64,000 nucleotides of DNA from the NCBI RefSeq assembly GCF_009674825.1, contig NZ_WKJH01000005.1, forward strand, positions 248,001-312,000, in the 5' to 3' direction. Of the stretch, positions 1 through 64,000 are shown piece by piece. A model generated the notes under the pieces. The model ran no database searches. It saw only the letters and a list, made by a program, of their open reading frames with translations, and was not told the DNA's origin. Origin of the DNA: Maribacter luteus (GTDB taxonomy: Bacteria > Bacteroidota > Bacteroidia > Flavobacteriales > Flavobacteriaceae). Each line of letters opens with the position of its first letter. Within the stretch, counting starts at the first letter, position 1. Both the position numbers and the translations under genes were made by a program.

Positions 1-117
1 CGGTAAAGGTTTATAATAATATACACTCACGCTCATATCCAATACACGTTACGCCCTGCTGATACCGTAATGAACAAGTTCTTTAGCTATACTACGCTTA
101 CGGCAAGACTTTAAAGC
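1..117 (-). pseudogene. IS3-family transposase OrfB, 5' fragment with internal stop
   Basis: The minus frame entered by a -1 shift from OrfA reads ALKSCRKRSIAKELVHYGIS, then RA, a stop (plus-strand 49-51), then RVLDMSVSVYYYKPLP. This is the usual N-terminus of IS3 OrfB (family pattern RRACRVLGLSRSVYYYKP). The stop sits where a Cys codon is expected. The DDE catalytic domain would be outside the window. Confidence 0.7.
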
Positions 118-374
118 TTTTTTTCGATGATCTCCTTTGCCATTTGATGGTAAAGTGCCAAGCTTGCATACATCTGCTTGAGCTTTCGGTTCTTCTCCTC
201 AAATTCCTTGAGTCGTTTGAATTCCTTTGAATTCATTCCGGCGTACTTGGAGCGCCATTTGAAAAACGCCGTCGAACTTACGCCATGCTCACAAGTGATC
301 TTCTCGACACTTTTACCATTGTCGAACTCCTTTAAAATCTTTGTAATCTGCGTGGGTGAAAATCTTAATACTGT
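111..374 (-). pseudogene. IS3-family transposase OrfA remnant
   Basis: The minus-strand frame encodes about 87 residues with the OrfA pattern: an N-terminal helix-turn-helix (FSPTQITKIL, then CEHGVSSTAFFKWRSKYAGM) and a charged leucine-zipper-like tail (KRLKEFEEKNRKLKQM). A stop codon lies directly before the first readable codon and there is no ATG near the expected start, so the 5' end is degraded. Just before its stop is a run A AAA AAG (plus-strand 117-123), the classical IS3 programmed -1 frameshift site. Confidence 0.75.
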
Positions 375-410
375 TTAAAATTAAATAGTATTATTCTACT
401 TTTAAACAGT
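370..410. repeat. 11-bp perfect inverted repeat
   Basis: ACTGTTTAAAA at 370-380 is the exact reverse complement of TTTTAAACAGT at 400-410, with a 19-base spacer. It lies at the junction between the decayed IS and the ligase gene and covers the ligase stop codon. It could be a weak terminator or part of the IS end. Confidence 0.6.
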
Positions 411-1658
411 TCGGTTTTTAATGGAGCTTACATCGGGAGGAGGTGTTTCCCTGTAATTGCTGAAATAAAACAATGAACTAAACAAAGAGAACAACATTAC
501 TCCTCGTTGTCGACTTAGTATTGATTCTGTAATTTCAGTTAAACTAAACATTATGATGAAAATTAAAAATATCCAATTCTTTGTGTTAATAGATTTTATA
601 ATGAGTTTTCCTTTAAAATATAAATAACATAAAAGACCTATTAAGCCAGATGGAACTAGATATTCAAGATATTGATTGTGAATATTAGTAACATCCTTTT
701 TCCCAAAATAAGCCAACAATTCACTTTGGTAATTTTTAAAACCATACCCAAAAATAGGATGTTCTTTAATTAAATTTATAGAAGCTTTCCAATAATCTAT
801 TCTATGAAAAACGCCAAATCCTTTTTCTGAAATATTTAGAAGCTTATCATGCAACATTGGAAACATATTTACCGATAAAACTACAATTGTGAATAGTACA
901 ATAACCATTCCTAACACGATGATTAAGTTGTATCTACTACTAATAAGAAAATCAAGCAATGTATATACAAGTAACAATAATCCAATGAAAAGTGCAGTCC
1001 TTCCCGTAAAATAAAGCATCAATAAAATAAAAAAAATGAATATACCTAAATAATAGATTCTATTGGTAATTTTCAACTTATACCAACAAATTAAACAACC
1101 AACTAAAATATATAAACAAATATAAGGTGTATGAAAGTCAAAAAATCTCGGAATATAAACCTGACCGTAAAGTATGGTCCTGTTTAAATTAAGGAGATGT
1201 TCTCTAGTTTCGATTTGCCAATAATAAGTTGAAACACTACCGATCCAAAAAATTGAAAATATTATTAAGGAATAGATATAAAAACTAAGTACAAAATGGA
1301 TTTGTCGTGAAGTGAGTTTAATCAAACTTATAGCAAAAGGCATTAAGATTATAGGTAGTATTCTAATAAATTTCTGATACGTATCTATGTTAGCCCCAAA
1401 TATTAAAATATTAAAAATAAAGACTAAAGGAATTATTGAAAAAACCCATAGATCTTTATCCAATTTAAAAGAGTTTTTATTCACAGAAGAAAAAATAGAA
1501 TAAATAACAATCAAACCTAAGGCATAAGGAGCGTAGATGTGTTTTAAAAAGAGAGTGAGAATAAAAATGCTGACAAAAACATGACCTTTTTGGTCTATTG
1601 ATTTCTCAATTAGGTCTAACATATAATGGTTATTTAAAAAGCTGAATATGGGATTCAA
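402..1658 (-). CDS. O-antigen ligase / Wzy_C family membrane protein
   Basis: This 418-residue protein is almost entirely hydrophobic, with about ten to twelve predicted membrane spans. It carries the Wzy_C signature late in the sequence (FHRIDYWKASINLIKEHP, then GYGFKNYQ, residues ~285-312) and a conserved H-N-x-Y/E region (NIHNQYLEYL) in the large periplasmic loop. Members transfer polymerised glycan to lipid A core or to protein, or act as polymerases. A separate Wzy-like protein lies nearby, so the ligase role is preferred. It overlaps the upstream GT4 gene by 29 bases. The last residues (NRTV) run into a sequence that may derive from the IS end, so the native C-terminus may be lost. Confidence 0.75.
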   Translation of the reverse strand: MNPIFSFLNNHYMLDLIEKSIDQKGHVFVSIFILTLFLKHIYAPYALGLIVIYSIFSSVNKNSFKLDKDLWVFSIIPLVFIFNILIFGANIDTYQKFIRILPIILMPFAISLIKLTSRQIHFVLSFYIYSLIIFSIFWIGSVSTYYWQIETREHLLNLNRTILYGQVYIPRFFDFHTPYICLYILVGCLICWYKLKITNRIYYLGIFIFFILLMLYFTGRTALFIGLLLLVYTLLDFLISSRYNLIIVLGMVIVLFTIVVLSVNMFPMLHDKLLNISEKGFGVFHRIDYWKASINLIKEHPIFGYGFKNYQSELLAYFGKKDVTNIHNQYLEYLVPSGLIGLLCYLYFKGKLIIKSINTKNWIFLIFIIMFSLTEITESILSRQRGVMLFSLFSSLFYFSNYRETPPPDVSSIKNRTV

Positions 1659-2718
1659 TGGATTTTTCCCAAGAAAAAAATTTCAATCTCTTCTTTCCTT
1701 CACTTATCAGGTGTCTTCGATATTTAAGATCCGTCATAAGCATTTGAATTTTATCCGCTAAATCAAAAGAATCGTGTGGGTTAAAATATAACCCTGCCTT
1801 ACCCGCTACCTCACGAAAAGGACTAATATCCGAAATAATACAAGGCAAACTATAATGAAATGCCTCTAATATTGGAAGGCCAAAACCCTCATAAAGTGAT
1901 GGGAACACCAATAAATGGGCCTTTTCATAACATTCTTTTAATTTTGATTCATCAACTCTTCCCAATAAAAATATATCATCATCCTTATGCATTTCATTAA
2001 GAATTTTTTCCTCCATAGGTTTCAAAAAGCCTTTAGTTTCCCCAATTATTATTAGCTCTTTGGGAATATTGATTTTTTTGAATGCCTCTAATAAACACTT
2101 TATATTTTTGTGTGGTTTTAAATTTCCAACAAATAAGATTCGTAAACTTACACTTTCTTTATTTTTCATTGGCGGAGCTACATCTTCAAATTTTAAACCA
2201 TTTTTAATTATAGTAATTTTCCTTTCATTAATCTTATGAAAATACTTTTTTATCTCACATTTTGTGAATTGTGAAACTGAAATGATTTTTTTTGAATAAA
2301 GGCAAGATATATGATAACGTAAACGTATATAATAAAATTTAATTTTCGAATAATATTGAGGATTAGCCAAATGAAAAACATCATGAATGGTACAAATTCT
2401 TTCTTTTGCTAAAGTTGGAAACACGCTTGAATTGAAATGAGGGCTCCAATAAATATCACATCTGGGTATTTTCAATGAAAGCTCTATACTCTCAAAGGGA
2501 TGGTAAATCGGGCTATGAAGTACTTTATATCTAATGTTGCTAGACGAATACTTTTTAAAATAATCAACATGTTTCGGTTTCACTAAAAGTGATATCTTGT
2601 ATTTACCATTTAAGATTAATCCAATAATAATTCTTTCCAAATAGACTCCAATTCCCGAACTATCAAGCATCCTAGAATCAATACATATAAACTTCTTTTT
2701 AGCAATTTCTTGATTCAT
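1630..2718 (-). CDS. GT4-family (GT-B) glycosyltransferase
   Basis: The 362-residue protein has a GT-B fold. The N-terminal half is Rossmann-like, with a SGIGVYLERII glycine turn near residue 16. The C-terminal half is typical of GT4: LFVGNLKPHKNIKCLLEAF (~195-213), then LLVFPSLYEGFGLPILEAF (~270-288), which holds the E-x7-E nucleotide-sugar motif. It has no membrane segment and should work at the cytoplasmic face, adding a hexose-type residue to the repeat unit. The donor cannot be read from sequence. It lies 4 bases downstream of the polymerase gene and overlaps the ligase gene. Confidence 0.85.
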   Translation of the reverse strand: MNQEIAKKKFICIDSRMLDSSGIGVYLERIIIGLILNGKYKISLLVKPKHVDYFKKYSSSNIRYKVLHSPIYHPFESIELSLKIPRCDIYWSPHFNSSVFPTLAKERICTIHDVFHLANPQYYSKIKFYYIRLRYHISCLYSKKIISVSQFTKCEIKKYFHKINERKITIIKNGLKFEDVAPPMKNKESVSLRILFVGNLKPHKNIKCLLEAFKKINIPKELIIIGETKGFLKPMEEKILNEMHKDDDIFLLGRVDESKLKECYEKAHLLVFPSLYEGFGLPILEAFHYSLPCIISDISPFREVAGKAGLYFNPHDSFDLADKIQMLMTDLKYRRHLISEGKKRLKFFSWEKSIESHIQLFK

Positions 2719-2722
2719 GGAG

Positions 2723-3886
2723 TTAATTTTTTCCGGTATTCACATGTCTTAATAATTTCATTGATATCACAATAAAACTGGCAAGAATAGGTGTAAGTAA
2801 TAAGGTAATCATTACCCCTTCAAAAAACATGTCTATTCTCCAAAACTCGGCGAATATATACATAATAGATGTATATATTAAAAATAAAATATTATACCTA
2901 AACTTGGCAAATACCCCAGCAAAAAAAGCATACACGAACAGTAGAAAACCGGCAACCATAAAACACCACCATCCATAATCCCTATAATAATATAAAAAAC
3001 TGGAATTTGTTGTCAATGAAGATGGAATGCCTGAATACAAGGGCCAATTCATCGGTTGTTCTTTAATAGTTTCATGATTTTCTCCAACAGATACGGCTCC
3101 TTGGAAAGGAGTTCCTAAATAAACAATCATATCGGCAGCGCCAGCTTCAAAAAAATTCAAACCAACTTTCTCAGAATAAAAATTATAATTTCTGGTATAA
3201 TTAAAAACACTAATTACCAAATAAAACAAAATACCACCAAGAACCATGTTCCTGAACTTAATTCTTATTTTGTTATAAATTACTAAAATCAAAATTGTTT
3301 GAATAGACATCATGACAATAGATAATCTACTGGAAATAGTCGCAGTAATTAACAAAGTCACAAGCGCAAAGACATCCAGAATTATTCTCTTTTTTTTGAA
3401 AATCAGCCTCCTAATTATCATCAATGTAACGGCATGAATGGAAACATAACGTAAACTCCGAATTCCTATGGAATAATCCTTATAAAGATTTTTTTTTAAA
3501 AAATTGGCATTGTTATTTAATATTAACTCGACAACTTCTCCAAAACCACCTACTTTAGAGATTATGTATCCCAATGAATATAAAGAGCCTATCGCGGCTA
3601 AAACCACAATAGTTTTATACACCAAATCCGAATCAATGGAAACGTTTTTGTCTACAAAGGATGATTTAATTTTTAAACAATTTCCTGTTTTAAATCCCAA
3701 AAATGAAATGAAAATTGCAAAACAATACCAGATAAATGCTAAAAACACCCCAAAGGAAAATAGAGAGAATGGTTTTTTTAAAGTATAATACATTTTCTCA
3801 GAAAGGATTAACCATCCCAAAAAGCTCAAAAGGCTTGATAATGCTACAATAACCCCTGGATTGATTAAGTTTCTAAGTCTAAACAT
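2723..3886 (-). CDS. O-antigen/oligosaccharide polymerase (Wzy-like)
   Basis: A 387-residue polytopic membrane protein with about ten hydrophobic segments and a large extracytoplasmic loop. The loop holds GTPFQGAVSVGENHE, and a Tyr/Trp-rich stretch (YYYRDYGWWCF, ~293-303) sits before the last spans. The layout matches the oligosaccharide repeat-unit polymerase family, and its place between a flippase and glycosyltransferases fits a Wzy role. Sequence conservation in this family is low, so the call rests on topology and context. It overlaps the upstream transferase gene by 8 bases. Confidence 0.7.
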   Translation of the reverse strand: MFRLRNLINPGVIVALSSLLSFLGWLILSEKMYYTLKKPFSLFSFGVFLAFIWYCFAIFISFLGFKTGNCLKIKSSFVDKNVSIDSDLVYKTIVVLAAIGSLYSLGYIISKVGGFGEVVELILNNNANFLKKNLYKDYSIGIRSLRYVSIHAVTLMIIRRLIFKKKRIILDVFALVTLLITATISSRLSIVMMSIQTILILVIYNKIRIKFRNMVLGGILFYLVISVFNYTRNYNFYSEKVGLNFFEAGAADMIVYLGTPFQGAVSVGENHETIKEQPMNWPLYSGIPSSLTTNSSFLYYYRDYGWWCFMVAGFLLFVYAFFAGVFAKFRYNILFLIYTSIMYIFAEFWRIDMFFEGVMITLLLTPILASFIVISMKLLRHVNTGKN

Positions 3887-4919
3887 TTCGGTGAATTTCT
3901 ATATTTAAAACTCTTAATACATTTTCAATCCGATGATTAACCTTTAATCCTTCAGGAATATAAGCATGAATATTAATTCTTCCATTTGACATGTTCTTAA
4001 TGGATATTAGTGAAGTTGAACGAAAAGAAAATATTGTTTTAGGAAGTATTTCCAACAAGCTTTGTTCGACTGTTTTTTTGTCTAAGTAGAAATTGATATC
4101 TTCTTTGCCATTCCATAGTAATTCCTTCACCTTCAGCAGTAGATTTTCTTCTGCTCTTGGATGAGGCTTATATATAACTTCCTTATAAGTCCCATAAGTG
4201 TTTTCAGCAATATTAATCATATCAATGATGTAGCCTGAATAAACCTTATAAGACATTCCGGACATAATCAATGGTTCTTGGCCTAAAATTAGTAGAACAT
4301 CGGAAAAGGAAGTTTCAATTGGCACTTTACCTAGATTTATCAAAATTGACTTATCGGGGATTAAAGTTTCGTTGGGATTGGTAACAAACTGTTTACAAAC
4401 CGAATCTAAGTAGATGCCAGTTAAATGTGTTTTGTTAAGTAAAGCCTTAAAACTTAATCCAAAAAAACCGTAATACAAATTTTTTAATCTAACTAATTTC
4501 AGAACCGTTCCTTCACTTTCATAATAATTAAGCATTCCATCTTCTATAATAAACCTGGCCCTAAATTGATACTTACTAAAAATATGGTTGGTTAATACAT
4601 GATATAGATCAACATAATAAAAATTACAAAGTTCCTGATTAACTACTTCTAAATTTGGTTTTATTCTCTTAAAATAAGAAGAAAGACGACGTATATAATG
4701 AAAATTAATCAACACCTTTTTAAATATTCTCCTTGAGTTCATTCGAGGTATATCATCCATCCAAACACTATCCCATAATAGGCTATCATGATTAAAACCA
4801 TGAGGGTTCAATAATATATTGCATTCTCCTTGAAGATTTTGTTGCGTTATTACCAACTCTGACAAATACATTGAATATGATGTAATTGGCAAAAAAACAT
4901 TAATCTTTTTTCTTATCAT
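3879..4919 (-). CDS. candidate nonulosonic-acid transferase (polysialyltransferase/GT52-like)
   Basis: A 346-residue soluble protein. It carries the three short motifs shared by bacterial sialyltransferases: an acidic D/E-D/E-G motif (FIIEDGMLNYY, ~123-133), an HP motif (VIYKPHPRAEE, ~248-258) and a C-terminal Ser/Thr pair (FSFRSTSLISI, ~296-306). Those families use CMP-activated nonulosonic acids. The neighbouring genes make CMP-pseudaminic acid, so this is the natural candidate for the pseudaminic acid transferase. The motifs are seen directly; substrate and linkage are inferred. A 449-base gene-free stretch separates it from the flippase gene upstream. Confidence 0.65.
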   Translation of the reverse strand: MIRKKINVFLPITSYSMYLSELVITQQNLQGECNILLNPHGFNHDSLLWDSVWMDDIPRMNSRRIFKKVLINFHYIRRLSSYFKRIKPNLEVVNQELCNFYYVDLYHVLTNHIFSKYQFRARFIIEDGMLNYYESEGTVLKLVRLKNLYYGFFGLSFKALLNKTHLTGIYLDSVCKQFVTNPNETLIPDKSILINLGKVPIETSFSDVLLILGQEPLIMSGMSYKVYSGYIIDMINIAENTYGTYKEVIYKPHPRAEENLLLKVKELLWNGKEDINFYLDKKTVEQSLLEILPKTIFSFRSTSLISIKNMSNGRINIHAYIPEGLKVNHRIENVLRVLNIEIHRNV

Positions 4920-5368
4920 ATTTTATTTTTATTTAAAATTAATGTCTACTACACCTTTTCAATAAGAAGAAACGGTTATAAATATTTATAAGCATACTTT
5001 GTCAGCGTTATTTTTAAACAAACTTTATTATCTTCAATAACCGTTAAATCGCTTACTATTGACTAAATAAAGTCTGTATGTGAGAACATATGTGTAAAGA
5101 TACCCTTCCTCTTATCCACATAAATGTCGTTATTAAAAGTATATCTACTTTCTAAGGTATTTACTCCTTTTATTGGTCATTACCTTTTTTGTTTTTTAGT
5201 AATAATTATTATAAAGTTTTTTCTGAAAATTAAAATCATTGATTATTAAAACCTCACAATCGAAAGAATTAAAGATTGCACATTCTCAACGGAAAACAAA
5301 GTTGCCTTTTACACTGAACAAACTTTGAAATATTTGTACCAATGTGTTCTTGTGGAAGGACATTAAAG
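4920..5368. other. gene-free AT-rich spacer inside the polysaccharide locus
   Basis: No convincing ORF on either strand. A single DnaA-box-like TTATCCACA (5112-5120) and a weak promoter-like CAAACTTTA (5019-5027; TAAAGTTTG on the minus strand) are present. The spacer interrupts an otherwise tightly packed operon, so it may hold an internal promoter for the four downstream genes or mark an old recombination joint. Confidence 0.5.
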
Positions 5369-6640
5369 CTATGATAATTTTGTTTTTTTCCATTGTGATA
5401 ATATGTTATTACTATACCTCCTTTTGAAAATAAACAGACAAATATTGCCTATTAAAAGGGATATTGCAGCACCATAAATTCCCATTAACGGAATTAGAAT
5501 TATATTTGCCGCTACATTAAAAACGCAAGCTAAAAGGGTAGCTTTTAAAATTTGTTTTTCATTTTCGTATCCTACGATCAAATAATGGTAAGAGAAACTT
5601 AAATTCAACAGTAAACATCCCGCTAATAAAATATAGAAAATTGGAACATTTGAATAAAGCTCGTCTTTGCCTATATAATTTAAAAAAAATGGTATAAAAA
5701 TTATTGAAAAGACCGCATAAATACCTATCAATAAGAATGTTTTATTTTTTATTGTTTTCATTCCTTTGTTAATCCCTGTCAAATCTTTTTCATGAACAGC
5801 TTGAATGATGTCAGGATACACAAAAGATATATACATAGTAAAAACCATGACATTAATTAAATTGGCCAGTTGAAAATATAAAGCGTATACACCTAAATCT
5901 ACCTTTCCCAAAAAATAAGTGATTAAGTATCTGTCTGAATACTCCATAGTTTTTAAGCAAATAGTAGATAAGAACATCGTTAACCCAACACCTATTCCTT
6001 TCTTTATCCATGAAAAATCTACTTGCGTACTGAAAAACATAGTTATTCCAGGGTAAAAACAAACACCGAGAACGAATGTTATAAAAGCGAAAAGTAACCA
6101 CAATTGTAAAATTTCTGCTATACTGATAGTGAAACCTTGATTGAAAACTAAATTAACCACAATGATACCCGCCCATATACCTGTTCTAATAAAAAGCAAT
6201 ATGTTCGCAAAAACTGGATTTCTCAAAGAAATATAAGTGCGAAAAAATTCTTGCCCCAAATGCTCGAAAATAATTAAAAAATATAACACCCAAAACGAGC
6301 CTAAGTCTATAAAAGTTATTTTATTATAAATCACCCACATAATGGGAAACAACAGGATATAGGAAAAAGAGTAAAAAATAAGAGAATTTTTTAAATAAAA
6401 AATCTTATCCAAACTACCCTTGATAATCAATCTATTTGAATAAACATAAAAATCAAATCCAAAGAATATTATCAATAATGCAACCGTTGTTGTAACCAAG
6501 GTATACTCTCCTTGGAACTCAAGGGATATTTCTTTGGTAATCAAAAAAGTCAATAGAAATCTTGACCCCAATCCCAGAAGCCTACAAAAAAGTGTAAGTA
6601 ATTTTTCAAGATTATTTTTATTTAGCATATCAATTCCCAT
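5369..6640 (-). CDS. wzx: polysaccharide flippase (Wzx/MATE-like, MVF superfamily)
   Basis: A 423-residue protein with about twelve membrane spans and the usual flippase N-terminus (LGLGSRFLLTFLITKEIS), an internal acidic YSDRYLITYFLG segment (~236-247), and late spans with MGIYGAAISLLIGN. Members move undecaprenyl-linked oligosaccharide across the inner membrane. The first ATG overlaps the pseI stop by 19 bases, and a second ATG four codons on is also possible. It is the first lipid-linked glycan handling gene after the sugar-nucleotide genes. Confidence 0.85.
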   Translation of the reverse strand: MGIDMLNKNNLEKLLTLFCRLLGLGSRFLLTFLITKEISLEFQGEYTLVTTTVALLIIFFGFDFYVYSNRLIIKGSLDKIFYLKNSLIFYSFSYILLFPIMWVIYNKITFIDLGSFWVLYFLIIFEHLGQEFFRTYISLRNPVFANILLFIRTGIWAGIIVVNLVFNQGFTISIAEILQLWLLFAFITFVLGVCFYPGITMFFSTQVDFSWIKKGIGVGLTMFLSTICLKTMEYSDRYLITYFLGKVDLGVYALYFQLANLINVMVFTMYISFVYPDIIQAVHEKDLTGINKGMKTIKNKTFLLIGIYAVFSIIFIPFFLNYIGKDELYSNVPIFYILLAGCLLLNLSFSYHYLIVGYENEKQILKATLLACVFNVAANIILIPLMGIYGAAISLLIGNICLFIFKRRYSNNILSQWKKTKLS

Positions 6641-7632
6641 CTTAAGGGTGTTCCGGCTTTTAATTCTTGACTAAATTTTTTGTTTAAAATTTCATTAAAA
6701 TATAGGGGGTGCAAGCCGTTGCCAGGTCTAATAGATTTTATATTATCTAGAGTAATCCTATCGTACTTTTTAACATCTTTTGATACAAAAATAGACCGCC
6801 TTCTATTCCTGTTTGTCTCCGTTAAAGTATAAGAAACAGAACCCAAAGCATCCTTTGCGTCTTTAACGGCGGACACCATTTCCTTAAACTCTTTTGGCTC
6901 CATTGAAAAAGCAGCGTCAATACCACCCTTTTTCCTATCCAAAACAAAATGCTTTTCTATTACCGTAGCTCCAAGAGATACCGCAACCACGGGCACGGTG
7001 CTACCAAAACTATGGTCGGACAAGCCAACTTTTACATTAAAGGTGTCTTTAAGGTTTGGTATGGTTAATAAATTTGCCATATCTGGCGTAGCAGGATACT
7101 CGGATGTACATTTTAATAAAGTAATATCAAAATTTCCTTCTTTTTCACATGTGTTCACAGCTAATTCTATATCTGCTAGACTTGCAAGCCCCGTAGACAT
7201 TATAATTGGTTTGCCTTTTGAGGCAACATAAGAAATTAATGGTATATCCGTAATTTCAGGCGAAGCGATTTTATAAAGACTAATATTTAAGTTTTCTAAA
7301 AAATCTACGCCTTCTTTATCAAAAGGAGATGAGAAAAAAATTAATCCCAGCGCTTCTGCATGGCTTTTAAGTTCCGCGTGCCATTCATATGGCAAACTAC
7401 CCTCGGTAAAAAGCTCATATAAGGTTTTTCCTTTCCATAACCCTTCTTTTCTAGGTCCAAAGAATTCATTGTCTACATCCAATGTAAGAGAGTCGGCGGT
7501 ATACGTTTGCACTTTCACAGCATCAGCTCCAGACTCAGCTATGGCATCAATGGTTTCCATTGCAAGACTTAAATCGTTATTATGATTAGCGGATAACTCC
7601 GCAATTACGAATACCTTTTCAGAATTTATCAT
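6622..7632 (-). CDS. pseI: pseudaminic acid synthase (NeuB family)
   Basis: A 336-residue protein that condenses 2,4-diacetamido-2,4,6-trideoxy-L-altrose with phosphoenolpyruvate. The NeuB barrel opens with FVIAELSANHNNDLSLA and carries ADAVKVQTYTADSLTLD, KIASPEITDIPLI, STGLASLADIE and KVGLSDHSFGSTVPV. The C-terminus (from ~280) is an antifreeze-like SAF domain (RRRSIFVSKDVKKYDRIT, SIRPGNGLHPLY). The ADSLT/FFGPR and SDH-S features and the pseB/C/F/G partners favour PseI over sialic acid synthase. It lies one base downstream of pseG. Confidence 0.92.
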   Translation of the reverse strand: MINSEKVFVIAELSANHNNDLSLAMETIDAIAESGADAVKVQTYTADSLTLDVDNEFFGPRKEGLWKGKTLYELFTEGSLPYEWHAELKSHAEALGLIFFSSPFDKEGVDFLENLNISLYKIASPEITDIPLISYVASKGKPIIMSTGLASLADIELAVNTCEKEGNFDITLLKCTSEYPATPDMANLLTIPNLKDTFNVKVGLSDHSFGSTVPVVAVSLGATVIEKHFVLDRKKGGIDAAFSMEPKEFKEMVSAVKDAKDALGSVSYTLTETNRNRRRSIFVSKDVKKYDRITLDNIKSIRPGNGLHPLYFNEILNKKFSQELKAGTPLRWELIC

Positions 7633-7633
7633 T

Positions 7634-8638
7634 TTAAATACGTTCTAAGATTTTTACTACTCTTTCTATACCATTAAAATCCAATACCATCTTGGAATTC
7701 TTGTTTAACGATCTACGGAAAATTATATCTTTTACAAATTTAGCTATAGTTGTATTAAGCTCCGTTGTTTTTATATTATCTATTAGCCCCAAATGACAAA
7801 TAGATGCCGTCTTATGCTCTAAAACCTCGGATGCATGAGCATTGGCCTGTTGATGGGCAATGCTAATAATTGGCATACCCAAAGCCATAAACTCATAAGT
7901 ACTTACTCCAAATACCGCAATAAGCATATCGCTATTATTGATGACACTAATGTCGTAAGCTAAGAAATTTACGTTTTTGGGTGTTGATTGTGGAATACTG
8001 TTATGGTGCATGTAATTTTCCCCAAAATAGAAATTAAAAGTAATGTTCTCCCATTTTAAAAAGTCAATTAGCTTATATACCATTAACATCACATTCCGTG
8101 GGTCGCTACCTCCGCAAATAATTCCTATATCATTTACACAATCATCACTTTGGATTTCCTTTAATCCAAGATTTCTGATTTTCTCATTAAAAGTAAAATA
8201 TTCAAGCCCTTGATAAATTTGAGTTTTAATATTGTTGAATTTTTCAAAAAACGATTCTTTTTGATGTAATGATGGAAGAATATATACATCTGCTAAATAT
8301 CTTGATTCACTCAGGTTCTGATAAAAAACCAACTTAGCATTGTCCTTTAATGTGTTAATATCGTTACTATCAAAATCTATAATACCATCTACATAAAGTA
8401 TCTCGTATTTACCATTTAAACATATATTGATAGTCTCCTTGCTGCTGTTCTTTTCTTGAAGTATACTATGTGGAAATTCAAAATTATCAAGAGTGTCCCA
8501 AAAACCAGATCTGGTGTGAACAAAGGTAACAGCGTATCCTTTCTGAGCTAATGCCTTGGCCAAACTATAACTTCTAAAAAAATGGCCTAAACCCACTTTT
8601 TCACCTGCATCGACCCTAAAAAGTATTTTTCTTTTCAA
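7634..8638 (-). CDS. pseG: PseG-like UDP-sugar hydrolase
   Basis: A 334-residue GT-B-like hydrolase that removes UDP from the 2,4-diacetamido altrose intermediate. Visible family features are the N-terminal FRVDAGEKVGLGHFFRSYSLA with its H-x-x-R, the nucleotide-site glycine run IGIICGGSDPRN (~172-183), and ADMLIAV-like SDMLIAVFGVSTYEFMALGMP followed by HQQANAH near residue 264. Length and gene neighbourhood match PseG. It lies 6 bases after the acyltransferase gene and 1 base before pseI. Confidence 0.88.
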   Translation of the reverse strand: MKRKILFRVDAGEKVGLGHFFRSYSLAKALAQKGYAVTFVHTRSGFWDTLDNFEFPHSILQEKNSSKETINICLNGKYEILYVDGIIDFDSNDINTLKDNAKLVFYQNLSESRYLADVYILPSLHQKESFFEKFNNIKTQIYQGLEYFTFNEKIRNLGLKEIQSDDCVNDIGIICGGSDPRNVMLMVYKLIDFLKWENITFNFYFGENYMHHNSIPQSTPKNVNFLAYDISVINNSDMLIAVFGVSTYEFMALGMPIISIAHQQANAHASEVLEHKTASICHLGLIDNIKTTELNTTIAKFVKDIIFRRSLNKNSKMVLDFNGIERVVKILERI

Positions 8639-8644
8639 AAAAGC

Positions 8645-9301
8645 TTATTTTGTTGAGCCAATAACCCTGGCGGGGCTTCCTACTACCTTGGCGTAGTCAT
8701 CTACATTTTTTAAAACTACTGCCCCTATCCCCGTAATAGACCACTTACCTAAGGTCACATACTCCAAAGTAGTTGCATTAGTTCCTAAATAGGCACCCTC
8801 CTTTAAGTGAACATCTGCCCCTATGCACGCATTATTGGCAACATAACTGTAATCGTCCAATTTTGCTCCATGACCTATTAAAGATTGTGCAAAAATCTGA
8901 ATAAAATTCCCAATTGATGTATTTGGACCTACGGATACAAAAGGCTGAATACAAACACCATATCCTATTTTAGCGTATTTAGATACCACAGCGGTAGGAT
9001 GTATAAGAGTTGCAAATCTATTCTTTGGTATTTCCAACTCAATAAGCTTAAACAAAAACTTATGATTTAACTTCACAGATATAAGGCTGTAGAAGAAATA
9101 AACATTCGAGTCTTTAAGATAATTCTGAACCGTTTCTTTATCTATTGGGCCCAAAACAGGATACCCATTAATAGGTTCCTTTTCATTATCGTTTAAAAAT
9201 CCTAAAAGTTCCCACTGCTGTTTTTCCTCATTTATATCTTCTACTGTTGACTGCACAACAGTACCGTTACCATAACCTCCTATAATAATTAACTTTTTCA
9301 T
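8645..9301 (-). CDS. NeuD/PglD-like hexapeptide acyltransferase
   Basis: A 218-residue protein. The N-terminal small Rossmann-like domain (IIIGGYGNG) is followed by a left-handed beta-helix with hexapeptide repeats from ~95 (IHPTAVVSKYAKIGYG to GSPARVIG). The catalytic His of this family is visible in SLIGHGAKLDD (~141-151). Relatives acetylate a 4-amino sugar nucleotide (PglD) or O-acetylate sialic acid (NeuD). PseH is absent here, so this enzyme may do the PseH step or decorate the finished sugar. Its start overlaps the preceding lyase stop by 4 bases (ATGA). Confidence 0.85.
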   Translation of the reverse strand: MKKLIIIGGYGNGTVVQSTVEDINEEKQQWELLGFLNDNEKEPINGYPVLGPIDKETVQNYLKDSNVYFFYSLISVKLNHKFLFKLIELEIPKNRFATLIHPTAVVSKYAKIGYGVCIQPFVSVGPNTSIGNFIQIFAQSLIGHGAKLDDYSYVANNACIGADVHLKEGAYLGTNATTLEYVTLGKWSITGIGAVVLKNVDDYAKVVGSPARVIGSTK

Positions 9302-10185
9302 TTCTTCTTCTTACTTACAAGTTCGTGCTTCTTTAGTATTTTCTTTGCTTTGGCTACAAACGGCGGACCAATAAATTTCCCATTTATAATGGCTACTCCT
9401 TTTCCTTCTCTCTTTGCCTCTTGATCGAATTCTAGGATATTTTGGGAATGTTTTACCTGCTCTGCAGTAGGTGAATAATACTGATGAACCAATTCTAACT
9501 CCAAAGGGTTTAAAACTAGCATTCCTTCAAATCCAAGTTTAACAGATAACTTTAAATTTTCCTCTAAATCTGCTAAATCTTTTACACGAACGTGAACAGT
9601 ATCAATAGGAATTACATTTTGTGCCCTTGCACCCATTGCTATCATGGCTCTTGGAGTGAACAAACTTACATGCTCCTTATCATGTATTCCTTCTAAATCG
9701 GTAATAAAATCTTCGGAACCGTAGGCCACTGCAATTACTCTTTTTGAAACGGAGCAAATTTCTTGAACATTCATTACAGCGGAGGCTGTCTCTATTAAAG
9801 GTATAATTTTAAATGTACCTGTCTCCATTCCTTTTTCGTACTCAATAGTTTCCAAAAGCTTATCGAAAAAATAAATGTCCTTCCCGGTTTTTGCTTTCGG
9901 GTACATAAAACCATCTACTCCATTAACTGAAAGTTGCGTAACATCTTTTAACAATTGGCCACTTTCCCTGTCATTAATTCTTGGAAAGATATGTTTGCCT
10001 TTAAATTTACCCTGACTTAAATATTTAAGTACCATATCTCGGGCAACTTGTTTGTTTTCTGCAGGCTGTACTGAATCCTCTATATCCAATAGTAAAACAT
10101 CTGCGGGTATTTTTGCCGCGCTTGACATTAATTTTTCACTATGGGCAGGAACAAACATTAGACTCCTCATTAATATTTTGTCCAT
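9298..10185 (-). CDS. CitE-like CoA ester lyase (HpcH/HpaI aldolase superfamily)
   Basis: A 295-residue protein with the full CitE/malyl-CoA lyase motif set: RSLMFVPAHSEKL, LLLDIEDSV, HIFPRIND, YPKAKT, IPLIETASAV and AYGSEDFITDLEG. It ends with IINGKFIGPPFVAKAKKIL, usual in this family. Members make or cleave beta-hydroxyacyl-CoA from glyoxylate or acetyl-CoA plus acyl-CoA. The Mg-binding Glu and Asp are present, so it is probably active. In this locus it probably supplies a hydroxyacyl-CoA rather than serving central metabolism. Confidence 0.85.
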   Translation of the reverse strand: MDKILMRSLMFVPAHSEKLMSSAAKIPADVLLLDIEDSVQPAENKQVARDMVLKYLSQGKFKGKHIFPRINDRESGQLLKDVTQLSVNGVDGFMYPKAKTGKDIYFFDKLLETIEYEKGMETGTFKIIPLIETASAVMNVQEICSVSKRVIAVAYGSEDFITDLEGIHDKEHVSLFTPRAMIAMGARAQNVIPIDTVHVRVKDLADLEENLKLSVKLGFEGMLVLNPLELELVHQYYSPTAEQVKHSQNILEFDQEAKREGKGVAIINGKFIGPPFVAKAKKILKKHELVSKKKK

Positions 10186-10190
10186 TCGTC

Positions 10191-10646
10191 TTATTTTTTA
10201 GAAATTAGCACTTTTCTTCTAAAACTTAATACGGGTTCCTCTTTCTGATTAAAAGCAATAGTCTCCACATAAACAATACCTCTAGTAGTATTGGACTTTG
10301 TAAGCCACTTATCTAACACTTCGGTTTTAGCATAAATCGTATCGTTGATAAAAACAGGGGCTAAATGTTTCACCTTTTCATATTCTAGATTGGCAATTGC
10401 CTTTCCGCTGATATCTGGAACCGTAATACCTACTGCCAAACTAAAAACTAATGTTCCTACCACTAATATTTTTTTGTGTTGATGGTTCTTTACGTATTCT
10501 AAATTAGTATGCACTGGATGATGGTTCATCGTCAAAAGACTAAACAGGTTATTATCACTCTCAAAAATAGTTTTGGAAGTATTGTGGTTTATTACCTCCC
10601 CAACCTTAAAATCCTCAAAATAGTTTCCTAATTCAAACGCCTTCAT
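10191..10646 (-). CDS. MaoC-like (R)-hydratase, hot-dog fold
   Basis: A 151-residue single hot-dog domain. It begins GNYFEDFKVGEVINH, as in the MaoC/mesaconyl-CoA hydratase group, and carries the active-site loop LLTMNHHPVHTN (~37-48), equivalent to the family D/N-x-N-P-x-H pattern. Members hydrate enoyl-CoA or dehydrate 3-hydroxyacyl-CoA. It is packed between two CitE-like lyase genes with gaps of 5 and 1 bases, so the three probably act in one short acyl-CoA route. The actual substrate is unknown. Confidence 0.8.
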   Translation of the reverse strand: MKAFELGNYFEDFKVGEVINHNTSKTIFESDNNLFSLLTMNHHPVHTNLEYVKNHQHKKILVVGTLVFSLAVGITVPDISGKAIANLEYEKVKHLAPVFINDTIYAKTEVLDKWLTKSNTTRGIVYVETIAFNQKEEPVLSFRRKVLISKK

Positions 10647-10647
10647 A

Positions 10648-11469
10648 TTATTTTCTGTAGTTTTTCAGTATTTTTTTTATTTTATTTAGATGAGGTTGTT
10701 CTATTATTTTTCCATCTATTAATATAGGGTTAAATTCTTTACTATTCTTTAATTCAGAAACCACCTTGTCAACTTTTAACGCAAATAAATACTCTTCCTC
10801 TGTATAGAATTGAAAACTATTCAGAATTTTATATTGGTTGGGATGTATAATGAATTTGGCATCAAAACCTTTGCTATGACCATCAATAATTTCTTTCTTA
10901 AAACTCGTCTCATTGTTAAGTTCCATGGAGGCAATATCTATTGCTGTAATCTCCCAAGCTCTGGCTAAGTATAGTATATTTTGCCGAATTATTTCTAAGT
11001 TATCCAACTGATGCTTAGCTCCTATGATTGACATAAAATCATGACTCCCCAATCCTATTCCTGTAAGTTTTCCCAAATTTTCAAAAGTCATTGACAAGAG
11101 CTCCAAATATAATTTAGGTGTTTCTACTAAAAGGATAATATCAAAAGAATCATGGTCCAAAATTTTCAAAACCAGATCCAGTTCGTCTACAGAATTAATC
11201 TTAGGTAATACATATCTAGAAAAGCCTTTGTCCATGAAAGCCTTTAGTAAAGACAAATCCAATTCTTTAGGATTTGCTAAATTATGGATTGGAACCCTCA
11301 GATAACAATCTTTGGAATTTTCTAAATTATCGAGCTCAAAAAAAAAGTCACTTCGCTGTGAAGCCTTTATGGCATCCTCAAAATCTATAATAAATGTGTT
11401 GATTTTTAATTTACGAAGCTCCTGAATCTTGTTCATTTTTGTTGCAGGTACAAAAAAAAAGGATTCCAT
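10648..11469 (-). CDS. second, divergent CitE-like protein
   Basis: A 273-residue member of the HpcH/HpaI-CitE superfamily. It has SFFFVPATKMNK, TFIIDFEDAI, CYLRVPIH, YVLPKIN, ILLVETPKL and GLGSHDFMS, and ends in LIDGKIIEQPHLNKIKKIL. In the metal-site motif, GSEDF of active lyases is GSHDF here, so chemistry may differ from its neighbour or it may be a regulatory partner. It abuts pseF with no gap. It is clearly paralogous to, but far from identical with, the lyase at 9298-10185. Confidence 0.78.
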   Translation of the reverse strand: MESFFFVPATKMNKIQELRKLKINTFIIDFEDAIKASQRSDFFFELDNLENSKDCYLRVPIHNLANPKELDLSLLKAFMDKGFSRYVLPKINSVDELDLVLKILDHDSFDIILLVETPKLYLELLSMTFENLGKLTGIGLGSHDFMSIIGAKHQLDNLEIIRQNILYLARAWEITAIDIASMELNNETSFKKEIIDGHSKGFDAKFIIHPNQYKILNSFQFYTEEEYLFALKVDKVVSELKNSKEFNPILIDGKIIEQPHLNKIKKILKNYRK

Positions 11470-12138
11470 TTATTGATTATTTAATTTATATTTTAATTCT
11501 GCCAATTTCCAATCTTCAGGGGTGTCTATGTCCTGAGCTTGCATTTCTTCTATCTCAAAAGCATATCTATTAGATCCTTTTAAACCTAGTTCAAATTTCA
11601 TCCAATAAAACATTCCCGAATCAAAAAATGCTGGTTCTAAGTCTTGAGATCTTGTACTTGCGAATTCTTGATTAACAAAAGAAACTTTACCTTTATCCAA
11701 CTTAAAAGCTCTTTGGATTGGGTATCCGAATTTTACCACAGGACGTACAGAGTCAGCTTCATTTTCTATTAAATTATCATATCCTTTTTTTATGAGTTCT
11801 ACAGTAACTAATGGTGCTGTAGGTAATATACAACAGATTGCATCAAAAAATATTTGTTTGTTAGAATAATGATTTTTAACCTCTTCTATTACATCTGCCA
11901 AGGTAGCATAATCATCTGAATTTTTAAGGGATCTGAAAAGTATCTTTGCTCCAAAACTTTTAGCTATTTTCGCTATTCCAGTATCATCAGTAGAAACTAT
12001 AACTTCATCAAAAAGGCCGCTTTTAATTGCAGCCTCTATAGAATAAGCAATTATTGGTTTGCCTAAAAAATGTTTGATATTCTTTCTTGGTATACGCTTA
12101 CTTCCTCCTCTTGCGGGTATTATTGCTAAATTAGCCAT
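11470..12138 (-). CDS. pseF: CMP-pseudaminic acid synthetase (PseF)
   Basis: A 222-residue cytidylyltransferase with the CMP-NeuA-type N-terminus LAIIPARGGSKRIPRKNIK, IIAYSIEAAI, VSTDD, CILPTAPLV (~101-109) and a C-terminal DIDTPEDWKLAE. It activates pseudaminic acid with CTP. Family and length match PseF rather than the longer NeuA proteins. It overlaps the pseC stop by 8 bases. Confidence 0.9.
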   Translation of the reverse strand: MANLAIIPARGGSKRIPRKNIKHFLGKPIIAYSIEAAIKSGLFDEVIVSTDDTGIAKIAKSFGAKILFRSLKNSDDYATLADVIEEVKNHYSNKQIFFDAICCILPTAPLVTVELIKKGYDNLIENEADSVRPVVKFGYPIQRAFKLDKGKVSFVNQEFASTRSQDLEPAFFDSGMFYWMKFELGLKGSNRYAFEIEEMQAQDIDTPEDWKLAELKYKLNNQ

Positions 12139-13276
12139 TCATGTAATTTAATACTTTTTCTATTACAAAATTATGTTCTTTATTTGTTAAGCTTGGGTAC
12201 ATGGGTAAACTAATACACTTCGAATAATAGTGTTCCGCTTGGCTTAAATCCGCAACTGCATATCCAATACCCTGGTAATAAGGAAGCGTATGTACAGGTA
12301 TGTAGTGTATTTGTGCAAAAATATTATGTGCTCTCAAGAAATCATACAATCCTTTCCTATTGTCAACTTCTATTACGAACAAATGATGTGCATTATAGGT
12401 TCCATTTGGTAGATGTTGATACTTAATAACACCCTCAAAAGCATTCTTATAAGCATCAGCAATCTCGTTTCTTCTTTTGACTCCAGCATCATTTTTACAG
12501 AGCTGGGTTATGCCTAAAGCGGACTGAATATCCGTTAATCTATAATTAAACCCTAGTTCTTGCATTTCGTAATACCAACCACCATGGTTTTCCTGCATGT
12601 TTTCCTTGGTAATACCATGTGTTCGCAACAATGATAATTTCTTATAGAGCACCTCTGAATTTGTGGTTACCATTCCACCTTCCCCACAGGCAATATGTTT
12701 AACTGGATGGAATGAAAAAACAGCAATATCCGCGTAGTTGCCATTTCCACATTTTTGTTCATTTCCTTTAGAGTCTATAAAGTAACCTCCAGGTGCGTGT
12801 GCCGCATCTTCGATTATCCAAAGATTGTGTTCGTCGGCTAAATTGCGAAATTCTTCAAGGTTCACAGGTAATCCTGCAAAATCAACGGGGATTATCCCTT
12901 TAAAAAAACCTTTGGGCTTACTCTCAATAAGTTTTTTTGTTTTTTCAAAAGACAGCAAATAAGTTTCCGAATCTATATCTGCAAACCAAACTTCACCTCC
13001 TGCATATCTAACACAGTTAGCAGATGCGGCAAATGTTATTGGTGTAGTGATTACCCGTTCTCCTGGTTTTAAACCCAAGGCTAAAACAGCTAAATGTAAT
13101 CCAGAAGTTGCATTATTAACAGCCACCGCATATTTTGCCCCAACATATTTGGCGAATTTGTCTTCAAACTCTTTGACCTTTGGTCCTTGAGTTAGAAAAT
13201 CACTTGATAGTGTTTTTACAACAGCATCGATATCATCCTGTTGAATATTCTGTCTTCCGTATGGTATGGCCTTCAT
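12131..13276 (-). CDS. pseC: PseC-like PLP aminotransferase
   Basis: A 381-residue DegT/DnrJ/EryC1 aminotransferase that aminates C4 of the keto-sugar nucleotide made by PseB. It begins IPYGRQNIQQDDIDAVVKTL with SDFLTQGP, as in PseC. The PLP pocket includes NNATSGLH (~57-64), EDAAHAPGG (~156-164) and the Schiff-base lysine in SFHPVKHIACGEGGM (~189-203). It lies directly downstream of pseB with no spacer. Confidence 0.92.
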   Translation of the reverse strand: MKAIPYGRQNIQQDDIDAVVKTLSSDFLTQGPKVKEFEDKFAKYVGAKYAVAVNNATSGLHLAVLALGLKPGERVITTPITFAASANCVRYAGGEVWFADIDSETYLLSFEKTKKLIESKPKGFFKGIIPVDFAGLPVNLEEFRNLADEHNLWIIEDAAHAPGGYFIDSKGNEQKCGNGNYADIAVFSFHPVKHIACGEGGMVTTNSEVLYKKLSLLRTHGITKENMQENHGGWYYEMQELGFNYRLTDIQSALGITQLCKNDAGVKRRNEIADAYKNAFEGVIKYQHLPNGTYNAHHLFVIEVDNRKGLYDFLRAHNIFAQIHYIPVHTLPYYQGIGYAVADLSQAEHYYSKCISLPMYPSLTNKEHNFVIEKVLNYMNG

Positions 13277-14290
13277 TTAAACCGTAAAATTAGTATCTAC
13301 ATGTTCCTTAATTAAAATTCTAAGACTTTCCACTGTTTCCCATTCATCATTTTCTCCCGAATTATAACTAAAATTCGGTGGTACGGGTTTTGCACTAAAT
13401 TCTTTTACAAAGTCTTCTAATTTCCATTTATGGGTTGAAGGCAATATAGTATAATATTTGCCTAGATCATAGGTATAGAATGAATCTGAAGGGGTAATCA
13501 TTTCTTCATGAATTTTTTCACCAGGTCTTATGCCTATAACAGGTTTTTCACATTCAGGTGCAATGGCTTCTGCTACATCCATAATCCTGTACGATGGTAT
13601 TTTAGGAACATAAAGTTCTCCACCCCAAGCATATTTCATGGCATGCATAACCATATCCACCCCTCCTTGTAAGGATATATTGAAACGTGTCATATCGGGA
13701 TCTGTGATTGGTAAAGAACCTTCTTTTTTCTTATTTATGAAAAAAGGGATTACCGACCCATTAGATCCCATAACATTTCCGTACCTCACTACTGAAAAAC
13801 GTATTGGACTGTCCCCTTTTATATTATTTGCCGCAATAAACAACTTATCCGAAGTCAATTTTGTGGCCCCATAAAGATTTATTGGTGCACAAGCCTTATC
13901 TGTGGATAGGGCAACCACTCTCTCTACACTTGTGGCAAAACATGCATCAACTACATTCTGGGCTCCACCAATATTTGTTTTTATACATTCTTCTGGATTA
14001 TATTCTGCTAAATGCACATGTTTCATCGCCGCAGCATGAATAACGTAATCCACACCTTGAAAGGCCCTAATCAATCGATTTTTATCCCTGACATCTCCTA
14101 TGAAAAATCTAATTTGTGGATATTTTTCAAACGGAAATTCCTGTGCCATTTGAAATTGCTTTTGTTCATCCCTAGAAAAGATGATTACCCTTCTTATTTC
14201 AGAATGATTTGTTAAAATATAATTTGTTAAAGCCTTTCCCAAGGAACCAGTCCCTCCAGTGATCAACAGTGATTTGCCAGTAAAATCCAT
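13277..14290 (-). CDS. pseB: UDP-GlcNAc 4,6-dehydratase, inverting (PseB)
   Basis: A roughly 337-residue extended SDR that converts UDP-GlcNAc to the 4-keto-6-deoxy altro form, the first step of pseudaminic acid synthesis. It shows the NAD motif LITGGTGSLGKAL, FSRDEQKQFQM, FIGDVRD, HAAAMKHVHLAEYNP, KTNIGGAQNVV and the Y-x3-K in NLYGATKL. A longer reading from 14359 exists, but the promoter boxes at 14338-14368 lie inside that extension and family members start at the MDFTGKSLLITGG position, so ATG 14288-14290 is chosen. It is the first gene of the pse operon. Confidence 0.92.
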   Translation of the reverse strand: MDFTGKSLLITGGTGSLGKALTNYILTNHSEIRRVIIFSRDEQKQFQMAQEFPFEKYPQIRFFIGDVRDKNRLIRAFQGVDYVIHAAAMKHVHLAEYNPEECIKTNIGGAQNVVDACFATSVERVVALSTDKACAPINLYGATKLTSDKLFIAANNIKGDSPIRFSVVRYGNVMGSNGSVIPFFINKKKEGSLPITDPDMTRFNISLQGGVDMVMHAMKYAWGGELYVPKIPSYRIMDVAEAIAPECEKPVIGIRPGEKIHEEMITPSDSFYTYDLGKYYTILPSTHKWKLEDFVKEFSAKPVPPNFSYNSGENDEWETVESLRILIKEHVDTNFTV

Positions 14291-14337
14291 TTTTCTTTGT
14301 TGAGTATTAATTAAAACCCTTATTTTCGGTCTCTTGC

Positions 14338-14368
14338 CAAAATTACGATAATTAATCACCTTAACAAT
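14338..14368 (-). promoter_or_regulatory. promoter of the pse operon
   Basis: On the minus strand ATTG (14368-14365), a 19-base spacer and TAATTTTG (14345-14338) match the Bacteroidetes TTTG-N19-TAnnTTTG promoter with one mismatch in the -33 box. Transcription would start near 14331, leaving a leader of about 40 bases before the pseB ATG. Confidence 0.65.
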
Positions 14369-14424
14369 TTTTGTGGGAATTTTAAGTAAAATTATATCAA
14401 GCGTAAATTTAAAAGCAAGAGTTT

Positions 14425-15432
14425 TCAGTATACCTCTCCAACCTTTTTATTCAAAAACTTAAGAAAAGAACCCAAAAAGAACAAACCGACCAATAGCAAG
14501 GGAATCAATATAATTTTCTTCCCAAAAAAAGCTTTCTGAACTTGTTGTGGTTTTCCGAAATTAATGACTTTTACTGCTTCAGTTCTGGTCTTCAGTTCTA
14601 CTTTTTTACTTTCTATATCTTTAAGCAAACCGTTCTTAAGGTCGAATAAGCCCTTTAGGTCGATTTTCTCTTCCGTATCAAACGAAATTGTACCTTGAGT
14701 GACCGGATTGCTATCCTTGCTCGCTAATTTGTCCCCATAACTAGCTATCAATCCATCTATTTGCCCAACTAAATTTGTATTTTGCTTTATACGTTCTTCC
14801 GCATTCACATTATAGATTTCTATCAATTCATTGAAATATGCATTGGAATTTATATAAGCCATTAGTTTTTTGGCATAGTCTTGGCCTAAGATCGGATCCT
14901 TAAAATAAAAAGTGATCTTATGGTTGATCAACGTACTCTTACTTAAGATTTCTGCCCTAACGATATCGGAAATGGCCTCGGAAGACCCTTCAAAGCCCTT
15001 CAATAACTCTAGATATTCTGTTCCCTGCTCATTGTTTTTTCTAGTATCCCCTAAGGATTCGACAGTAACCTCAAAGCCATCCAAATTTTCAATATCAATA
15101 CCCAAATCCTTGAAAAACAGGGTGTCCTTGGCTTTTATGTTCGATTGAATTTCATCAACTACCTCATACAAATAATTTCGGCTGTCAAGATTCGGTTTTA
15201 CTATAACCTCTGTCTTTAATTTCTTTGTGGTTATGCGGTTTAAACCAAAGCCTATTGCACCTCCTAAAACTATCAATCCCAATAGAATCAAGGCATTCTT
15301 TTTTAAGTAAAGAAATACTCTCAAAAAACCCCTGAAAATGCTGTTAAACCCTTTCCCTATTAATTGAAACAACTGTCCCAAATCTATTTCGTCCGAGGAG
15401 TTGGTGTTGTTAGGCGTATTATTTTCTGCCAT
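14425..15432 (-). CDS. Wzz-like chain-length/polysaccharide co-polymerase protein
   Basis: A 335-residue protein with a short acidic cytoplasmic N-terminus, a first membrane span (~48-68, ALILLGLIVLGGAIGFGL), a long periplasmic alpha/beta and coiled-coil region, and a second span near the C-terminus (~308-326, IILIPLLLVGLFFLGSFL). This two-span layout is that of Wzz-type co-polymerases, which set glycan chain length with Wzy. No kinase domain is attached. It sits 6 bases downstream of the DUF6909-like gene and just upstream of the pse promoter. Confidence 0.7.
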   Translation of the reverse strand: MAENNTPNNTNSSDEIDLGQLFQLIGKGFNSIFRGFLRVFLYLKKNALILLGLIVLGGAIGFGLNRITTKKLKTEVIVKPNLDSRNYLYEVVDEIQSNIKAKDTLFFKDLGIDIENLDGFEVTVESLGDTRKNNEQGTEYLELLKGFEGSSEAISDIVRAEILSKSTLINHKITFYFKDPILGQDYAKKLMAYINSNAYFNELIEIYNVNAEERIKQNTNLVGQIDGLIASYGDKLASKDSNPVTQGTISFDTEEKIDLKGLFDLKNGLLKDIESKKVELKTRTEAVKVINFGKPQQVQKAFFGKKIILIPLLLVGLFFLGSFLKFLNKKVGEVY

Positions 15433-15438
15433 TATATC

Positions 15439-17124
15439 TTATGAATTAAATATTTGTTCTAATATCCGGTCTGTAATCAAATATGTGGGTTTTACCCCTG
15501 TGGTTCCCAAACCACCTGAAGCCAACGTGCCTCCTGTTTCCAACGGGTTATCAGAGGCATAATAGGCATATCTTACCTTTACATCGCCTCGAATACTCTT
15601 ACGTATTTTCGATGCCGATTGAATGGCCTTCTGATAATGTACCCCTTCCATCTCCAAACCAATGACGTTCCATGTGGACTTATGGAAAAACTTCAAAATG
15701 TCCCTATTCTGCAAGGAAGTTCCCAAAACCGTAACCATGGCTCCTTCAAAAACCTCAAGCCCATGACCTTGAAAATCTTTCGCACAAAGTTCGTTCTTAA
15801 AAGGGTAATTATCCGACGTACCTTCGAAAATATGTGCTGAAGGTATCATCAAGTCCCCTTTTCCCCCTTCTAAAATCCCTGCTTTACCCATGATTGAAAT
15901 CGAAGCAACATCCAAGAAAATATCTCCTTTTTCCTTGCTTTTATAAGGTTTGAGCAACTCATCTATGGTTTCATAGGCTTGCTCCCCAAAGGCATAATCC
16001 ATTACAAATATAACAGGTTTTTCTTCCTTTGAAAGGCCTTTCGGCAAATCATAGCAACAAGCATCATCCCCTATCTTCGCCAGATCGAAAATCTGGACAT
16101 CGATATTGGTGCCCGTCTCATCATCTATAGTAATCATCCCATTTTTTCTTGCAACATCCCTTACTTTCTTTTGTAACAAATGATTTTCATGTGAACTCAG
16201 TGCCTTATAAATTTCCAAGGAGCCATCCTTAGGATATTCTTTTGCCAAGGCTTTTTTGGCAAAGAGCGAATTCATTACACTGTGCATATTCGCACTTATG
16301 ATATGAATAGGTCTTGACAACAAATCATTTTTCGCCAAAACTTCTTTAATGGTATTCGCCCAACGTTCCCCATGAATATGGTGCCCTAACCTTTCACGTA
16401 ACATTGATGTAAAGGTAATGGCCCTTTTGTTTCCGGTTACCTCTTCCTCAATGGCCAGCTTACCCATCCAATAGATTATATGAAGAAACTTTTCAGGTTC
16501 GGCTTTGGTAGCGAATTTTTTGTGGTATTCCAGAACTTCCTCAAAAGGTCGGTTCAGAATATTCGAAGTATGTATCAAAGCTACCTCGCGATCGGCCAAA
16601 GTCAGTTTTTTCTTTTTAAAGGCAGCTTCCAATTTGCCCCAATCACGAATGGTCTCAGCCGTATCCTCTATAAGGACATGCTTACATATTTTATGGGACT
16701 CTATAAATAAAAACGTTAGATGCGTAAGTATATCATAAATATCTGATCTTCCCCTAGTGATCTCGATATTCATCTGTTCATCATCGATGCGATAACAATT
16801 TCTTCTCCTTTTCGGTGGAATAATCGGTGCAAAATGGGCTTTTCCATAGCCTTCATCCGAAGTAAGGTTAATATACCTACACTGTTCAATACCCTCGGGC
16901 AAACGTTCTAAAACATAAACAAGTCCGTCCAATTCCGCTTTTTCTTCAGCAATTGAACCATAAATCTCCGGTCGTAATTGCAAAAGGGCATTTCTTAACG
17001 TTTCTCCCGATACGCCCATGGGTTTATAAAAACCACGATTGAAAAGGTGGCGCATGGTTATGTACAAACGCTCAATGGCATTGGTAGATTCTTGTGCCCT
17101 TGTTGTTACTCTAGTATTTTTCAT
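15439..17124 (-). CDS. DUF6909-like protein with a phosphorylase-like C-terminus
   Basis: A 561-residue soluble protein found, as far as I recall, mainly in Flavobacteriia (DUF6909; name unverified). The N-terminal ~300 residues are helical and unrecognised. From ~345 it resembles the nucleoside phosphorylase superfamily: VIFVMDYAFGEQAYET, a glycine-rich GKAGILEGGKGDLMIPSAHI, then VIGLEMEGVHYQKAI (like the substrate-binding M-E-x2 motif) and YYASDNPLETGG. A role in purine or nucleoside metabolism is possible but unproven. A gap of 75 bases separates it from the GH3-family gene. Confidence 0.6.
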   Translation of the reverse strand: MKNTRVTTRAQESTNAIERLYITMRHLFNRGFYKPMGVSGETLRNALLQLRPEIYGSIAEEKAELDGLVYVLERLPEGIEQCRYINLTSDEGYGKAHFAPIIPPKRRRNCYRIDDEQMNIEITRGRSDIYDILTHLTFLFIESHKICKHVLIEDTAETIRDWGKLEAAFKKKKLTLADREVALIHTSNILNRPFEEVLEYHKKFATKAEPEKFLHIIYWMGKLAIEEEVTGNKRAITFTSMLRERLGHHIHGERWANTIKEVLAKNDLLSRPIHIISANMHSVMNSLFAKKALAKEYPKDGSLEIYKALSSHENHLLQKKVRDVARKNGMITIDDETGTNIDVQIFDLAKIGDDACCYDLPKGLSKEEKPVIFVMDYAFGEQAYETIDELLKPYKSKEKGDIFLDVASISIMGKAGILEGGKGDLMIPSAHIFEGTSDNYPFKNELCAKDFQGHGLEVFEGAMVTVLGTSLQNRDILKFFHKSTWNVIGLEMEGVHYQKAIQSASKIRKSIRGDVKVRYAYYASDNPLETGGTLASGGLGTTGVKPTYLITDRILEQIFNS

Positions 17125-17138
17125 ACGTAAATTTCATG

Positions 17139-17146
17139 CAAAATTA
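17139..17146 (-). promoter_or_regulatory. -7 box upstream of the DUF6909-like gene
   Basis: TAATTTTG on the minus strand matches TAnnTTTG and lies 15 bases before the ATG. No good -33 box was seen, so the assignment is tentative. Confidence 0.4.
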
Positions 17147-17199
17147 CAATTTAAATATATGATAAATAAGCAGTTCAATAAAGTTCGTGCCAGTGGCTA

Positions 17200-18699
17200 T
17201 TATTCTTCAGCAAATCGGGATAGGTTGTCGGCTACTTTACGGTCGTTCGACAAACGTTGTACCTTGTTCTGCCCGCCAAGCTTTCCTATCGATTTCATAT
17301 ACTCCTGAAAACCACCGCTTCTGATCGGACATATTTTTAGGGTCTGCAAAATCTTACCATCGATCAAATCAAAATAATAACTGTTCTGCTTTTGTAGTGA
17401 AGTATCCAAAGTCTCAATGAATTTTTTCATATCCGTTGGATGCTTTTCAAACTCGACCAACCATTCGTGATAGGGTAATTCATTTTCTTTCGGGGTAATT
17501 TGAGGAGCCACCGTAAACTCGTTTATTCGAGCGTCAGTGGCAGAAACGGCTTGTAACATTGCTTCTTCAACTTCTTTCGCGATAACGTGTTCACCAAAGG
17601 CCGAAATAAAATGTTTTATTCGACCCGAAACCACTACCTTGAATGGTTTCAATGAAATAAACTGAATGGTATCCCCAAGGTTATATCCCCATAACCCGGC
17701 ATTAGTTGATATGATCATTACATAATTTACACCTATCTCAACATCTTTAAGCGTAAGTCGTTCCCTGTCTTCATTGAAAAACTCATCGGCCTTTACAAAC
17801 TCATAAAAAATGCCTGAATTCAATAGCAACAACATCCCCTTTTCGGATTGGGAATCCTGATAGGCAAAAAAACCTTCACTTGCGGGAAACAGTTCTATGC
17901 TATCCACTTTTCTCCCTATAAGATTTTCGAACTTGGCCCTGTAGGGTTCATAATTTACACCACCATAAATGAACAGTCTAAAATTCTTGAACAATTCCCC
18001 CACTTTTTTGTTCCCTTTGGCACTAAGCTTCTCAAAATACATTTGAACCCATGAAGGTATTCCGGCTATGACGGTCATATCTTCATTTATGGTTTCATCT
18101 ACTATGGCGTCAACTTTTGTTTCCCAATCTTCAATACAATTGGTTTCCCAGCTGGGCAACCTGTTCTTCTGTAGATAGCTTGGTACATAATGGGCCGAAA
18201 TTCCGGATAACCGGCCTAATTTGATTCCGTTTTTATCCTCCAATTCGGGGCTCCCTTGCAGAAAGATCATTTTTCCGTCAACGAAATCTACATTGCCCGT
18301 CTCATTGATGTAATTTAAAATAGCGTTTCGTGAAGCTTCTACCTGATGTTTTATGGAAACCTTTGTTATGGGAATATATTTTGCTCCTGAAGTGGTTCCT
18401 GAGGTTTTAGCAAAATATATAGGTTTGCCGGGCCAAAGAATATCGGCATTTCCGGCCACTACTTTTTCAACATAGCCCTTAAGTTCCTCATAATCCCGTA
18501 TAGGGACATTTTTTACAAAATCGGCATGGGTCTTTATCTGCTCAAAATGATGTTCTTTGCCAAAAAGTGTGTTGCTGGCGGTTTTTATCAAATCCTTGAA
18601 TACCGCATCTTGGGTTTCCAATGGATGGTTTACCCATTTTTCCGTTTTTTTAGCGACACGTTTTGCGAAAATTTTGGCCGCGATTGACTTTAATGACAT
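17200..18699 (-). CDS. GH3-family acyl-adenylate/amido synthetase-like protein
   Basis: A 499-residue member of the GH3 (auxin-responsive) family of ANL-type adenylating enzymes. Visible are the phosphate-binding loop YFAKTSGTTSGAKYIPIT (~101-118), ELFPASEGFFAYQ (~268-280), the YNLGDTIQFISL motif (~336-347) and the hinge VVSGRIKHFISAFGEHV (~353-369). Plant members join amino acids to acyl acids; the bacterial substrate is unknown. It lies one base after the M23 peptidase gene, so the two are probably cotranscribed. Confidence 0.8.
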   Translation of the reverse strand: MSLKSIAAKIFAKRVAKKTEKWVNHPLETQDAVFKDLIKTASNTLFGKEHHFEQIKTHADFVKNVPIRDYEELKGYVEKVVAGNADILWPGKPIYFAKTSGTTSGAKYIPITKVSIKHQVEASRNAILNYINETGNVDFVDGKMIFLQGSPELEDKNGIKLGRLSGISAHYVPSYLQKNRLPSWETNCIEDWETKVDAIVDETINEDMTVIAGIPSWVQMYFEKLSAKGNKKVGELFKNFRLFIYGGVNYEPYRAKFENLIGRKVDSIELFPASEGFFAYQDSQSEKGMLLLLNSGIFYEFVKADEFFNEDRERLTLKDVEIGVNYVMIISTNAGLWGYNLGDTIQFISLKPFKVVVSGRIKHFISAFGEHVIAKEVEEAMLQAVSATDARINEFTVAPQITPKENELPYHEWLVEFEKHPTDMKKFIETLDTSLQKQNSYYFDLIDGKILQTLKICPIRSGGFQEYMKSIGKLGGQNKVQRLSNDRKVADNLSRFAEE

Positions 18700-18700
18700 A

Positions 18701-19570
18701 TTATTTAAAATCTATAAAATCTTGAGGATTTACAGGATTCCCATTATCCCATAATTCGAAATGCAAATGTGGCCCTGTGCTTAATTCACCTGTATTACCT
18801 ACCGAGGCTATTACCTCACCGGCCCTTACGATATCACCCTGCGCCTTGCTCAAAGAGCCATTATGCTTGTAAACACTTAGTAAACCGTCCTTATGCTCCA
18901 ATATGATAACATATCCGGTTTCGGCAGTCCATTCCGCAAAAATCACGATGCCATTGGCAACGGCCTTTATCGGTGTATCTTTAGGAGCGACTATATCAAC
19001 GGCGTAATGTTTTTTGTCCCTATCAAAGGTATCGGAAAGTGTGCCACTTAAAGGTGGAAACAATACCACACTTGATTTATCACTATTCCTTTCGAATAAA
19101 TTGTACTTATCCTCTAAGGCCACCTCTGCCCTTAACATGGAATCTTCCTTAATCGGATTAAGATCTACACTTGAAGGGTCTAATTTAAATTGTTCAAACA
19201 GAGAGTCCCTATTGATTTCTGTATTTTCAATATCACCACGAAGAACTTTTCGGATGTTGTCTAAATACTTATTGGTATAATTTAGGGAGTTCACCAAAGA
19301 ATCGGTCTTATAGGTAAGTTCTGTCGCCTGTCTCTTTAATTTAGTAGAGGAATATCCGGGAATATATTCGCGTAATGGTGTAAAGGCAATCAATAGAATG
19401 GTAAGGCCAATCAAACAAATTATAAAAATTGAGCCAGAAACAAATACATTCAATCGGCTCAGTTTAAAACTTATTTTTTCTTCAAAGGTATTTTCATTAA
19501 GGATTACCAAACGGTACTTGTGAAGTAGCTTTCTTTTGATATCCTTTCTTTTCTTTACTTTTTTAGCCAT
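18701..19570 (-). CDS. M23-family peptidase, membrane-anchored
   Basis: A 289-residue envelope protein from the ATG at 19570; a TTG-initiated reading begins 9 bases earlier and is less likely. It has a basic cytoplasmic start (AKKVKKRKDIKRKLL), one membrane span (~47-66), a coiled-coil-like stalk (~75-130), then an M23/LytM domain with HYAVDIV (metal His and Asp) and GPHLHFEL (catalytic and metal His). Family members cut peptidoglycan cross-links or act in cell-wall remodelling. Both metal motifs are intact, so it is probably active. Confidence 0.88.
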   Translation of the reverse strand: MAKKVKKRKDIKRKLLHKYRLVILNENTFEEKISFKLSRLNVFVSGSIFIICLIGLTILLIAFTPLREYIPGYSSTKLKRQATELTYKTDSLVNSLNYTNKYLDNIRKVLRGDIENTEINRDSLFEQFKLDPSSVDLNPIKEDSMLRAEVALEDKYNLFERNSDKSSVVLFPPLSGTLSDTFDRDKKHYAVDIVAPKDTPIKAVANGIVIFAEWTAETGYVIILEHKDGLLSVYKHNGSLSKAQGDIVRAGEVIASVGNTGELSTGPHLHFELWDNGNPVNPQDFIDFK

Positions 19571-19576
19571 TGTTAG

Positions 19577-19584
19577 CAAAGATA
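19577..19584 (-). promoter_or_regulatory. -7 box of the M23 peptidase gene
   Basis: TATCTTTG on the minus strand ends 6 bases before the ATG at 19570. If used, the transcript would be leaderless or nearly so. A TTGG 22 bases upstream (19610-19607) could be a weak -33 element. Confidence 0.5.
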
Positions 19585-20029
19585 AAATTAGAATTCAATA
19601 TTATGACCAACTTTAAAATATATAATTCCATAAGATAAGTTAAAACTGTTCATTACATACGTTTATTTGCCCCTATTGGTTTTTATGGTTATAATATCAT
19701 TTAGGAAATCAGGAACCGATTTACGTTGATATAAAATGAATCTATAATAGCCGAATACTTTAATTTAACAAAAAACATATAACTATTAAAGACCCACCCA
19801 ATTTTCCCAAAAAAAAACGCGGCCCCTTAATTACACACTAATCACAAAATCTTGACAGAACGAAATTTATTATATACTATTCGGTATTTTAAAGAAATGG
19901 GAAGTTTTTCATCTTTAAAAAAACCTCATTCATGGGTTTCTTGCTGAATTAATCTTGGACTAGTCCTAATTTTGAATTAAAAAATAAGCAGCTTACCTTA
20001 ATTTTAACAGCAAACTAATAAGTTTTTAG

Positions 20030-20037
20030 TACATTTG
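20030..20037 (+). promoter_or_regulatory. -7 box of tatA
   Basis: TACATTTG matches TAnnTTTG and lies 22 bases before the tatA ATG. A -33 box is not obvious. Confidence 0.5.
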
Positions 20038-20059
20038 TTTACCTTAAAAATACTTATTC

Positions 20060-20245
20060 ATGACAGCTTTACATACTTTTTTGGCCATAGGCCCATGGCA
20101 AATAGCAATTGTTGTTTTGGTCGTACTACTTTTATTTGGCGGCAAAAAAATCCCAGAACTTATGAGAGGTTTGGGAAGTGGTATTAAAGAATTTAAGGAT
20201 GCCTCTAAGGAAGATGACGAGATAGAGGAGAAAACCGAAAAATAA
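20060..20245 (+). CDS. tatA: Sec-independent translocase subunit TatA/E
   Basis: A 61-residue protein with the TatA/E layout: a short N-terminus with one transmembrane helix ([17 protein letters not shown]), a hinge, then an amphipathic helix with the conserved [20 protein letters not shown], and an acidic tail. It forms the pore component for export of folded, twin-arginine proteins. It is alone on the plus strand, with its own promoter and terminator. Confidence 0.93.
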
Positions 20246-20267
20246 TAAAATCCGAAAATATATTAAT

Positions 20268-20295
20268 GAAACACCCTATTCAGGGTGTTTTTTTG
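20268..20295 (+). terminator. rho-independent terminator after tatA
   Basis: The stem ACACCCT/AGGGTGT (20271-20277 with 20282-20288) around a 4-base loop is followed by a run of T. Confidence 0.85.
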
Positions 20296-20585
20296 TTCCT
20301 TTCAATTAAGGAGAAACAAATATTACCTTCCATTATATTTCTCTCTCTTATTGTTTCACCAAACAAACTTCAACTTCGTAAGTATTAAGCTTTTTACACC
20401 TTTTATCCCCTTAGAAATAAGGGATTTATCGACAAAAAGCAGTTATACACGACATAAACACTTCATTTCACAACAAAAAATATTTCCAGAAGCAAAGAAC
20501 ACCTAGTTTCGGTAATTAATACATTCTGGGATAATCTACAAAGATGTTAAATAAGATAACGACCAGACCTAATTAAGACCAACTC

Positions 20586-20593
20586 TAGTTTTG
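20586..20593 (+). promoter_or_regulatory. -7 box of the PorE-like gene
   Basis: TAGTTTTG matches TAnnTTTG and ends 5 bases before the ATG, predicting a leaderless transcript. Confidence 0.45.
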
Positions 20594-20598
20594 CTATC

Positions 20599-23070
20599 AT
20601 GAAATTCCAAATTCAAAATATTTCCATTCTCTTATTGCTGTTTTTCTCTTATGGACTAATAGCGCAAATCTCCCCCACAAAAGAAATAACACAAGTTGAT
20701 AGTACCTACCCTATTGAAAATACAGTTGAAAATCAAGATTACAGCAGTTCTGGAAATCTAGATCAGGCCAAAGCACCAACAGGCATTCCAATAAGAGAAT
20801 TAACCAATTTGGATATAGAAGATGGTTTCTACATTATTTCCGCCTCTGCTGAAACAGGTAATTATGCGAACCAAACCGCCACAAAATATATAAAAGAAGG
20901 TTTTGATTCGGGTGTTATACACAATACCCAAGAACATATGTATTATGTGCATTTGGGACGTTATACTAATAGGCAAAGTGCCCTTGATGCAGGAAATACA
21001 TATTTGAAAGGCCATAATAAAGACTCTATTTGGATTCTAAATAGTTCTTCTTCAAAAAAAAACCATGATACCGAACCCTTGGCTTTGGAAGAAGTGACAT
21101 ACGATATGTTAGATAGCTCCAAGATAATTGACGCAGCCAACGACAACAATCCCGTTAACAAAACTAAATTGATTCAAAAAGCTGATAGTTATTTTGATAA
21201 AATGTGGTATGCGGAAGCAGCTGAACTATATGAAAAGGCCCTCAGCAAGGATGAGAAAAACTACTCTTTCGATGTCATACAAAAGGTAGGTGATGCACAT
21301 TATTTCAATACCGATATGGAAAAGGCCTATCACTGGTACAACATTTTATATAAAAAATATGGGAAACAAATGTCCGCCGACAATATTTTCAAATATGCCC
21401 ATTCACTTAAAGGTACCGGAAAATACGCAAGATCTAAGCGCTTAATGCGATTATATAATCGAAAAATTAAGGATCCAAATGCTTCCATTACCGACGCATT
21501 GTCCAAAAAAGCATTGCCCAACGAAGTAAAATTGGATCAATTAACGAATAAAATACAGAATATTGATATTCACAATCTTACGATAAACTCCAAATATTCA
21601 GAGTTCGGTCCAATGTATTATAACGAAGATCAAATAGTTTATGCTTCTGCGAATGATACGTCAATATTCGCTACAAGAAAATATAAATGGAACGACCAGC
21701 CTTATTTAGATCTTTATGCGGCCAAACTAAATGACGAATCACAAGAATTAAAAAATGCCGTAAAATTCTCTAAAGAGGTCAATACAAAATACCACGAGGC
21801 TTCGGTTACTTTTTCACCCGACAATGAAACCATGTATTTCACCAGAAATAACTATGGCAAAAAATTGAAAAGGGACAAAAAAGGCATTAACCACCTGAAA
21901 ATTTATAGATCCAAGAAAATCAATGGGGAATGGACAGAAGCCACCGAAGTTCCTTTCAACAGTGACAGTTATTCCACAGGACACCCAGCGTTAAGTCCTG
22001 ATGGCAAAAAATTGTATTTCGTATCCGATATGCCAGGAAGTATCGGCCAAACCGACATTTTTGTTGTGGATGTATTGGAAGACGGTAATTTTTCAGAACC
22101 ACGAAACTTGGGGCCCGAAATAAATACCGAAAGAAAGGAAATGTTTCCTTTTGTGAACAACGAAAAAATATATTTCTCATCCGATGGTCATGTAGGCCTT
22201 GGCGGATTGGATATTTTTGAAGCGACCATAGCCGAAGATGGTGGTTTTTTAGAGGCTAGGAATCTAGGCCAACCCATAAATAGCAACAAAGATGATTTTT
22301 CTTTTATTGTAAATAAAGAGGGCCAAAAAGGTTTTTTCGCTTCCAATAGAAAAGGAGGTCAAGGCGATGATGACCTCTATTCCTTTAAACGCCTAATCGT
22401 TGAAGAAGTCCCTGAAAGTAAAAATGCCATCGCCGGTGTGGTTACCGATTTGATAACAGGTGAACGTATGCCAAAAACGATGATAACCTTATTGGATGAA
22501 AACAATATCAAAATGAAAGAAATGGTGACCGATGATCAAGGTAGCTTCATTTTCGAAGACCTTGAAGGTGACACCAAGTATACCATTAAAACTACTGTAA
22601 GTGATTTCTTTGATGAGGAAATTGCAGTTTCGACCAAGGAAAACGAGGTAATCAATACCGAAATCGCATTGCGTAGGTTAAAAGAAATGATAGCGGTTGA
22701 GGATGGAATTCGTAAGCTGAAAACCGAAATGATCTACTTTGATTTCGACAAATCCTATATTAGGAAAGATGCGGCCAAAGAACTTGACAAACTTGTTCAA
22801 GTGATGACCGAATATCCTAAAATGGTCATTAAAATAGAATCACATACCGACTCTAGAGGTAAGCGTGCTTACAACAAGTATTTATCTGACAAACGTGCCA
22901 AGTCTACCAGGGATTATATAATCTCCAAGGGTATTGATGCGGACAGGATTGAAAGCGCCATAGGGTATGGTGAAGAAAGATTGATCAATGAATGTGATGG
23001 TACGGTACCTTGTTCCGAAACCGACCACCTCCTTAACCGTAGATCCGAATTTATAATAGTGGACATGTAA
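20599..23070 (+). CDS. PorE-like OmpA-family envelope protein (TPR, propeller, CRD, OmpA_C)
   Basis: An 823-residue secreted protein. The order is signal peptide (~1-23), a SPOR-like module (~72-150: IEDGFYIISASAE to SIWIL), TPR-like helices (~195-300), a PD40-type beta-propeller (~320-600: FSPDNETMYFTRN, LSPDGKKLYFVSD), a carboxypeptidase-regulatory-like domain (~605-690: GVVTDLITGERMPKTMITL) and a C-terminal OmpA peptidoglycan-binding domain (~710-823: YFDFDKSYIRKDA, SHTDSRG). Apart from the SPOR-like module this is the PorE architecture, which anchors T9SS assemblies to the cell wall. It begins like a type I signal-peptide protein, with no lipobox. A similar OmpA partner protein often sits beside PorP/SprF genes, but this one stands alone. 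Confidence 0.8.
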   Translation: MKFQIQNISILLLLFFSYGLIAQISPTKEITQVDSTYPIENTVENQDYSSSGNLDQAKAPTGIPIRELTNLDIEDGFYIISASAETGNYANQTATKYIKEGFDSGVIHNTQEHMYYVHLGRYTNRQSALDAGNTYLKGHNKDSIWILNSSSSKKNHDTEPLALEEVTYDMLDSSKIIDAANDNNPVNKTKLIQKADSYFDKMWYAEAAELYEKALSKDEKNYSFDVIQKVGDAHYFNTDMEKAYHWYNILYKKYGKQMSADNIFKYAHSLKGTGKYARSKRLMRLYNRKIKDPNASITDALSKKALPNEVKLDQLTNKIQNIDIHNLTINSKYSEFGPMYYNEDQIVYASANDTSIFATRKYKWNDQPYLDLYAAKLNDESQELKNAVKFSKEVNTKYHEASVTFSPDNETMYFTRNNYGKKLKRDKKGINHLKIYRSKKINGEWTEATEVPFNSDSYSTGHPALSPDGKKLYFVSDMPGSIGQTDIFVVDVLEDGNFSEPRNLGPEINTERKEMFPFVNNEKIYFSSDGHVGLGGLDIFEATIAEDGGFLEARNLGQPINSNKDDFSFIVNKEGQKGFFASNRKGGQGDDDLYSFKRLIVEEVPESKNAIAGVVTDLITGERMPKTMITLLDENNIKMKEMVTDDQGSFIFEDLEGDTKYTIKTTVSDFFDEEIAVSTKENEVINTEIALRRLKEMIAVEDGIRKLKTEMIYFDFDKSYIRKDAAKELDKLVQVMTEYPKMVIKIESHTDSRGKRAYNKYLSDKRAKSTRDYIISKGIDADRIESAIGYGEERLINECDGTVPCSETDHLLNRRSEFIIVDM

Positions 23071-23097
23071 TTAAACCCCAAAATCAGAAAATTTCAC

Positions 23098-23130
23098 AAG
23101 CGATGGTCGATAATGGTCATCGCTTTTTTT
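23098..23130 (+). terminator. terminator after the PorE-like gene
   Basis: AAGCGATG (23098-23105) pairs with CATCGCTT (23118-23125) across a 12-base loop, followed by T residues. Confidence 0.8.
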
Positions 23131-23260
23131 ATGTCCTTAAGCCATATTCACAACATTATAGAGTCCATTTACAACAAAACGACCCCTTCAACGCACTTAA
23201 TCACCTGATTGTCTGTTATATAAACCCCTAACAATCTTTATTTAACCTAAACCAATCAAC

Positions 23261-23431
23261 ATGAAAAACGTTTTATTGATCAAGGAAATTTATTTAGAAG
23301 CCTTTAGAAATTTAGGTCATGCATTTGTCAAATCATACTTCAAGGCATTTTCATGGTTTTGTATCGCCAGTTATATTCTAGTGCTTTATGCCTTCTTATT
23401 TAGGATATCCACAGGATTTGCGTTCGATTGA
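23261..23431 (+). CDS. small flavobacterial membrane protein, copy 1 (DUF6747-like)
   Basis: A 56-residue protein: an N-terminal helix with VLLIKEIYLEAFRN, then YFKAFSWFC leading into one transmembrane helix, and a conserved end FRISTGFAF. It is a clear paralogue of the next small gene. I recall a flavobacterial family DUF6747 with this pattern, but the name is unverified and the function unknown. It has its own downstream terminator. Confidence 0.75.
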   Translation: MKNVLLIKEIYLEAFRNLGHAFVKSYFKAFSWFCIASYILVLYAFLFRISTGFAFD

Positions 23432-23468
23432 GCTTATTGAATATCATAACCAACCTAACCAACGAATT

Positions 23469-23490
23469 CGCCCTTTTAAGGGCGTTTTTT
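23469..23490 (+). terminator. terminator after small membrane protein copy 1
   Basis: CGCCCTT and AAGGGCG (23469-23484) form a near-perfect hairpin followed by six T residues. Confidence 0.8.
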
Positions 23491-23675
23491 ATTTCACGGC
23501 CATTCATTGTCAAAAAACTTAAACGAGCGTTTCATCGCATAAAACAGCTTTTTATAGATCAATTATAATTTGTTCCTAAACGTTGTCTAAATAATATGTA
23601 TTTCACCCCATTTATTTTCAACCCGAGGCAAAAAAAATGATTTTAGCGCCATTACTAATTAAAACCAATGGGCGT

Positions 23676-23852
23676 ATGAGCAAATTATTACTTTTGAAGG
23701 AGATTTATTTGGAAGCATTTAAAAACTGGACGAGCATGTTCTTTAAAAAATATTTTAAAGCATTTTCGTGGTTTTGTTTCGCGTTGATCGTAATGGCAAT
23801 TTATGCTTTAGTATTTAGGGTGTCAACAGGATTCAATTTCAGTAATTTATAA
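23676..23852 (+). CDS. small flavobacterial membrane protein, copy 2 (DUF6747-like)
   Basis: A 58-residue protein started at the ATG at 23676, because that start aligns with copy 1; an upstream in-frame ATG (23637) adds 13 unrelated residues. Shared features are LLLLKEIYLEAFKN, YFKAFSWFCFA, one membrane helix and FRVSTGFNF. The two copies differ mainly in the linker (GHAFVKS versus TSMFFKK) and the helix. The function is unknown; size and single span suggest a small envelope or stress protein. Confidence 0.75.
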   Translation: MSKLLLLKEIYLEAFKNWTSMFFKKYFKAFSWFCFALIVMAIYALVFRVSTGFNFSNL

Positions 23853-23869
23853 GTAATGGATCTAAAATC

Positions 23870-23905
23870 AAAAAGCCCCGTAGAATTACTCTACGGGGCT
23901 TTTTA
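23870..23905. terminator. bidirectional terminator
   Basis: AAAAGCCCCGTAGA pairs with TCTACGGGGCTTTT around a short loop, with A and T runs on both sides. It serves the small plus-strand gene and the convergent DUF4837 gene. Confidence 0.9.
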
Positions 23906-23922
23906 TTTATTGTTGGCACTAT

Positions 23923-24915
23923 TTACTTTTCTTCTATAAAATGAAAAGTCTTCATTATCGCTTCCAATTCGAACATATAGTCCCTTTTTTCGGTGGAAGG
24001 CGCAAAAGTAAATCCTTCAATTACCATTTTACGGTTATGCTCCTTATCATTGATTATATAAGATAAGAACGGTCCGGCCATAGGGTAATTCTTAATATCC
24101 CACAATCCTCTGATCTCCGCAGCTTTTTTTCCTGCAATCTCAGCAGGGAAAATGGCAGGTGAAAAAGCAGGTTCGGTTCGCATACTGGTCTTTTTACCGG
24201 GAACATCCGGTCCAGGAATATACAGGTCGCCTATAGAATCCCTCATACGAACAATATCTTTTACAAAAGTTGAATCTGAAACAAAGCTATCCCAAGGCAT
24301 GGTATAGGCTATGATGTTCATTGTTCCTTTCTGTATCTGTCTTTCGTACCAAACAAAATTGTCCTCGGTCTTTACAACCTTATATACTGAAGGGATATTT
24401 AAACTAATCCCGAATTTATCCTGAAGGTCCTTTTCCTTGTTCAAGGATTTAAGAAATCGGTGTTGGGCCTCATTGATCTCTAACCCTTTGAACGTTTCGA
24501 TAATTTCCGGTGCCTTACGCGCAATATTGGCCATAATCTCATCATCGGTAGTTCCCTTGATAACGGCCACTTTCTGTGGCTTGGAATACATATCACTTTT
24601 GATATGGGCCAAATTCAAGGTGTCTTTTTGAACATAAAGTACATTTCTACTATTGCGAACGGCCCCTGAGAATACTTCTGGTGGAATCTGGGTTATTGTA
24701 AAAATAGGTTCCTCCATTGTCAGACCTAAGGACGATGCGGCAAAATACTCCCTTACCGTATCGCCTACTTTGGATTTCCATGTCTCATTGTCTATGACTA
24801 CAATCAACGAGTTATAGGCTCCAATAGAGCTAGGCAAATAATTCTTTGTTCCACTTTCTTTGCAGGAAACGACGATTACAAAGAAAAGAACAAATAGCAA
24901 CTTAAAATGTTTCAT
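23923..24915 (-). CDS. DUF4837 family lipoprotein
   Basis: A 330-residue envelope lipoprotein with a signal peptide ending in the lipobox VVSC (Cys ~18). The body carries GAYNSLIVVIDNETWKSKVGD and PWDSFVSDSTFVKDIV-like segments typical of the Bacteroidetes DUF4837 family. The function is unknown. It lies 13 bases downstream of mltD, so the pair is probably cotranscribed and may share a cell-wall role. Confidence 0.8.
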   Translation of the reverse strand: MKHFKLLFVLFFVIVVSCKESGTKNYLPSSIGAYNSLIVVIDNETWKSKVGDTVREYFAASSLGLTMEEPIFTITQIPPEVFSGAVRNSRNVLYVQKDTLNLAHIKSDMYSKPQKVAVIKGTTDDEIMANIARKAPEIIETFKGLEINEAQHRFLKSLNKEKDLQDKFGISLNIPSVYKVVKTEDNFVWYERQIQKGTMNIIAYTMPWDSFVSDSTFVKDIVRMRDSIGDLYIPGPDVPGKKTSMRTEPAFSPAIFPAEIAGKKAAEIRGLWDIKNYPMAGPFLSYIINDKEHNRKMVIEGFTFAPSTEKRDYMFELEAIMKTFHFIEEK

Positions 24916-24928
24916 GTGTGTTATTGGT

Positions 24929-26572
24929 TTACGATGAACAATTGCACAGTTTCAATTTTGTGCCTGGTTTTAGATTATTACCACTAATACCGTTCCATTC
25001 CCGTAAATTTTCGATACTAATTCCCGGATATTTTCTCGAAATGGTCCAAAGCGAGTCACCGCTTTTTACAGTATGTATTTTTGATGCTGGTAAATTTGTG
25101 GTACTGGCTACCGTTTGAGGGCTTTTTGAAGCCGTTTTAGAGGCAGAAACCGGATTCCTGGTGAATATGGTCAGTCGCTGGCCAATCCTTAAATTATTAC
25201 TCCTTAAACCGTTCCATCGTTTGATCTGGCTAACCCCGACCCCATATCTGGCCGCAATTTTACCCAAATAATCCCCACTGCGTACTTTATAGCGAATACG
25301 ATCGTCTGTCTTTACCAATTGCGGCAAAGGGGATTCCTTACTTTTAAATTGTTCTTTTACATGGGCGTAAATAGCCTCTTCGTTCGCTACGAACTTTCCC
25401 ATTTCTGTAATAGGCAATCTAAGTGTATATTCTTTTCCTTCTACATGAGGAATAATATCGAGCTTATAAGCAGGATTCAACACCTTTAATTCCTCTACTC
25501 CAATACCGACCAATTCCGAAATTTGGTCAAAGGAAATCAGGCTTTTTATATGTACTGTATCCGTTTCGAAATACGTGCGGTCAACTTTTTTCCCTTTTAA
25601 TCCATGTTCATCGGCATATTCCAACAAATACATTGTGGCCAAAAATGCCGGTACATAACCTGCAGTTTCTCGTGGGAGGTTTCTTCTTATGTTCCAGTAG
25701 TTCTTATACCCACCTGATCTTCGAATGGCCTTGTTCACATTTCCAGGACCGGAATTATAGGCTGCAAGTGCCAAATCCCAATCCTCGAATATCCCATATA
25801 ATTTAGATAAATATTTACATGCCGCTTCAGTGGATTTAATAGGATCGCGACGCTCATCTACATAACTGCTCACATCGAGTTTGTACATTTTTCCCGTACC
25901 GTACATGAATTGCCAAAGACCCGTTGCCCCTACCCGCGACCTGGCCCTTGGGTTCAAGGCAGATTCTACAATGGCCAAATATTTCATTTCCAACGGAATG
26001 TCATATTTATCCAATTGCTCCTCGAACATCGGGAAATAAAACTGACTTACCGTCAACATCCTTTCTATAAGACCTCGCTTACGTACCAAAAATGAATTGA
26101 TCACTTTCTCCAAAGATGGATTGTAGGCAACGTTGAAAGGTGTTTTCTGGTTTAACCGCTGTAATCTTAATTTAAGGGTATCGGTATTCAATGTGTTGTC
26201 GACAACCTCTGTGGTATCTATCTCCAATACCGTTTCATACATCTCATCGTAAAGTGCTGCATTCTCATACAGCTCTTTCATCCAAAGACTATCGTATGTA
26301 GAGGCGATCTTTAAATCCTTTAGATCATAGGTTTTCTTATCCCCAATGGTAACGATCGGTAAGGAATTGTCGTTTAGGTCACTTGAAGACTCCAGCTCAT
26401 CCATCTGCTCAATGCCCTGCATATCAAGAGCAAGGGTATCCAAAGGAATATCCTTGGCCTTAATGACTTTGATGTGTTCTTTTTGAACCTCTTTTACTTC
26501 TTGTGCAAATACCGAAATATTGGCAAAAAGAACCAAAATAAAACTTAATCGTCCAAATTTATATAAATGCAT
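24929..26572 (-). CDS. mltD: membrane-bound lytic murein transglycosylase D with two LysM domains
   Basis: A 547-residue secreted enzyme that cuts the glycan strands of peptidoglycan. After a signal peptide (~1-23) and a linker comes the SLT domain, with catalytic Glu in AIVESALNPRARS (~205-217), GATGLWQFMYGTG and AYNSGPGNV. Two LysM modules follow near the C-terminus (YKVRSGDYLGKIAARYGV and HTVKSGDSLWTISRKYPG). It uses the usual MltD order and length for Bacteroidetes. Confidence 0.92.
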   Translation of the reverse strand: MHLYKFGRLSFILVLFANISVFAQEVKEVQKEHIKVIKAKDIPLDTLALDMQGIEQMDELESSSDLNDNSLPIVTIGDKKTYDLKDLKIASTYDSLWMKELYENAALYDEMYETVLEIDTTEVVDNTLNTDTLKLRLQRLNQKTPFNVAYNPSLEKVINSFLVRKRGLIERMLTVSQFYFPMFEEQLDKYDIPLEMKYLAIVESALNPRARSRVGATGLWQFMYGTGKMYKLDVSSYVDERRDPIKSTEAACKYLSKLYGIFEDWDLALAAYNSGPGNVNKAIRRSGGYKNYWNIRRNLPRETAGYVPAFLATMYLLEYADEHGLKGKKVDRTYFETDTVHIKSLISFDQISELVGIGVEELKVLNPAYKLDIIPHVEGKEYTLRLPITEMGKFVANEEAIYAHVKEQFKSKESPLPQLVKTDDRIRYKVRSGDYLGKIAARYGVGVSQIKRWNGLRSNNLRIGQRLTIFTRNPVSASKTASKSPQTVASTTNLPASKIHTVKSGDSLWTISRKYPGISIENLREWNGISGNNLKPGTKLKLCNCSS

Positions 26573-26687
26573 AGGAATTTCTTTAGTTAAAGGGAACTAA
26601 CGAAAATCGCATTTTTTTTTGAAAGAATAAAATTTTAAACCTTAAAGTATGGATTGTTACCGCGCATTCCGTTAATCGATAACGCGC

Positions 26688-27881
26688 TTACCCTTCTAAT
26701 ATTGCGGCGATTCCAGGTAAGGTCTTACCCTCTAGGCTTTCTAGCATAGCGCCACCACCAGTGGATACGTAACTTACTTTATCCTGAAAACCGAATTGTT
26801 TAACGGCCGCAACGGAATCACCACCACCTACAAGTGAAAATGCCCCTTTTTGGGTTGCTTCATCTATAAAGTTGCCAACGCTTATCGTTCCTTTCGCAAA
26901 ACTTTCCATTTCAAAAACCCCAACAGGTCCGTTCCAAAGAATGGTTTTGCTCTTCAATATAACTTCCTTGAAAATTTCCAAGGTCTTAGGTCCGGCATCC
27001 AATCCTTGCCATCCATCAGGAATCTTATCTACATCGACTATTTGTGTATCGGCATCGTTACTAAAGTCATTGGCTGCAACAACATCTACTGGAATATGTA
27101 CTTGGACCCCTTTTGCTTTCGCTTGTTCCAATATGCTTAAAGCAAGGTCCATTTTATCATCCTCACAGATAGAATCCCCAATGGTACCTCCTTGTGCCTT
27201 AACGAAAGTATAGGTCATACCCCCACCAATGATCAAGTGGTCTACCTTGTCCAAAATATTTTCTATAATGGTGATTTTTGAAGAAACCTTTGCTCCACCT
27301 AAAATGGCCAAAACCGGTTTTTCCCCAGTTCGCATCACTTTTTCAATAGATTTTATTTCTTTAGCCAATAAATAGCCAAAACATTTTTGGCCTGGAAAGA
27401 ATTGGGCAACGATCGTAGTTGATGCATGGGCCCTATGAGCGGTACCGAAAGCGTCATTCACATAAATATCACCTAATTTGGAAAGCTTTTCCGCAAAGTC
27501 AACATCCCCAGAGGTTTCTTCATTGTAAAAACGTAAGTTTTCCAACAAAAGAACTTCACCCTCTTTTAATTCAGCAACGGCTTTTTCAGCCTCTTCACCT
27601 ACACAATCATCAACGAACTTAACCTGCACACCGATTATATCCGAAACCTTGGCGCAGATATGTTTTAGTGACATTGCATCGTTTCTTTGGCCTTTTGGTC
27701 TACCCAAATGGCTCATAAGCACAGCACTACCTCCATCTTCCAAGACTTTGATAATCGTTGGCTTTGCTGCTTCGATCCTATTGGTATCGGTTACATTGAA
27801 ATCCTCATCCAAGGGTACGTTGAAATCTACACGTATCAATGCTTTTTTCTTTTCAAAATTAAAATCGTCGATGGTCATCAT
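26688..27881 (-). CDS. pgk: phosphoglycerate kinase
   Basis: About 397 residues. It transfers phosphate from 1,3-bisphosphoglycerate to ADP in glycolysis. Visible motifs are [24 protein letters not shown] (~50-60), [31 protein letters not shown] and the C-terminal [13 protein letters not shown] plus [14 protein letters not shown] longer reading starts at 27920, but the -7 box at 27918-27925 overlaps that start, and family alignment favours the MMTIDDF or MTIDDF start (27881 or 27878). Confidence 0.95.
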
Positions 27882-27917
27882 AGTAGTATGCTTTAGTAGT
27901 ATGCTTTTAACGAATGG

Positions 27918-27925
27918 CAAAGGTA
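27918..27925 (-). promoter_or_regulatory. -7 box of pgk
   Basis: TACCTTTG on the minus strand matches TAnnTTTG, giving a leader of about 30 bases. A duplicated AGTATGCTTT-type tract lies in the leader between the box and the ATG. Confidence 0.55.
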
Positions 27926-28006
27926 AAGATTTATAAGGTTCTTAAAAAAAATAGGACCCCATAATTTCACGTGTTTCGTTGCATTTATTTACTTAGGCAA
28001 AAGAAC

Positions 28007-28014
28007 TATCTTTG
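28007..28014 (+). promoter_or_regulatory. -7 box of the delta' gene
   Basis: TATCTTTG ends 4 bases before the ATG, predicting a leaderless transcript. Confidence 0.5.
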
Positions 28015-28018
28015 AACC

Positions 28019-29188
28019 ATGCTTTTCAAGGAAATTTTAGGACTTACACATATCAAAAAACACTTGGCAATGAGTGCCAACGCCGGTCGAATTCCCCACG
28101 CACAATTATTTGTGGGCCCTGAGGGTTCCGGCACCTTGCCAATGGCTTTGGCCTATGCGCAATATATAATCTGTGGCAACCAGGATGCAGAAAACAATGG
28201 GGAGAACCAGGCTTGTAACATTAAATGTGATTCTCTTTCGCACCCCGATATGCATTTTGCGTTTCCGGTAGCAAATTCGGATAAGGTAAAAAGCCATGCC
28301 GTTAGTAACCATTATATGGAAGAATGGCGGGAATTTGTGAAGGAACAACCCTATGGTAACCTTTTTGACTGGTATAGATTGATAGGGATAGAAAAAAAAC
28401 AAGGACAGATCGGGGTTGACGAGGCTTACGACATTGTTAAAAAATTATCATTGAAATCTTACGAAGGAGGCTACAAAGTGATGCTTATTTGGATGGCGGA
28501 AAAAATGAACACCGCTTCGGCCAATAAACTTTTAAAGCTTATTGAAGAACCTCCTGAAAAAACCGTTTTTCTTCTGGTCGCTCAAAATGAAGATCAGATC
28601 ATACAGACCATACGATCACGATGTCAGATTTTACAATTTCCTCCCTTGGCCGAAGAATCTATTGCCAAAGGTCTTGAGAACAAGGGGTTAGAGCGTGAAG
28701 AGGCACTTAGGTTGGCTTTAGAAGCAGATGGTAACTTTAACAAGGCCTTAGATTTAATGAACAAGGATTCAGAGGATCTTGTCTTTGAAAAATGGTTTGT
28801 ACAATGGGTACGCAGTGCATTCAAAGCCAGGGGCAACAAGACGGTTATACATGAATTGATCTTGTGGGCAGAAGAAGTGGCTAAGACCGGTAGGGAAACC
28901 CAAAAGAAATTTCTCCAATATTGTATCACGGTCATGCGCCAGGCCATGCTCATAAATTATAATGTAAAGGAATTGGCATTCATGCGCATGCACGTAGACG
29001 GATTTAAAATGGAGAAATTCGCTCCGTTCGTACATGAGAACAATATCCTAAATATCGTCTCTGAATTGGAAGATGCCATTTATCATATCGAGAGAAACGG
29101 TAATGCGAAAATCATCTTTACCGACCTATCCATTAAATTGACCCGTTTACTCCATACTAAAGAAACCCCTTTACAGAACCAACCTTAA
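28019..29188 (+). CDS. holB: DNA polymerase III delta' subunit
   Basis: A 389-residue AAA+ clamp-loader subunit. It starts FKEILGLTHIKKHL and PHAQLFVGPEGSG (a degenerate P-loop, normal for delta'), has the zinc-site region with Cys residues (QACNIKCDSLSHPD, ~65-78), KVMLIWMAEKMNTASANKLLKLIEEPP and TIRSRCQILQFPP (SRC motif, ~201-203). The C-terminal third is helical, the collar domain. It acts in loading the sliding clamp. Confidence 0.93.
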   Translation: MLFKEILGLTHIKKHLAMSANAGRIPHAQLFVGPEGSGTLPMALAYAQYIICGNQDAENNGENQACNIKCDSLSHPDMHFAFPVANSDKVKSHAVSNHYMEEWREFVKEQPYGNLFDWYRLIGIEKKQGQIGVDEAYDIVKKLSLKSYEGGYKVMLIWMAEKMNTASANKLLKLIEEPPEKTVFLLVAQNEDQIIQTIRSRCQILQFPPLAEESIAKGLENKGLEREEALRLALEADGNFNKALDLMNKDSEDLVFEKWFVQWVRSAFKARGNKTVIHELILWAEEVAKTGRETQKKFLQYCITVMRQAMLINYNVKELAFMRMHVDGFKMEKFAPFVHENNILNIVSELEDAIYHIERNGNAKIIFTDLSIKLTRLLHTKETPLQNQP

Positions 29189-29199
29189 ACCGTTTTTAT

Positions 29200-29598
29200 A
29201 TGGCAACCTTAATCACCCAAAGTACCGAACTTCTTCTTCTGTTTTTTTTGATAATCACCTTTATTCAAAGTGGATTGGATAAATTAATGGACTGGAACGG
29301 CAATCTATCTTGGTTAAAAGGTCATTTTGAGAAAACGCCCTTAAAAAATACTGTCCCGTTGTTATTGGGTATTATTTTGTTTTTGGAGATACTCGCAGGG
29401 ATTTTTTGCTGTATAGGGGTTTTTCAAATTATAAATAGCAGGGACAGTTCGTTTGCATTATATGGCGCCATACTATCATGTATAGTTTTGTTGATGTTGC
29501 TTTTTGGTCAACGAATTGCGAAGGACTATGAAGGAGCCAAAACCATTGCGGTCTATTTTATACCAGCTATTTTCCTGGTTTTCTTGCTTCAATCTTGA
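29200..29598 (+). CDS. DoxX-like small membrane protein
   Basis: A 132-residue protein with four predicted membrane helices. The start (FIQSGLDKLMDWNGNLSWLKGHF) and the third-helix pattern resemble the DoxX family, whose members are often linked to redox or membrane oxidation. No catalytic residues are identifiable. It lies 11 bases after holB and ends at a terminator shared with the next, convergent gene. Confidence 0.6.
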   Translation: MATLITQSTELLLLFFLIITFIQSGLDKLMDWNGNLSWLKGHFEKTPLKNTVPLLLGIILFLEILAGIFCCIGVFQIINSRDSSFALYGAILSCIVLLMLLFGQRIAKDYEGAKTIAVYFIPAIFLVFLLQS

Positions 29599-29606
29599 GC
29601 ATAAAA

Positions 29607-29632
29607 AAACCCCGACCAAATGGTCAGGGTTT
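29607..29632. terminator. bidirectional terminator between convergent genes
   Basis: AAACCC/GGGTTT plus GACC/GGTC form an interrupted stem with one mismatch and a 4-base loop (29607-29632). Confidence 0.75.
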
Positions 29633-29653
29633 CTTCATTAGACTTGAACAGTC

Positions 29654-30160
29654 CTATTTTTTATACTTGTCATTTAGGATCTTAGTGATTTCTTCCGTAA
29701 GATCATTTGCTTCTTTACCGTATAGCACACTGCCACCATCACCTCCTCCTAGAATATAGGAATAGGCATTAGCTTTACCATAGGCTTTGATTTCGTCTTT
29801 TACTTTGTTGACCAAACTGTCCATTTCGGTCTGACCCGCAATTTGTAGTTGCTGTTCCTCTTGTTGCAATTGTTGGCCGATAAACTGTCCCTTTTGCTGA
29901 AAAACCCCATACTCTTCCTGCGCTTTCTGCTGCGACATTTTCTGTGCTTTTACCTGGAAGGCCTGTGCCTCTAATTGAAAAGCTTGGGTTATACTATCTT
30001 TCTTTTTCCCGAAAGTTTCCAATTTGGTTTTGTATTTGGCTTCAACATCAGATCTTTCCTGATAATCCTCCATCAACTTTACGTTGTCTACAAATCCGAT
30101 TTTTTCTTGTTGACACGATACCATGACCAAAACAATAGCGGCCAATACTAATTTCTTCAT
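29654..30160 (-). CDS. OmpH/Skp-like lipoprotein
   Basis: A 168-residue protein with a lipobox VMVSC at ~16 followed by an OmpH-like fold: IGFVDNVKLMEDYQE, then a long Gln-rich coiled coil (~45-120) and the C-terminal AYSYILGGGDGGSVLYGKEANDLTEEI. Skp proteins hold unfolded outer-membrane proteins in the periplasm. Lipid anchoring differs from E. coli Skp, but such forms are common in Bacteroidetes. Confidence 0.8.
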   Translation of the reverse strand: MKKLVLAAIVLVMVSCQQEKIGFVDNVKLMEDYQERSDVEAKYKTKLETFGKKKDSITQAFQLEAQAFQVKAQKMSQQKAQEEYGVFQQKGQFIGQQLQQEEQQLQIAGQTEMDSLVNKVKDEIKAYGKANAYSYILGGGDGGSVLYGKEANDLTEEITKILNDKYKK

Positions 30161-30475
30161 TTCTTATGTTTTAAATTCCGTTTTTCAGAAAAACTTACTT
30201 TTTCGAATTGGGCAAAAATAGGAAAGCTTTTTAGAACTTTTACTTTTATTGCACTATTTATGTCTTGATGATAACTATGCCCGTCGGTTATAAAATGAAC
30301 CCTAAAAACCTGTTTTTATATGCTATAGACAATATCTATTCTGTTAATCTATTGCAATTAACAATATCTATTATATTTGGTGAAATACAAACTAATTTCA
30401 GGGTGTTTTTTAAAATCCGCAATACATATTACCCTTTAGAGATCGAAAAGTCGTTAGAGCGCCTTAAAATCGGTT
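30161..30475. other. intergenic region left of the methyltransferase gene
   Basis: About 315 AT-rich bases. An 84-codon plus-strand frame starts at 30265 and runs into the end of the methyltransferase gene, but its composition and lack of family features make it doubtful. Nothing else is recognised. Confidence 0.5.
30213..30220 (-). promoter_or_regulatory. -7 box of the OmpH-like gene
   Basis: TATTTTTG on the minus strand matches TAnnTTTG, about 52 bases before the ATG. No clear -33 box. Confidence 0.4.
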
Positions 30476-31303
30476 TTATGCTCTCTTTAGAATATAAATA
30501 TGGGAAGAATACTCTTTAGTGCGCCAACCTTTTAAATTAGACCACAAACCAACCGCAAAAGCCTTTACAAAATTAGTATGGCCCGACTTATATTTTTCGG
30601 ATAACAATGAAACGTAGAACGAGTCAAATACCATCGGTTTTATTTCCACCACTTTCATTCCCTGTGCGGCAAAAAGTTTTTCGATAGATGATTTTGAAAA
30701 ATGCCAAAGATGGCGAGGAACATCATAAGCTGCCCAAAACTCCTTATAATGCCCTGCATCGTATGATTTGAAATTCGGTACGGCCACCACAAGGGTTCCG
30801 TTGTCATTAAGTAATGAAACCAAATCTTTAATTTGTAATTCTAGATTTGGCAAATGTTCCAAAACATGCCATAAGGTAATTATCGAATATTTTTTGTTCT
30901 TTATGGATTGAAGGGTTTCATGTAGAATTATTCCTTTTGCATTAGCCCGATCCTTAGCTCCCCTATTCGGTTCAACGCCTTCAACTACCCAACTCCTATT
31001 TTTTGTTTCCAGGAGAAAATCACCTGTACCCGCCCCAACATCTAAAAGTGTTTTTTCACCTACCACATATTTTGAAATCAGTCGTTCTTTTTTTCTTAGA
31101 CTATATCTCTTTATGATTTGATATAGCTTATCGATTACAGTTTTGTTAGAATCTGTGTGGGAAATATAATCCTCACTAATGTAATATTTGTCTAGATCTT
31201 CAGGTTGTGGTCTCGTTGACAACATATCTAAAGAGGCATCAAATTCGAGTTCAAAACTTTCACCGGATACGGAATGATCCTTAATTTTTAAATACGGTTT
31301 CAT
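30476..31303 (-). CDS. class I SAM-dependent methyltransferase
   Basis: A 275-residue protein with a Rossmann methyltransferase core: LLDVGAGTGDFLLE (~89-102), VVEGVEPN, a post-II ITLWHVLEHLPN (~142-153) and GTLVVAVPNFKS (~170-181). The layout is that of UbiG/SAM-11 methyltransferases linked to lipid or polysaccharide genes; the substrate cannot be read. It overlaps the small lipoprotein gene upstream by 23 bases. Confidence 0.85.
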   Translation of the reverse strand: MKPYLKIKDHSVSGESFELEFDASLDMLSTRPQPEDLDKYYISEDYISHTDSNKTVIDKLYQIIKRYSLRKKERLISKYVVGEKTLLDVGAGTGDFLLETKNRSWVVEGVEPNRGAKDRANAKGIILHETLQSIKNKKYSIITLWHVLEHLPNLELQIKDLVSLLNDNGTLVVAVPNFKSYDAGHYKEFWAAYDVPRHLWHFSKSSIEKLFAAQGMKVVEIKPMVFDSFYVSLLSEKYKSGHTNFVKAFAVGLWSNLKGWRTKEYSSHIYILKRA

Positions 31304-31841
31304 TATAGTTGTGGGTAGAAATATATTCTTTTTTGAGAGCCCTAAGGTAGTTTAAAACTACTTCCCGTGAAAGTGAGCCTACCTTTAAGCAATCCTTTTC
31401 ATAGTCACTATATGCTTCTATAGCAATATACCAATGACCGTTTCTGGTTACACCGTTTTCATCATCTGAAAAAATAGGTTCCACATCTTCATTTCCTAGA
31501 GCGGCATTTACGAAAACATCAAGGACTGCAGGAAATAAATTAATGGTCTTATCAGGAATCTCTACCTCATAAAAAGAAAAGAAATATGTTTGAGTATTTA
31601 TTTCAAAAGGAACGTCATCGTAAACATTTTCATTATTCAGTTGAAATTTTATATTCACATAATCATAAAACCCATCTGCTTCTTTAGGGTCTTCAAAAAC
31701 GAACATTTCTCGTTTGGGCAAGCCTTTTTTAAAAGATTTCCCTTTCGTGATTTTATAATCATGGATATCGGGGGCAATTCGTAATGGTATGCAAGAGTTG
31801 AAAAGAAAAACAGCAACTACAGCCGATACAACAATTCTCAT
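31281..31841 (-). CDS. putative lipoprotein of unknown function
   Basis: About 186 residues from the ATG at 31841, which gives a clean signal peptide ending in a lipobox (LFNSC). A longer reading from 31883 would add 14 residues before the signal peptide. The mature part has no recognisable domain; it is mixed alpha/beta with an acidic middle (NEDVEPIFSDDENG). It probably sits on the inner face of the outer membrane and is cotranscribed with the downstream methyltransferase gene. Confidence 0.6.
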   Translation of the reverse strand: MRIVVSAVVAVFLFNSCIPLRIAPDIHDYKITKGKSFKKGLPKREMFVFEDPKEADGFYDYVNIKFQLNNENVYDDVPFEINTQTYFFSFYEVEIPDKTINLFPAVLDVFVNAALGNEDVEPIFSDDENGVTRNGHWYIAIEAYSDYEKDCLKVGSLSREVVLNYLRALKKEYISTHNYNETVFKN

Positions 31842-31952
31842 GAAAATATGGTTTGGATTATAACCTAACGCCACAACAATCAAGCCATTTTATAAAAAAT
31901 ATTAGGGGAAAATCAATACAATAGATTCTATAATGAAGCGGTTCGCGTATGA

Positions 31953-31968
31953 TGTTCCACGTGGAACA
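31953..31968. promoter_or_regulatory. parS-like centromere site
   Basis: A perfect 16-bp palindrome, TGTTCCACGTGGAACA. It matches the ParB-binding parS consensus (TGTTNCACGTGNAACA). It lies in the gap between the small lipoprotein gene and the 158-residue membrane protein gene. Confidence 0.82.
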
Positions 31969-31970
31969 AT

Positions 31971-32447
31971 TCAAATTTTTCCTTTAATTTCCACCCCAAG
32001 AAATTCAGACAACTCCATAGCCCTATCCTTGGCCAATTGATAAGAATTAGTTCTGAATAATGTAAAATGCGATACCCCTTTAAAAAATCGTACTACAAAA
32101 TCATCCCCGGAACGTTGTTTGCCCAAAGCAGCAACAGAACCCCATTCCGTACCTTGTTTATGTCGTGCAGAGAACACAATCAAATAATCTGGAAAGGAAA
32201 TCTTTAGCTTACTTTTAAAAATAGTAAAACCCAATAATCTATAGTGCTTATAATTTTTAAAATCCTGACGAATTTCAAATGAAATTGAATACCCCAACAG
32301 CACCATTGAAATAAACATTAACGCAAAACTTTGACTTAATGTACCTATGTCGTCAAAAGACATAAATAACCCAAGCAGTAGCGTTACAATTCCCAAAACA
32401 ACAATGGTCTGTGGTTTTTTTTGTTTGAAAAAAAGTGATCGTATCAT
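31971..32447 (-). CDS. small two-span membrane protein of unknown function
   Basis: A 158-residue protein with two N-terminal membrane spans (TIVVLGIVTLLLGLFMSF and SFALMFISMVLLGYSISF), followed by a soluble C-terminal part (~70-158) containing LKISFPDYLIVFSARHKQG. No family is recognised. It overlaps the mnmG stop by 4 bases. Confidence 0.6.
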   Translation of the reverse strand: MIRSLFFKQKKPQTIVVLGIVTLLLGLFMSFDDIGTLSQSFALMFISMVLLGYSISFEIRQDFKNYKHYRLLGFTIFKSKLKISFPDYLIVFSARHKQGTEWGSVAALGKQRSGDDFVVRFFKGVSHFTLFRTNSYQLAKDRAMELSEFLGVEIKGKI

Positions 32448-34312
32448 CGCCCCATATAAACCAAAAGGACACTTATATCGGAAGGTGAAACTCCGCTGAT
32501 TCGAGAAGCTTGTGAAATGGTTACCGGCTTAATGCGCTCTAATTTCTCGCGGGCTTCAAACGACAAGGATTTAAGTTTTGAATAGTCGAAATTTTCAGGG
32601 ATTTTGACATTTTCCAAACGGTGCAATTTATCGGCATTATTCTTCTCTTTTTCTATATAGCCCGCATATTTAATTTGGATTTCTGCTTGTTCCATTTCCT
32701 CACGACCTAAATTATTTTGTTCAACAAATTGGGCAACTGATGATAATTGTAACATGTGATCCATGGTTACCTTTGGCCTAGAAAAAGCTTTGAACATTTT
32801 ATCCGATTGCTTTACCAAAGCAGAATCAACACTATCCAATATAGGATTAATATCTTCTGGAAGTACACTCGTATTCTTGAAAAAAGAAACGAAATCAGCT
32901 GATTTTCTTTCCTTCTCTTCCATACGTTCCATCCTACTTTTATCTGCCAATCCAATCTCAAAACCTTTAGGAGTTAATCTCAAATCTGCATTATCTTGTC
33001 GTAAGAGCGTTCTGTATTCCGCCCTTGATGTGAACATGCGATAGGGTTCTTCCGTGCCTTTAGTAATCAGATCATCTATAAGAACCCCTATATACGCCTC
33101 ATCACGTTTTAAGATAAAAGGATCCTTGCCATTAATCTTTAAATGTGCATTTACACCAGCCATCAAACCTTGGGAAGCAGCCTCCTCATAACCAGTTGTG
33201 CCATTTATTTGACCGGCAAAATAAAGGTTTTCCACCAATTTTGTTTCTAAAGTATGCTTCAATTGGGTAGGTGGAAAATAATCATACTCTATAGCATATC
33301 CAGGTCTAAAGAACTTGACATTCTCGAATCCAACTACGGAACGTAAAGCTTTAAATTGCACGTCTTCAGGTAAGGAAGTAGAAAAGCCATTTACATAAAC
33401 CTCTACGGTATCCCACCCTTCCGGTTCAACAAATAATTGATGACTATCCTTATCCGCGAAACGATTTATTTTATCTTCTATTGATGGACAATATCGCGGA
33501 CCAATACTTTTAATCCTACCATTGAACATAGGGGATCTATCAAATCCCTCACGTAACAAATCATGTACTTGTTCACTGGTGTGACTCATATGACAATCCC
33601 TCTGTTTGGTAAGAACAGGCGTATCTAAATAAGAAAATTTTTCAGGAATTTTATCCCCAGGTTGAACGATCATTTTAGAATAATCCAATGAACGCCCATC
33701 AACCCTTGGTGGTGTCCCAGTTTTCATTCTACCACTTTCAAAACCCAAGGTGGTCAACTGTTCAGTAATCCCTGTTGCAGCTTTTTCACCTGCTCTTCCC
33801 CCACCAAATTGTTTATCTCCAATATGTATTAAACCGTTTAAAAAAGTTCCATTGGTCAATACAACTGATTTTGCTTTGATTTCGATTCCAAGGGAAGTCT
33901 TTACACCGACTACTTTATGATTTTGTATAATTAAACCACTGATCATTTCCTGGTAGAAATCAACATTAGATGTTCTTTCCAATGCCAATCTCCATTCTTC
34001 AGCAAAACGCATTCTATCACTTTGCGCCCTAGGACTCCACATCGCCGGTCCTTTGGATTTGTTCAACATCTTAAATTGAATGGCAGATTTGTCGGTTATG
34101 ATACCTGAATAACCGCCAAGCGCATCGATCTCCCTTACAATTTGTCCTTTTGCTATACCGCCCATAGCAGGATTACAACTCATTTGCCCAATAGTTTGCA
34201 AATTCATTGTTGCCAGTAGGGTTTTTGAACCCATATTAGCAGCTGCAGCCGCAGCTTCTGCCCCGGCATGACCACCACCTACAACAATAACATCGTATAC
34301 TTCTCCAAACAT
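32444..34312 (-). CDS. mnmG: tRNA uridine-5-carboxymethylaminomethyl modification enzyme MnmG (GidA)
   Basis: A 622-residue FAD protein that, with MnmE, modifies the wobble U of some tRNAs. It shows the FAD motif DVIVVGGGHAGAEAAAAAA (~6-24), QMSCNPAMGGIAKGQIVREIDALGG, MKTGTPPRVDGRSLD, RYCPSIEDKI, PGYAIEYDYFPPTQL and the C-terminal RISGVSPSDISVLLVY. The length is normal. It starts 4 bases after ybeY and lies between the two parS-like sites. Confidence 0.96.
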   Translation of the reverse strand: MFGEVYDVIVVGGGHAGAEAAAAAANMGSKTLLATMNLQTIGQMSCNPAMGGIAKGQIVREIDALGGYSGIITDKSAIQFKMLNKSKGPAMWSPRAQSDRMRFAEEWRLALERTSNVDFYQEMISGLIIQNHKVVGVKTSLGIEIKAKSVVLTNGTFLNGLIHIGDKQFGGGRAGEKAATGITEQLTTLGFESGRMKTGTPPRVDGRSLDYSKMIVQPGDKIPEKFSYLDTPVLTKQRDCHMSHTSEQVHDLLREGFDRSPMFNGRIKSIGPRYCPSIEDKINRFADKDSHQLFVEPEGWDTVEVYVNGFSTSLPEDVQFKALRSVVGFENVKFFRPGYAIEYDYFPPTQLKHTLETKLVENLYFAGQINGTTGYEEAASQGLMAGVNAHLKINGKDPFILKRDEAYIGVLIDDLITKGTEEPYRMFTSRAEYRTLLRQDNADLRLTPKGFEIGLADKSRMERMEEKERKSADFVSFFKNTSVLPEDINPILDSVDSALVKQSDKMFKAFSRPKVTMDHMLQLSSVAQFVEQNNLGREEMEQAEIQIKYAGYIEKEKNNADKLHRLENVKIPENFDYSKLKSLSFEAREKLERIKPVTISQASRISGVSPSDISVLLVYMGR

Positions 34313-34316
34313 AATT

Positions 34317-34748
34317 CTATAATTGTTCCACGTGGAACATTTTAATTTTTTCTTCTTCCTTTTCTCTCATCACCAAAACCTCCTCCTGTGTTTTATCATT
34401 ATAATCCATCAGATGCAAAATGCCATGAGACATAACCCGTAAAAGTTCATTGTCGAAATCTTTCTTAAACTTACCTGCATTCTCCCTAACCCTTTCAATG
34501 GATATAAAAATATCCCCATTAAGAACATTACTCTCGGTATAATCAAAAGTTATAATATCAGTAAATGTATCATGATATAAGTACTTCTTGTTGATTTCCA
34601 GTAAATAGGTATCATCACAAAAAATATAATTTAAATCACCCAACACGAAACCTTCTGAAACTAAAACCCTATTTAACCAATGGATATAATATTCTTCTTT
34701 ATCCAATCCAAAATCAAGTTCATAAAAAAATTCAATCATTCCGTTCAA
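34317..34748 (-). CDS. ybeY: endoribonuclease/rRNA maturation factor YbeY
   Basis: A 143-residue zinc protein acting in 16S rRNA 3' processing. Visible: FCDDTYLLEINKKYLYHDTFTDIITFDY (~43-70 region) and the zinc motif RVMSHGILHLMDYND (~104-118). The usual third ligand His at the end of the motif is Asp here, a change common in Bacteroidetes members. The last codons (MFHVEQL) are made of the parS-like palindrome. It overlaps the DUF4175 gene by 17 bases. Confidence 0.92.
   Translation of the reverse strand: MNGMIEFFYELDFGLDKEEYYIHWLNRVLVSEGFVLGDLNYIFCDDTYLLEINKKYLYHDTFTDIITFDYTESNVLNGDIFISIERVRENAGKFKKDFDNELLRVMSHGILHLMDYNDKTQEEVLVMREKEEEKIKMFHVEQL
34324..34339. promoter_or_regulatory. parS-like site inside the ybeY 3' end
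   Basis: A second perfect TGTTCCACGTGGAACA, here translated as FHVEQ at the YbeY C-terminus. It lies 2371 bases from the first copy. The coding overlap probably explains the conserved FHVEQ tail seen in several Bacteroidetes proteins near the origin. Confidence 0.82.
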
Positions 34749-37700
34749 AATAATCTTTAACTTTAATTTGATAATTTTGACGCAAAGGTAACGCTTGCCT
34801 ATTTAATATTTCAATGTTGTTTTTGTATCCATCAAGTATTGCAGGCTTGGACAAAATTGGATTCCTAAATAAATTTAGATTGGTGCTACTTTCCCGCTCC
34901 GATTTTCGGCCTTTAGATAAAGTCGCGTTTTCCAATTTCAATAACTCGTGTTCTATATTATTAACTTTACTTACTGTACGTTTGGTGATACCGTTTTCAA
35001 GCAAATCGTTCTCAAAATCTTCCATTTGTTTTATCAACTTTTCGCCTAGTTTCCTTTCATCCGAATCTATCATCTCCTTTAGTTCATCCTCCAATTGATT
35101 ACGGAGCATTTGCTGTTGTTTATATATCTCGTATATTTCTTTAAGTTCTTCCTCACCAATTCCGTTAACCCCTTCATTGCCATTAGTATCATCTTTGCCT
35201 CTAGCGTTCTTTTTATCGCCTTTGCCCTTAGTATCACCACCTGCATTTCCTTCTTCCCCTTCACCTTTTTGACCATTTTCACCATTTTCCCCTTTTTGTT
35301 CTTGTCCTTCGCCTTGGGCCTGTCCACTTTTGTCATCTCCCATACCCTCGATTTTTTCTTTTAAATCTCCTTGACCCTTTATTATATCAGGTAATTGAAA
35401 ACCTGGTTCACCTTTGCCTGAACCTGAACCGGCCTGCATACTTTGCTGCATATTATCCAAAATATTGGCAAGAAAATCCGCTAAGCCATTACTAGCATTC
35501 AAAACATATTTTTGATAAGATACACCCTGGTACATTTGATTATCCGCAATACTCTCTAATGATTTGTCTATGTTGTAATAAACCTCCGTTATCTGCTCGT
35601 TAACATACTCAGAAAGTTCAGCCCTTCTCAAAGACAAAGCGAAAAGACTATCATCAACATGCTCAAACAAGCTCCGTAATTCCTTTTGGTCCCTAACCGA
35701 TTTTGAAAAATTTGCAACATCTAGATCAGTTTCTTCCAAGTCGTCGAACAATTCTTCTTGATTAAAAGAAAATATCACAAGATTATCGAGTATTTGCCTA
35801 AGCATTTCAGCATCTTCTGTAATTGTAGAACCTCCCCCATCAGAAGCCGAGCTTTCTAATTTCTCTGCCATTTCCTTCATTTTATCAGAAGCAGATTTTT
35901 GTTTTTTACCGATTTTATCCAAGTTTGATTTAGAATCCTGTTCATCTTTATTAGAATCTAAAGATTGCGTTTTATTAAAATCCTGTACTATTGATTTTTG
36001 ATCTTCTTTAATAGCTTCTTCTTTTTTAGAATCATAATTCAAATCAATAGGTTTTTTTAACCGATCATTATCCTTTTGTAATTCTTTAAATTCCTTTGTA
36101 AAATCGTCAAAATCTTCATTGAGTTTTTCCTGATCTTTACTATCTTCTTTTGTCTTCGGTTTGTTAGCTAATAATTCTTGCTTTTCTGCAAGCTTTTTTA
36201 ATTCATTAGCCATTTGCGCAACCTTTTCAGTTACATAATATCTCTTGGTCAATTCTAGAAGTTGTTCTAAATTTCGTTTACTATTTTGTTGCTTTTTCCC
36301 TAGTTCATCTAATCGTTTACTTAATTCTTCCTTATCTATTTTATCAGCAATTTTATTAAGCTCATCTAGGAGTTTTTCATTTTTTCTTGCTTCAATCTCC
36401 TGTCTTTCCAACCGTTCTTGCAATAATTTACTATTTTCATCTTCATTATCTGTTTTCTTTAAGCTCTCTTGAAGCTGTTTGCTATAATTCTGCATTAGTT
36501 CTTCCTGAACCTTTTGTTTCTTTAAGAAGTTCTTAATCTCATTTTGATCATTGAAGTTCAATTCTTTCTTTTCCTTCTGTGCCCTATTAATTTTATCCAA
36601 TTCTTTATCCTGTTCCGCAAGTTTATCCAACGAACGATCCATATTCTTAATAATAGCTTCACGGATCTGAAGATCTTTATTTATCAATTCATTTTCATTG
36701 AACAACCTACTTCTGAATATTTTACTTTTAACCCCCTTACTTCCATTAATTCCATCATTATCATTAGCTTGAAAATAAAATTCATAATCAACATTCTCAT
36801 TGACAACCAATCCTGATGGGAAGGTGTAATAAAATTGACTATAGTTTGAATTGGGTTTAAGCAAATTTATAACCTGTTTACTTTCAGGTTGTTCAATATC
36901 ATAACACACTAATGTAATAGAACGTAATCCGTAATCATCAGTTGATTCCCCAACATAGTATGAAGTGTTAGGATTAAGTGAATCCAAAACTTGTTGAACT
37001 TTTATAGTCGGAAAGGCATCTTTGATAACCGTAAAGCTATAATCCAATTTTTCATAATCCTTTACATTGTCATTTGAAGCGGTAATTTGGTAATCATATG
37101 AAAATAGAATAGATTTTGATAAAGTAAATGTTCTAGAATTTTCAGAAAAATTCCATACGGTATCTTTATCTACCAGATGTATTGCACCCGTATTTTCCCC
37201 TTTAATATTCCATGTGACTTCTGTTCCTTCAGGTACAAATGCACTACCGGTACTCCTTAAAATCTCGTTTTCCCTTTTTAGATACCCAGGAAAAACCAAT
37301 TTCATTTCAAAACTCTGTATCGAAGGTATATCTACAACCTCTAATTGATATTTTTCTGACTTTATATTACCAGATACAAATTGAAAATACGAATCTTGAA
37401 GTGGCGGGGAAAAAGTATAAGAGAATATATCATCTTCTTTTTGAAGAATTAACTCCTTACCATTAATATCAATGTATGCAACGTCCGGACGAACACTTCC
37501 AAGAGTAGTAACCTGAATCGTATACGATTTATCCTCCAAAGCCTTCAAGTCATTATTAAGCAAATGAAACGTAAATGGAGCTGGGGGTGCATAGGCCACG
37601 TCATAATTGAGTACCCTATTATAAGAACTAAAAAAAGAGTTCAAGTTACCTGAAATATAAATAGCTATAAAAACAAGAATCGGAATCAACAGATAGCGTG

Positions 37701-38157
37701 CATATTTAAAAATATCCATATAATCTATAGCCTTGACGAAAGGTATATTGCCTAAATCATTACTACGTTGTTCAATACTAGCTAGTAATAATTCCGATTG
37801 GTATTTACTTTCGGTAAGATCGAAAAGATTGTACAATTTATCAGCAACATCTGGAAAATGAGCACCAATAAGCCGTGAAGCTTCTTTATATGTTAGTCCT
37901 CTTTTTAACCTAAATAAAAATAGTATTGGGACTACAATAAATTTATAAAAGAGCACCAGTGTTAACAACAGTAGACAAAAGAAAAGTAACATTCTCCATG
38001 TATTGCCCAACCAAAGAAGATATTCGATTCCAACGATAAAAAAAGACAAAATCATTCCTAGTGTTAAAAAAAGAAGAATTCCTTTAATCAACATCTTAGA
38101 ATAATACTTTCTAGTGAAGTGATTTAATTTATCAATTATGTCATCGTAAGCCTTCAA
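34732..38157 (-). CDS. DUF4175 family membrane protein
   Basis: A 1141-residue protein with three N-terminal membrane spans (~23-88 and ~155-172), an Ig-like extracytoplasmic middle (~180-500), a long charged coiled coil (~500-760), a low-complexity Gly/Glu/Lys/Gln run (~955-1010, QAQGEGQEQKGEN and similar) and a helical C-terminus. It matches the Bacteroidetes DUF4175 layout. The function is unknown, with an envelope or scaffold role likely. It overlaps ybeY by 17 bases, so it is probably the first gene of a DUF4175-ybeY-mnmG unit. Confidence 0.85.
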   Translation of the reverse strand: MKAYDDIIDKLNHFTRKYYSKMLIKGILLFLTLGMILSFFIVGIEYLLWLGNTWRMLLFFCLLLLTLVLFYKFIVVPILFLFRLKRGLTYKEASRLIGAHFPDVADKLYNLFDLTESKYQSELLLASIEQRSNDLGNIPFVKAIDYMDIFKYARYLLIPILVFIAIYISGNLNSFFSSYNRVLNYDVAYAPPAPFTFHLLNNDLKALEDKSYTIQVTTLGSVRPDVAYIDINGKELILQKEDDIFSYTFSPPLQDSYFQFVSGNIKSEKYQLEVVDIPSIQSFEMKLVFPGYLKRENEILRSTGSAFVPEGTEVTWNIKGENTGAIHLVDKDTVWNFSENSRTFTLSKSILFSYDYQITASNDNVKDYEKLDYSFTVIKDAFPTIKVQQVLDSLNPNTSYYVGESTDDYGLRSITLVCYDIEQPESKQVINLLKPNSNYSQFYYTFPSGLVVNENVDYEFYFQANDNDGINGSKGVKSKIFRSRLFNENELINKDLQIREAIIKNMDRSLDKLAEQDKELDKINRAQKEKKELNFNDQNEIKNFLKKQKVQEELMQNYSKQLQESLKKTDNEDENSKLLQERLERQEIEARKNEKLLDELNKIADKIDKEELSKRLDELGKKQQNSKRNLEQLLELTKRYYVTEKVAQMANELKKLAEKQELLANKPKTKEDSKDQEKLNEDFDDFTKEFKELQKDNDRLKKPIDLNYDSKKEEAIKEDQKSIVQDFNKTQSLDSNKDEQDSKSNLDKIGKKQKSASDKMKEMAEKLESSASDGGGSTITEDAEMLRQILDNLVIFSFNQEELFDDLEETDLDVANFSKSVRDQKELRSLFEHVDDSLFALSLRRAELSEYVNEQITEVYYNIDKSLESIADNQMYQGVSYQKYVLNASNGLADFLANILDNMQQSMQAGSGSGKGEPGFQLPDIIKGQGDLKEKIEGMGDDKSGQAQGEGQEQKGENGENGQKGEGEEGNAGGDTKGKGDKKNARGKDDTNGNEGVNGIGEEELKEIYEIYKQQQMLRNQLEDELKEMIDSDERKLGEKLIKQMEDFENDLLENGITKRTVSKVNNIEHELLKLENATLSKGRKSERESSTNLNLFRNPILSKPAILDGYKNNIEILNRQALPLRQNYQIKVKDYFERND

Positions 38158-38259
38158 AATATAACGTATTTTATACCAAGATAAATGATCTCTTGTACTT
38201 CAACATCAAAATCTTGTTAAAACACCCCTCCATAACGTATCTATCACTATAATTCTTCC

Positions 38260-38290
38260 TTTGGTTCATGCCGCTGATCCCCTATCTTTG
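38260..38290 (+). promoter_or_regulatory. promoter of gltX, full consensus
   Basis: TTTG (38260-38263), a spacer of exactly 19 bases and TATCTTTG (38283-38290) match the Bacteroidetes housekeeping promoter at every defined position. The leader to the ATG is about 13 bases. Confidence 0.85.
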
Positions 38291-38309
38291 CTAAAATAGA
38301 AACGATTAT

Positions 38310-39815
38310 ATGAGTAAGAAAGTAAGAGTTAGATTTGCTCCAAGTCCAACCGGGCCTTTACATATCGGTGGTGTACGAACCGCCCTTTTCAATTATTTGT
38401 TCGCCAAACAGCATAAAGGTGATTTTATACTACGTATAGAGGATACCGATCAAAACAGATACGTAGACGGTGCAGAAAAATATATTATAGATTCCTTGCA
38501 GTGGTGTGGGTTATCTTTTGATGAAGGCCCTGGAAAAGACAAAGGTTATGGTCCCTACCGTCAAAGTGAAAGAAAGCATCTTTATAAGGAATACGCCGAA
38601 ACCCTAATCAATAATTGTCACGCCTATTATGCCTTCGATACTGCAGAAGAATTGGATGCCCATAGAAAAGATCATGAAGTTAAGGGAAAAACCTTTATTT
38701 ATAATTGGCACAATCGTCTAAAATTAAAAAATTCGCTCTCTTTGAGTAAAGAGGAAACCCAAAGGAGGATTGATTCTGGTGAAGACTACGTAATCCGCTT
38801 TTTTACACCACAAGATCAAAAATTACATTTAGAGGATATCATCAGGGGAGACATTGAAATAGACACCAACATATTAGATGATAAGGTGCTTTATAAAAGT
38901 GATGGTATGCCAACTTATCATCTAGCCAATATAGTTGATGACCACCTAATGCAAATTACACATGTAATTCGTGGTGAGGAATGGCTTCCGTCTTTGGCCC
39001 TGCACCAACTATTATATAAAGCCTTTAATTGGGAAACACCGGAATTCGCACATTTACCTTTAATCATGAAACCGGTAGGCAAAGGTAAATTAAGCAAGCG
39101 AGACGGAGAAAAACTTGGTTTTCCCGTATTTCCCCTTAATTGGAATGAATCCAAAGGCTATCGTGAAGCAGGTTTCTTCCCCGAAGCCGTTGTTAACTTT
39201 TTAGCCCTATTAGGTTGGAACCCGGGCACTGAACAAGAAATATTCAGTCTTGAAGAACTTATAGCTAACTTTAGTTTAGACCGTGTGAACAAATCAGGCG
39301 CACGTTTTGATCCAGAAAAAAACAAATGGTATAATCACCAATACCTGCAGAACAAGACTAATGAAGAATTAGCTACTTTATTCGCAGCTGAACTTACCAA
39401 ACGTGAAATTCCAGTATCTTTTCCCGATATCACATATCTAGAAAAAGTAGTGGCACTAATAAAAGAACGGGCAGATTTCGTCGCTGATTTTTGGGAATTA
39501 AGTGACTACTTTTTTGAAGCGCCAAAGGTTTATGATGAAAAAGCGGTACGTAAACAATGGAAAGAAGACACTCCGTCGATACTAACAGAATTAAAATCCG
39601 TACTGAAAGATATTAAGGATTTTTCATCCGAAAATATAGAGACCATAGTAAAACAATGGATTACCGACAAAGAACTTTCTTTTGGTAAAGTAATGCCTCC
39701 CCTTCGTTTAATTATCGTTGGAGGAATGAAAGGTCCCCACATATTCGATATTCTGGAAATGATAGGTTCTAAAGAAACTATAGATAGAATAGAAAATGCG
39801 ATAAACCGACTTTAA
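38310..39815 (+). CDS. gltX: glutamate--tRNA ligase
   Basis: A 501-residue class I synthetase. It has the HIGH-type signature FAPSPTGPLHIGGVRTALFN (~8-27), DTDQNRY, HVIRGEEWLPSLALHQLLY, the KLSKRDG loop (~258-264) and a C-terminal helical anticodon-binding region. It charges tRNA-Glu. The length is normal. Confidence 0.96.
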   Translation: MSKKVRVRFAPSPTGPLHIGGVRTALFNYLFAKQHKGDFILRIEDTDQNRYVDGAEKYIIDSLQWCGLSFDEGPGKDKGYGPYRQSERKHLYKEYAETLINNCHAYYAFDTAEELDAHRKDHEVKGKTFIYNWHNRLKLKNSLSLSKEETQRRIDSGEDYVIRFFTPQDQKLHLEDIIRGDIEIDTNILDDKVLYKSDGMPTYHLANIVDDHLMQITHVIRGEEWLPSLALHQLLYKAFNWETPEFAHLPLIMKPVGKGKLSKRDGEKLGFPVFPLNWNESKGYREAGFFPEAVVNFLALLGWNPGTEQEIFSLEELIANFSLDRVNKSGARFDPEKNKWYNHQYLQNKTNEELATLFAAELTKREIPVSFPDITYLEKVVALIKERADFVADFWELSDYFFEAPKVYDEKAVRKQWKEDTPSILTELKSVLKDIKDFSSENIETIVKQWITDKELSFGKVMPPLRLIIVGGMKGPHIFDILEMIGSKETIDRIENAINRL

Positions 39816-39902
39816 ACCTATCTTGTAACAAAACAACACATTTTCATACGTATATAAAAAAGTCTTTTCGTAAATTCATTAACTAACAAAATCATATGTA
39901 TT

Positions 39903-40829
39903 ATGGGTGACTATCTATTAATTCCCTTATTCCTTTTTTTATTGGTAACCATTGCCTCAGGAATATTTATCGTCAAACAACAAACCGCAGTTCTCATTGA
40001 AACTTTTGGAAAGTTTACAAGTGTTCGGCATTCTGGTATTCAATTTAAAATACCGTTCGTTCAGCGTATTGCTGCCCGTGTTGGGTTAAAAATCCAACAG
40101 CTCGATGTTATTGTCGAAACCAAAACTTTGGATGATGTTTTTGTAAAATTGAAAGTCTCTGTACAATATGTAGTCATCAAAGAAAAAGTATACGAAGCTT
40201 TTTATAAATTGGAATATCCCCATGATCAAATTACATCCTATGTATTCGACGTAGTTCGTGCCGAAGTCCCTAAAATGAAATTAGATGATGTCTTCGTAAA
40301 AAAAGACGACATAGCCATTGCCGTTAAAGCTGAGTTACAGGATGCTATGATCAACTATGGGTACGACATCATAAAGACCTTAGTCACCGATATTGATCCT
40401 GATGCCCAGGTAAAAGCGGCAATGAACCGAATTAATGCCTCTGAACGAGAAAAAATTGCGGCCCAGTTCGAAGGTGATGCCGCAAGGATCCTTATAGTAG
40501 AAAAAGCAAAAGCCGAGGCAGAAAGTAAAAGATTACAAGGACAGGGTATTGCAGATCAACGTAGGGAAATCGCACGAGGTTTGGAAGAATCCGTTGAGGT
40601 TTTGAACAAGGTTGGAATAAATTCCCAAGAAGCCTCTGCCCTAATTGTCGTAACCCAGCACTATGATACGTTACAATCTATCGGTGAGGAAACCAACACC
40701 AATTTAATCCTTCTTCCGAATTCACCACAAGCAGGTAGTGATATGTTGAATAATATGGTCGCCTCATTTACTGCAAGTAACATGATAGGGGAACAAATGA
40801 AAAAGACGAACACCAAAAAAGAAAAATAA
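39903..40829 (+). CDS. SPFH/stomatin-like membrane protein
   Basis: A 308-residue protein with one N-terminal membrane span (~4-23), an SPFH/band-7 domain (~23-190: IVKQQTAVLIETFGKFTSV, RVGLKIQQLDVIVETKTLDD, GYDIIKTLVTDIDPD) and an Ala/Glu-rich coiled coil (INASEREKIAAQFEGDAARI). Members scaffold membrane microdomains and control proteases. It follows gltX after 87 bases. It lacks a partner NfeD gene nearby. Confidence 0.88.
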   Translation: MGDYLLIPLFLFLLVTIASGIFIVKQQTAVLIETFGKFTSVRHSGIQFKIPFVQRIAARVGLKIQQLDVIVETKTLDDVFVKLKVSVQYVVIKEKVYEAFYKLEYPHDQITSYVFDVVRAEVPKMKLDDVFVKKDDIAIAVKAELQDAMINYGYDIIKTLVTDIDPDAQVKAAMNRINASEREKIAAQFEGDAARILIVEKAKAEAESKRLQGQGIADQRREIARGLEESVEVLNKVGINSQEASALIVVTQHYDTLQSIGEETNTNLILLPNSPQAGSDMLNNMVASFTASNMIGEQMKKTNTKKEK

Positions 40830-40850
40830 ATTTTCTTCAAATAAAAAAGA

Positions 40851-40881
40851 AAACCACTTATAGCTTATAAGTGGTTTTTTT
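40851..40881 (+). terminator. terminator after the SPFH gene
   Basis: AAACCACTTATA (40851-40862) is the perfect complement of TATAAGTGGTTT (40866-40877), with a 3-base loop and a T run. Confidence 0.9.
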
Positions 40882-41079
40882 ATGTAAAATATTCTTATTG
40901 GTATCTTTTTAGGCCATTAAATCATAATTCTTGATTGTAAGAAGATTTAAGAACACTTCTAACACAAGACCTATCTCATATATTGTCCATTTTAAAAAAT
41001 GCCTTAGAACACATTTAAAAGAGGCTTTTTGAATAGATAATACCGATTGATATATTATATTTGATCAAGAATATCGATA

Positions 41080-42765
41080 CTAGTTGTTCTGTTGGATTTT
41101 CGCCCAAGTGTCCCTTAAACCGACCGTTTTATTAAAAACCAATTTTTCAGGAGTAGAATCTTGATCCACACAGAAATACCCCAATCTTTGAAATTGCACC
41201 CGATCTTCAATTTTAGCTGATTTAAGACTTGGCTCTAAATAACCCTTGATTATTTTCAAAGCATCAGGATTTATGAATTCCATAAAATCTTTATCCTTAT
41301 GGGTATCCGGGCTTTCGTCCAAGAACAAACGATCATATACACGAACCTCGGCCTCCAAAGCATGCTTAATGGAAACCCAATGTAAAGTACCTTTCACTTT
41401 ACGAAGGCTTTCTTCCGAACCACTTCCACTTTTACTTTTAGGATCATACGTACATTGTATTTCGGTAATGTTCCCGTCTGCATCCTTGGTACAGCTTTCC
41501 GCTTTTATGATGTAGGCATTTTTCAACCGTACCTCACCCCCAAGTTTCAATCTAAAAAACTTACGATTGGCCTCTTCCCTGAAATCATTCTTTTCAATAT
41601 AGATTTCCCTAGAAAATGGAACTTGCCTTGATCCTGCATTTTCATCTTCAGGATTATTCTCAGCTTCTAACCATTCTTCTTCGTTTTCAGGATAATTCGT
41701 AATAACAACTTTCACAGGATCCAAGACGCCCATAACCCTAGGTGCCACCTTGTTCAAATGTTCACGTACATGAAACTCCAGTAAAGAAACATCTATTAAA
41801 TTTTCCCTTTTGGCTATACCTATAGTATCAGCAAAATTACGAATGGCCTCTGGAGTATATCCCCTACGTCGAAGTCCGGAAATCGTTGGCATTCTTGGAT
41901 CATCCCAACCGTTAACAACGTTTTCCTCTACCAACTTCAACAGTTTACGCTTACTAACAATAGTATGGCTTAAGTTTCGTCTTGCAAATTCCCGTTGTTT
42001 GGGCCTTACCGATTTCTTATCATAAACTTGGTCTAAAAACCAATCATATAATTCACGATGTGGTAAAAACTCCAATGTACATATTGAATGTGAAACCTGC
42101 TCAATATAATCACTTTCCCCATGTGTCCAATCATACATCGGATAAATACACCAATCGGTATTTGTTCTATGGTGAGCCTTATGAAGAATTCGATACATAA
42201 TGGGATCACGCATCAGCATATTCGAAGATGACATGTCTATCTTAGCACGAAGTACATGTGTACCCTCCTTAAAATCACCCCTTTTCATAGATTCGAACAA
42301 CTCTAAATTCTCTTCTACGGTTCGGTCACGATAAGGGCTTGGTGAACCCGGTTCGGTCGGTGTGCCTTTTTGATCGGCCATTTCTTCTGAAGATTGACTG
42401 TCTACATATGCCTTTCCTTTTTCAATCAACAAAACGGCCCAATCATATAGTTGCTGAAAATAATCGGAAGCATACCGTTCGGTATCCCACTGGAAACCTA
42501 ACCATTCAACATCCCTTTTTATTGCATCTACAAACTCTTGTTCCTCCTTTACTGGATTGGTATCATCAAACCTCAAGTTAACCGGAGCATTATAACGTAT
42601 TCCCAATCCGAAATTGAGACAAATTGAACTGGCATGACCTATATGCAAATAACCATTTGGCTCTGGCGGAAAACGAAATCGCAATTTATCCTTTGAAAAA
42701 CCGTTATTAAGGTCCTCCTCTATTATATGTTCAATGAAATTCAATGATTTTGACGCTTCACTCAT
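41080..42765 (-). CDS. glnS: glutamine--tRNA ligase
   Basis: About 561 residues. The start at 42765 (MSEASKSLNFIEHII) is chosen because the longer reading from 42834 passes through the -7 box at 42786-42793. The enzyme has FRFPPEPNGYLHIGHASSIC, DDTNPVKEEQEF, PTMYDW-like YPMYDWTHGESDYIE, the KMSKS-type VSKRKLLKLV and the GlnRS beta-barrel C-terminus. Its direct tRNA-Gln charging fits the Bacteroidetes pattern. Confidence 0.94.
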   Translation of the reverse strand: MSEASKSLNFIEHIIEEDLNNGFSKDKLRFRFPPEPNGYLHIGHASSICLNFGLGIRYNAPVNLRFDDTNPVKEEQEFVDAIKRDVEWLGFQWDTERYASDYFQQLYDWAVLLIEKGKAYVDSQSSEEMADQKGTPTEPGSPSPYRDRTVEENLELFESMKRGDFKEGTHVLRAKIDMSSSNMLMRDPIMYRILHKAHHRTNTDWCIYPMYDWTHGESDYIEQVSHSICTLEFLPHRELYDWFLDQVYDKKSVRPKQREFARRNLSHTIVSKRKLLKLVEENVVNGWDDPRMPTISGLRRRGYTPEAIRNFADTIGIAKRENLIDVSLLEFHVREHLNKVAPRVMGVLDPVKVVITNYPENEEEWLEAENNPEDENAGSRQVPFSREIYIEKNDFREEANRKFFRLKLGGEVRLKNAYIIKAESCTKDADGNITEIQCTYDPKSKSGSGSEESLRKVKGTLHWVSIKHALEAEVRVYDRLFLDESPDTHKDKDFMEFINPDALKIIKGYLEPSLKSAKIEDRVQFQRLGYFCVDQDSTPEKLVFNKTVGLRDTWAKIQQNN

Positions 42766-42785
42766 CTGACTTATTTTAAGCAGAG

Positions 42786-42793
42786 CAAATGTA
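42786..42793 (-). promoter_or_regulatory. -7 box of glnS
   Basis: TACATTTG on the minus strand matches TAnnTTTG and lies 20 bases before the chosen ATG, giving a short leader. No clear -33 box. Confidence 0.5.
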
Positions 42794-42847
42794 GCAAAAT
42801 TGCAGGGATTACAGGCTATTAAATGCCCTAGCATACAAATAGTAGGA

Positions 42848-42916
42848 TTTCACAACATAAATAGTATGCAGCACAACAATATATTTTTTACACTGTTAAT
42901 AAGTTTAATATTTGTT
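42848..42916 (+). promoter_or_regulatory. shared upstream element of sprC (copy 1)
   Basis: TTTCACAACATAAA (42848-42861), exactly 44 bases, then TAATATTTGTT (42906-42916). The same two blocks with the same spacing occur before sprB. TAATATTTG resembles the -7 box TAnnTTTG with one extra base. The spacer sequence is not conserved, which favours two functional blocks over a recent duplication. Confidence 0.55.
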
Positions 42917-43033
42917 TTTGAATACTAACACAATAAAATGGAAATACAGCATACCCAACTGTAAATCCTTAAAAATGAACCCCAAATCAACCCAGTCAGA
43001 CGGTAAATTATTGATATTTAAAAAGCACTACTT

Positions 43034-45289
43034 ATGAAATCTACATTAAATTTTCATGCCCGTCTTATTCTAATCGCTTTTATGCTATTTGGTTTTAACC
43101 AACTCTCAGCACAAATTCTTGTCAATGCACCTGAAGCCGCAGACAATCCAAATTTATCAGGTAATGATGCATGGACCGCCATATGCGCAGGTGTTGGTGG
43201 TTTTAACCAGTATTATGTTAATATATCCTGGGCTGGTACCGCAAATAGTGGTAATGAATTTATCCTGGAGCTATCCGATAAGGATGGTGATTTTACCAAT
43301 CCTGTTGAATTAACAAGGGTAGGTGATCAAAACAGTAATACTTCAAAAGAATTCGATGCGGAATTCGCTATTCCTACAGATACAAGGGGAGATGGTTTTA
43401 AAATGAGGGTTCGGTCTACAGACCCCGCTTATACCAGTAGCGCCTCTACCGCTTATGCCATGTATTATATGGATGTTACCAATAATATAAATATCAGTGA
43501 CGATGGCAGTGGCGTGCCACCGGGAATGGTATGTTCAACAGGGCCTATTACCCTACAGGTAGACAATGTTGCCAATCCAGATACCTATCAGTATATATGG
43601 TATATGAGCGGCAGCCCCATTACCGGTGAAACAGGACATACTTTAACTGTTAGTACTTCAGGAATGTACTATGCCATTATTGATTATGGTAATGCATGTT
43701 CGGGTTCTGCAAATACGGACTCTAACATTGTTGATGTTACCATAGGCTCAGGTGGTGAAGGTATTTTCATTAATCCACCATCTAAAAATATACTATGTGC
43801 CGGCGAAACGGAAACATTAAGTATCAATACCACAGATCCCTCATGGAATTATATTTGGTTCAAAGACGGCGTCCAGATTGCCGGGGCCACCTCATCAACA
43901 TATACCGTTGATGCCAACAATGCCGATTTTGCCGGGGATTATCAAATTGAAATTTCTTCCAGCTCTATATGCAATGAACGCTCTGCCGCCATTACATTTT
44001 CAAATGCAGATGATTTTACCGTTACAAGGGAAAATGAAGAGAATCTAGTACTATTACCAACCCAAACGAAAAATTTGAGTGTTACCACCTCTGCCATATC
44101 CCCAACGTACAAATGGTACAGGAATGGTACCGAAATAACTGGCGAAACCAATGCTACCCTCAGTACCAATCAAGAGGGCACCTATTATGTAGAGGTAACC
44201 CAAGGTGGGGGCACTTGTCCAGGTACCATTAAGAATTCTGAAACCACAACTATTATTGTTCCGGATTCTTTTGAGATCATTACGGATTATGCCTCTAGTT
44301 ATATTGCTTGTGAATCAACCGATATGGTACTTCAAATACAAACCATAAATGCTATTTTATCCGATGCAACCACTATTGATGTAACAGCTGATATACTTTC
44401 TGATTTTAATTTTCAATGGAAATTGAACGGATCGAATATAGCCGGAGCCACCAGTAATTCAATCAGTTTAACCGATACGACTGAAAACGGGGATTATTCG
44501 GTAGATGGAAGCATTTCTACTTATACGGCAACCAGCAATACATTACCGGTACAACTCCTAACATCTGAAATTTTGACCATCGAAAGTACTAGTGCCGTGT
44601 ATTGTAGTTCATCGGACACAGTAACCCTAAGTACCACTACCGATCTAACAAGTGAATCCTTTGAGTGGCAAAAAGATGGGGTTACGGTAAATACCACAGA
44701 CAGTTCATTTGATATAAACGACACTGGCATATACCGATTGGTTTTAGAAAGAAACGGTTGTTCTTTGAACTCCAATGAAATTACAATTTCATCGCTCGAC
44801 GAATCCTTAATCTCTTTAGACCCTGAAGGTGATGTTGTATTGCCAGAAGGCACTTCAAGAACTATTACTGCAAGTGGTGGTACCGCTTACCGTTGGTACG
44901 ATGCCGCAAATAATGAACTAAGTTCCCTTTCTTCAGTGACAGTAACCGAAGAAGGAACCTACACACTTATCGCAAATATCGATAACTGTGAAATAATTAG
45001 ACAAATTAACGTTACCCTATTAGATACCTTTAAGATTCCCAATGTTATCAGTCCAAATGGTGACGGTATAAACGACCAATGGGTAATTCCTAATTCGTAT
45101 TCAAATAAATCAGACGTTAACGTTATCATTTATAACGAAAAAGGAGAGGAGCTTTTGAATGAATATGATTATAAAAATTCATGGCCATCCTCTTCACAAG
45201 CATTTCCAAAGCAAAACATGGTATTCTATTACAAAATACGTAATGCCCAGGGAATCTTGAAACAAGGTACCATAACTGTAATTAGATAA
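43034..45289 (+). CDS. sprC: SprC-like gliding motility protein with T9SS type B sorting domain
   Basis: A 751-residue secreted protein. A signal peptide (~1-26) is followed by several Ig-like modules with paired Cys (for example CAGETETLSINTTDP and YIWFKDGVQIAGATSST, ~253-290). The last ~85 residues form the gliding-motility-associated type B C-terminal domain (KIPNVISPNGDGINDQWVI), which targets cargo to the type IX secretion system. Position before the SprD-like and SprB-like genes matches the F. johnsoniae sprC-sprD-sprB-sprF order. It is 13 bases upstream of sprD. Confidence 0.78.
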   Translation: MKSTLNFHARLILIAFMLFGFNQLSAQILVNAPEAADNPNLSGNDAWTAICAGVGGFNQYYVNISWAGTANSGNEFILELSDKDGDFTNPVELTRVGDQNSNTSKEFDAEFAIPTDTRGDGFKMRVRSTDPAYTSSASTAYAMYYMDVTNNINISDDGSGVPPGMVCSTGPITLQVDNVANPDTYQYIWYMSGSPITGETGHTLTVSTSGMYYAIIDYGNACSGSANTDSNIVDVTIGSGGEGIFINPPSKNILCAGETETLSINTTDPSWNYIWFKDGVQIAGATSSTYTVDANNADFAGDYQIEISSSSICNERSAAITFSNADDFTVTRENEENLVLLPTQTKNLSVTTSAISPTYKWYRNGTEITGETNATLSTNQEGTYYVEVTQGGGTCPGTIKNSETTTIIVPDSFEIITDYASSYIACESTDMVLQIQTINAILSDATTIDVTADILSDFNFQWKLNGSNIAGATSNSISLTDTTENGDYSVDGSISTYTATSNTLPVQLLTSEILTIESTSAVYCSSSDTVTLSTTTDLTSESFEWQKDGVTVNTTDSSFDINDTGIYRLVLERNGCSLNSNEITISSLDESLISLDPEGDVVLPEGTSRTITASGGTAYRWYDAANNELSSLSSVTVTEEGTYTLIANIDNCEIIRQINVTLLDTFKIPNVISPNGDGINDQWVIPNSYSNKSDVNVIIYNEKGEELLNEYDYKNSWPSSSQAFPKQNMVFYYKIRNAQGILKQGTITVIR

Positions 45290-45302
45290 ATTAACTAATA
45301 CA

Positions 45303-47489
45303 ATGTTCAAGAATAGATTTATATATATACTCATGCTTTTTATGGTATTGACCAAGGTCAGTGCCCAAGAAGACTCACCATTCGTTACGTATGATGTTCC
45401 TTCGCAGAACTTATTGAAGTATAACCGATTCTTAATTAACCCTACGTTTTCAACAGTTAGGGAAGATGTTTCTTATATAAATCTTTTACACCGAAACCAA
45501 TCGGTACAATTTGATGACAACAATCAGAATTACTTTTTAAGTTATAGTGGTAGGATCAGTGACAGAACCGGTTTGGGTTTAAGTCTTTATTCCCAACGGG
45601 AAGGTACCGTATCTAACTTCGGGGTTCTGGCAAATTACGCCTATGGTGTTAAATTAAGTGATAAAAGTAATTTTACCTTCGGTGCAAATGTATCCTATTA
45701 CAATAGTGGGTTTGATCAAAACCGTGTTACTACGGTTGAGGAAGATCCTTATTTGGCCGGACTTCAAGATAGTAATCTTTTGTCCTTTCAACCAGGTTTC
45801 AATATTTCTTATGGGCAGTTCGATTTCGGATTGTTCGCAGAAAATCTTTTCGACTATAATCTTAAAACAAGTGAATCGGTAACTGAATTCAAAGACAAGA
45901 CCTTTTCAGGTCATTTACAATATACCCATGAGTTTGAAAACGCTACAGGTATCCTAGAAAGTGGACGTTTAATGCCGTTGGCCCGTGCAAGGAAAGTAGG
46001 GGAAGATGATGTTGTTCTAGGCGGTAGTCTTATTCTCGACCTTCCAAAAATAGGTTGGGTGCAAGGTGGCTACGATAGCTTTTATGGAGCTTCTGCAGGC
46101 GTTGGTTTTAACTTAAGCAAACGACTTTCATTGGGGTATACCATGGAAAAAGGTCTGTCTAGCAACTTTGATGATTTTGGAGTTACCCATGAAATATCAT
46201 TTGCATATTCATTTACACCTAATTTAACCGAGGACCGTGTACTATTGGAAAAAGACAATGAGCTTGTTGATTCTGATGAGCCCTTTAGGGAAGATACCAT
46301 GGCAAGCTCGGATGATCTTGAAGACCTTAAGAGAAAATTAGCGGAAAATGATGCAATTATAGAAGAATTGATGTTTAGGCAAGATTCTTTAGAAGCCAAC
46401 CGTAAAGACGATCTTCAGAAGCGATTTGAAATGGTTATGCGAATGGTCCGTAATGAAACGAACGGTAATAGACCTGATATTGAAGATAAAGCGAGAACCA
46501 TGTTCCTTGGTGAAGATTCGGATATAGAGATAGCGGCCAATAACGCAAGCAATGATGGTAGGGTACAGGGAGACGATACGAAATATACCAATTCGTCTAA
46601 TAATGATTCAAAAGACAGAACGATAGCAGTTGTCAATGATAAGGTAAATACCATTGAATCTACAGATAACAAAAAACCTGTATTCAATAATACGATTACT
46701 CCAAATAGAGCAAAAGATGCTGTTGCCTCCAACGAAACAAAATATACTACAAAACCTGAATCAGCCAAGGATAGGGTTCAAAATAATACCCCAACACAAA
46801 ACATTACCAAAAAGACCATTAAGAGCCGTAAATTCCGTGATTTGGAAGGAGTAGAAGATGGTTACTATGTTGTGGCCAATGTGTATAAAGGTGGGGTATA
46901 TATGGACCGTTTCATTGAAGGACTTGAACAAAAAGGTATTTCTGCCGATTACATCGACAATCCCAATAACGGTCTTAAATATGTATACCTAGATCGTTAT
47001 GATACTTGGCAAGAAGCTGTTGCTGCCCATAACAACAATGTAAATGGCACCTATGATGGTGTTACATGGATCATGAATGTTGATAATCGCTATACCAACG
47101 AAGCCTATGTTGAAAACTCAAATAGGATAAAGGAAAAATCCGAAAGGTATAATACAGATGTCCTTCAACAAAATGTAATCGTTAAAGATAAGGTCGCAGC
47201 GAACGGTTTGGAACCGAAAACCCAAATAATCAATGGGGTAGATTCCGGTTACTATTTAATTGCCAATGTTTTTGCCAATCCGAATAACGCCAAACGTTTT
47301 GTGAAATTATTGAACTCATACGGGTTACACGCCAGTTATTTTATAAATCCAGAAAATAACTACAGGTATGTTTACCTAAAGAGACACCAATCATGGAATA
47401 ATGCACTTATATCTTACTACACTAGGTTAAATGATTCATACGATGATAAAATGTGGATCATGCGTGTTACACCAAGCCAAATAGCATAA
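45303..47489 (+). CDS. sprD: SprD-like protein: PorP/SprF domain plus two SPOR-like modules
   Basis: A 728-residue outer-membrane protein. After the signal peptide (~1-21) comes a PorP/SprF-type beta-barrel (~25-300: PSQNLLKYNRFLINPTFS, DRTGLGLSLYSQ, GYTMEKGLSSNFDDFGVTHEI). A coiled segment (~320-375) and an Asn/Asp-rich linker follow. Two homologous SPOR-like modules end the protein (~520-598, EDGYYVVANVY to VTWIMNVD; and ~643-724, DSGYYLIANVF to MWIMRV). PorP/SprF proteins are partners of individual T9SS adhesins. It lies between sprC and sprB. Confidence 0.78.
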   Translation: MFKNRFIYILMLFMVLTKVSAQEDSPFVTYDVPSQNLLKYNRFLINPTFSTVREDVSYINLLHRNQSVQFDDNNQNYFLSYSGRISDRTGLGLSLYSQREGTVSNFGVLANYAYGVKLSDKSNFTFGANVSYYNSGFDQNRVTTVEEDPYLAGLQDSNLLSFQPGFNISYGQFDFGLFAENLFDYNLKTSESVTEFKDKTFSGHLQYTHEFENATGILESGRLMPLARARKVGEDDVVLGGSLILDLPKIGWVQGGYDSFYGASAGVGFNLSKRLSLGYTMEKGLSSNFDDFGVTHEISFAYSFTPNLTEDRVLLEKDNELVDSDEPFREDTMASSDDLEDLKRKLAENDAIIEELMFRQDSLEANRKDDLQKRFEMVMRMVRNETNGNRPDIEDKARTMFLGEDSDIEIAANNASNDGRVQGDDTKYTNSSNNDSKDRTIAVVNDKVNTIESTDNKKPVFNNTITPNRAKDAVASNETKYTTKPESAKDRVQNNTPTQNITKKTIKSRKFRDLEGVEDGYYVVANVYKGGVYMDRFIEGLEQKGISADYIDNPNNGLKYVYLDRYDTWQEAVAAHNNNVNGTYDGVTWIMNVDNRYTNEAYVENSNRIKEKSERYNTDVLQQNVIVKDKVAANGLEPKTQIINGVDSGYYLIANVFANPNNAKRFVKLLNSYGLHASYFINPENNYRYVYLKRHQSWNNALISYYTRLNDSYDDKMWIMRVTPSQIA

Positions 47490-47920
47490 AACAGAACAAA
47501 ATAAAACTTTTGATTACGTTTAATTGAAGTATGATTATAACTGCTAAAAGGTTCAAACCATAGCATCCTATTTTTAGAAACACCAACTTTAATAATTCTT
47601 TAGGTTTTCTTTTTGGGAAATTTCCATTCTACTATTGTTATTCACCAATAAAAAACACTTTGGGCTATTTGGGGTCTTCTTAATAAATTTTTCTTACAAG
47701 AAGGCAAATCGTTTGTAATCCAACGGTTAACGAATTTATAAACCTTAGGCAATTAGCGTTTCACAACATAAAACCATTGAACTACAACATTAAATTTTAG
47801 GGCTCACTTTTAAGGGTAATATTTGTTAGTGGTAGTTTTCAGTGATCCATTTTCGGATCGTTTGCAACTATTGAAATCTAGACTCAACTGAATACCGTTA
47901 GAACCAAACTTACTGACCTA
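47490..47920. other. leader region before sprB
   Basis: About 430 bases without a convincing ORF. It holds the second copy of the sprC upstream element. No terminator hairpin was found after sprD, so read-through from sprC/sprD plus a local sprB promoter is possible. Confidence 0.55.
47759..47827 (+). promoter_or_regulatory. shared upstream element of sprB (copy 2)
   Basis: TTTCACAACATAAA (47759-47772), 44 bases, TAATATTTGTT (47817-47827): the same blocks and spacing as before sprC. The leader from here to the sprB ATG would be about 90 bases. Confidence 0.55.
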
Positions 47921-50900
47921 ATGAAAATAAAGTCGCCCAAAATACCATTATTAGCATTTTTTCTCTTTTTAGGTATCTATACCTCATTTTCTCAAGTTAA
48001 AAACGATTTTGATGTTCGTTACGAAGCGGATATACGAGGTGAAATCACCTTTGTTGGCAATAACATTGTTAACAGACAGGTAGACCCCCATTGGGAAGGT
48101 GCTTGGGAAAGATGGGGATGGTGGTGGATATGGAACCCTCAAGCTAATTGGATTCCAGACACAATAAGTCCTAATACGCCTTATAATCTAACCGGAAATT
48201 CATCCGAAGCAAACGATAACCTCAACATGCAATATATTGATGTTGATAGCGACCCCAGTACTTTCAGCTCTAGTAGTGCCACTTTGGATATACCCGATGA
48301 AGGTTGCTCACTTGTGCGCTATGCAGGTTTATATTGGTCCGCCGTTTACGTGAATTCGGATAGAAGCAATATCGATAATATAAAATTCCAAGTGCCAGGT
48401 GGTACTTATCAAGATATCACCGCAGATGAAATTCTTTTTGACGGGGCCGGTGATACCGATTTCGGTTATTATAGTCCGTATGCCTGTTATAAAGATGTAA
48501 CTTCGATTGTTTCCGGGCTTGCTAATCCCGATGGGGAATATTTCGTTGCCAATGTACTTGCCAGCTCTGGAAGTAGTATTTCCGGAGGTGTTTCCGGTGG
48601 TTGGAACTTGGTAATCGTTTATGAAAACCCAAACCTGCCCGGTAGTAAATTCATTACGACTTTTGATGGGTATGCCGGGATTGCCTCAGCAGCCCCGGAT
48701 GTAGATATCCCTATCAGTGGTTTTACAACCCTTCCGGCACCTTTTAATGTAAATGCCAACATCGGTATCGCTGCCCTTGAGGGGGATAATCAGATTCGTG
48801 GTGATGGTTTGGAAATCAACGCAAATGGTTCTTTTAGCGCCCTTAATAGCACACAAAATCCGGCTAACAACTTTTTCAATTCGAACATTACCATTGATCC
48901 GGATATTGTAATGACCCGGAATCCGAACAGTATAAACACTCTAGGTTGGGACGTAGATTTATTCCCGGTTACCAATAGACCTAATAATAATGTTATACCC
49001 AACGATGCCACAAGTGCAACGTTAAGGCTTAGCTCTACCCAAGACAAATACGATGTATTCTTCACCTCTTTTGATGTTGAGATTATTGAACCTAATATTG
49101 TATTGGAGAAGAAAGTAAACACCCCTGGAGGTGTTGATATTACGGGACAAGGAGTGCATTTGGGACAAACGTTGGACTATGTGCTTTCTTTTCAGAATAT
49201 CGGTAATGATGATGTAGATGGTTATGTAATCAGGGATGTTCTTCCTGTAAACGTTTCGCCACCCAATGGTGTTGATTTTGTAGATTCCGATTTTGTTCTC
49301 CCTACAGGCGTAACTTACACCTATGATACCATAACCCATACCGTGGAATTTTCTATTCCAAATAACCTAGTGGAGCAAGGCTTAACCCCTTATTCCATTC
49401 GTATGCGGGTAAAAGTGGCCGAAAACTGTTTCGATTTTGTCGACGCCTGTTCCGACCTAATCCAGAATTTAGCTTACTCTACCTATCATGGAGTGGAAAA
49501 TACGGCCCAAATTACCGATGACCCCAGTGTCACGGATTTTGATGCTTGTGGATTTGTTGTCCCAGGAGCTACCAACTTTTTATTGGATGATCTTTCCGAT
49601 TGTAATTTCTCCCGTACCGTTGAGCTTTGTGGTACAGAGGCTATCCTAGATGCCGGTGATAACTTCGATGGTTATGTATGGGTAAGGGATGATAACGGTA
49701 ACAACCTTTTTGATTCTACGGATACCGTAATTACCGATGGTGATCCAGATAACGACCCGAGTACCATGTCGGTTACCGAAGTAGGAACCTATATCGTAGA
49801 TAAAATCGCGACTGACCCCTGTAAAGGCTTTAAAGAAATAATCACTGTTGTACCTTATGGCTCTGGCACTATTCCTAACCCGGTAATTGAATATTTCAAT
49901 ACCGTAAATAGTGATACCGACCCTTCCAATGACCTGGCCGGGGAAATTGTGCAATGTAGTGTTGATAATGATCTACTTCCAAAATTATTTCTTTGTGGAG
50001 TAGGGGATACAAGACAAATACAAGTAAACATACTTGACGCCCAGAGCATTATTTGGGAAAAGTTGGACGAAGGTAGTTGTACCGATGCCGGTGATGACTG
50101 CGCCAATAAAAACCTGAGTTGTACCTGGAGCCAAGAAGGGACAGGAAACAACTATCTAGTATCCAGTGAAGGTAAATATCGGTTATCGGTAACCTACCAA
50201 AATGGATGTACCAGTCGTTTTTACTTCAATGTATTCCAAAATACATTGGATATAGAATACACCAACAACGACATCATTTGTACCACTCCAGGTAATATAA
50301 CCATCACCAATCTAGGTGCGGGTTATGGGTATCAATTGGTTGATGATGCTACTGGTAACATCTTAATTCCTTTTAGTGCCAACAATGGTCCTAGTTTCGA
50401 TTTTGGAACTGGGGAAAACGGTGCTTATAGGGTACAGGTAACACAATTGGACAATGCCGGAGACCCAATTGATGATGCTTGTATATTCGAAACGCCGGTT
50501 ATCGGTATTGTTGAAAGGGATGTACAATATGAAGTAGAGGTTACCCCCGCGAACTGTACCGTTCTAGGAACGGCGACCATTCGGGTTACCAATGCCGATG
50601 CCAACTATGAATATGAAATTCGATTGGATGATGGTTCAAATAGCGGTCAAGGAACCTTGGTCGATAGCGAATCTGCCCAAACCAACAATAATTTCACCTT
50701 TACAGGTCTTAATCCAGGTGATTACATTGCTGTTGTTCGTACCGATGACGGATGTAGCTACAGCGAACAAATCACGATTATCGATGAAAATGATCTGGAC
50801 TTGGATGCCCGGGTACTTCAAGCCATTACTTGTGATCCAGGAACCATACTTATGGAATCAACAGGTGGACAAGCCCCTCATGTATACGCTATTTGGGAAT

Positions 50901-53900
50901 ATGTGAATGAAAGCGGAACAACAGTAACTTCATACGCAACGATAAATGATATTCCGTCAACCGAATTCCAAACCAATACCACTTTCGAAGTACTCGCTCC
51001 TGGCGATTACACTTTTGTTGTAGTTGACGACAATAACTGCCCGGTTTTCTCTAATATGGTTTCGATTGAACTACGGCCAGCTGCTGAATATGACCCTGTT
51101 ACCATTACCGATGTACAATGTTTCGGTGACACAACAGGTGAAATCCAATTCAATCTGACCGATGACCACGGTTATACTATAACCTATTTTTTGAGTGATG
51201 ATACCGCTACCGAAATAGATACGAATAACTCTGGTTATTTTACGGATTTAGCTGCCGGTAATTATTCGGTTCGTATCAATCAAACTTTTGGTACTGCCTC
51301 ATGCGATTATACCGAGGATATTACCATTAGTTCACCAACAGCTGCATTGAATGCTATTAGCGCTATAGTTCAAGATTATACTTGTTTACAAGATGCCATT
51401 ATCGAAGCCCAGAACGTAACAGGGGGAACCGCGCCGTATTCCTACAGTATTGACGGTGTTACATTTATTCCCGATACAACTCCAAACGCCCATAGGTTTG
51501 AGAATTTGACCAATGGCACCTATACCATCACGGTTAGGGATGCCAATGGATGTACGTTCGCAACCCCTGCCATTACGATAGAACCTCTAAATGAGCCTAG
51601 CGACCTGACATTTACCGCTACGGCCCCGAATTGTCCTACCCAGACTTCAGATGTTACCGTTACCGTAATAGACGGGAATACACCTTATGTTTTTGATATT
51701 ATTGCTCCTTCATCCATAGCTGCTACTTCCACATCCGGAACGACAGCTGATTTTGACGGACTTGCACCAGGTACGTATACCTTTAGGGTCACTGACAACA
51801 AAGGATGTACGTACACAGAAGACTTTACCATTACTCCTGTATCACCAATTACGGTTGCAGGCACCTTGGTCAATAATGTTACCTGTGTAGGGGCTTCAGA
51901 TGGGGCTGTTGACTTTACCGTAAATGGTTTTTCAAGCAGCTACGCTTACAGCATTGACGGTGCCACTTCAATAACTGCACAAACTGCAAACACTATTAAC
52001 CTTACGGGGCTTTCTGCAGGCGATTATACCATTATCGTCACCGATGAGGTAACCAACTGTACCGACACACAGACCATAACCGTAAACGAACCAACGGATT
52101 CATTGGCTTTTACTTTTAATGTTACCCCACTGGCTTGTACGGCAGATGGTTCAGTAACCATCACAGCAACCGATGGTTGGGGAGGCTATTCCTATGAAAT
52201 TACACAACCCGATGCCGTTGTCCTTGGTCCACAATCCAGTAATATATTTTCTGGACTCAATCAAACTGGAATCCATACCATTCAAGTAACAGACGCCGGA
52301 GGATGCGTTGTAACGGATACTTTTACCATTGACACACCAACTAACCCAACGATATCACTTGACGCCACTACGGACCTTTGTTTTGATCCAGCGAGTGGAG
52401 TAAGCCTAACTGCAACAACAACAAACGGAGTTGCTCCCTATTCTTATAGTTTGAACGGAGGGCCAACGCAAACCGGAAATGTATTCAATAACTTGACACC
52501 GGGCTCTTATACGGTTGTAGTTACCGATGCTTATGGATGTACTGCCACCTCCAATACGGTAATAATAGAACCACAATTATCGGTTTCCCCAGTTCTTACC
52601 AAAGAATTGGATTGCACGACCTCACCGGATGCTGTCATAGATATAACCATAAATGGTGGTTATTCCACTTTTTCATATCAAGTAAATGGTGGCGCAAGCA
52701 TCCCAGTTACAGGTAATACATTTACCTATACAACTGCTGTGGATGGTTCCTATACCTTCTTGATAACCGATAGCGAAGGTTGTACAGCCCAAACAACGGT
52801 TGTTGTAGACCCTATTACAAATCCAACAGCAACAACGAACCCAGTGAATCCAACTTGTAATGGACTTGCAGACGGAAGCGTTGAAGTGGTTATCGATTCC
52901 AACATTGGAACAGCACCTTATCAGGTGGATTTTAATGGTGGGGGACTTTCATCGCAAACCCTATACTCAGGACTGGCTGCAGGCACCTATAATTACATTG
53001 TACAGGACAGCAAAGGATGTACTTTCAGCGGAAGTGTCACCTTAACAGCTCCTGATTCGATAACTGCGGATGCAGTATTGACACAACCCTATACCTGCTT
53101 GCAAACAGGGACTATTCAAGCCCAAAACGTTTCCGGTGGAACCCCTGGTTACATGTACAGTATCGATGGTATTAATTTTGTGCCTTCGGATACCTTTACC
53201 GGACTTACCGATGGTACCTATACCATTACCATAAGGGATGCCAACTTATGTACCTTCGTTACGAATGTGGTCACGATATTGCCATTGGATCCCCCAACCG
53301 ATATATCCTTTGTTGCCACACCTCCAAATTGCCCTACGGAAACTTCCGACGTTACCCTTACAGTAACAGGGGGTACAGGAGCAATTGCCTATGAAATTAC
53401 AGCTCCAGCGGCTGCAACCACAAATATTTCAGGTGCAACTACTGGTGTATTTGCCGGACTTGCTCCAGATACCTACACCTTCTTGGTCACTGATGCCAAC
53501 GGTTGTACCTATACCGAAAATTATACGATAGACCCAGTTACCCCAATTGATGTTGTAGGGGTATTGGTCAACAATGTTTCCTGTATGGGAGCAGCTGACG
53601 GTGCGATAGACTTTACCGTAAGTGGCTTTACCACATCGTTCCAATACACTATTAATGGTGGTACACCGGTAACAGGTCAAACAATTGCAACAATCAATCA
53701 AACCGGCCTGATCGCGGGTGTTTACACGATTATAGTTACAGACGAAACAACGAATTGTACCAGTACCACCACAATCACGGTAAGTGATCCACAATCAGCA
53801 TTGGTCATCGACAGTATTGTACCTACAGACCCAACATGTTTGGATTCTGGTTCGGTTACCGTTAATGTTTCGGGAGGATGGGGCAATTATTCTTATGAAT

Positions 53901-56900
53901 TCATTGACCCAAGTTCGGTACACACAACGAATTCCACAGGAATCCTTAACGGGCTTACAGATACTTCCGCGGCCTATACGGTGAATGTTACCGATGCCAA
54001 TGGATGTACGATTACCGATAGTTTTACATTAAATCCAGCTGTTGCTCCGGTGTTAAGCGTTAGTGCGAACAGTCTATGTTATGATAGTACTACAGGACTC
54101 ATATTGACCGCTAATGTTACTTCAGGTGGAACGGCTCCATTTCAATATAGATTGAATGGCGGAGCGTACCAAAGTGAAGCTGATTTTACTGGTTTGGCAC
54201 CTGGAAGCCATACCGTTGAAGTAATAGATAGTAAAAACTGTTCTGCATCAGCCACTATCGATGTATTCCCAACCTTGGCAGCTTCTGCTAACTTGGTCAA
54301 AGATCTTGATTGTAGCGCAACACCGGATGCTGAAATAAGTATTTCAGTAAGTGGTGGAAACCCAACCTTCAATTATGAAGTACTACGGGATGGTAGCTCT
54401 GTACAAGCCAGTACAGCTGTTCCTTCCAATCCGTTCTCATATACCACCACAACGGCCGGTACCTATGAATTTATAATCACGGATACGGAAAGTTGTACCG
54501 TGACCACAAATCAAGTGGTGATAACAGCCAATAATCCGCCTAACGTTGTTGAGGTAGTTGCCAACCCATTATGTACTACAAGTGCGGATGGTAGTGTAAC
54601 CTTAAATATTACCGGAGGTACAGCACCTTATCAGATCGTATTCGATGGTAGTGCCCCTTCAACACAAACCACCTATGCCGGTTTGGCTGCAGGCACCTAC
54701 AATTATACGGTTACCGATGCCAAAGGCTGTGTAACCAATAATAGCGTAGATTTGATTGCTCCTCCTGTCCTCGTGCCAGGAACCATTGACGTTGTTCAGG
54801 ATTATACATGTATCAATACCTCAGCAACCTTACAAGTTATAAATTACTCTGGTGGAACTCCAGGATACACCTATAGTTTGGATGGTGTCAACTTCCAAGT
54901 ATCGGATACTTTCAATACAGGAATTACAGCAGGCACTTATACCATTACCGTAAAAGATGCCAATGGATGTATAGCAATTACCCCAGCCGTTGTAATAGAT
55001 CCGCTGGACCCACCAACAGATCTGACATTTGTTGCCACGGCACCAACCTGTCCTGCCATAAATTCGGATGTAACAATTACCGTTATTGACGGCAATGCAC
55101 CATTTAATTATGAAATCACGGCTCCCGCTGCTGCAACTACCAATGTAACAGGGGCAACAACAGGCGTGTTTATCGGTTTGGTTCCTGGAACATATACCTT
55201 CAAGGTGACCGATGCCAAAGGATGTGAATTGGAAGAAAGCTATACCGTGGTAGATATACCCCAAGTAACGGCTATTTCCCAATTAACCAATAACGTAAGT
55301 TGTTTTGGTGCGGCTGATGGTGCGTTTACCTTTACGGTCAGTGATTTTGCAACTACCTATAGTTATACGGTTGAAAACAGTGCATCCACTGTTATACTAT
55401 CGGATAATACAGTGAATACAATTACTCCTATTCCAGTATCTGGTTATCCAGCCGATACGTATACGGTAACCATTACGGATGATACAACCAACTGTTCCAC
55501 AACGACCAGCATGGTTATCGAAAATCCGCCAGCTGCGTTGGATTTCACCTTTACCAATACACCTGTTACCTGTATCCAAAATGGAAGTATTACCGTTACA
55601 GCCACAGATGGATGGGGTAGTTATGAATATCAATTGGAAAATACGGTTGGTCCTACCATAGTGTATGCCTACCAAGGTTCAAATACATTTAACAATGTTC
55701 CCGCGGGTACCTACAATATTTATGTACGTGATGCAGGTGGATGTATCATTGATAAACCCATTACCTTAGACCCTGCTGAAACCCCGACAATTGCGTTGGA
55801 ACCAGCAACGGATTATTGCTATGATGGTACTGACCAAGCGTCATTGGTAGTAAGTATTACCGATGGAGTCGCTCCTTACACCTATACCATGAACGGTGGG
55901 GCACAAACGGCTGTCGTTGGTAATCCATTTACCATAGCGAACCTTACTCCAGGCACATATGATATTCAAGTTACAGATGCCTATGGTTGTGTGTCGAATG
56001 CGCTTAACGGTATCCTTATCGAGCCTCAATTGGCTGCAACGGCATCATTGACTAAGGATTTATTTTGTATTAGTGATGCAATAATTGATGTAACTATTTC
56101 TGGTGGGTATACCCCATACGCAAACTATCAAGTACAATTCAATGGTGGTGGCTATGGTGCAACCACAGTCATAGCAGGAAGTACCTTTACCTATAATGGG
56201 GCGGCAGCCGCAGGAACTTACCAGTTTTTGATCACCGATGCCAATAATTGTACGGTTGAAACCAATGAAATCAATATTACCCCAACAGTCACTCCTCAGG
56301 CAACTCCTGTCGTAACCGATGTAGCTTGTTTTGGAGGGGCTGACGGCTCTGTATTTATCGATGTGGACCCCAATTTCGGAACCGCTCCTTATACGATAAG
56401 TTTTAATGGTAGTGCATTTACCTCAACCACAACGTATTCCGGACTTACTGCAGCTACTTATCCTTTTGTGGTGAGGGATGCAAGAGGTTGTGAGTATTCC
56501 AGTGATGCTACAATAGGGGAACCTGTCCAAATTATTGCGGGAATAACTTCTAGGGATGTAACCTGTAGTAACGTTCCTGGTGGAGGCAATGTTCCTGGTG
56601 GCGTGGATGTTACCATTACATCCGGAGGTGTTGCCAACTTTACGTATACACTTTATGATAGTGCTAATAATATTGTTACCCTATCCAGTGGAGATCCTAA
56701 TCCTGCAACATCTGCCAGTACCACACATTCTTTTGATGGTGTTGATTTTGGTGATTACTATGTACGGGTTGTCGATGCCAACGGTTGCGAAAGTGACTTA
56801 GGATCGGTACGTGTACTATCGAACCCATATTTAAGCATGACCGCATTTATTCCTCCCCCAGATTGTCCTACAGGAGGTACAGCGCAAATAACAGCGTCTG

Positions 56901-59900
56901 GTGGATCCGGTGATTACAGTTTCCAGATTTATGGAATTGGAACAGCCCCTACATCTGAGGTTCCTGGAGGTGTTAATGAAGAAGTCGCAACATTCACTGG
57001 TTTAAATCCAGGACAGACCTATATCATTGAGGCCGTAGATAATATAAACCATTGTACTAGTTATCAAGAAGTGGTTATTCCTGATGTTTCATCAATCTCT
57101 GTAAATATTGACAACTCTACGGATATTACTTGCGCCACAGCAGAAGACGGAACTATGACCTTTACTGTGGACAATTATGACCCAAGTGTTACCAATATCG
57201 ATTATTCAATACTAAATGCTGTTTCCAATACACCCGTTGTTGGCTCTGGTATATATAGTGGAACTATAGGCCCTGGCCCTGCAGGTGGACCACAAACCCT
57301 AACGGTGAATGATTTGCCACCGGGAGATTATATAATTTTTGTAGAGGAATCAACACTACCTTCTTGTAGTACAACCGAAACATTCAGGATCCTTGAACCT
57401 ACTCCAGTCGCCTTGAATTTCGTAAGTCAGGTTGCCGCCAATTGTAATAATGATGCTGAGGTAACCGTAAGGGCCAGCGGTGGTACAGGACCGTATAACT
57501 ATGCTTATGTTATTGCTGGTGCTGCCATTCCTGTAGCTTTCCCAGAAGGGTCTACATTTATACTTGATCCATCGACAAGTTTGGTTTGGGATGTTTATGC
57601 GCAAGATTCAAACGGATGTATCTCCCCTGAAATGGAGGTAACGATTACCGAAGATCCATCACCAGAGATAAGCGTAGCTTCCACTAACCAATGTACGGCC
57701 ACTGAAGGTTCCTTTGAGGTGGATATTAGATTAGATGTGGTAGGAATGTCTCCTTATACCATCAGTGTAGATGGTGCTGCGCCCCAAGCAAGTAGTTTAA
57801 GTTCGGTTGGGGATACCATGACGATATCCAATTTGAGTTCTGGTTACCATACCTTCACCATATCCGATATCAATGGTTGTGGAGAAACTAAGGATATCAC
57901 TATTTATCCTCCCTTGGATCTAAATGCGAACATCACGGCTGCCGACAACTGTGACCCTGCCGATTCCGGTGTGGTTACGATTACCGCAAATGGAGGTTCA
58001 GGAAACTATAGTTACACCCAAATTACCCCTGCAGGACCTACCCAGGTTTCAGGCGTATTTACCGGACTAACACATTCCATCGCTTATACGTTTGAAGTGG
58101 AGGATACCACTACCCATTGTACTACCCCAGTAACTATAACGTTACCAGCTCCTGTAAATCCAACATTTACTTTGGCCGCTACCGATGTAAGTTGTTTTGG
58201 AGGAACCAATGGTACCATAACCGTAACATTGGATGCCGGAAACATCGATGTTCCTTATGAATATAGTTTGGATGGAGGCACAACGACACAGCCTTCCAAT
58301 GTCTTTACCGGACTTTCACAAGGGACCTACAATGTAACCGTAATCTCAGCCAAAGGTTGTGAGGATGTTAAATCAATTGATGTAGATGAACCTACCCAAT
58401 TGGATATTTCCGCTTCGGCTTCAGCCTTTAGTTGTAATGATACGGCCAGTACGATTACCGTAACAATCAATGATGCCACTCCTGGAAATCCATCGGGAAC
58501 AGGACCTTATGTCTATAGCTTTGATAATGGTCTTAATTTCCAAGCAGGAAATACCTACCAGGTACCTTTTGGATCGCCCGATGTAAATGTTGTCGTAAGG
58601 GATGCCAATGGTTGTTTGGATACTGAAGTAGTTGTTATTCCGGCCATGCAGGAAGTTATGGCTTCAATCAACCAAACACAGGTTATTGATTGTTCCAATG
58701 GAGCGGAAATAATAGAACTTGTACCATCAAATGGTTCAGGTACCTATACGTATGCGGAACTTCCAAGTGGTAACCCAGTGGCAGATCCCACAAATATTGT
58801 ATTGACTGCTCCTGGAACCTATGTTTACGAAATCACGGATACCGTAACAAACTGTTCGGTCATCGTTGAACATATCATTGCTCCCTATAACCTAATCGAT
58901 GTTACAGCTACCATGGTATCGGATGCTACTTGTAGTGATAGTTTTGATGGGGAAATAAGTGTTACCCTAACAGGTTACACAGGAACGTTCAACTATCAAG
59001 TATTGGATAATACCGGTGCTCCTGTAGTTGGTGCTTCCGGTACGGATACTGCCCTTGCAGACCCATATACTTTTACAGCATCCTCAACGCTAGACGCAGG
59101 TACCTATACCGTACAGATTACCGAAACCGCTTATCCTGAATGTGTTGCCACTTCGAATAGTGTAACCATCGATGCCCCAGAGCCATTAGTGTTGAACTTA
59201 CTTGGTAATATAAATGCCAATTGTAACGAAACCAACGCTATTGTTACTATGCAAGCAACAGGTGGTACCGCTCCATATTCATATGGTGCGGCCATAAGTG
59301 GAGCCGGTGACCCTGGTGTTTATCCTTTTGACAACACCGTGGAATTGGATCCTACTACAAGTTTAAATTGGGATATATATGTCCAAGATGCCAATGGTTG
59401 TGTCATTGCAGTTCCTTATGCCATAACCGTCGCCACAGATACAACACCAGACATTTCACTAGCCATAGTTGATGCTTGTGCCGATGAAGGGGATTTCGGT
59501 ATCATCGTTTCATTGGATGCCATAAATACAGGGGTAGCACCATATACCATGAGTATCAATGGAAGTGCTTTCCAAAGCATTGCCAGTTTCCCTTATACCT
59601 ATACAGGTCTCACCGCAGATGTATATTCCATAGAGATCAGGGATGCCAATAACTGTAGTGAAACTGAAACCATTACCATTGATGCTGAATTAACAGCAAG
59701 CGCTATGGTTGTTTCCCAACCAACATGTACTACTAACGATGGTGTAATTGAATTTACTGTAAATGGTGGTTCAGGTTCGTTTACCGCTGAATTGTTACGC
59801 TCGGATTTAACCACGACCGGAATAGCCGCAACAGGAAACCAATTTACGGGAGTTGCTTTTGGTGACTATATCGTAAGGGTTACCGATGATACATTAGGAA

Positions 59901-62900
59901 CCCCTAACTGTAGTGTTGATGTTCCAATTTCTTTGGAAGAACCAACCCCAGTTACCCTGAACACCACCCAGAAAACAGATATTACTTGTTTCGGTGCTGC
60001 CAATGGAACGATTACGGTTAGTTTGGTGACCCCATCTACCGGAGTGAATGATAATCCACCATATTCCTATACCATAGATAATGGTTCAGATCCCGCTATC
60101 ACAAATAATACCGGTAGTTTCACAGGTATTGACCAAGGAACTTACGCTATTACAGTTACCTCGGAAAGAGGTTGTATAGCTACTGACAGTATTACCATTG
60201 ATGAACCTACGGAATTGGTTGTCACTGCAAGTGCCACGGATTTTGCCTGTGCTCCGGATAACACGGTCAATGTTTCAGTACTGACCATAGACGTACCAAC
60301 TACGGGAACTGCTCCTTATACATATAGCATTGATGGAGCAAATTTCTTTACAACAAATACCTTCAATGTAATCGATACGGGAGCAACACAAACGATAACT
60401 GCCACCGTAAGGGATGCCAATGGCTGTTCCAATTTTGATACGGTTAACATAAACCCATTACCAACCATAACCGATGTAACCGTTAGCCAACAAACGGCTA
60501 TAACTTGTGCCAATGATGAAGTTGCACGAGTAACAGTTACCGGTGGTTCAGGTGATTTCACTTTTGAATTGTTACCAACAGGTAGTGCGCCAGTGCAAAC
60601 GCCAGGAGCAGGAAACTATTCTGCCGACTTTACGTTGACAACCCCAGGGGATTATACCTTCAGGGTAACCGATAATGTGACCGGTTGTTATTTCACCACT
60701 GCTCCATATACTATTGCTCCTTACGACCTTATTGAGGTTGTCGCAACTCCTGTTTCTCCAGTGACTTGCTTCGGGGACAATGATGGGGTTATGGAAATCA
60801 ATGTTACTAACTATAATGGAAACTATTCGTATGAGGTCTTCAACAGTGATGGAACATCAACTTTAATTACCAATACGGGTGTAGCTCCAGGTATCTTAAG
60901 CATAGCCGGATTGCCCGCAGGAAACTTCTATGTAGTTCTTACTGCAACCGATACGCCGTTCTGTCCGGCTACATCGAACACGATTACCATAGGATCACCA
61001 GATGCTGCTATTAATCTAGTTGAGCTAAGCAATATCAACGCGAATTGTATTATTGGTGCCCAAGTAAATGTACAAGCAACCGGAGGAAATGGTTCATATA
61101 CCTATGCCTTCGTGGAGGATGGTGTAACTCCAAACCTTGGAGACTATACTACTAATGCAAGTGCTACCCTTAACCCTTCATCCAATCTTAACTGGGATGT
61201 TTGGGTAAAAGATGCCAAGGATTGTACCGATATGATTGATATTGTCATTGCAGAGGATCCTATGCCTACGGTAACGGCACCTACTTATGCAACTGACCAA
61301 TGTACCTCCAACGGAACATCCTATACATTTACCGTAATTGGTAGTGCTGGAATTGCACCACTTGAATACAGTATTGGAAACGGATATCAGTCTAGCGATA
61401 CATTCACTGTAACTGCACCTGGAACTTATACCGTTACCGTAAGGGATGCCAACGGATGTACAGGAACCGATACCATAGAGATTTTACCGCCACTTGGTTT
61501 AACACCTGCTGCAACAGTACAGCCTAGTTGTGCCCTTAATGATGGTGTAATTACTATTACAGGAACTGGCGGGTCCCTAAATTATGAATATGACCTTTTA
61601 GATAATGGTGGTACAAGTCTGACAGGTGGAGTTAGACAGGCATCCAATGTCTTTAACTCACTTGCCCCTGGTACTTATACAGCTTTAGTTTATGATACCA
61701 GTGCTTCAGGTTGTGATGCACAAGCCCCAATTACCCTTGAAACACCTACACCAGTTGTATTTACTTGGAACAAAGAAGATGTTTCCTGTAATGGAGGTGC
61801 TGACGGATCAATCGAGATAATCCTTGCTCCTTCCAATGATAATCCACCGTATACCTATACTTTGGATGATGGAACGAACCCACCAACGGTACAGACCAGT
61901 AACTTATTCACTGGTTTGCCCCAAGGAACCTATGATATTACGGTAAGTTCCGGCAAAGCATGTTCAGATACACAACAGGTGGTAATTGATGAACCTCTTG
62001 CCGTTGATGTAACCGCAACAGCAACTGATTTTGCCTGTAATCCTAATAATACGGCATCGAGTTCAGTTATTACTGCAACCGGTATTGATGGTACAGCACC
62101 TTATACCTTCAGTATAGATGGTACCAATTTCTTTACTTCGAATACTTTTACCATATTGGATACTGGTTCTACACAGACCATTACGGTAACCATAAAAGAT
62201 GATAATGGTTGTACGGATACGGCATTAGTGACCATTGAACCATTGAACACATTTACTGCTACGGTTAGCACAATTACCGATATTTCTTGTGCAGGACCTG
62301 AACAAGTGTTGATAACCGTGAATGACAATGGTGATGTGGCCAATACATATACTTATGAATTGTTGCCAATAGGAAACCCTAACGGCACTGAAGTGGCAAC
62401 AGCATTGAATACAACAACACAGTTTGATCTGACTGCCGTAGGTAGTTATACGTTCCGTATTACGGATACAACAACCGGATGTTATGTTGATACACTGCCT
62501 TATGAGATAGCGCCTTATGATTTGATCGAGGTAACCGCAGTTTCTATAGATCCGGTTATTTGTTTTGGTGATGGCAATGGTTCAATAGAATTAACTATTG
62601 ATGGCTATGCAGGAACTTACGATTATCAAGTCTTTGATAGTAACGATAACCCTATTGGTTCTTCGGTAAGTACTGATACAAGTGTAAATCCAAGAATGAT
62701 TACCGGACTTTCAGGTGGTAACTATTATATAACGGTTACCGAAACCGCTGCTCCTTTATGTTCTGATGAAACGAATATTGTTACCATTTCATCGCCCGAT
62801 ATGGCGTTGACCGAGACAACAACTGTTCTTAGTGGGGTTGAATGTACCGATGATCAAGGGGAAGTAAGGGTGAACCCAACAGGTGGAATAGCTCCTTATG

Positions 62901-64000
62901 ATATTACCTTGACCAATACCACAACAGGAGATTCCTCCGGTACTTTGAATGATGTAACCGGTGCAGTATTCTCAGGCTTGTCTGCTGGTGACTATAGCGT
63001 TACCATAGTAGATGCAGGAGGTTGTTCCATAACAAATGCGTATCCGATTTTATTGGATATGCCAACACCAGTAACAGCAAATGCCACTCCGTTAAGCACT
63101 GCATTAACATGCTATGGCGATACCACGGGAAGCGTTTCCGCTGTGAATGTATTGAACGGAAGTGGAAACTATGAATACCAATTGAACTATTACGATGCTT
63201 CAGGTACGACTATTGAATTTACTTCGGGACAGCAAAGTAACAGTGATTTCACAAATCTAGGCGCAGGTATCTATAGTATTACCGTTTCCGATGGATGGAA
63301 CTGTGATGTAGAAACCAATCAGGTTACCATTACAGAGCCTACCCTTATTGAAGCAACATTGATCCGTACCGATCCTTTGACCTGTGCAACGGGAGTAGAA
63401 TTCGAATTAAGTACCACAGGCGGAAGCGGTGTTTATGAGTACAGCTTGGATAATATTACTTTTAGTCCTATGACCAGCAATCCAATGCCTTTACCGGAAA
63501 GTGGTATGCTAGGCTCGGGATCACACCAGTACTATGTACGTGATCTAGGAGGTGCTTGTGAATCTGTACGTTCCAATGCCATAACTGAAACAGCGATTAT
63601 ACCCCTTGCGTTGACCGTAGACACGTCAGCCGCTGTAATCAATTGTAATGGTGAGGCTACGGCAATCATCTATGCCAGTGCAGCAGGTGGTTTAGGTAAC
63701 TATCAGTATGAATTGTATACCGATGCATCCTTGAGCATTGCAACACGCATAGCCGGTCCTCAAGGTTCTGGTAAGTTCACTGGACTTTCCGCAGGTACCT
63801 ATTACGTGAATGTAACCAGTGAGGATTGTACCACTCCGGCAGAGGAAGTTATTATTACCCAACCAGAACCGTTGACCTATACCGAAGAGGTTGTAGATGT
63901 CAGTTGTTTCAGTGATACCAATGGTAGTATTACCGTTACCCTTTCGGGTGGTTCAGGTGGATATCAATATGCGATTTCCCCTAACCTTAACCAATTCGAC
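47921..64000 (+). CDS. sprB: giant SprB-like gliding adhesin (partial, 3' end outside window)
   Basis: The frame is open for 5360 codons to the window edge, and its 3' end, including any sorting domain, is not seen. A signal peptide (~1-25) is followed by a Trp-rich start ([15 protein letters not shown]), a non-repetitive N-terminal region (~26-400), a DUF11-like module (~400-515: [20 protein letters not shown]), and from ~970 on a long array of SprB repeats of roughly 80 residues. Each repeat follows the pattern C-x-n-G-x-I/V, a Y-x-Y-S/E core, an F-x-G/N-L-x-G-x-Y turn and V-x-D-x-x-G-C. In F. johnsoniae SprB is the mobile surface adhesin moved by the gliding motor and secreted by T9SS. Spot checks near 53042, 59642 and 63971 all read in the same frame. 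Confidence 0.9.
51371..56551 (+). repeat. type A super-repeat of sprB, three copies of about 1.71 kb
   Basis: The landmark Q-x-Y-T-C begins at 51371, 53084 and 54797, exactly 1713 bases (571 codons) apart each time. Other landmarks keep order at slightly varying spacing: the NCP/TCP module (51581, 53279, 54998), the NNV-T/S-C module, and the LCF/LCY module. Each block holds about seven SprB modules. Confidence 0.75.
56552..64000 (+). repeat. type B super-repeat of sprB, about 1.8 kb period
   Basis: A different block order begins here. The landmark A-x-x-F-x-C recurs at 58421, 60236 and 62024 (1815 and 1788 bases apart), followed each time by IAPY-D/N-LI-x-V segments and then an AN-C module with WD-x-Y/W. 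The period is about 600 codons. The array runs off the edge. Confidence 0.65.

Follow-up and report, generated by a model that had tools for sequence, protein, structure and literature searches.

A MaoC–CitE gene cassette in the pseudaminic acid operon of Maribacter luteus as a probable source of a private acyl donor for sugar acylation

The pseudaminic acid (pse) operon of Maribacter luteus contains a gene cassette whose conserved core, as judged by comparing sequences across loci, is a MaoC hydratase, a CitE-superfamily protein (CitE1) and an acyltransferase. There is good support for reading this cassette as the source of a private acyl donor, yet the donor does not appear to be specific to pseudaminic acid. 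The pathway we favor, and think reasonably probable, is one in which the MaoC-CitE module would make a short acyl-CoA and a NeuD-like enzyme would transfer the acyl group to an amino sugar, placing it on N7 of pseudaminic acid. Comparison of loci brings out the gene content of the cassette, its conservation, its apparently exchangeable position in pse operons, and a Gly or Glu signature at the lid position of its CitE proteins. The window, by which we mean the whole stretch of 64,000 nucleotides that was analyzed, has the following features in this region:

5369-6640, minus strand: Wzx-type flippase that probably exports the completed unit (PF01943 20.3 bits, below the cut-off of 28.2; 91% identical to the neighbor in L048, the syntenic operon of Maribacter antarcticus DSM 21422)
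6622-7632, minus strand: pseI, pseudaminic acid synthase (TIGR03586 461.8 bits, above cut-off)
7634-8638, minus strand: pseG-like UDP-sugar hydrolase (TIGR03590 88.1 bits, below the cut-off of 153.55)
8645-9301, minus strand: NeuD/PglD-like hexapeptide acyltransferase, proposed N4-acyltransferase replacing PseH (TIGR03570, Hexapep, PglD_N)
9298-10185, minus strand: CitE1, CitE-superfamily protein of 295 aa, lid Asp replaced by Gly (PF03328 140.2 bits)
9367-9369, minus strand: codon of CitE1 Gly273, aligned with Asp299, the lid residue of R. sphaeroides malyl-CoA lyase (alignments)
10191-10646, minus strand: MaoC hydratase/dehydratase of 151 aa, nearest to RipB and mesaconyl-CoA hydratase (PF19315 64.8 bits, PF01575 61.9 bits, NF038241)
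10648-11469, minus strand: CitE2, divergent CitE-superfamily protein of 273 aa, Glu at the lid position (PF03328 50.3 bits)
10699-10701, minus strand: codon of CitE2 lid Glu257 (alignments)
11470-12138, minus strand: pseF, pseudaminic acid cytidylyltransferase (TIGR03584 262.4 bits, above cut-off)
12131-13276, minus strand: pseC, aminotransferase yielding the 4-amino sugar for acylation (TIGR03588 465.2 bits, above cut-off)
13277-14359, minus strand: pseB, UDP-GlcNAc 4,6-dehydratase (inverting; TIGR03589 493.7 bits, above cut-off)

In profile searches, PseB, PseC, PseF, and PseI of this operon all score above their NCBIfam cut-offs and the PseG-like protein scores below its own. The genes pseF, CitE2, MaoC, CitE1, and acyltransferase follow one another with gaps of 0, 1, and 5 bases and then a 4-base overlap between CitE1 and the acyltransferase; open reading frames and Pfam matches thus bear out the first-pass annotation, which had placed two CitE-like proteins and a MaoC between pseF and the acyltransferase with gaps of 0 to 5 bases. 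Genome-wide, HpcH_HpaI matches these two CitE genes and nothing else, and Rfam has no match in the window.

Both CitE proteins belong to the superfamily (140.2 bits for CitE1 and 50.3 for CitE2 against PF03328, cut-off 25), and their models show the CitE fold: the AlphaFold model of CitE1 (pLDDT 94.2) has R. sphaeroides malyl-CoA lyase as its top PDB match (4l9y, TMq 0.83), and the top matches of the CitE2 model (pLDDT 90.7) are M. tuberculosis CitE and human CLYBL. The metal ligands (Glu and Asp), the Glu-Asp pair, and the catalytic Arg are present at every site in 85/85 CitE1 sequences and in 26/26 CitE2 sequences, except that one of the 26 has Glu for the Asp of the pair. At the lid position, alignments give Gly in 84 of 85 CitE1-type sequences (the exception is an extra Glu-type protein in locus L103) and Glu in all 26 CitE2 sequences; the lid Asp is kept in all 23 non-cassette CitE proteins of the phylum that served as controls, and in the tree each lid type clusters apart from the others. 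In the lines cited from PMC3832036, this Asp is thought to move the acyl-CoA proton, protonating the enolate, and is regarded as a catalytic residue of CitE-like enzymes. The lid Asp that marks the malyl-CoA/citramalyl-CoA lyase class is thus found in neither CitE1 (Gly) nor CitE2 (Glu), and since CitE1 lacks it, this protein may not follow the usual chemistry of malyl-CoA lyase; the earlier comparison with malyl-CoA lyase does not carry over to CitE1 as an ordinary enzyme of that type. The cassette CitE proteins look like a distinct biosynthetic branch, set off by a clean change at the lid position regarded as catalytic, of a superfamily whose members are described as lyases, malate synthases, and thioesterases.

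The MaoC protein belongs to its family by score (PF01575, 61.9 bits, cut-off 27) and by its active-site His, and it matches PF19315, the mesaconyl-CoA hydratase model, above the Pfam cut-off (64.8 bits). The substrates of RipB and mesaconyl-CoA hydratase are dicarboxylic acyl-CoAs. Asn41 and His46 are found in 81/81 sequences, an Asn-His pair shared with loci L186, L188, and L201; the pair is Asp-His in 12 of 17 controls. One alternative, which we consider rather unlikely, is that MaoC alone makes a 3-hydroxyacyl-CoA (for example, 3-hydroxybutyryl-CoA) by hydrating an enoyl-CoA, with the CitE proteins serving as thioesterases, scaffolds, or regulators. The anthrose operon antABCD resembles the cassette in joining a private hydroxyacyl-CoA with a dedicated N-acyltransferase inside an amino-sugar operon, and differs in that an enoyl-CoA hydratase supplies the donor and no CitE-type lyase is known to take part. 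It comprises four genes (PMC10050317), and 3-hydroxy-3-methylbutyryl-CoA and AntD figure in lines cited from PMC8141488. Production by MaoC alone would fit the invariant Asn-His pair, the loss of the lid Asp from CitE1, the lid Glu of CitE2, which is reported for a malyl-CoA thioesterase cluster of the superfamily (PMC3832036, in the part cited), the pse locus L161, which has a different MaoC and GNATs and no CitE, and the hydroxybutyryl groups known on nonulosonic acids (PMC6388019, in the part cited). However, CitE1 lies by MaoC in 79/80 loci and keeps its metal-site and Arg residues in 85/85 sequences, which is unexpected for a dead protein, and the MaoC is nearer to RipB and mesaconyl-CoA hydratase.

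Two known systems pair a MaoC hydratase with a CitE-family lyase. The malyl-CoA lyase/mesaconyl-CoA hydratase pairs of the 3-hydroxypropionate bi-cycle and the ethylmalonyl-CoA pathway share with the cassette the CitE1 fold, the PF19315 match, and the metal and Arg residues, but in the cassette the lid Asp is replaced and the genes sit within glycan operons; mesaconyl-CoA hydratases are moreover two-domain chains of 352-356 aa, whereas the cassette MaoC has a single domain. The other is RipB/RipC of itaconate degradation. A catabolic route of RipBC-like or mesaconate type, working in the cleaving direction and present in the operon by accident, is a highly improbable reading of the cassette. 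RipB, RipC, and CitE are indeed the nearest NCBIfam models, Rip-like MaoC-CitE pairs occur in the same phylum (L186, L188, L201), and in one of the 80 loci (L096) a partly RipA-like CoA-transferase gene (32% over 195 aa) directly follows CitE1. Yet the scores (NF038241 RipB 132.7 of 340; RipC 123.8 and 79.7 of 375) fall far below the equivalog cut-offs, and BLASTP with the RipA-like query of L212, which matches L035 and L212, finds no such gene in the window, in L031-L034, or in the other 79 loci. A rip-type locus of Salmonella houtenae has a RipA-like gene and keeps the lid Asp, in place of the Gly or Glu of the cassette; the lid types separate in the tree; and the context of the cassette is sugar rather than catabolic, with sugar-pathway genes in 77/80 loci. 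We therefore rejected its assignment as a rip operon.

These 80 loci are the closest by MaoC similarity, near-duplicates included (L049/L050; L112 repeats G094), with up to 8 kb of DNA per side and less on some contigs. CitE1 is directly beside MaoC in 78 and separated from it by one gene in L126; L098 ends at the contig end. A NeuD-like acyltransferase is present in 71/80 and a DegT aminotransferase in 57/80, with neighbor labels such as RmlA, flippase, glycosyltransferase, CapK, and ATP-grasp resting on sequence reading or sub-cut-off matches; Pfam has no family for two recurring neighbors, L064 6379-7308 and a 427-aa protein of L073 first read as CapK-like. The arrangement recurs in several phyla and so is not due to chance. 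CitE2 was found in 22/80 loci and was not found in the pse locus L061, so the trio of CitE2, MaoC, and CitE1 that had been taken as a cassette is not the functional unit. For the same reason, we rejected the idea that CitE2 is an obligatory partner supplying its lid Glu to CitE1, although a divergent or unlinked CitE2 is possible. The first-pass annotation had also suggested that the trio could make an acyl donor for nonulosonic acid, and had named its occurring equally often away from such loci as a refutation. Its sugar-acylation part stands, given the sugar genes, the NeuD-like genes, and the GNAT or formyltransferase slot described below; its tie to nonulosonic acid is not supported in that form, since within up to 8 kb per side a PseI/NeuB-like gene is seen only in the seven pse loci of the 80, an outcome that, taken literally, is the one the annotation had named as refuting. 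On the same count we rejected a pseudaminic-specific cassette. Phage records yield a single match and plasmid records yield 365, each below 60% identity, and a NeuD-like neighbor is absent from all five phage or plasmid places examined.

The acyltransferase varies with the sugar context far more than CitE1. The nearest NeuD-like protein has a median identity to that of the window of 78% in the seven pse loci, compared with 32% (maximum 51%) in 65 of the 73 non-pse loci, and the corresponding medians for CitE1 are 72% and 63% (72 non-pse loci); the values for MaoC (73% and 71%) prove little, since the loci were selected by MaoC similarity. In the family sample, the pse locus L031 has a CitE1 76% and a NeuD-like protein 80% identical to those of the window, and the non-pse loci L032-L034 have CitE1 at 76, 71, and 42% and NeuD-like proteins at 34, 39, and 32%. 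The fall in NeuD-like identity outside pse loci, much smaller for CitE1, suggests that the donor makers stay and the acyltransferase follows the sugar. Across 30 CitE loci (about 3.9 kb each) from a 296-genome sample of the phylum, a NeuD-like gene is present in six of the seven with a Gly lid, the window being counted among these, and in none of the 23 with an Asp lid. The pse locus L100 counts against the favored pathway: it has an acyltransferase nearest MaoC that is only 30% identical to that of the window, another (63% to its nearest reference) farther away, and a formyltransferase-like gene after CitE1.

None of 20 other pse loci of the family has a CitE gene, and 18 of them have a GNAT or formyltransferase; comparison of these operons thus indicates that the cassette occupies an exchangeable position. 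A further point against the favored pathway is that NeuD-type hexapeptide genes are common in such regions, 8 of the 20 (up to 19 kb) having one. The PseH-like GNAT, formyltransferase, and KASIII+GNAT modules share with the cassette their place in pse operons and the presumed N4 acylation step; they differ in using presumed acetyl or formyl transfer or a KASIII, without a lyase/hydratase pair.

The acyltransferase scores 149.5 bits against TIGR03570 (NeuD/PglD/VioB), just below the cut-off of 160.8 (E 9e-44), and exceeds the Pfam cut-offs for both Hexapep and PglD_N. The acyl group could be made as proposed and joined elsewhere (O-linked, on another repeat sugar, or on the polymer), in which case an unlinked GNAT would acetylate N4: NeuD enzymes are sialic acid O-acetyltransferases, the PseH model weakly matches seven proteins of the genome, and L100 has its extra formyltransferase-like gene. 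We regard this as improbable. No PseH match reaches the cut-off genome-wide, the best of the seven scoring 48.9 of 93.1 bits on a different contig and none lying inside the window; of the nine pse loci that have the trio or nearly so, eight carry the NeuD-like gene beside pseG, at least 77% identical to that of the window; and the family also includes PglD-type N-acetyltransferases.

In the pathway we favor, which acyl group is made, that the module runs in the direction of synthesis, which nitrogen accepts the group, and what CitE2 does are all inferred. MaoC and CitE1, with CitE2 where present, would form a biosynthetic module for one particular short acyl-CoA, in which a new C-C bond is made on glyoxylate or pyruvate as the 2-oxo acid and a dehydration step is reversible; the product is probably of malyl-, citramalyl-, or methylmalyl-CoA type or an unsaturated, dehydrated form. 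The NeuD-like enzyme would acylate the PseC product at its 4-amino group, a step that PseH performs elsewhere, so that the acyl group ends on N7 of pseudaminic acid, and at other loci the same module may serve a different acyltransferase matched to another amino sugar. Pseudoalteromonas rubra ATCC 29570 is one of the strains for which malyl glycans have been published. Malyl and hydroxyacyl amides are known on bacterial amino sugars, and the odd acyl groups of bacterial surface sugars include malyl, 2-hydroxyglutaryl, and 3,5-dihydroxyhexanoyl (PMC3210612, in the part cited). Our searches of open-access papers turned up neither a route to malyl-type groups on surface sugars nor a description of such a cassette. 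A donor module common to many clusters would make it possible to predict in which of them the same unusual group occurs, and it offers a direct way of testing how that group arises.

It is also conceivable, though quite unlikely, that the Gly-lid CitE1 is the equivalent of malyl-CoA lyase in a decarboxylative reaction, converting malonyl- or methylmalonyl-CoA to an enolate that adds to a 2-oxo acid. Because CitE1 lacks the proton-abstracting Asp, the enolate would then arise by decarboxylation and the reaction would be irreversible and biosynthetic. KAS enzymes and thiolases offer an analogy for decarboxylative versus reversible condensation. If true, the cassette would amount to a 'mini-polyketide' system, based on CoA and devoted to the acyl groups of sugars. 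A methylmalonyl/propionyl-CoA-type carboxyltransferase lies beside MaoC-CitE1 in 3 of the 80 loci (L086, L099, and L126).

The operon on the minus strand of the window reads pseB-pseC-pseF-CitE2-MaoC-CitE1-NeuD-like-pseG-pseI-wzx. The first-pass annotation had placed two CitE-like lyases and a MaoC-like hydratase (the trio, or cassette) within it, and the open reading frames bear out their location:

10648-11469 (-), CitE-like protein CitE2
10191-10646 (-), MaoC-like hydratase
9298-10185 (-), CitE-like protein CitE1
8645-9301 (-), NeuD/PglD-like hexapeptide acyltransferase (NeuD-like), the proposed N4-acyltransferase in place of PseH

From pseF through CitE2 and MaoC to CitE1, neighboring genes stand 0, 1, and 5 bases apart; CitE1 and the acyltransferase gene share 4 bases. 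Pfam and NCBIfam confirm the gene families, with PseB, PseC, PseF, and PseI over the NCBIfam cut-offs and the PseG-like and NeuD-like proteins under them. No HpcH_HpaI gene besides CitE1 and CitE2 was found in the genome, and no PseH exceeds its cut-off there, the seven weak matches all lying outside the window. Elsewhere in the window, positions 47921-64000 (plus strand) belong to an open reading frame, 5360 codons or longer, that continues past the window end and probably encodes a giant surface protein.

The CitE proteins of the cassette differ from most of their superfamily at a position held to be catalytic. Active sites in this superfamily are closed over by the C-terminal lid of the adjacent subunit, which contributes an Asp (Asp299 in Rhodobacter sphaeroides malyl-CoA lyase) for handling the acyl-CoA proton; the authors of PMC3832036 describe this Asp as conserved throughout the superfamily, with Glu in the malyl-CoA thioesterase cluster as the exception. 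Of 85 CitE1-labelled sequences, 84 have Gly at the aligned position (Gly273 in the window), the remaining one being an extra Glu-type protein in locus L103; all 26 CitE2 have Glu there (Glu257 in the window). No CitE1 or CitE2 row of the alignment lacks the Arg or either metal ligand. Of 296 genomes sampled from the phylum, 38 had a CitE match, and one locus from each of the 30 best-scoring genomes has Gly if cassette-type (7) and Asp otherwise (23, including three rip-like MaoC-CitE pairs); the CitE of the itaconate-degradation (rip) type in S. houtenae also has the Asp. In a midpoint-rooted tree of 50 chosen sequences, in which some CitE2 branches are long, a single branch sets each lid class apart from the rest (Gly 99/97, Glu 100/99, Asp 98/90). 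Structure prediction for CitE1 and CitE2 gave high-confidence models, with matches to malyl-CoA lyase, CLYBL, and Mycobacterium tuberculosis CitE.

Nothing speaks more strongly against ordinary lyase chemistry than the absent lid Asp, and nothing more strongly for a new kind of reaction. The intact metal site suggests that CitE1 may bind a metal-held 2-oxo acid, to which it would couple an acyl-CoA unit. MaoC, whose Asn-His pair is present in 81 of 81 sequences and in three rip-like controls, would interconvert hydroxyacyl-CoA and enoyl-CoA, and the NeuD-like enzyme would move the acyl group onto N4 of the PseC product. The new reaction in question would be a decarboxylative use of malonyl-type CoA by CitE1, which seems to us unlikely; a carboxyltransferase by CitE1 in three loci is suggestive only (L086, TIGR01117, 716.7 bits, under the cut-off of 998.8; L126, PF01039, 528.8 bits; L099, assigned through a sequence cluster). 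According to PMC3210612, amino sugars of Pseudoalteromonas and Vibrio can carry malyl amides, and Flexibacter maritimus has a hydroxybutyryl nonulosonic acid as well as a 2-hydroxyglutaryl amide; we found no link between these glycans and the cassette.

The cassette is not confined to pse operons. A MaoC match of some kind occurs in 120 of 299 genomes of the same family, and the close type (at least 69% identity) in five, the window's own counted. All four other close-type family loci keep the order CitE2-MaoC-CitE1-NeuD-like. L031 is the sole pse operon among them (6296-7287 and 9329-9988, minus strand: PseG is split across two frames and CitE2 is short, the operon otherwise resembling the window's); L032-L034 adjoin amino-sugar genes, namely DegT aminotransferases and, in L033 and L034, a putative RmlA by sequence reading. 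A MaoC-alignment scan of genome contigs gave 214 relatives, of which we kept the best 80; the set includes near-duplicates (L049/L050; L112 repeats genome G094), so counts refer to loci, not independent events. These 80 are mostly from Bacteroidota, many from metagenome assemblies, with others from Cloacimonadota, Ignavibacteriota, Balneolota, Planctomycetota, Bacillota, and Thermodesulfobacteriota. CitE1 accompanies MaoC in 79 of the best 80 (78 adjoining, L126 one gene apart), the other, L098, being cut by a contig end. Within seven same-strand ORFs lies a NeuD-like acyltransferase in 71/80, a DegT aminotransferase in 57, and a PseB-like SDR in 33; FdtA-like proteins occur in 12/80 (FdtA confirmed by Pfam on one member). 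At least one NeuD-like, DegT, PseB-like, FdtA-like, RmlA, or Pse marker is found in 77/80, the rest being L056 (a 3.8 kb contig), L067, and L124. Pse loci make up seven of the 80, and no PseI/NeuB-like gene was seen in the other 73 within the sequence covered, up to 8 kb on either side. Adding the window and L031 brings the pse loci with a trio or near-trio to nine, one of which (L061) is without CitE2. Across the 80, most of the loci where CitE2 was found are of Flavobacteriia, Pontibacter, or Balneolaceae type, and in the majority of Bacteroidales loci it was not found.

PseI exceeds its cut-off in 24 of the 299 family genomes, two of which (G000, G190) have the trio. We read pse regions of 9 to 19 kb from 20 of the 24, leaving out G016 and G079 (short contigs); these 20 contain no CitE match and a single remote MaoC match (25% identical, in L161). 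Seven have a stand-alone GNAT of one type, and Pfam identifies formyltransferases in L158, L159, L160, L163 (fused to PseG) and L172 and GNATs in L162, L165, L170 and L171 (fused to PseG), L167 and L168, for a total of 18/20. Outside these are L175, with neither among the four genes preceding pseI, and L177, at a contig end. A GNAT profile built from six of the seven, which misses some kinds of GNAT, has no match in the nine cassette-bearing pse loci. Because a GNAT or formyltransferase is present in 18 of the 20 trio-less pse regions and the GNAT profile is silent in cassette-bearing pse loci, the trio and NeuD-like gene look like one of several exchangeable N4-acylation modules. In L161 the remote PF01575 MaoC (10271-10690, minus strand) has a pair of GNAT genes beside it and may represent a further private route to a hydroxyacyl group. 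In L168 (10301-12120, minus strand), a KASIII gene lies beside the GNAT, both between the PseG-like gene and pseI.

Measured against the window's own proteins, with the nearest NeuD-like protein taken per locus, sequence identity sets the acyltransferase apart from CitE1. NeuD-like median identity is 78% in the 7 pse loci (range 30-89) versus 32% in non-pse loci (maximum 51; 65 of 73 loci), and CitE1 identity is 72% (7) versus 63% (72); the MaoC values, 73% (7) versus 71% (73), prove little because loci were picked for MaoC similarity. In the family sample, CitE1 and NeuD-like identities are 76 and 80% in L031 (pse), and 76, 71, 42 and 34, 39, 32% in non-pse L032, L033, and L034. The pse-locus NeuD-like median also exceeds those of PseG (45%), PseF (61%), and PseI (60.5%). 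Such a pattern is expected if MaoC and CitE1 yielded one acyl donor, with the acyltransferase adapting to the sugar. The exception is pse locus L100, with a nearest acyltransferase at 30%, another farther off (63% to its nearest reference), and a formyltransferase-like gene after CitE1. NeuD-type hexapeptide genes are common in such regions, occurring somewhere in 8/20 trio-less ones.

Private acyl-donor modules in sugar operons are of an already known kind, as for tetronate in Vibrio cholerae O1 and modified viosamine in Pseudomonas syringae. Anthrose is a further example (PMC10050317, PMC8141488). Searches of open-access papers turned up neither a lyase-hydratase route of this sort nor a class of CitE proteins with Gly in the lid, and both may be new; the Glu of the thioesterase cluster is mentioned in PMC3832036.

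Variants that modify the acyl group further probably exist, since L119 (3137-10790, plus strand) adds an AMP ligase, carrier protein, KASIII, and two SDR-like genes (one checked with Pfam) to MaoC and two copies of CitE1, and L099 (9336-12954, plus strand) has carboxyltransferase-like and FMN-oxidoreductase genes immediately 3' of CitE1. L096 alone among the best 80 has, directly after CitE1, a gene whose product partly resembles the RipA CoA transferase (9367-10848, plus strand; 32% over 195 aa); this might serve to activate a free acid in that locus or be a sign of a catabolic variant. In L103, L126, L064, and others, recurring proteins lie upstream of the NeuD-like gene: near NeuD-like-MaoC-CitE1, a protein of about 317 aa recurs in 15/80 loci (one member tested, with no Pfam match) and an ATP-grasp-like protein in 23/80.
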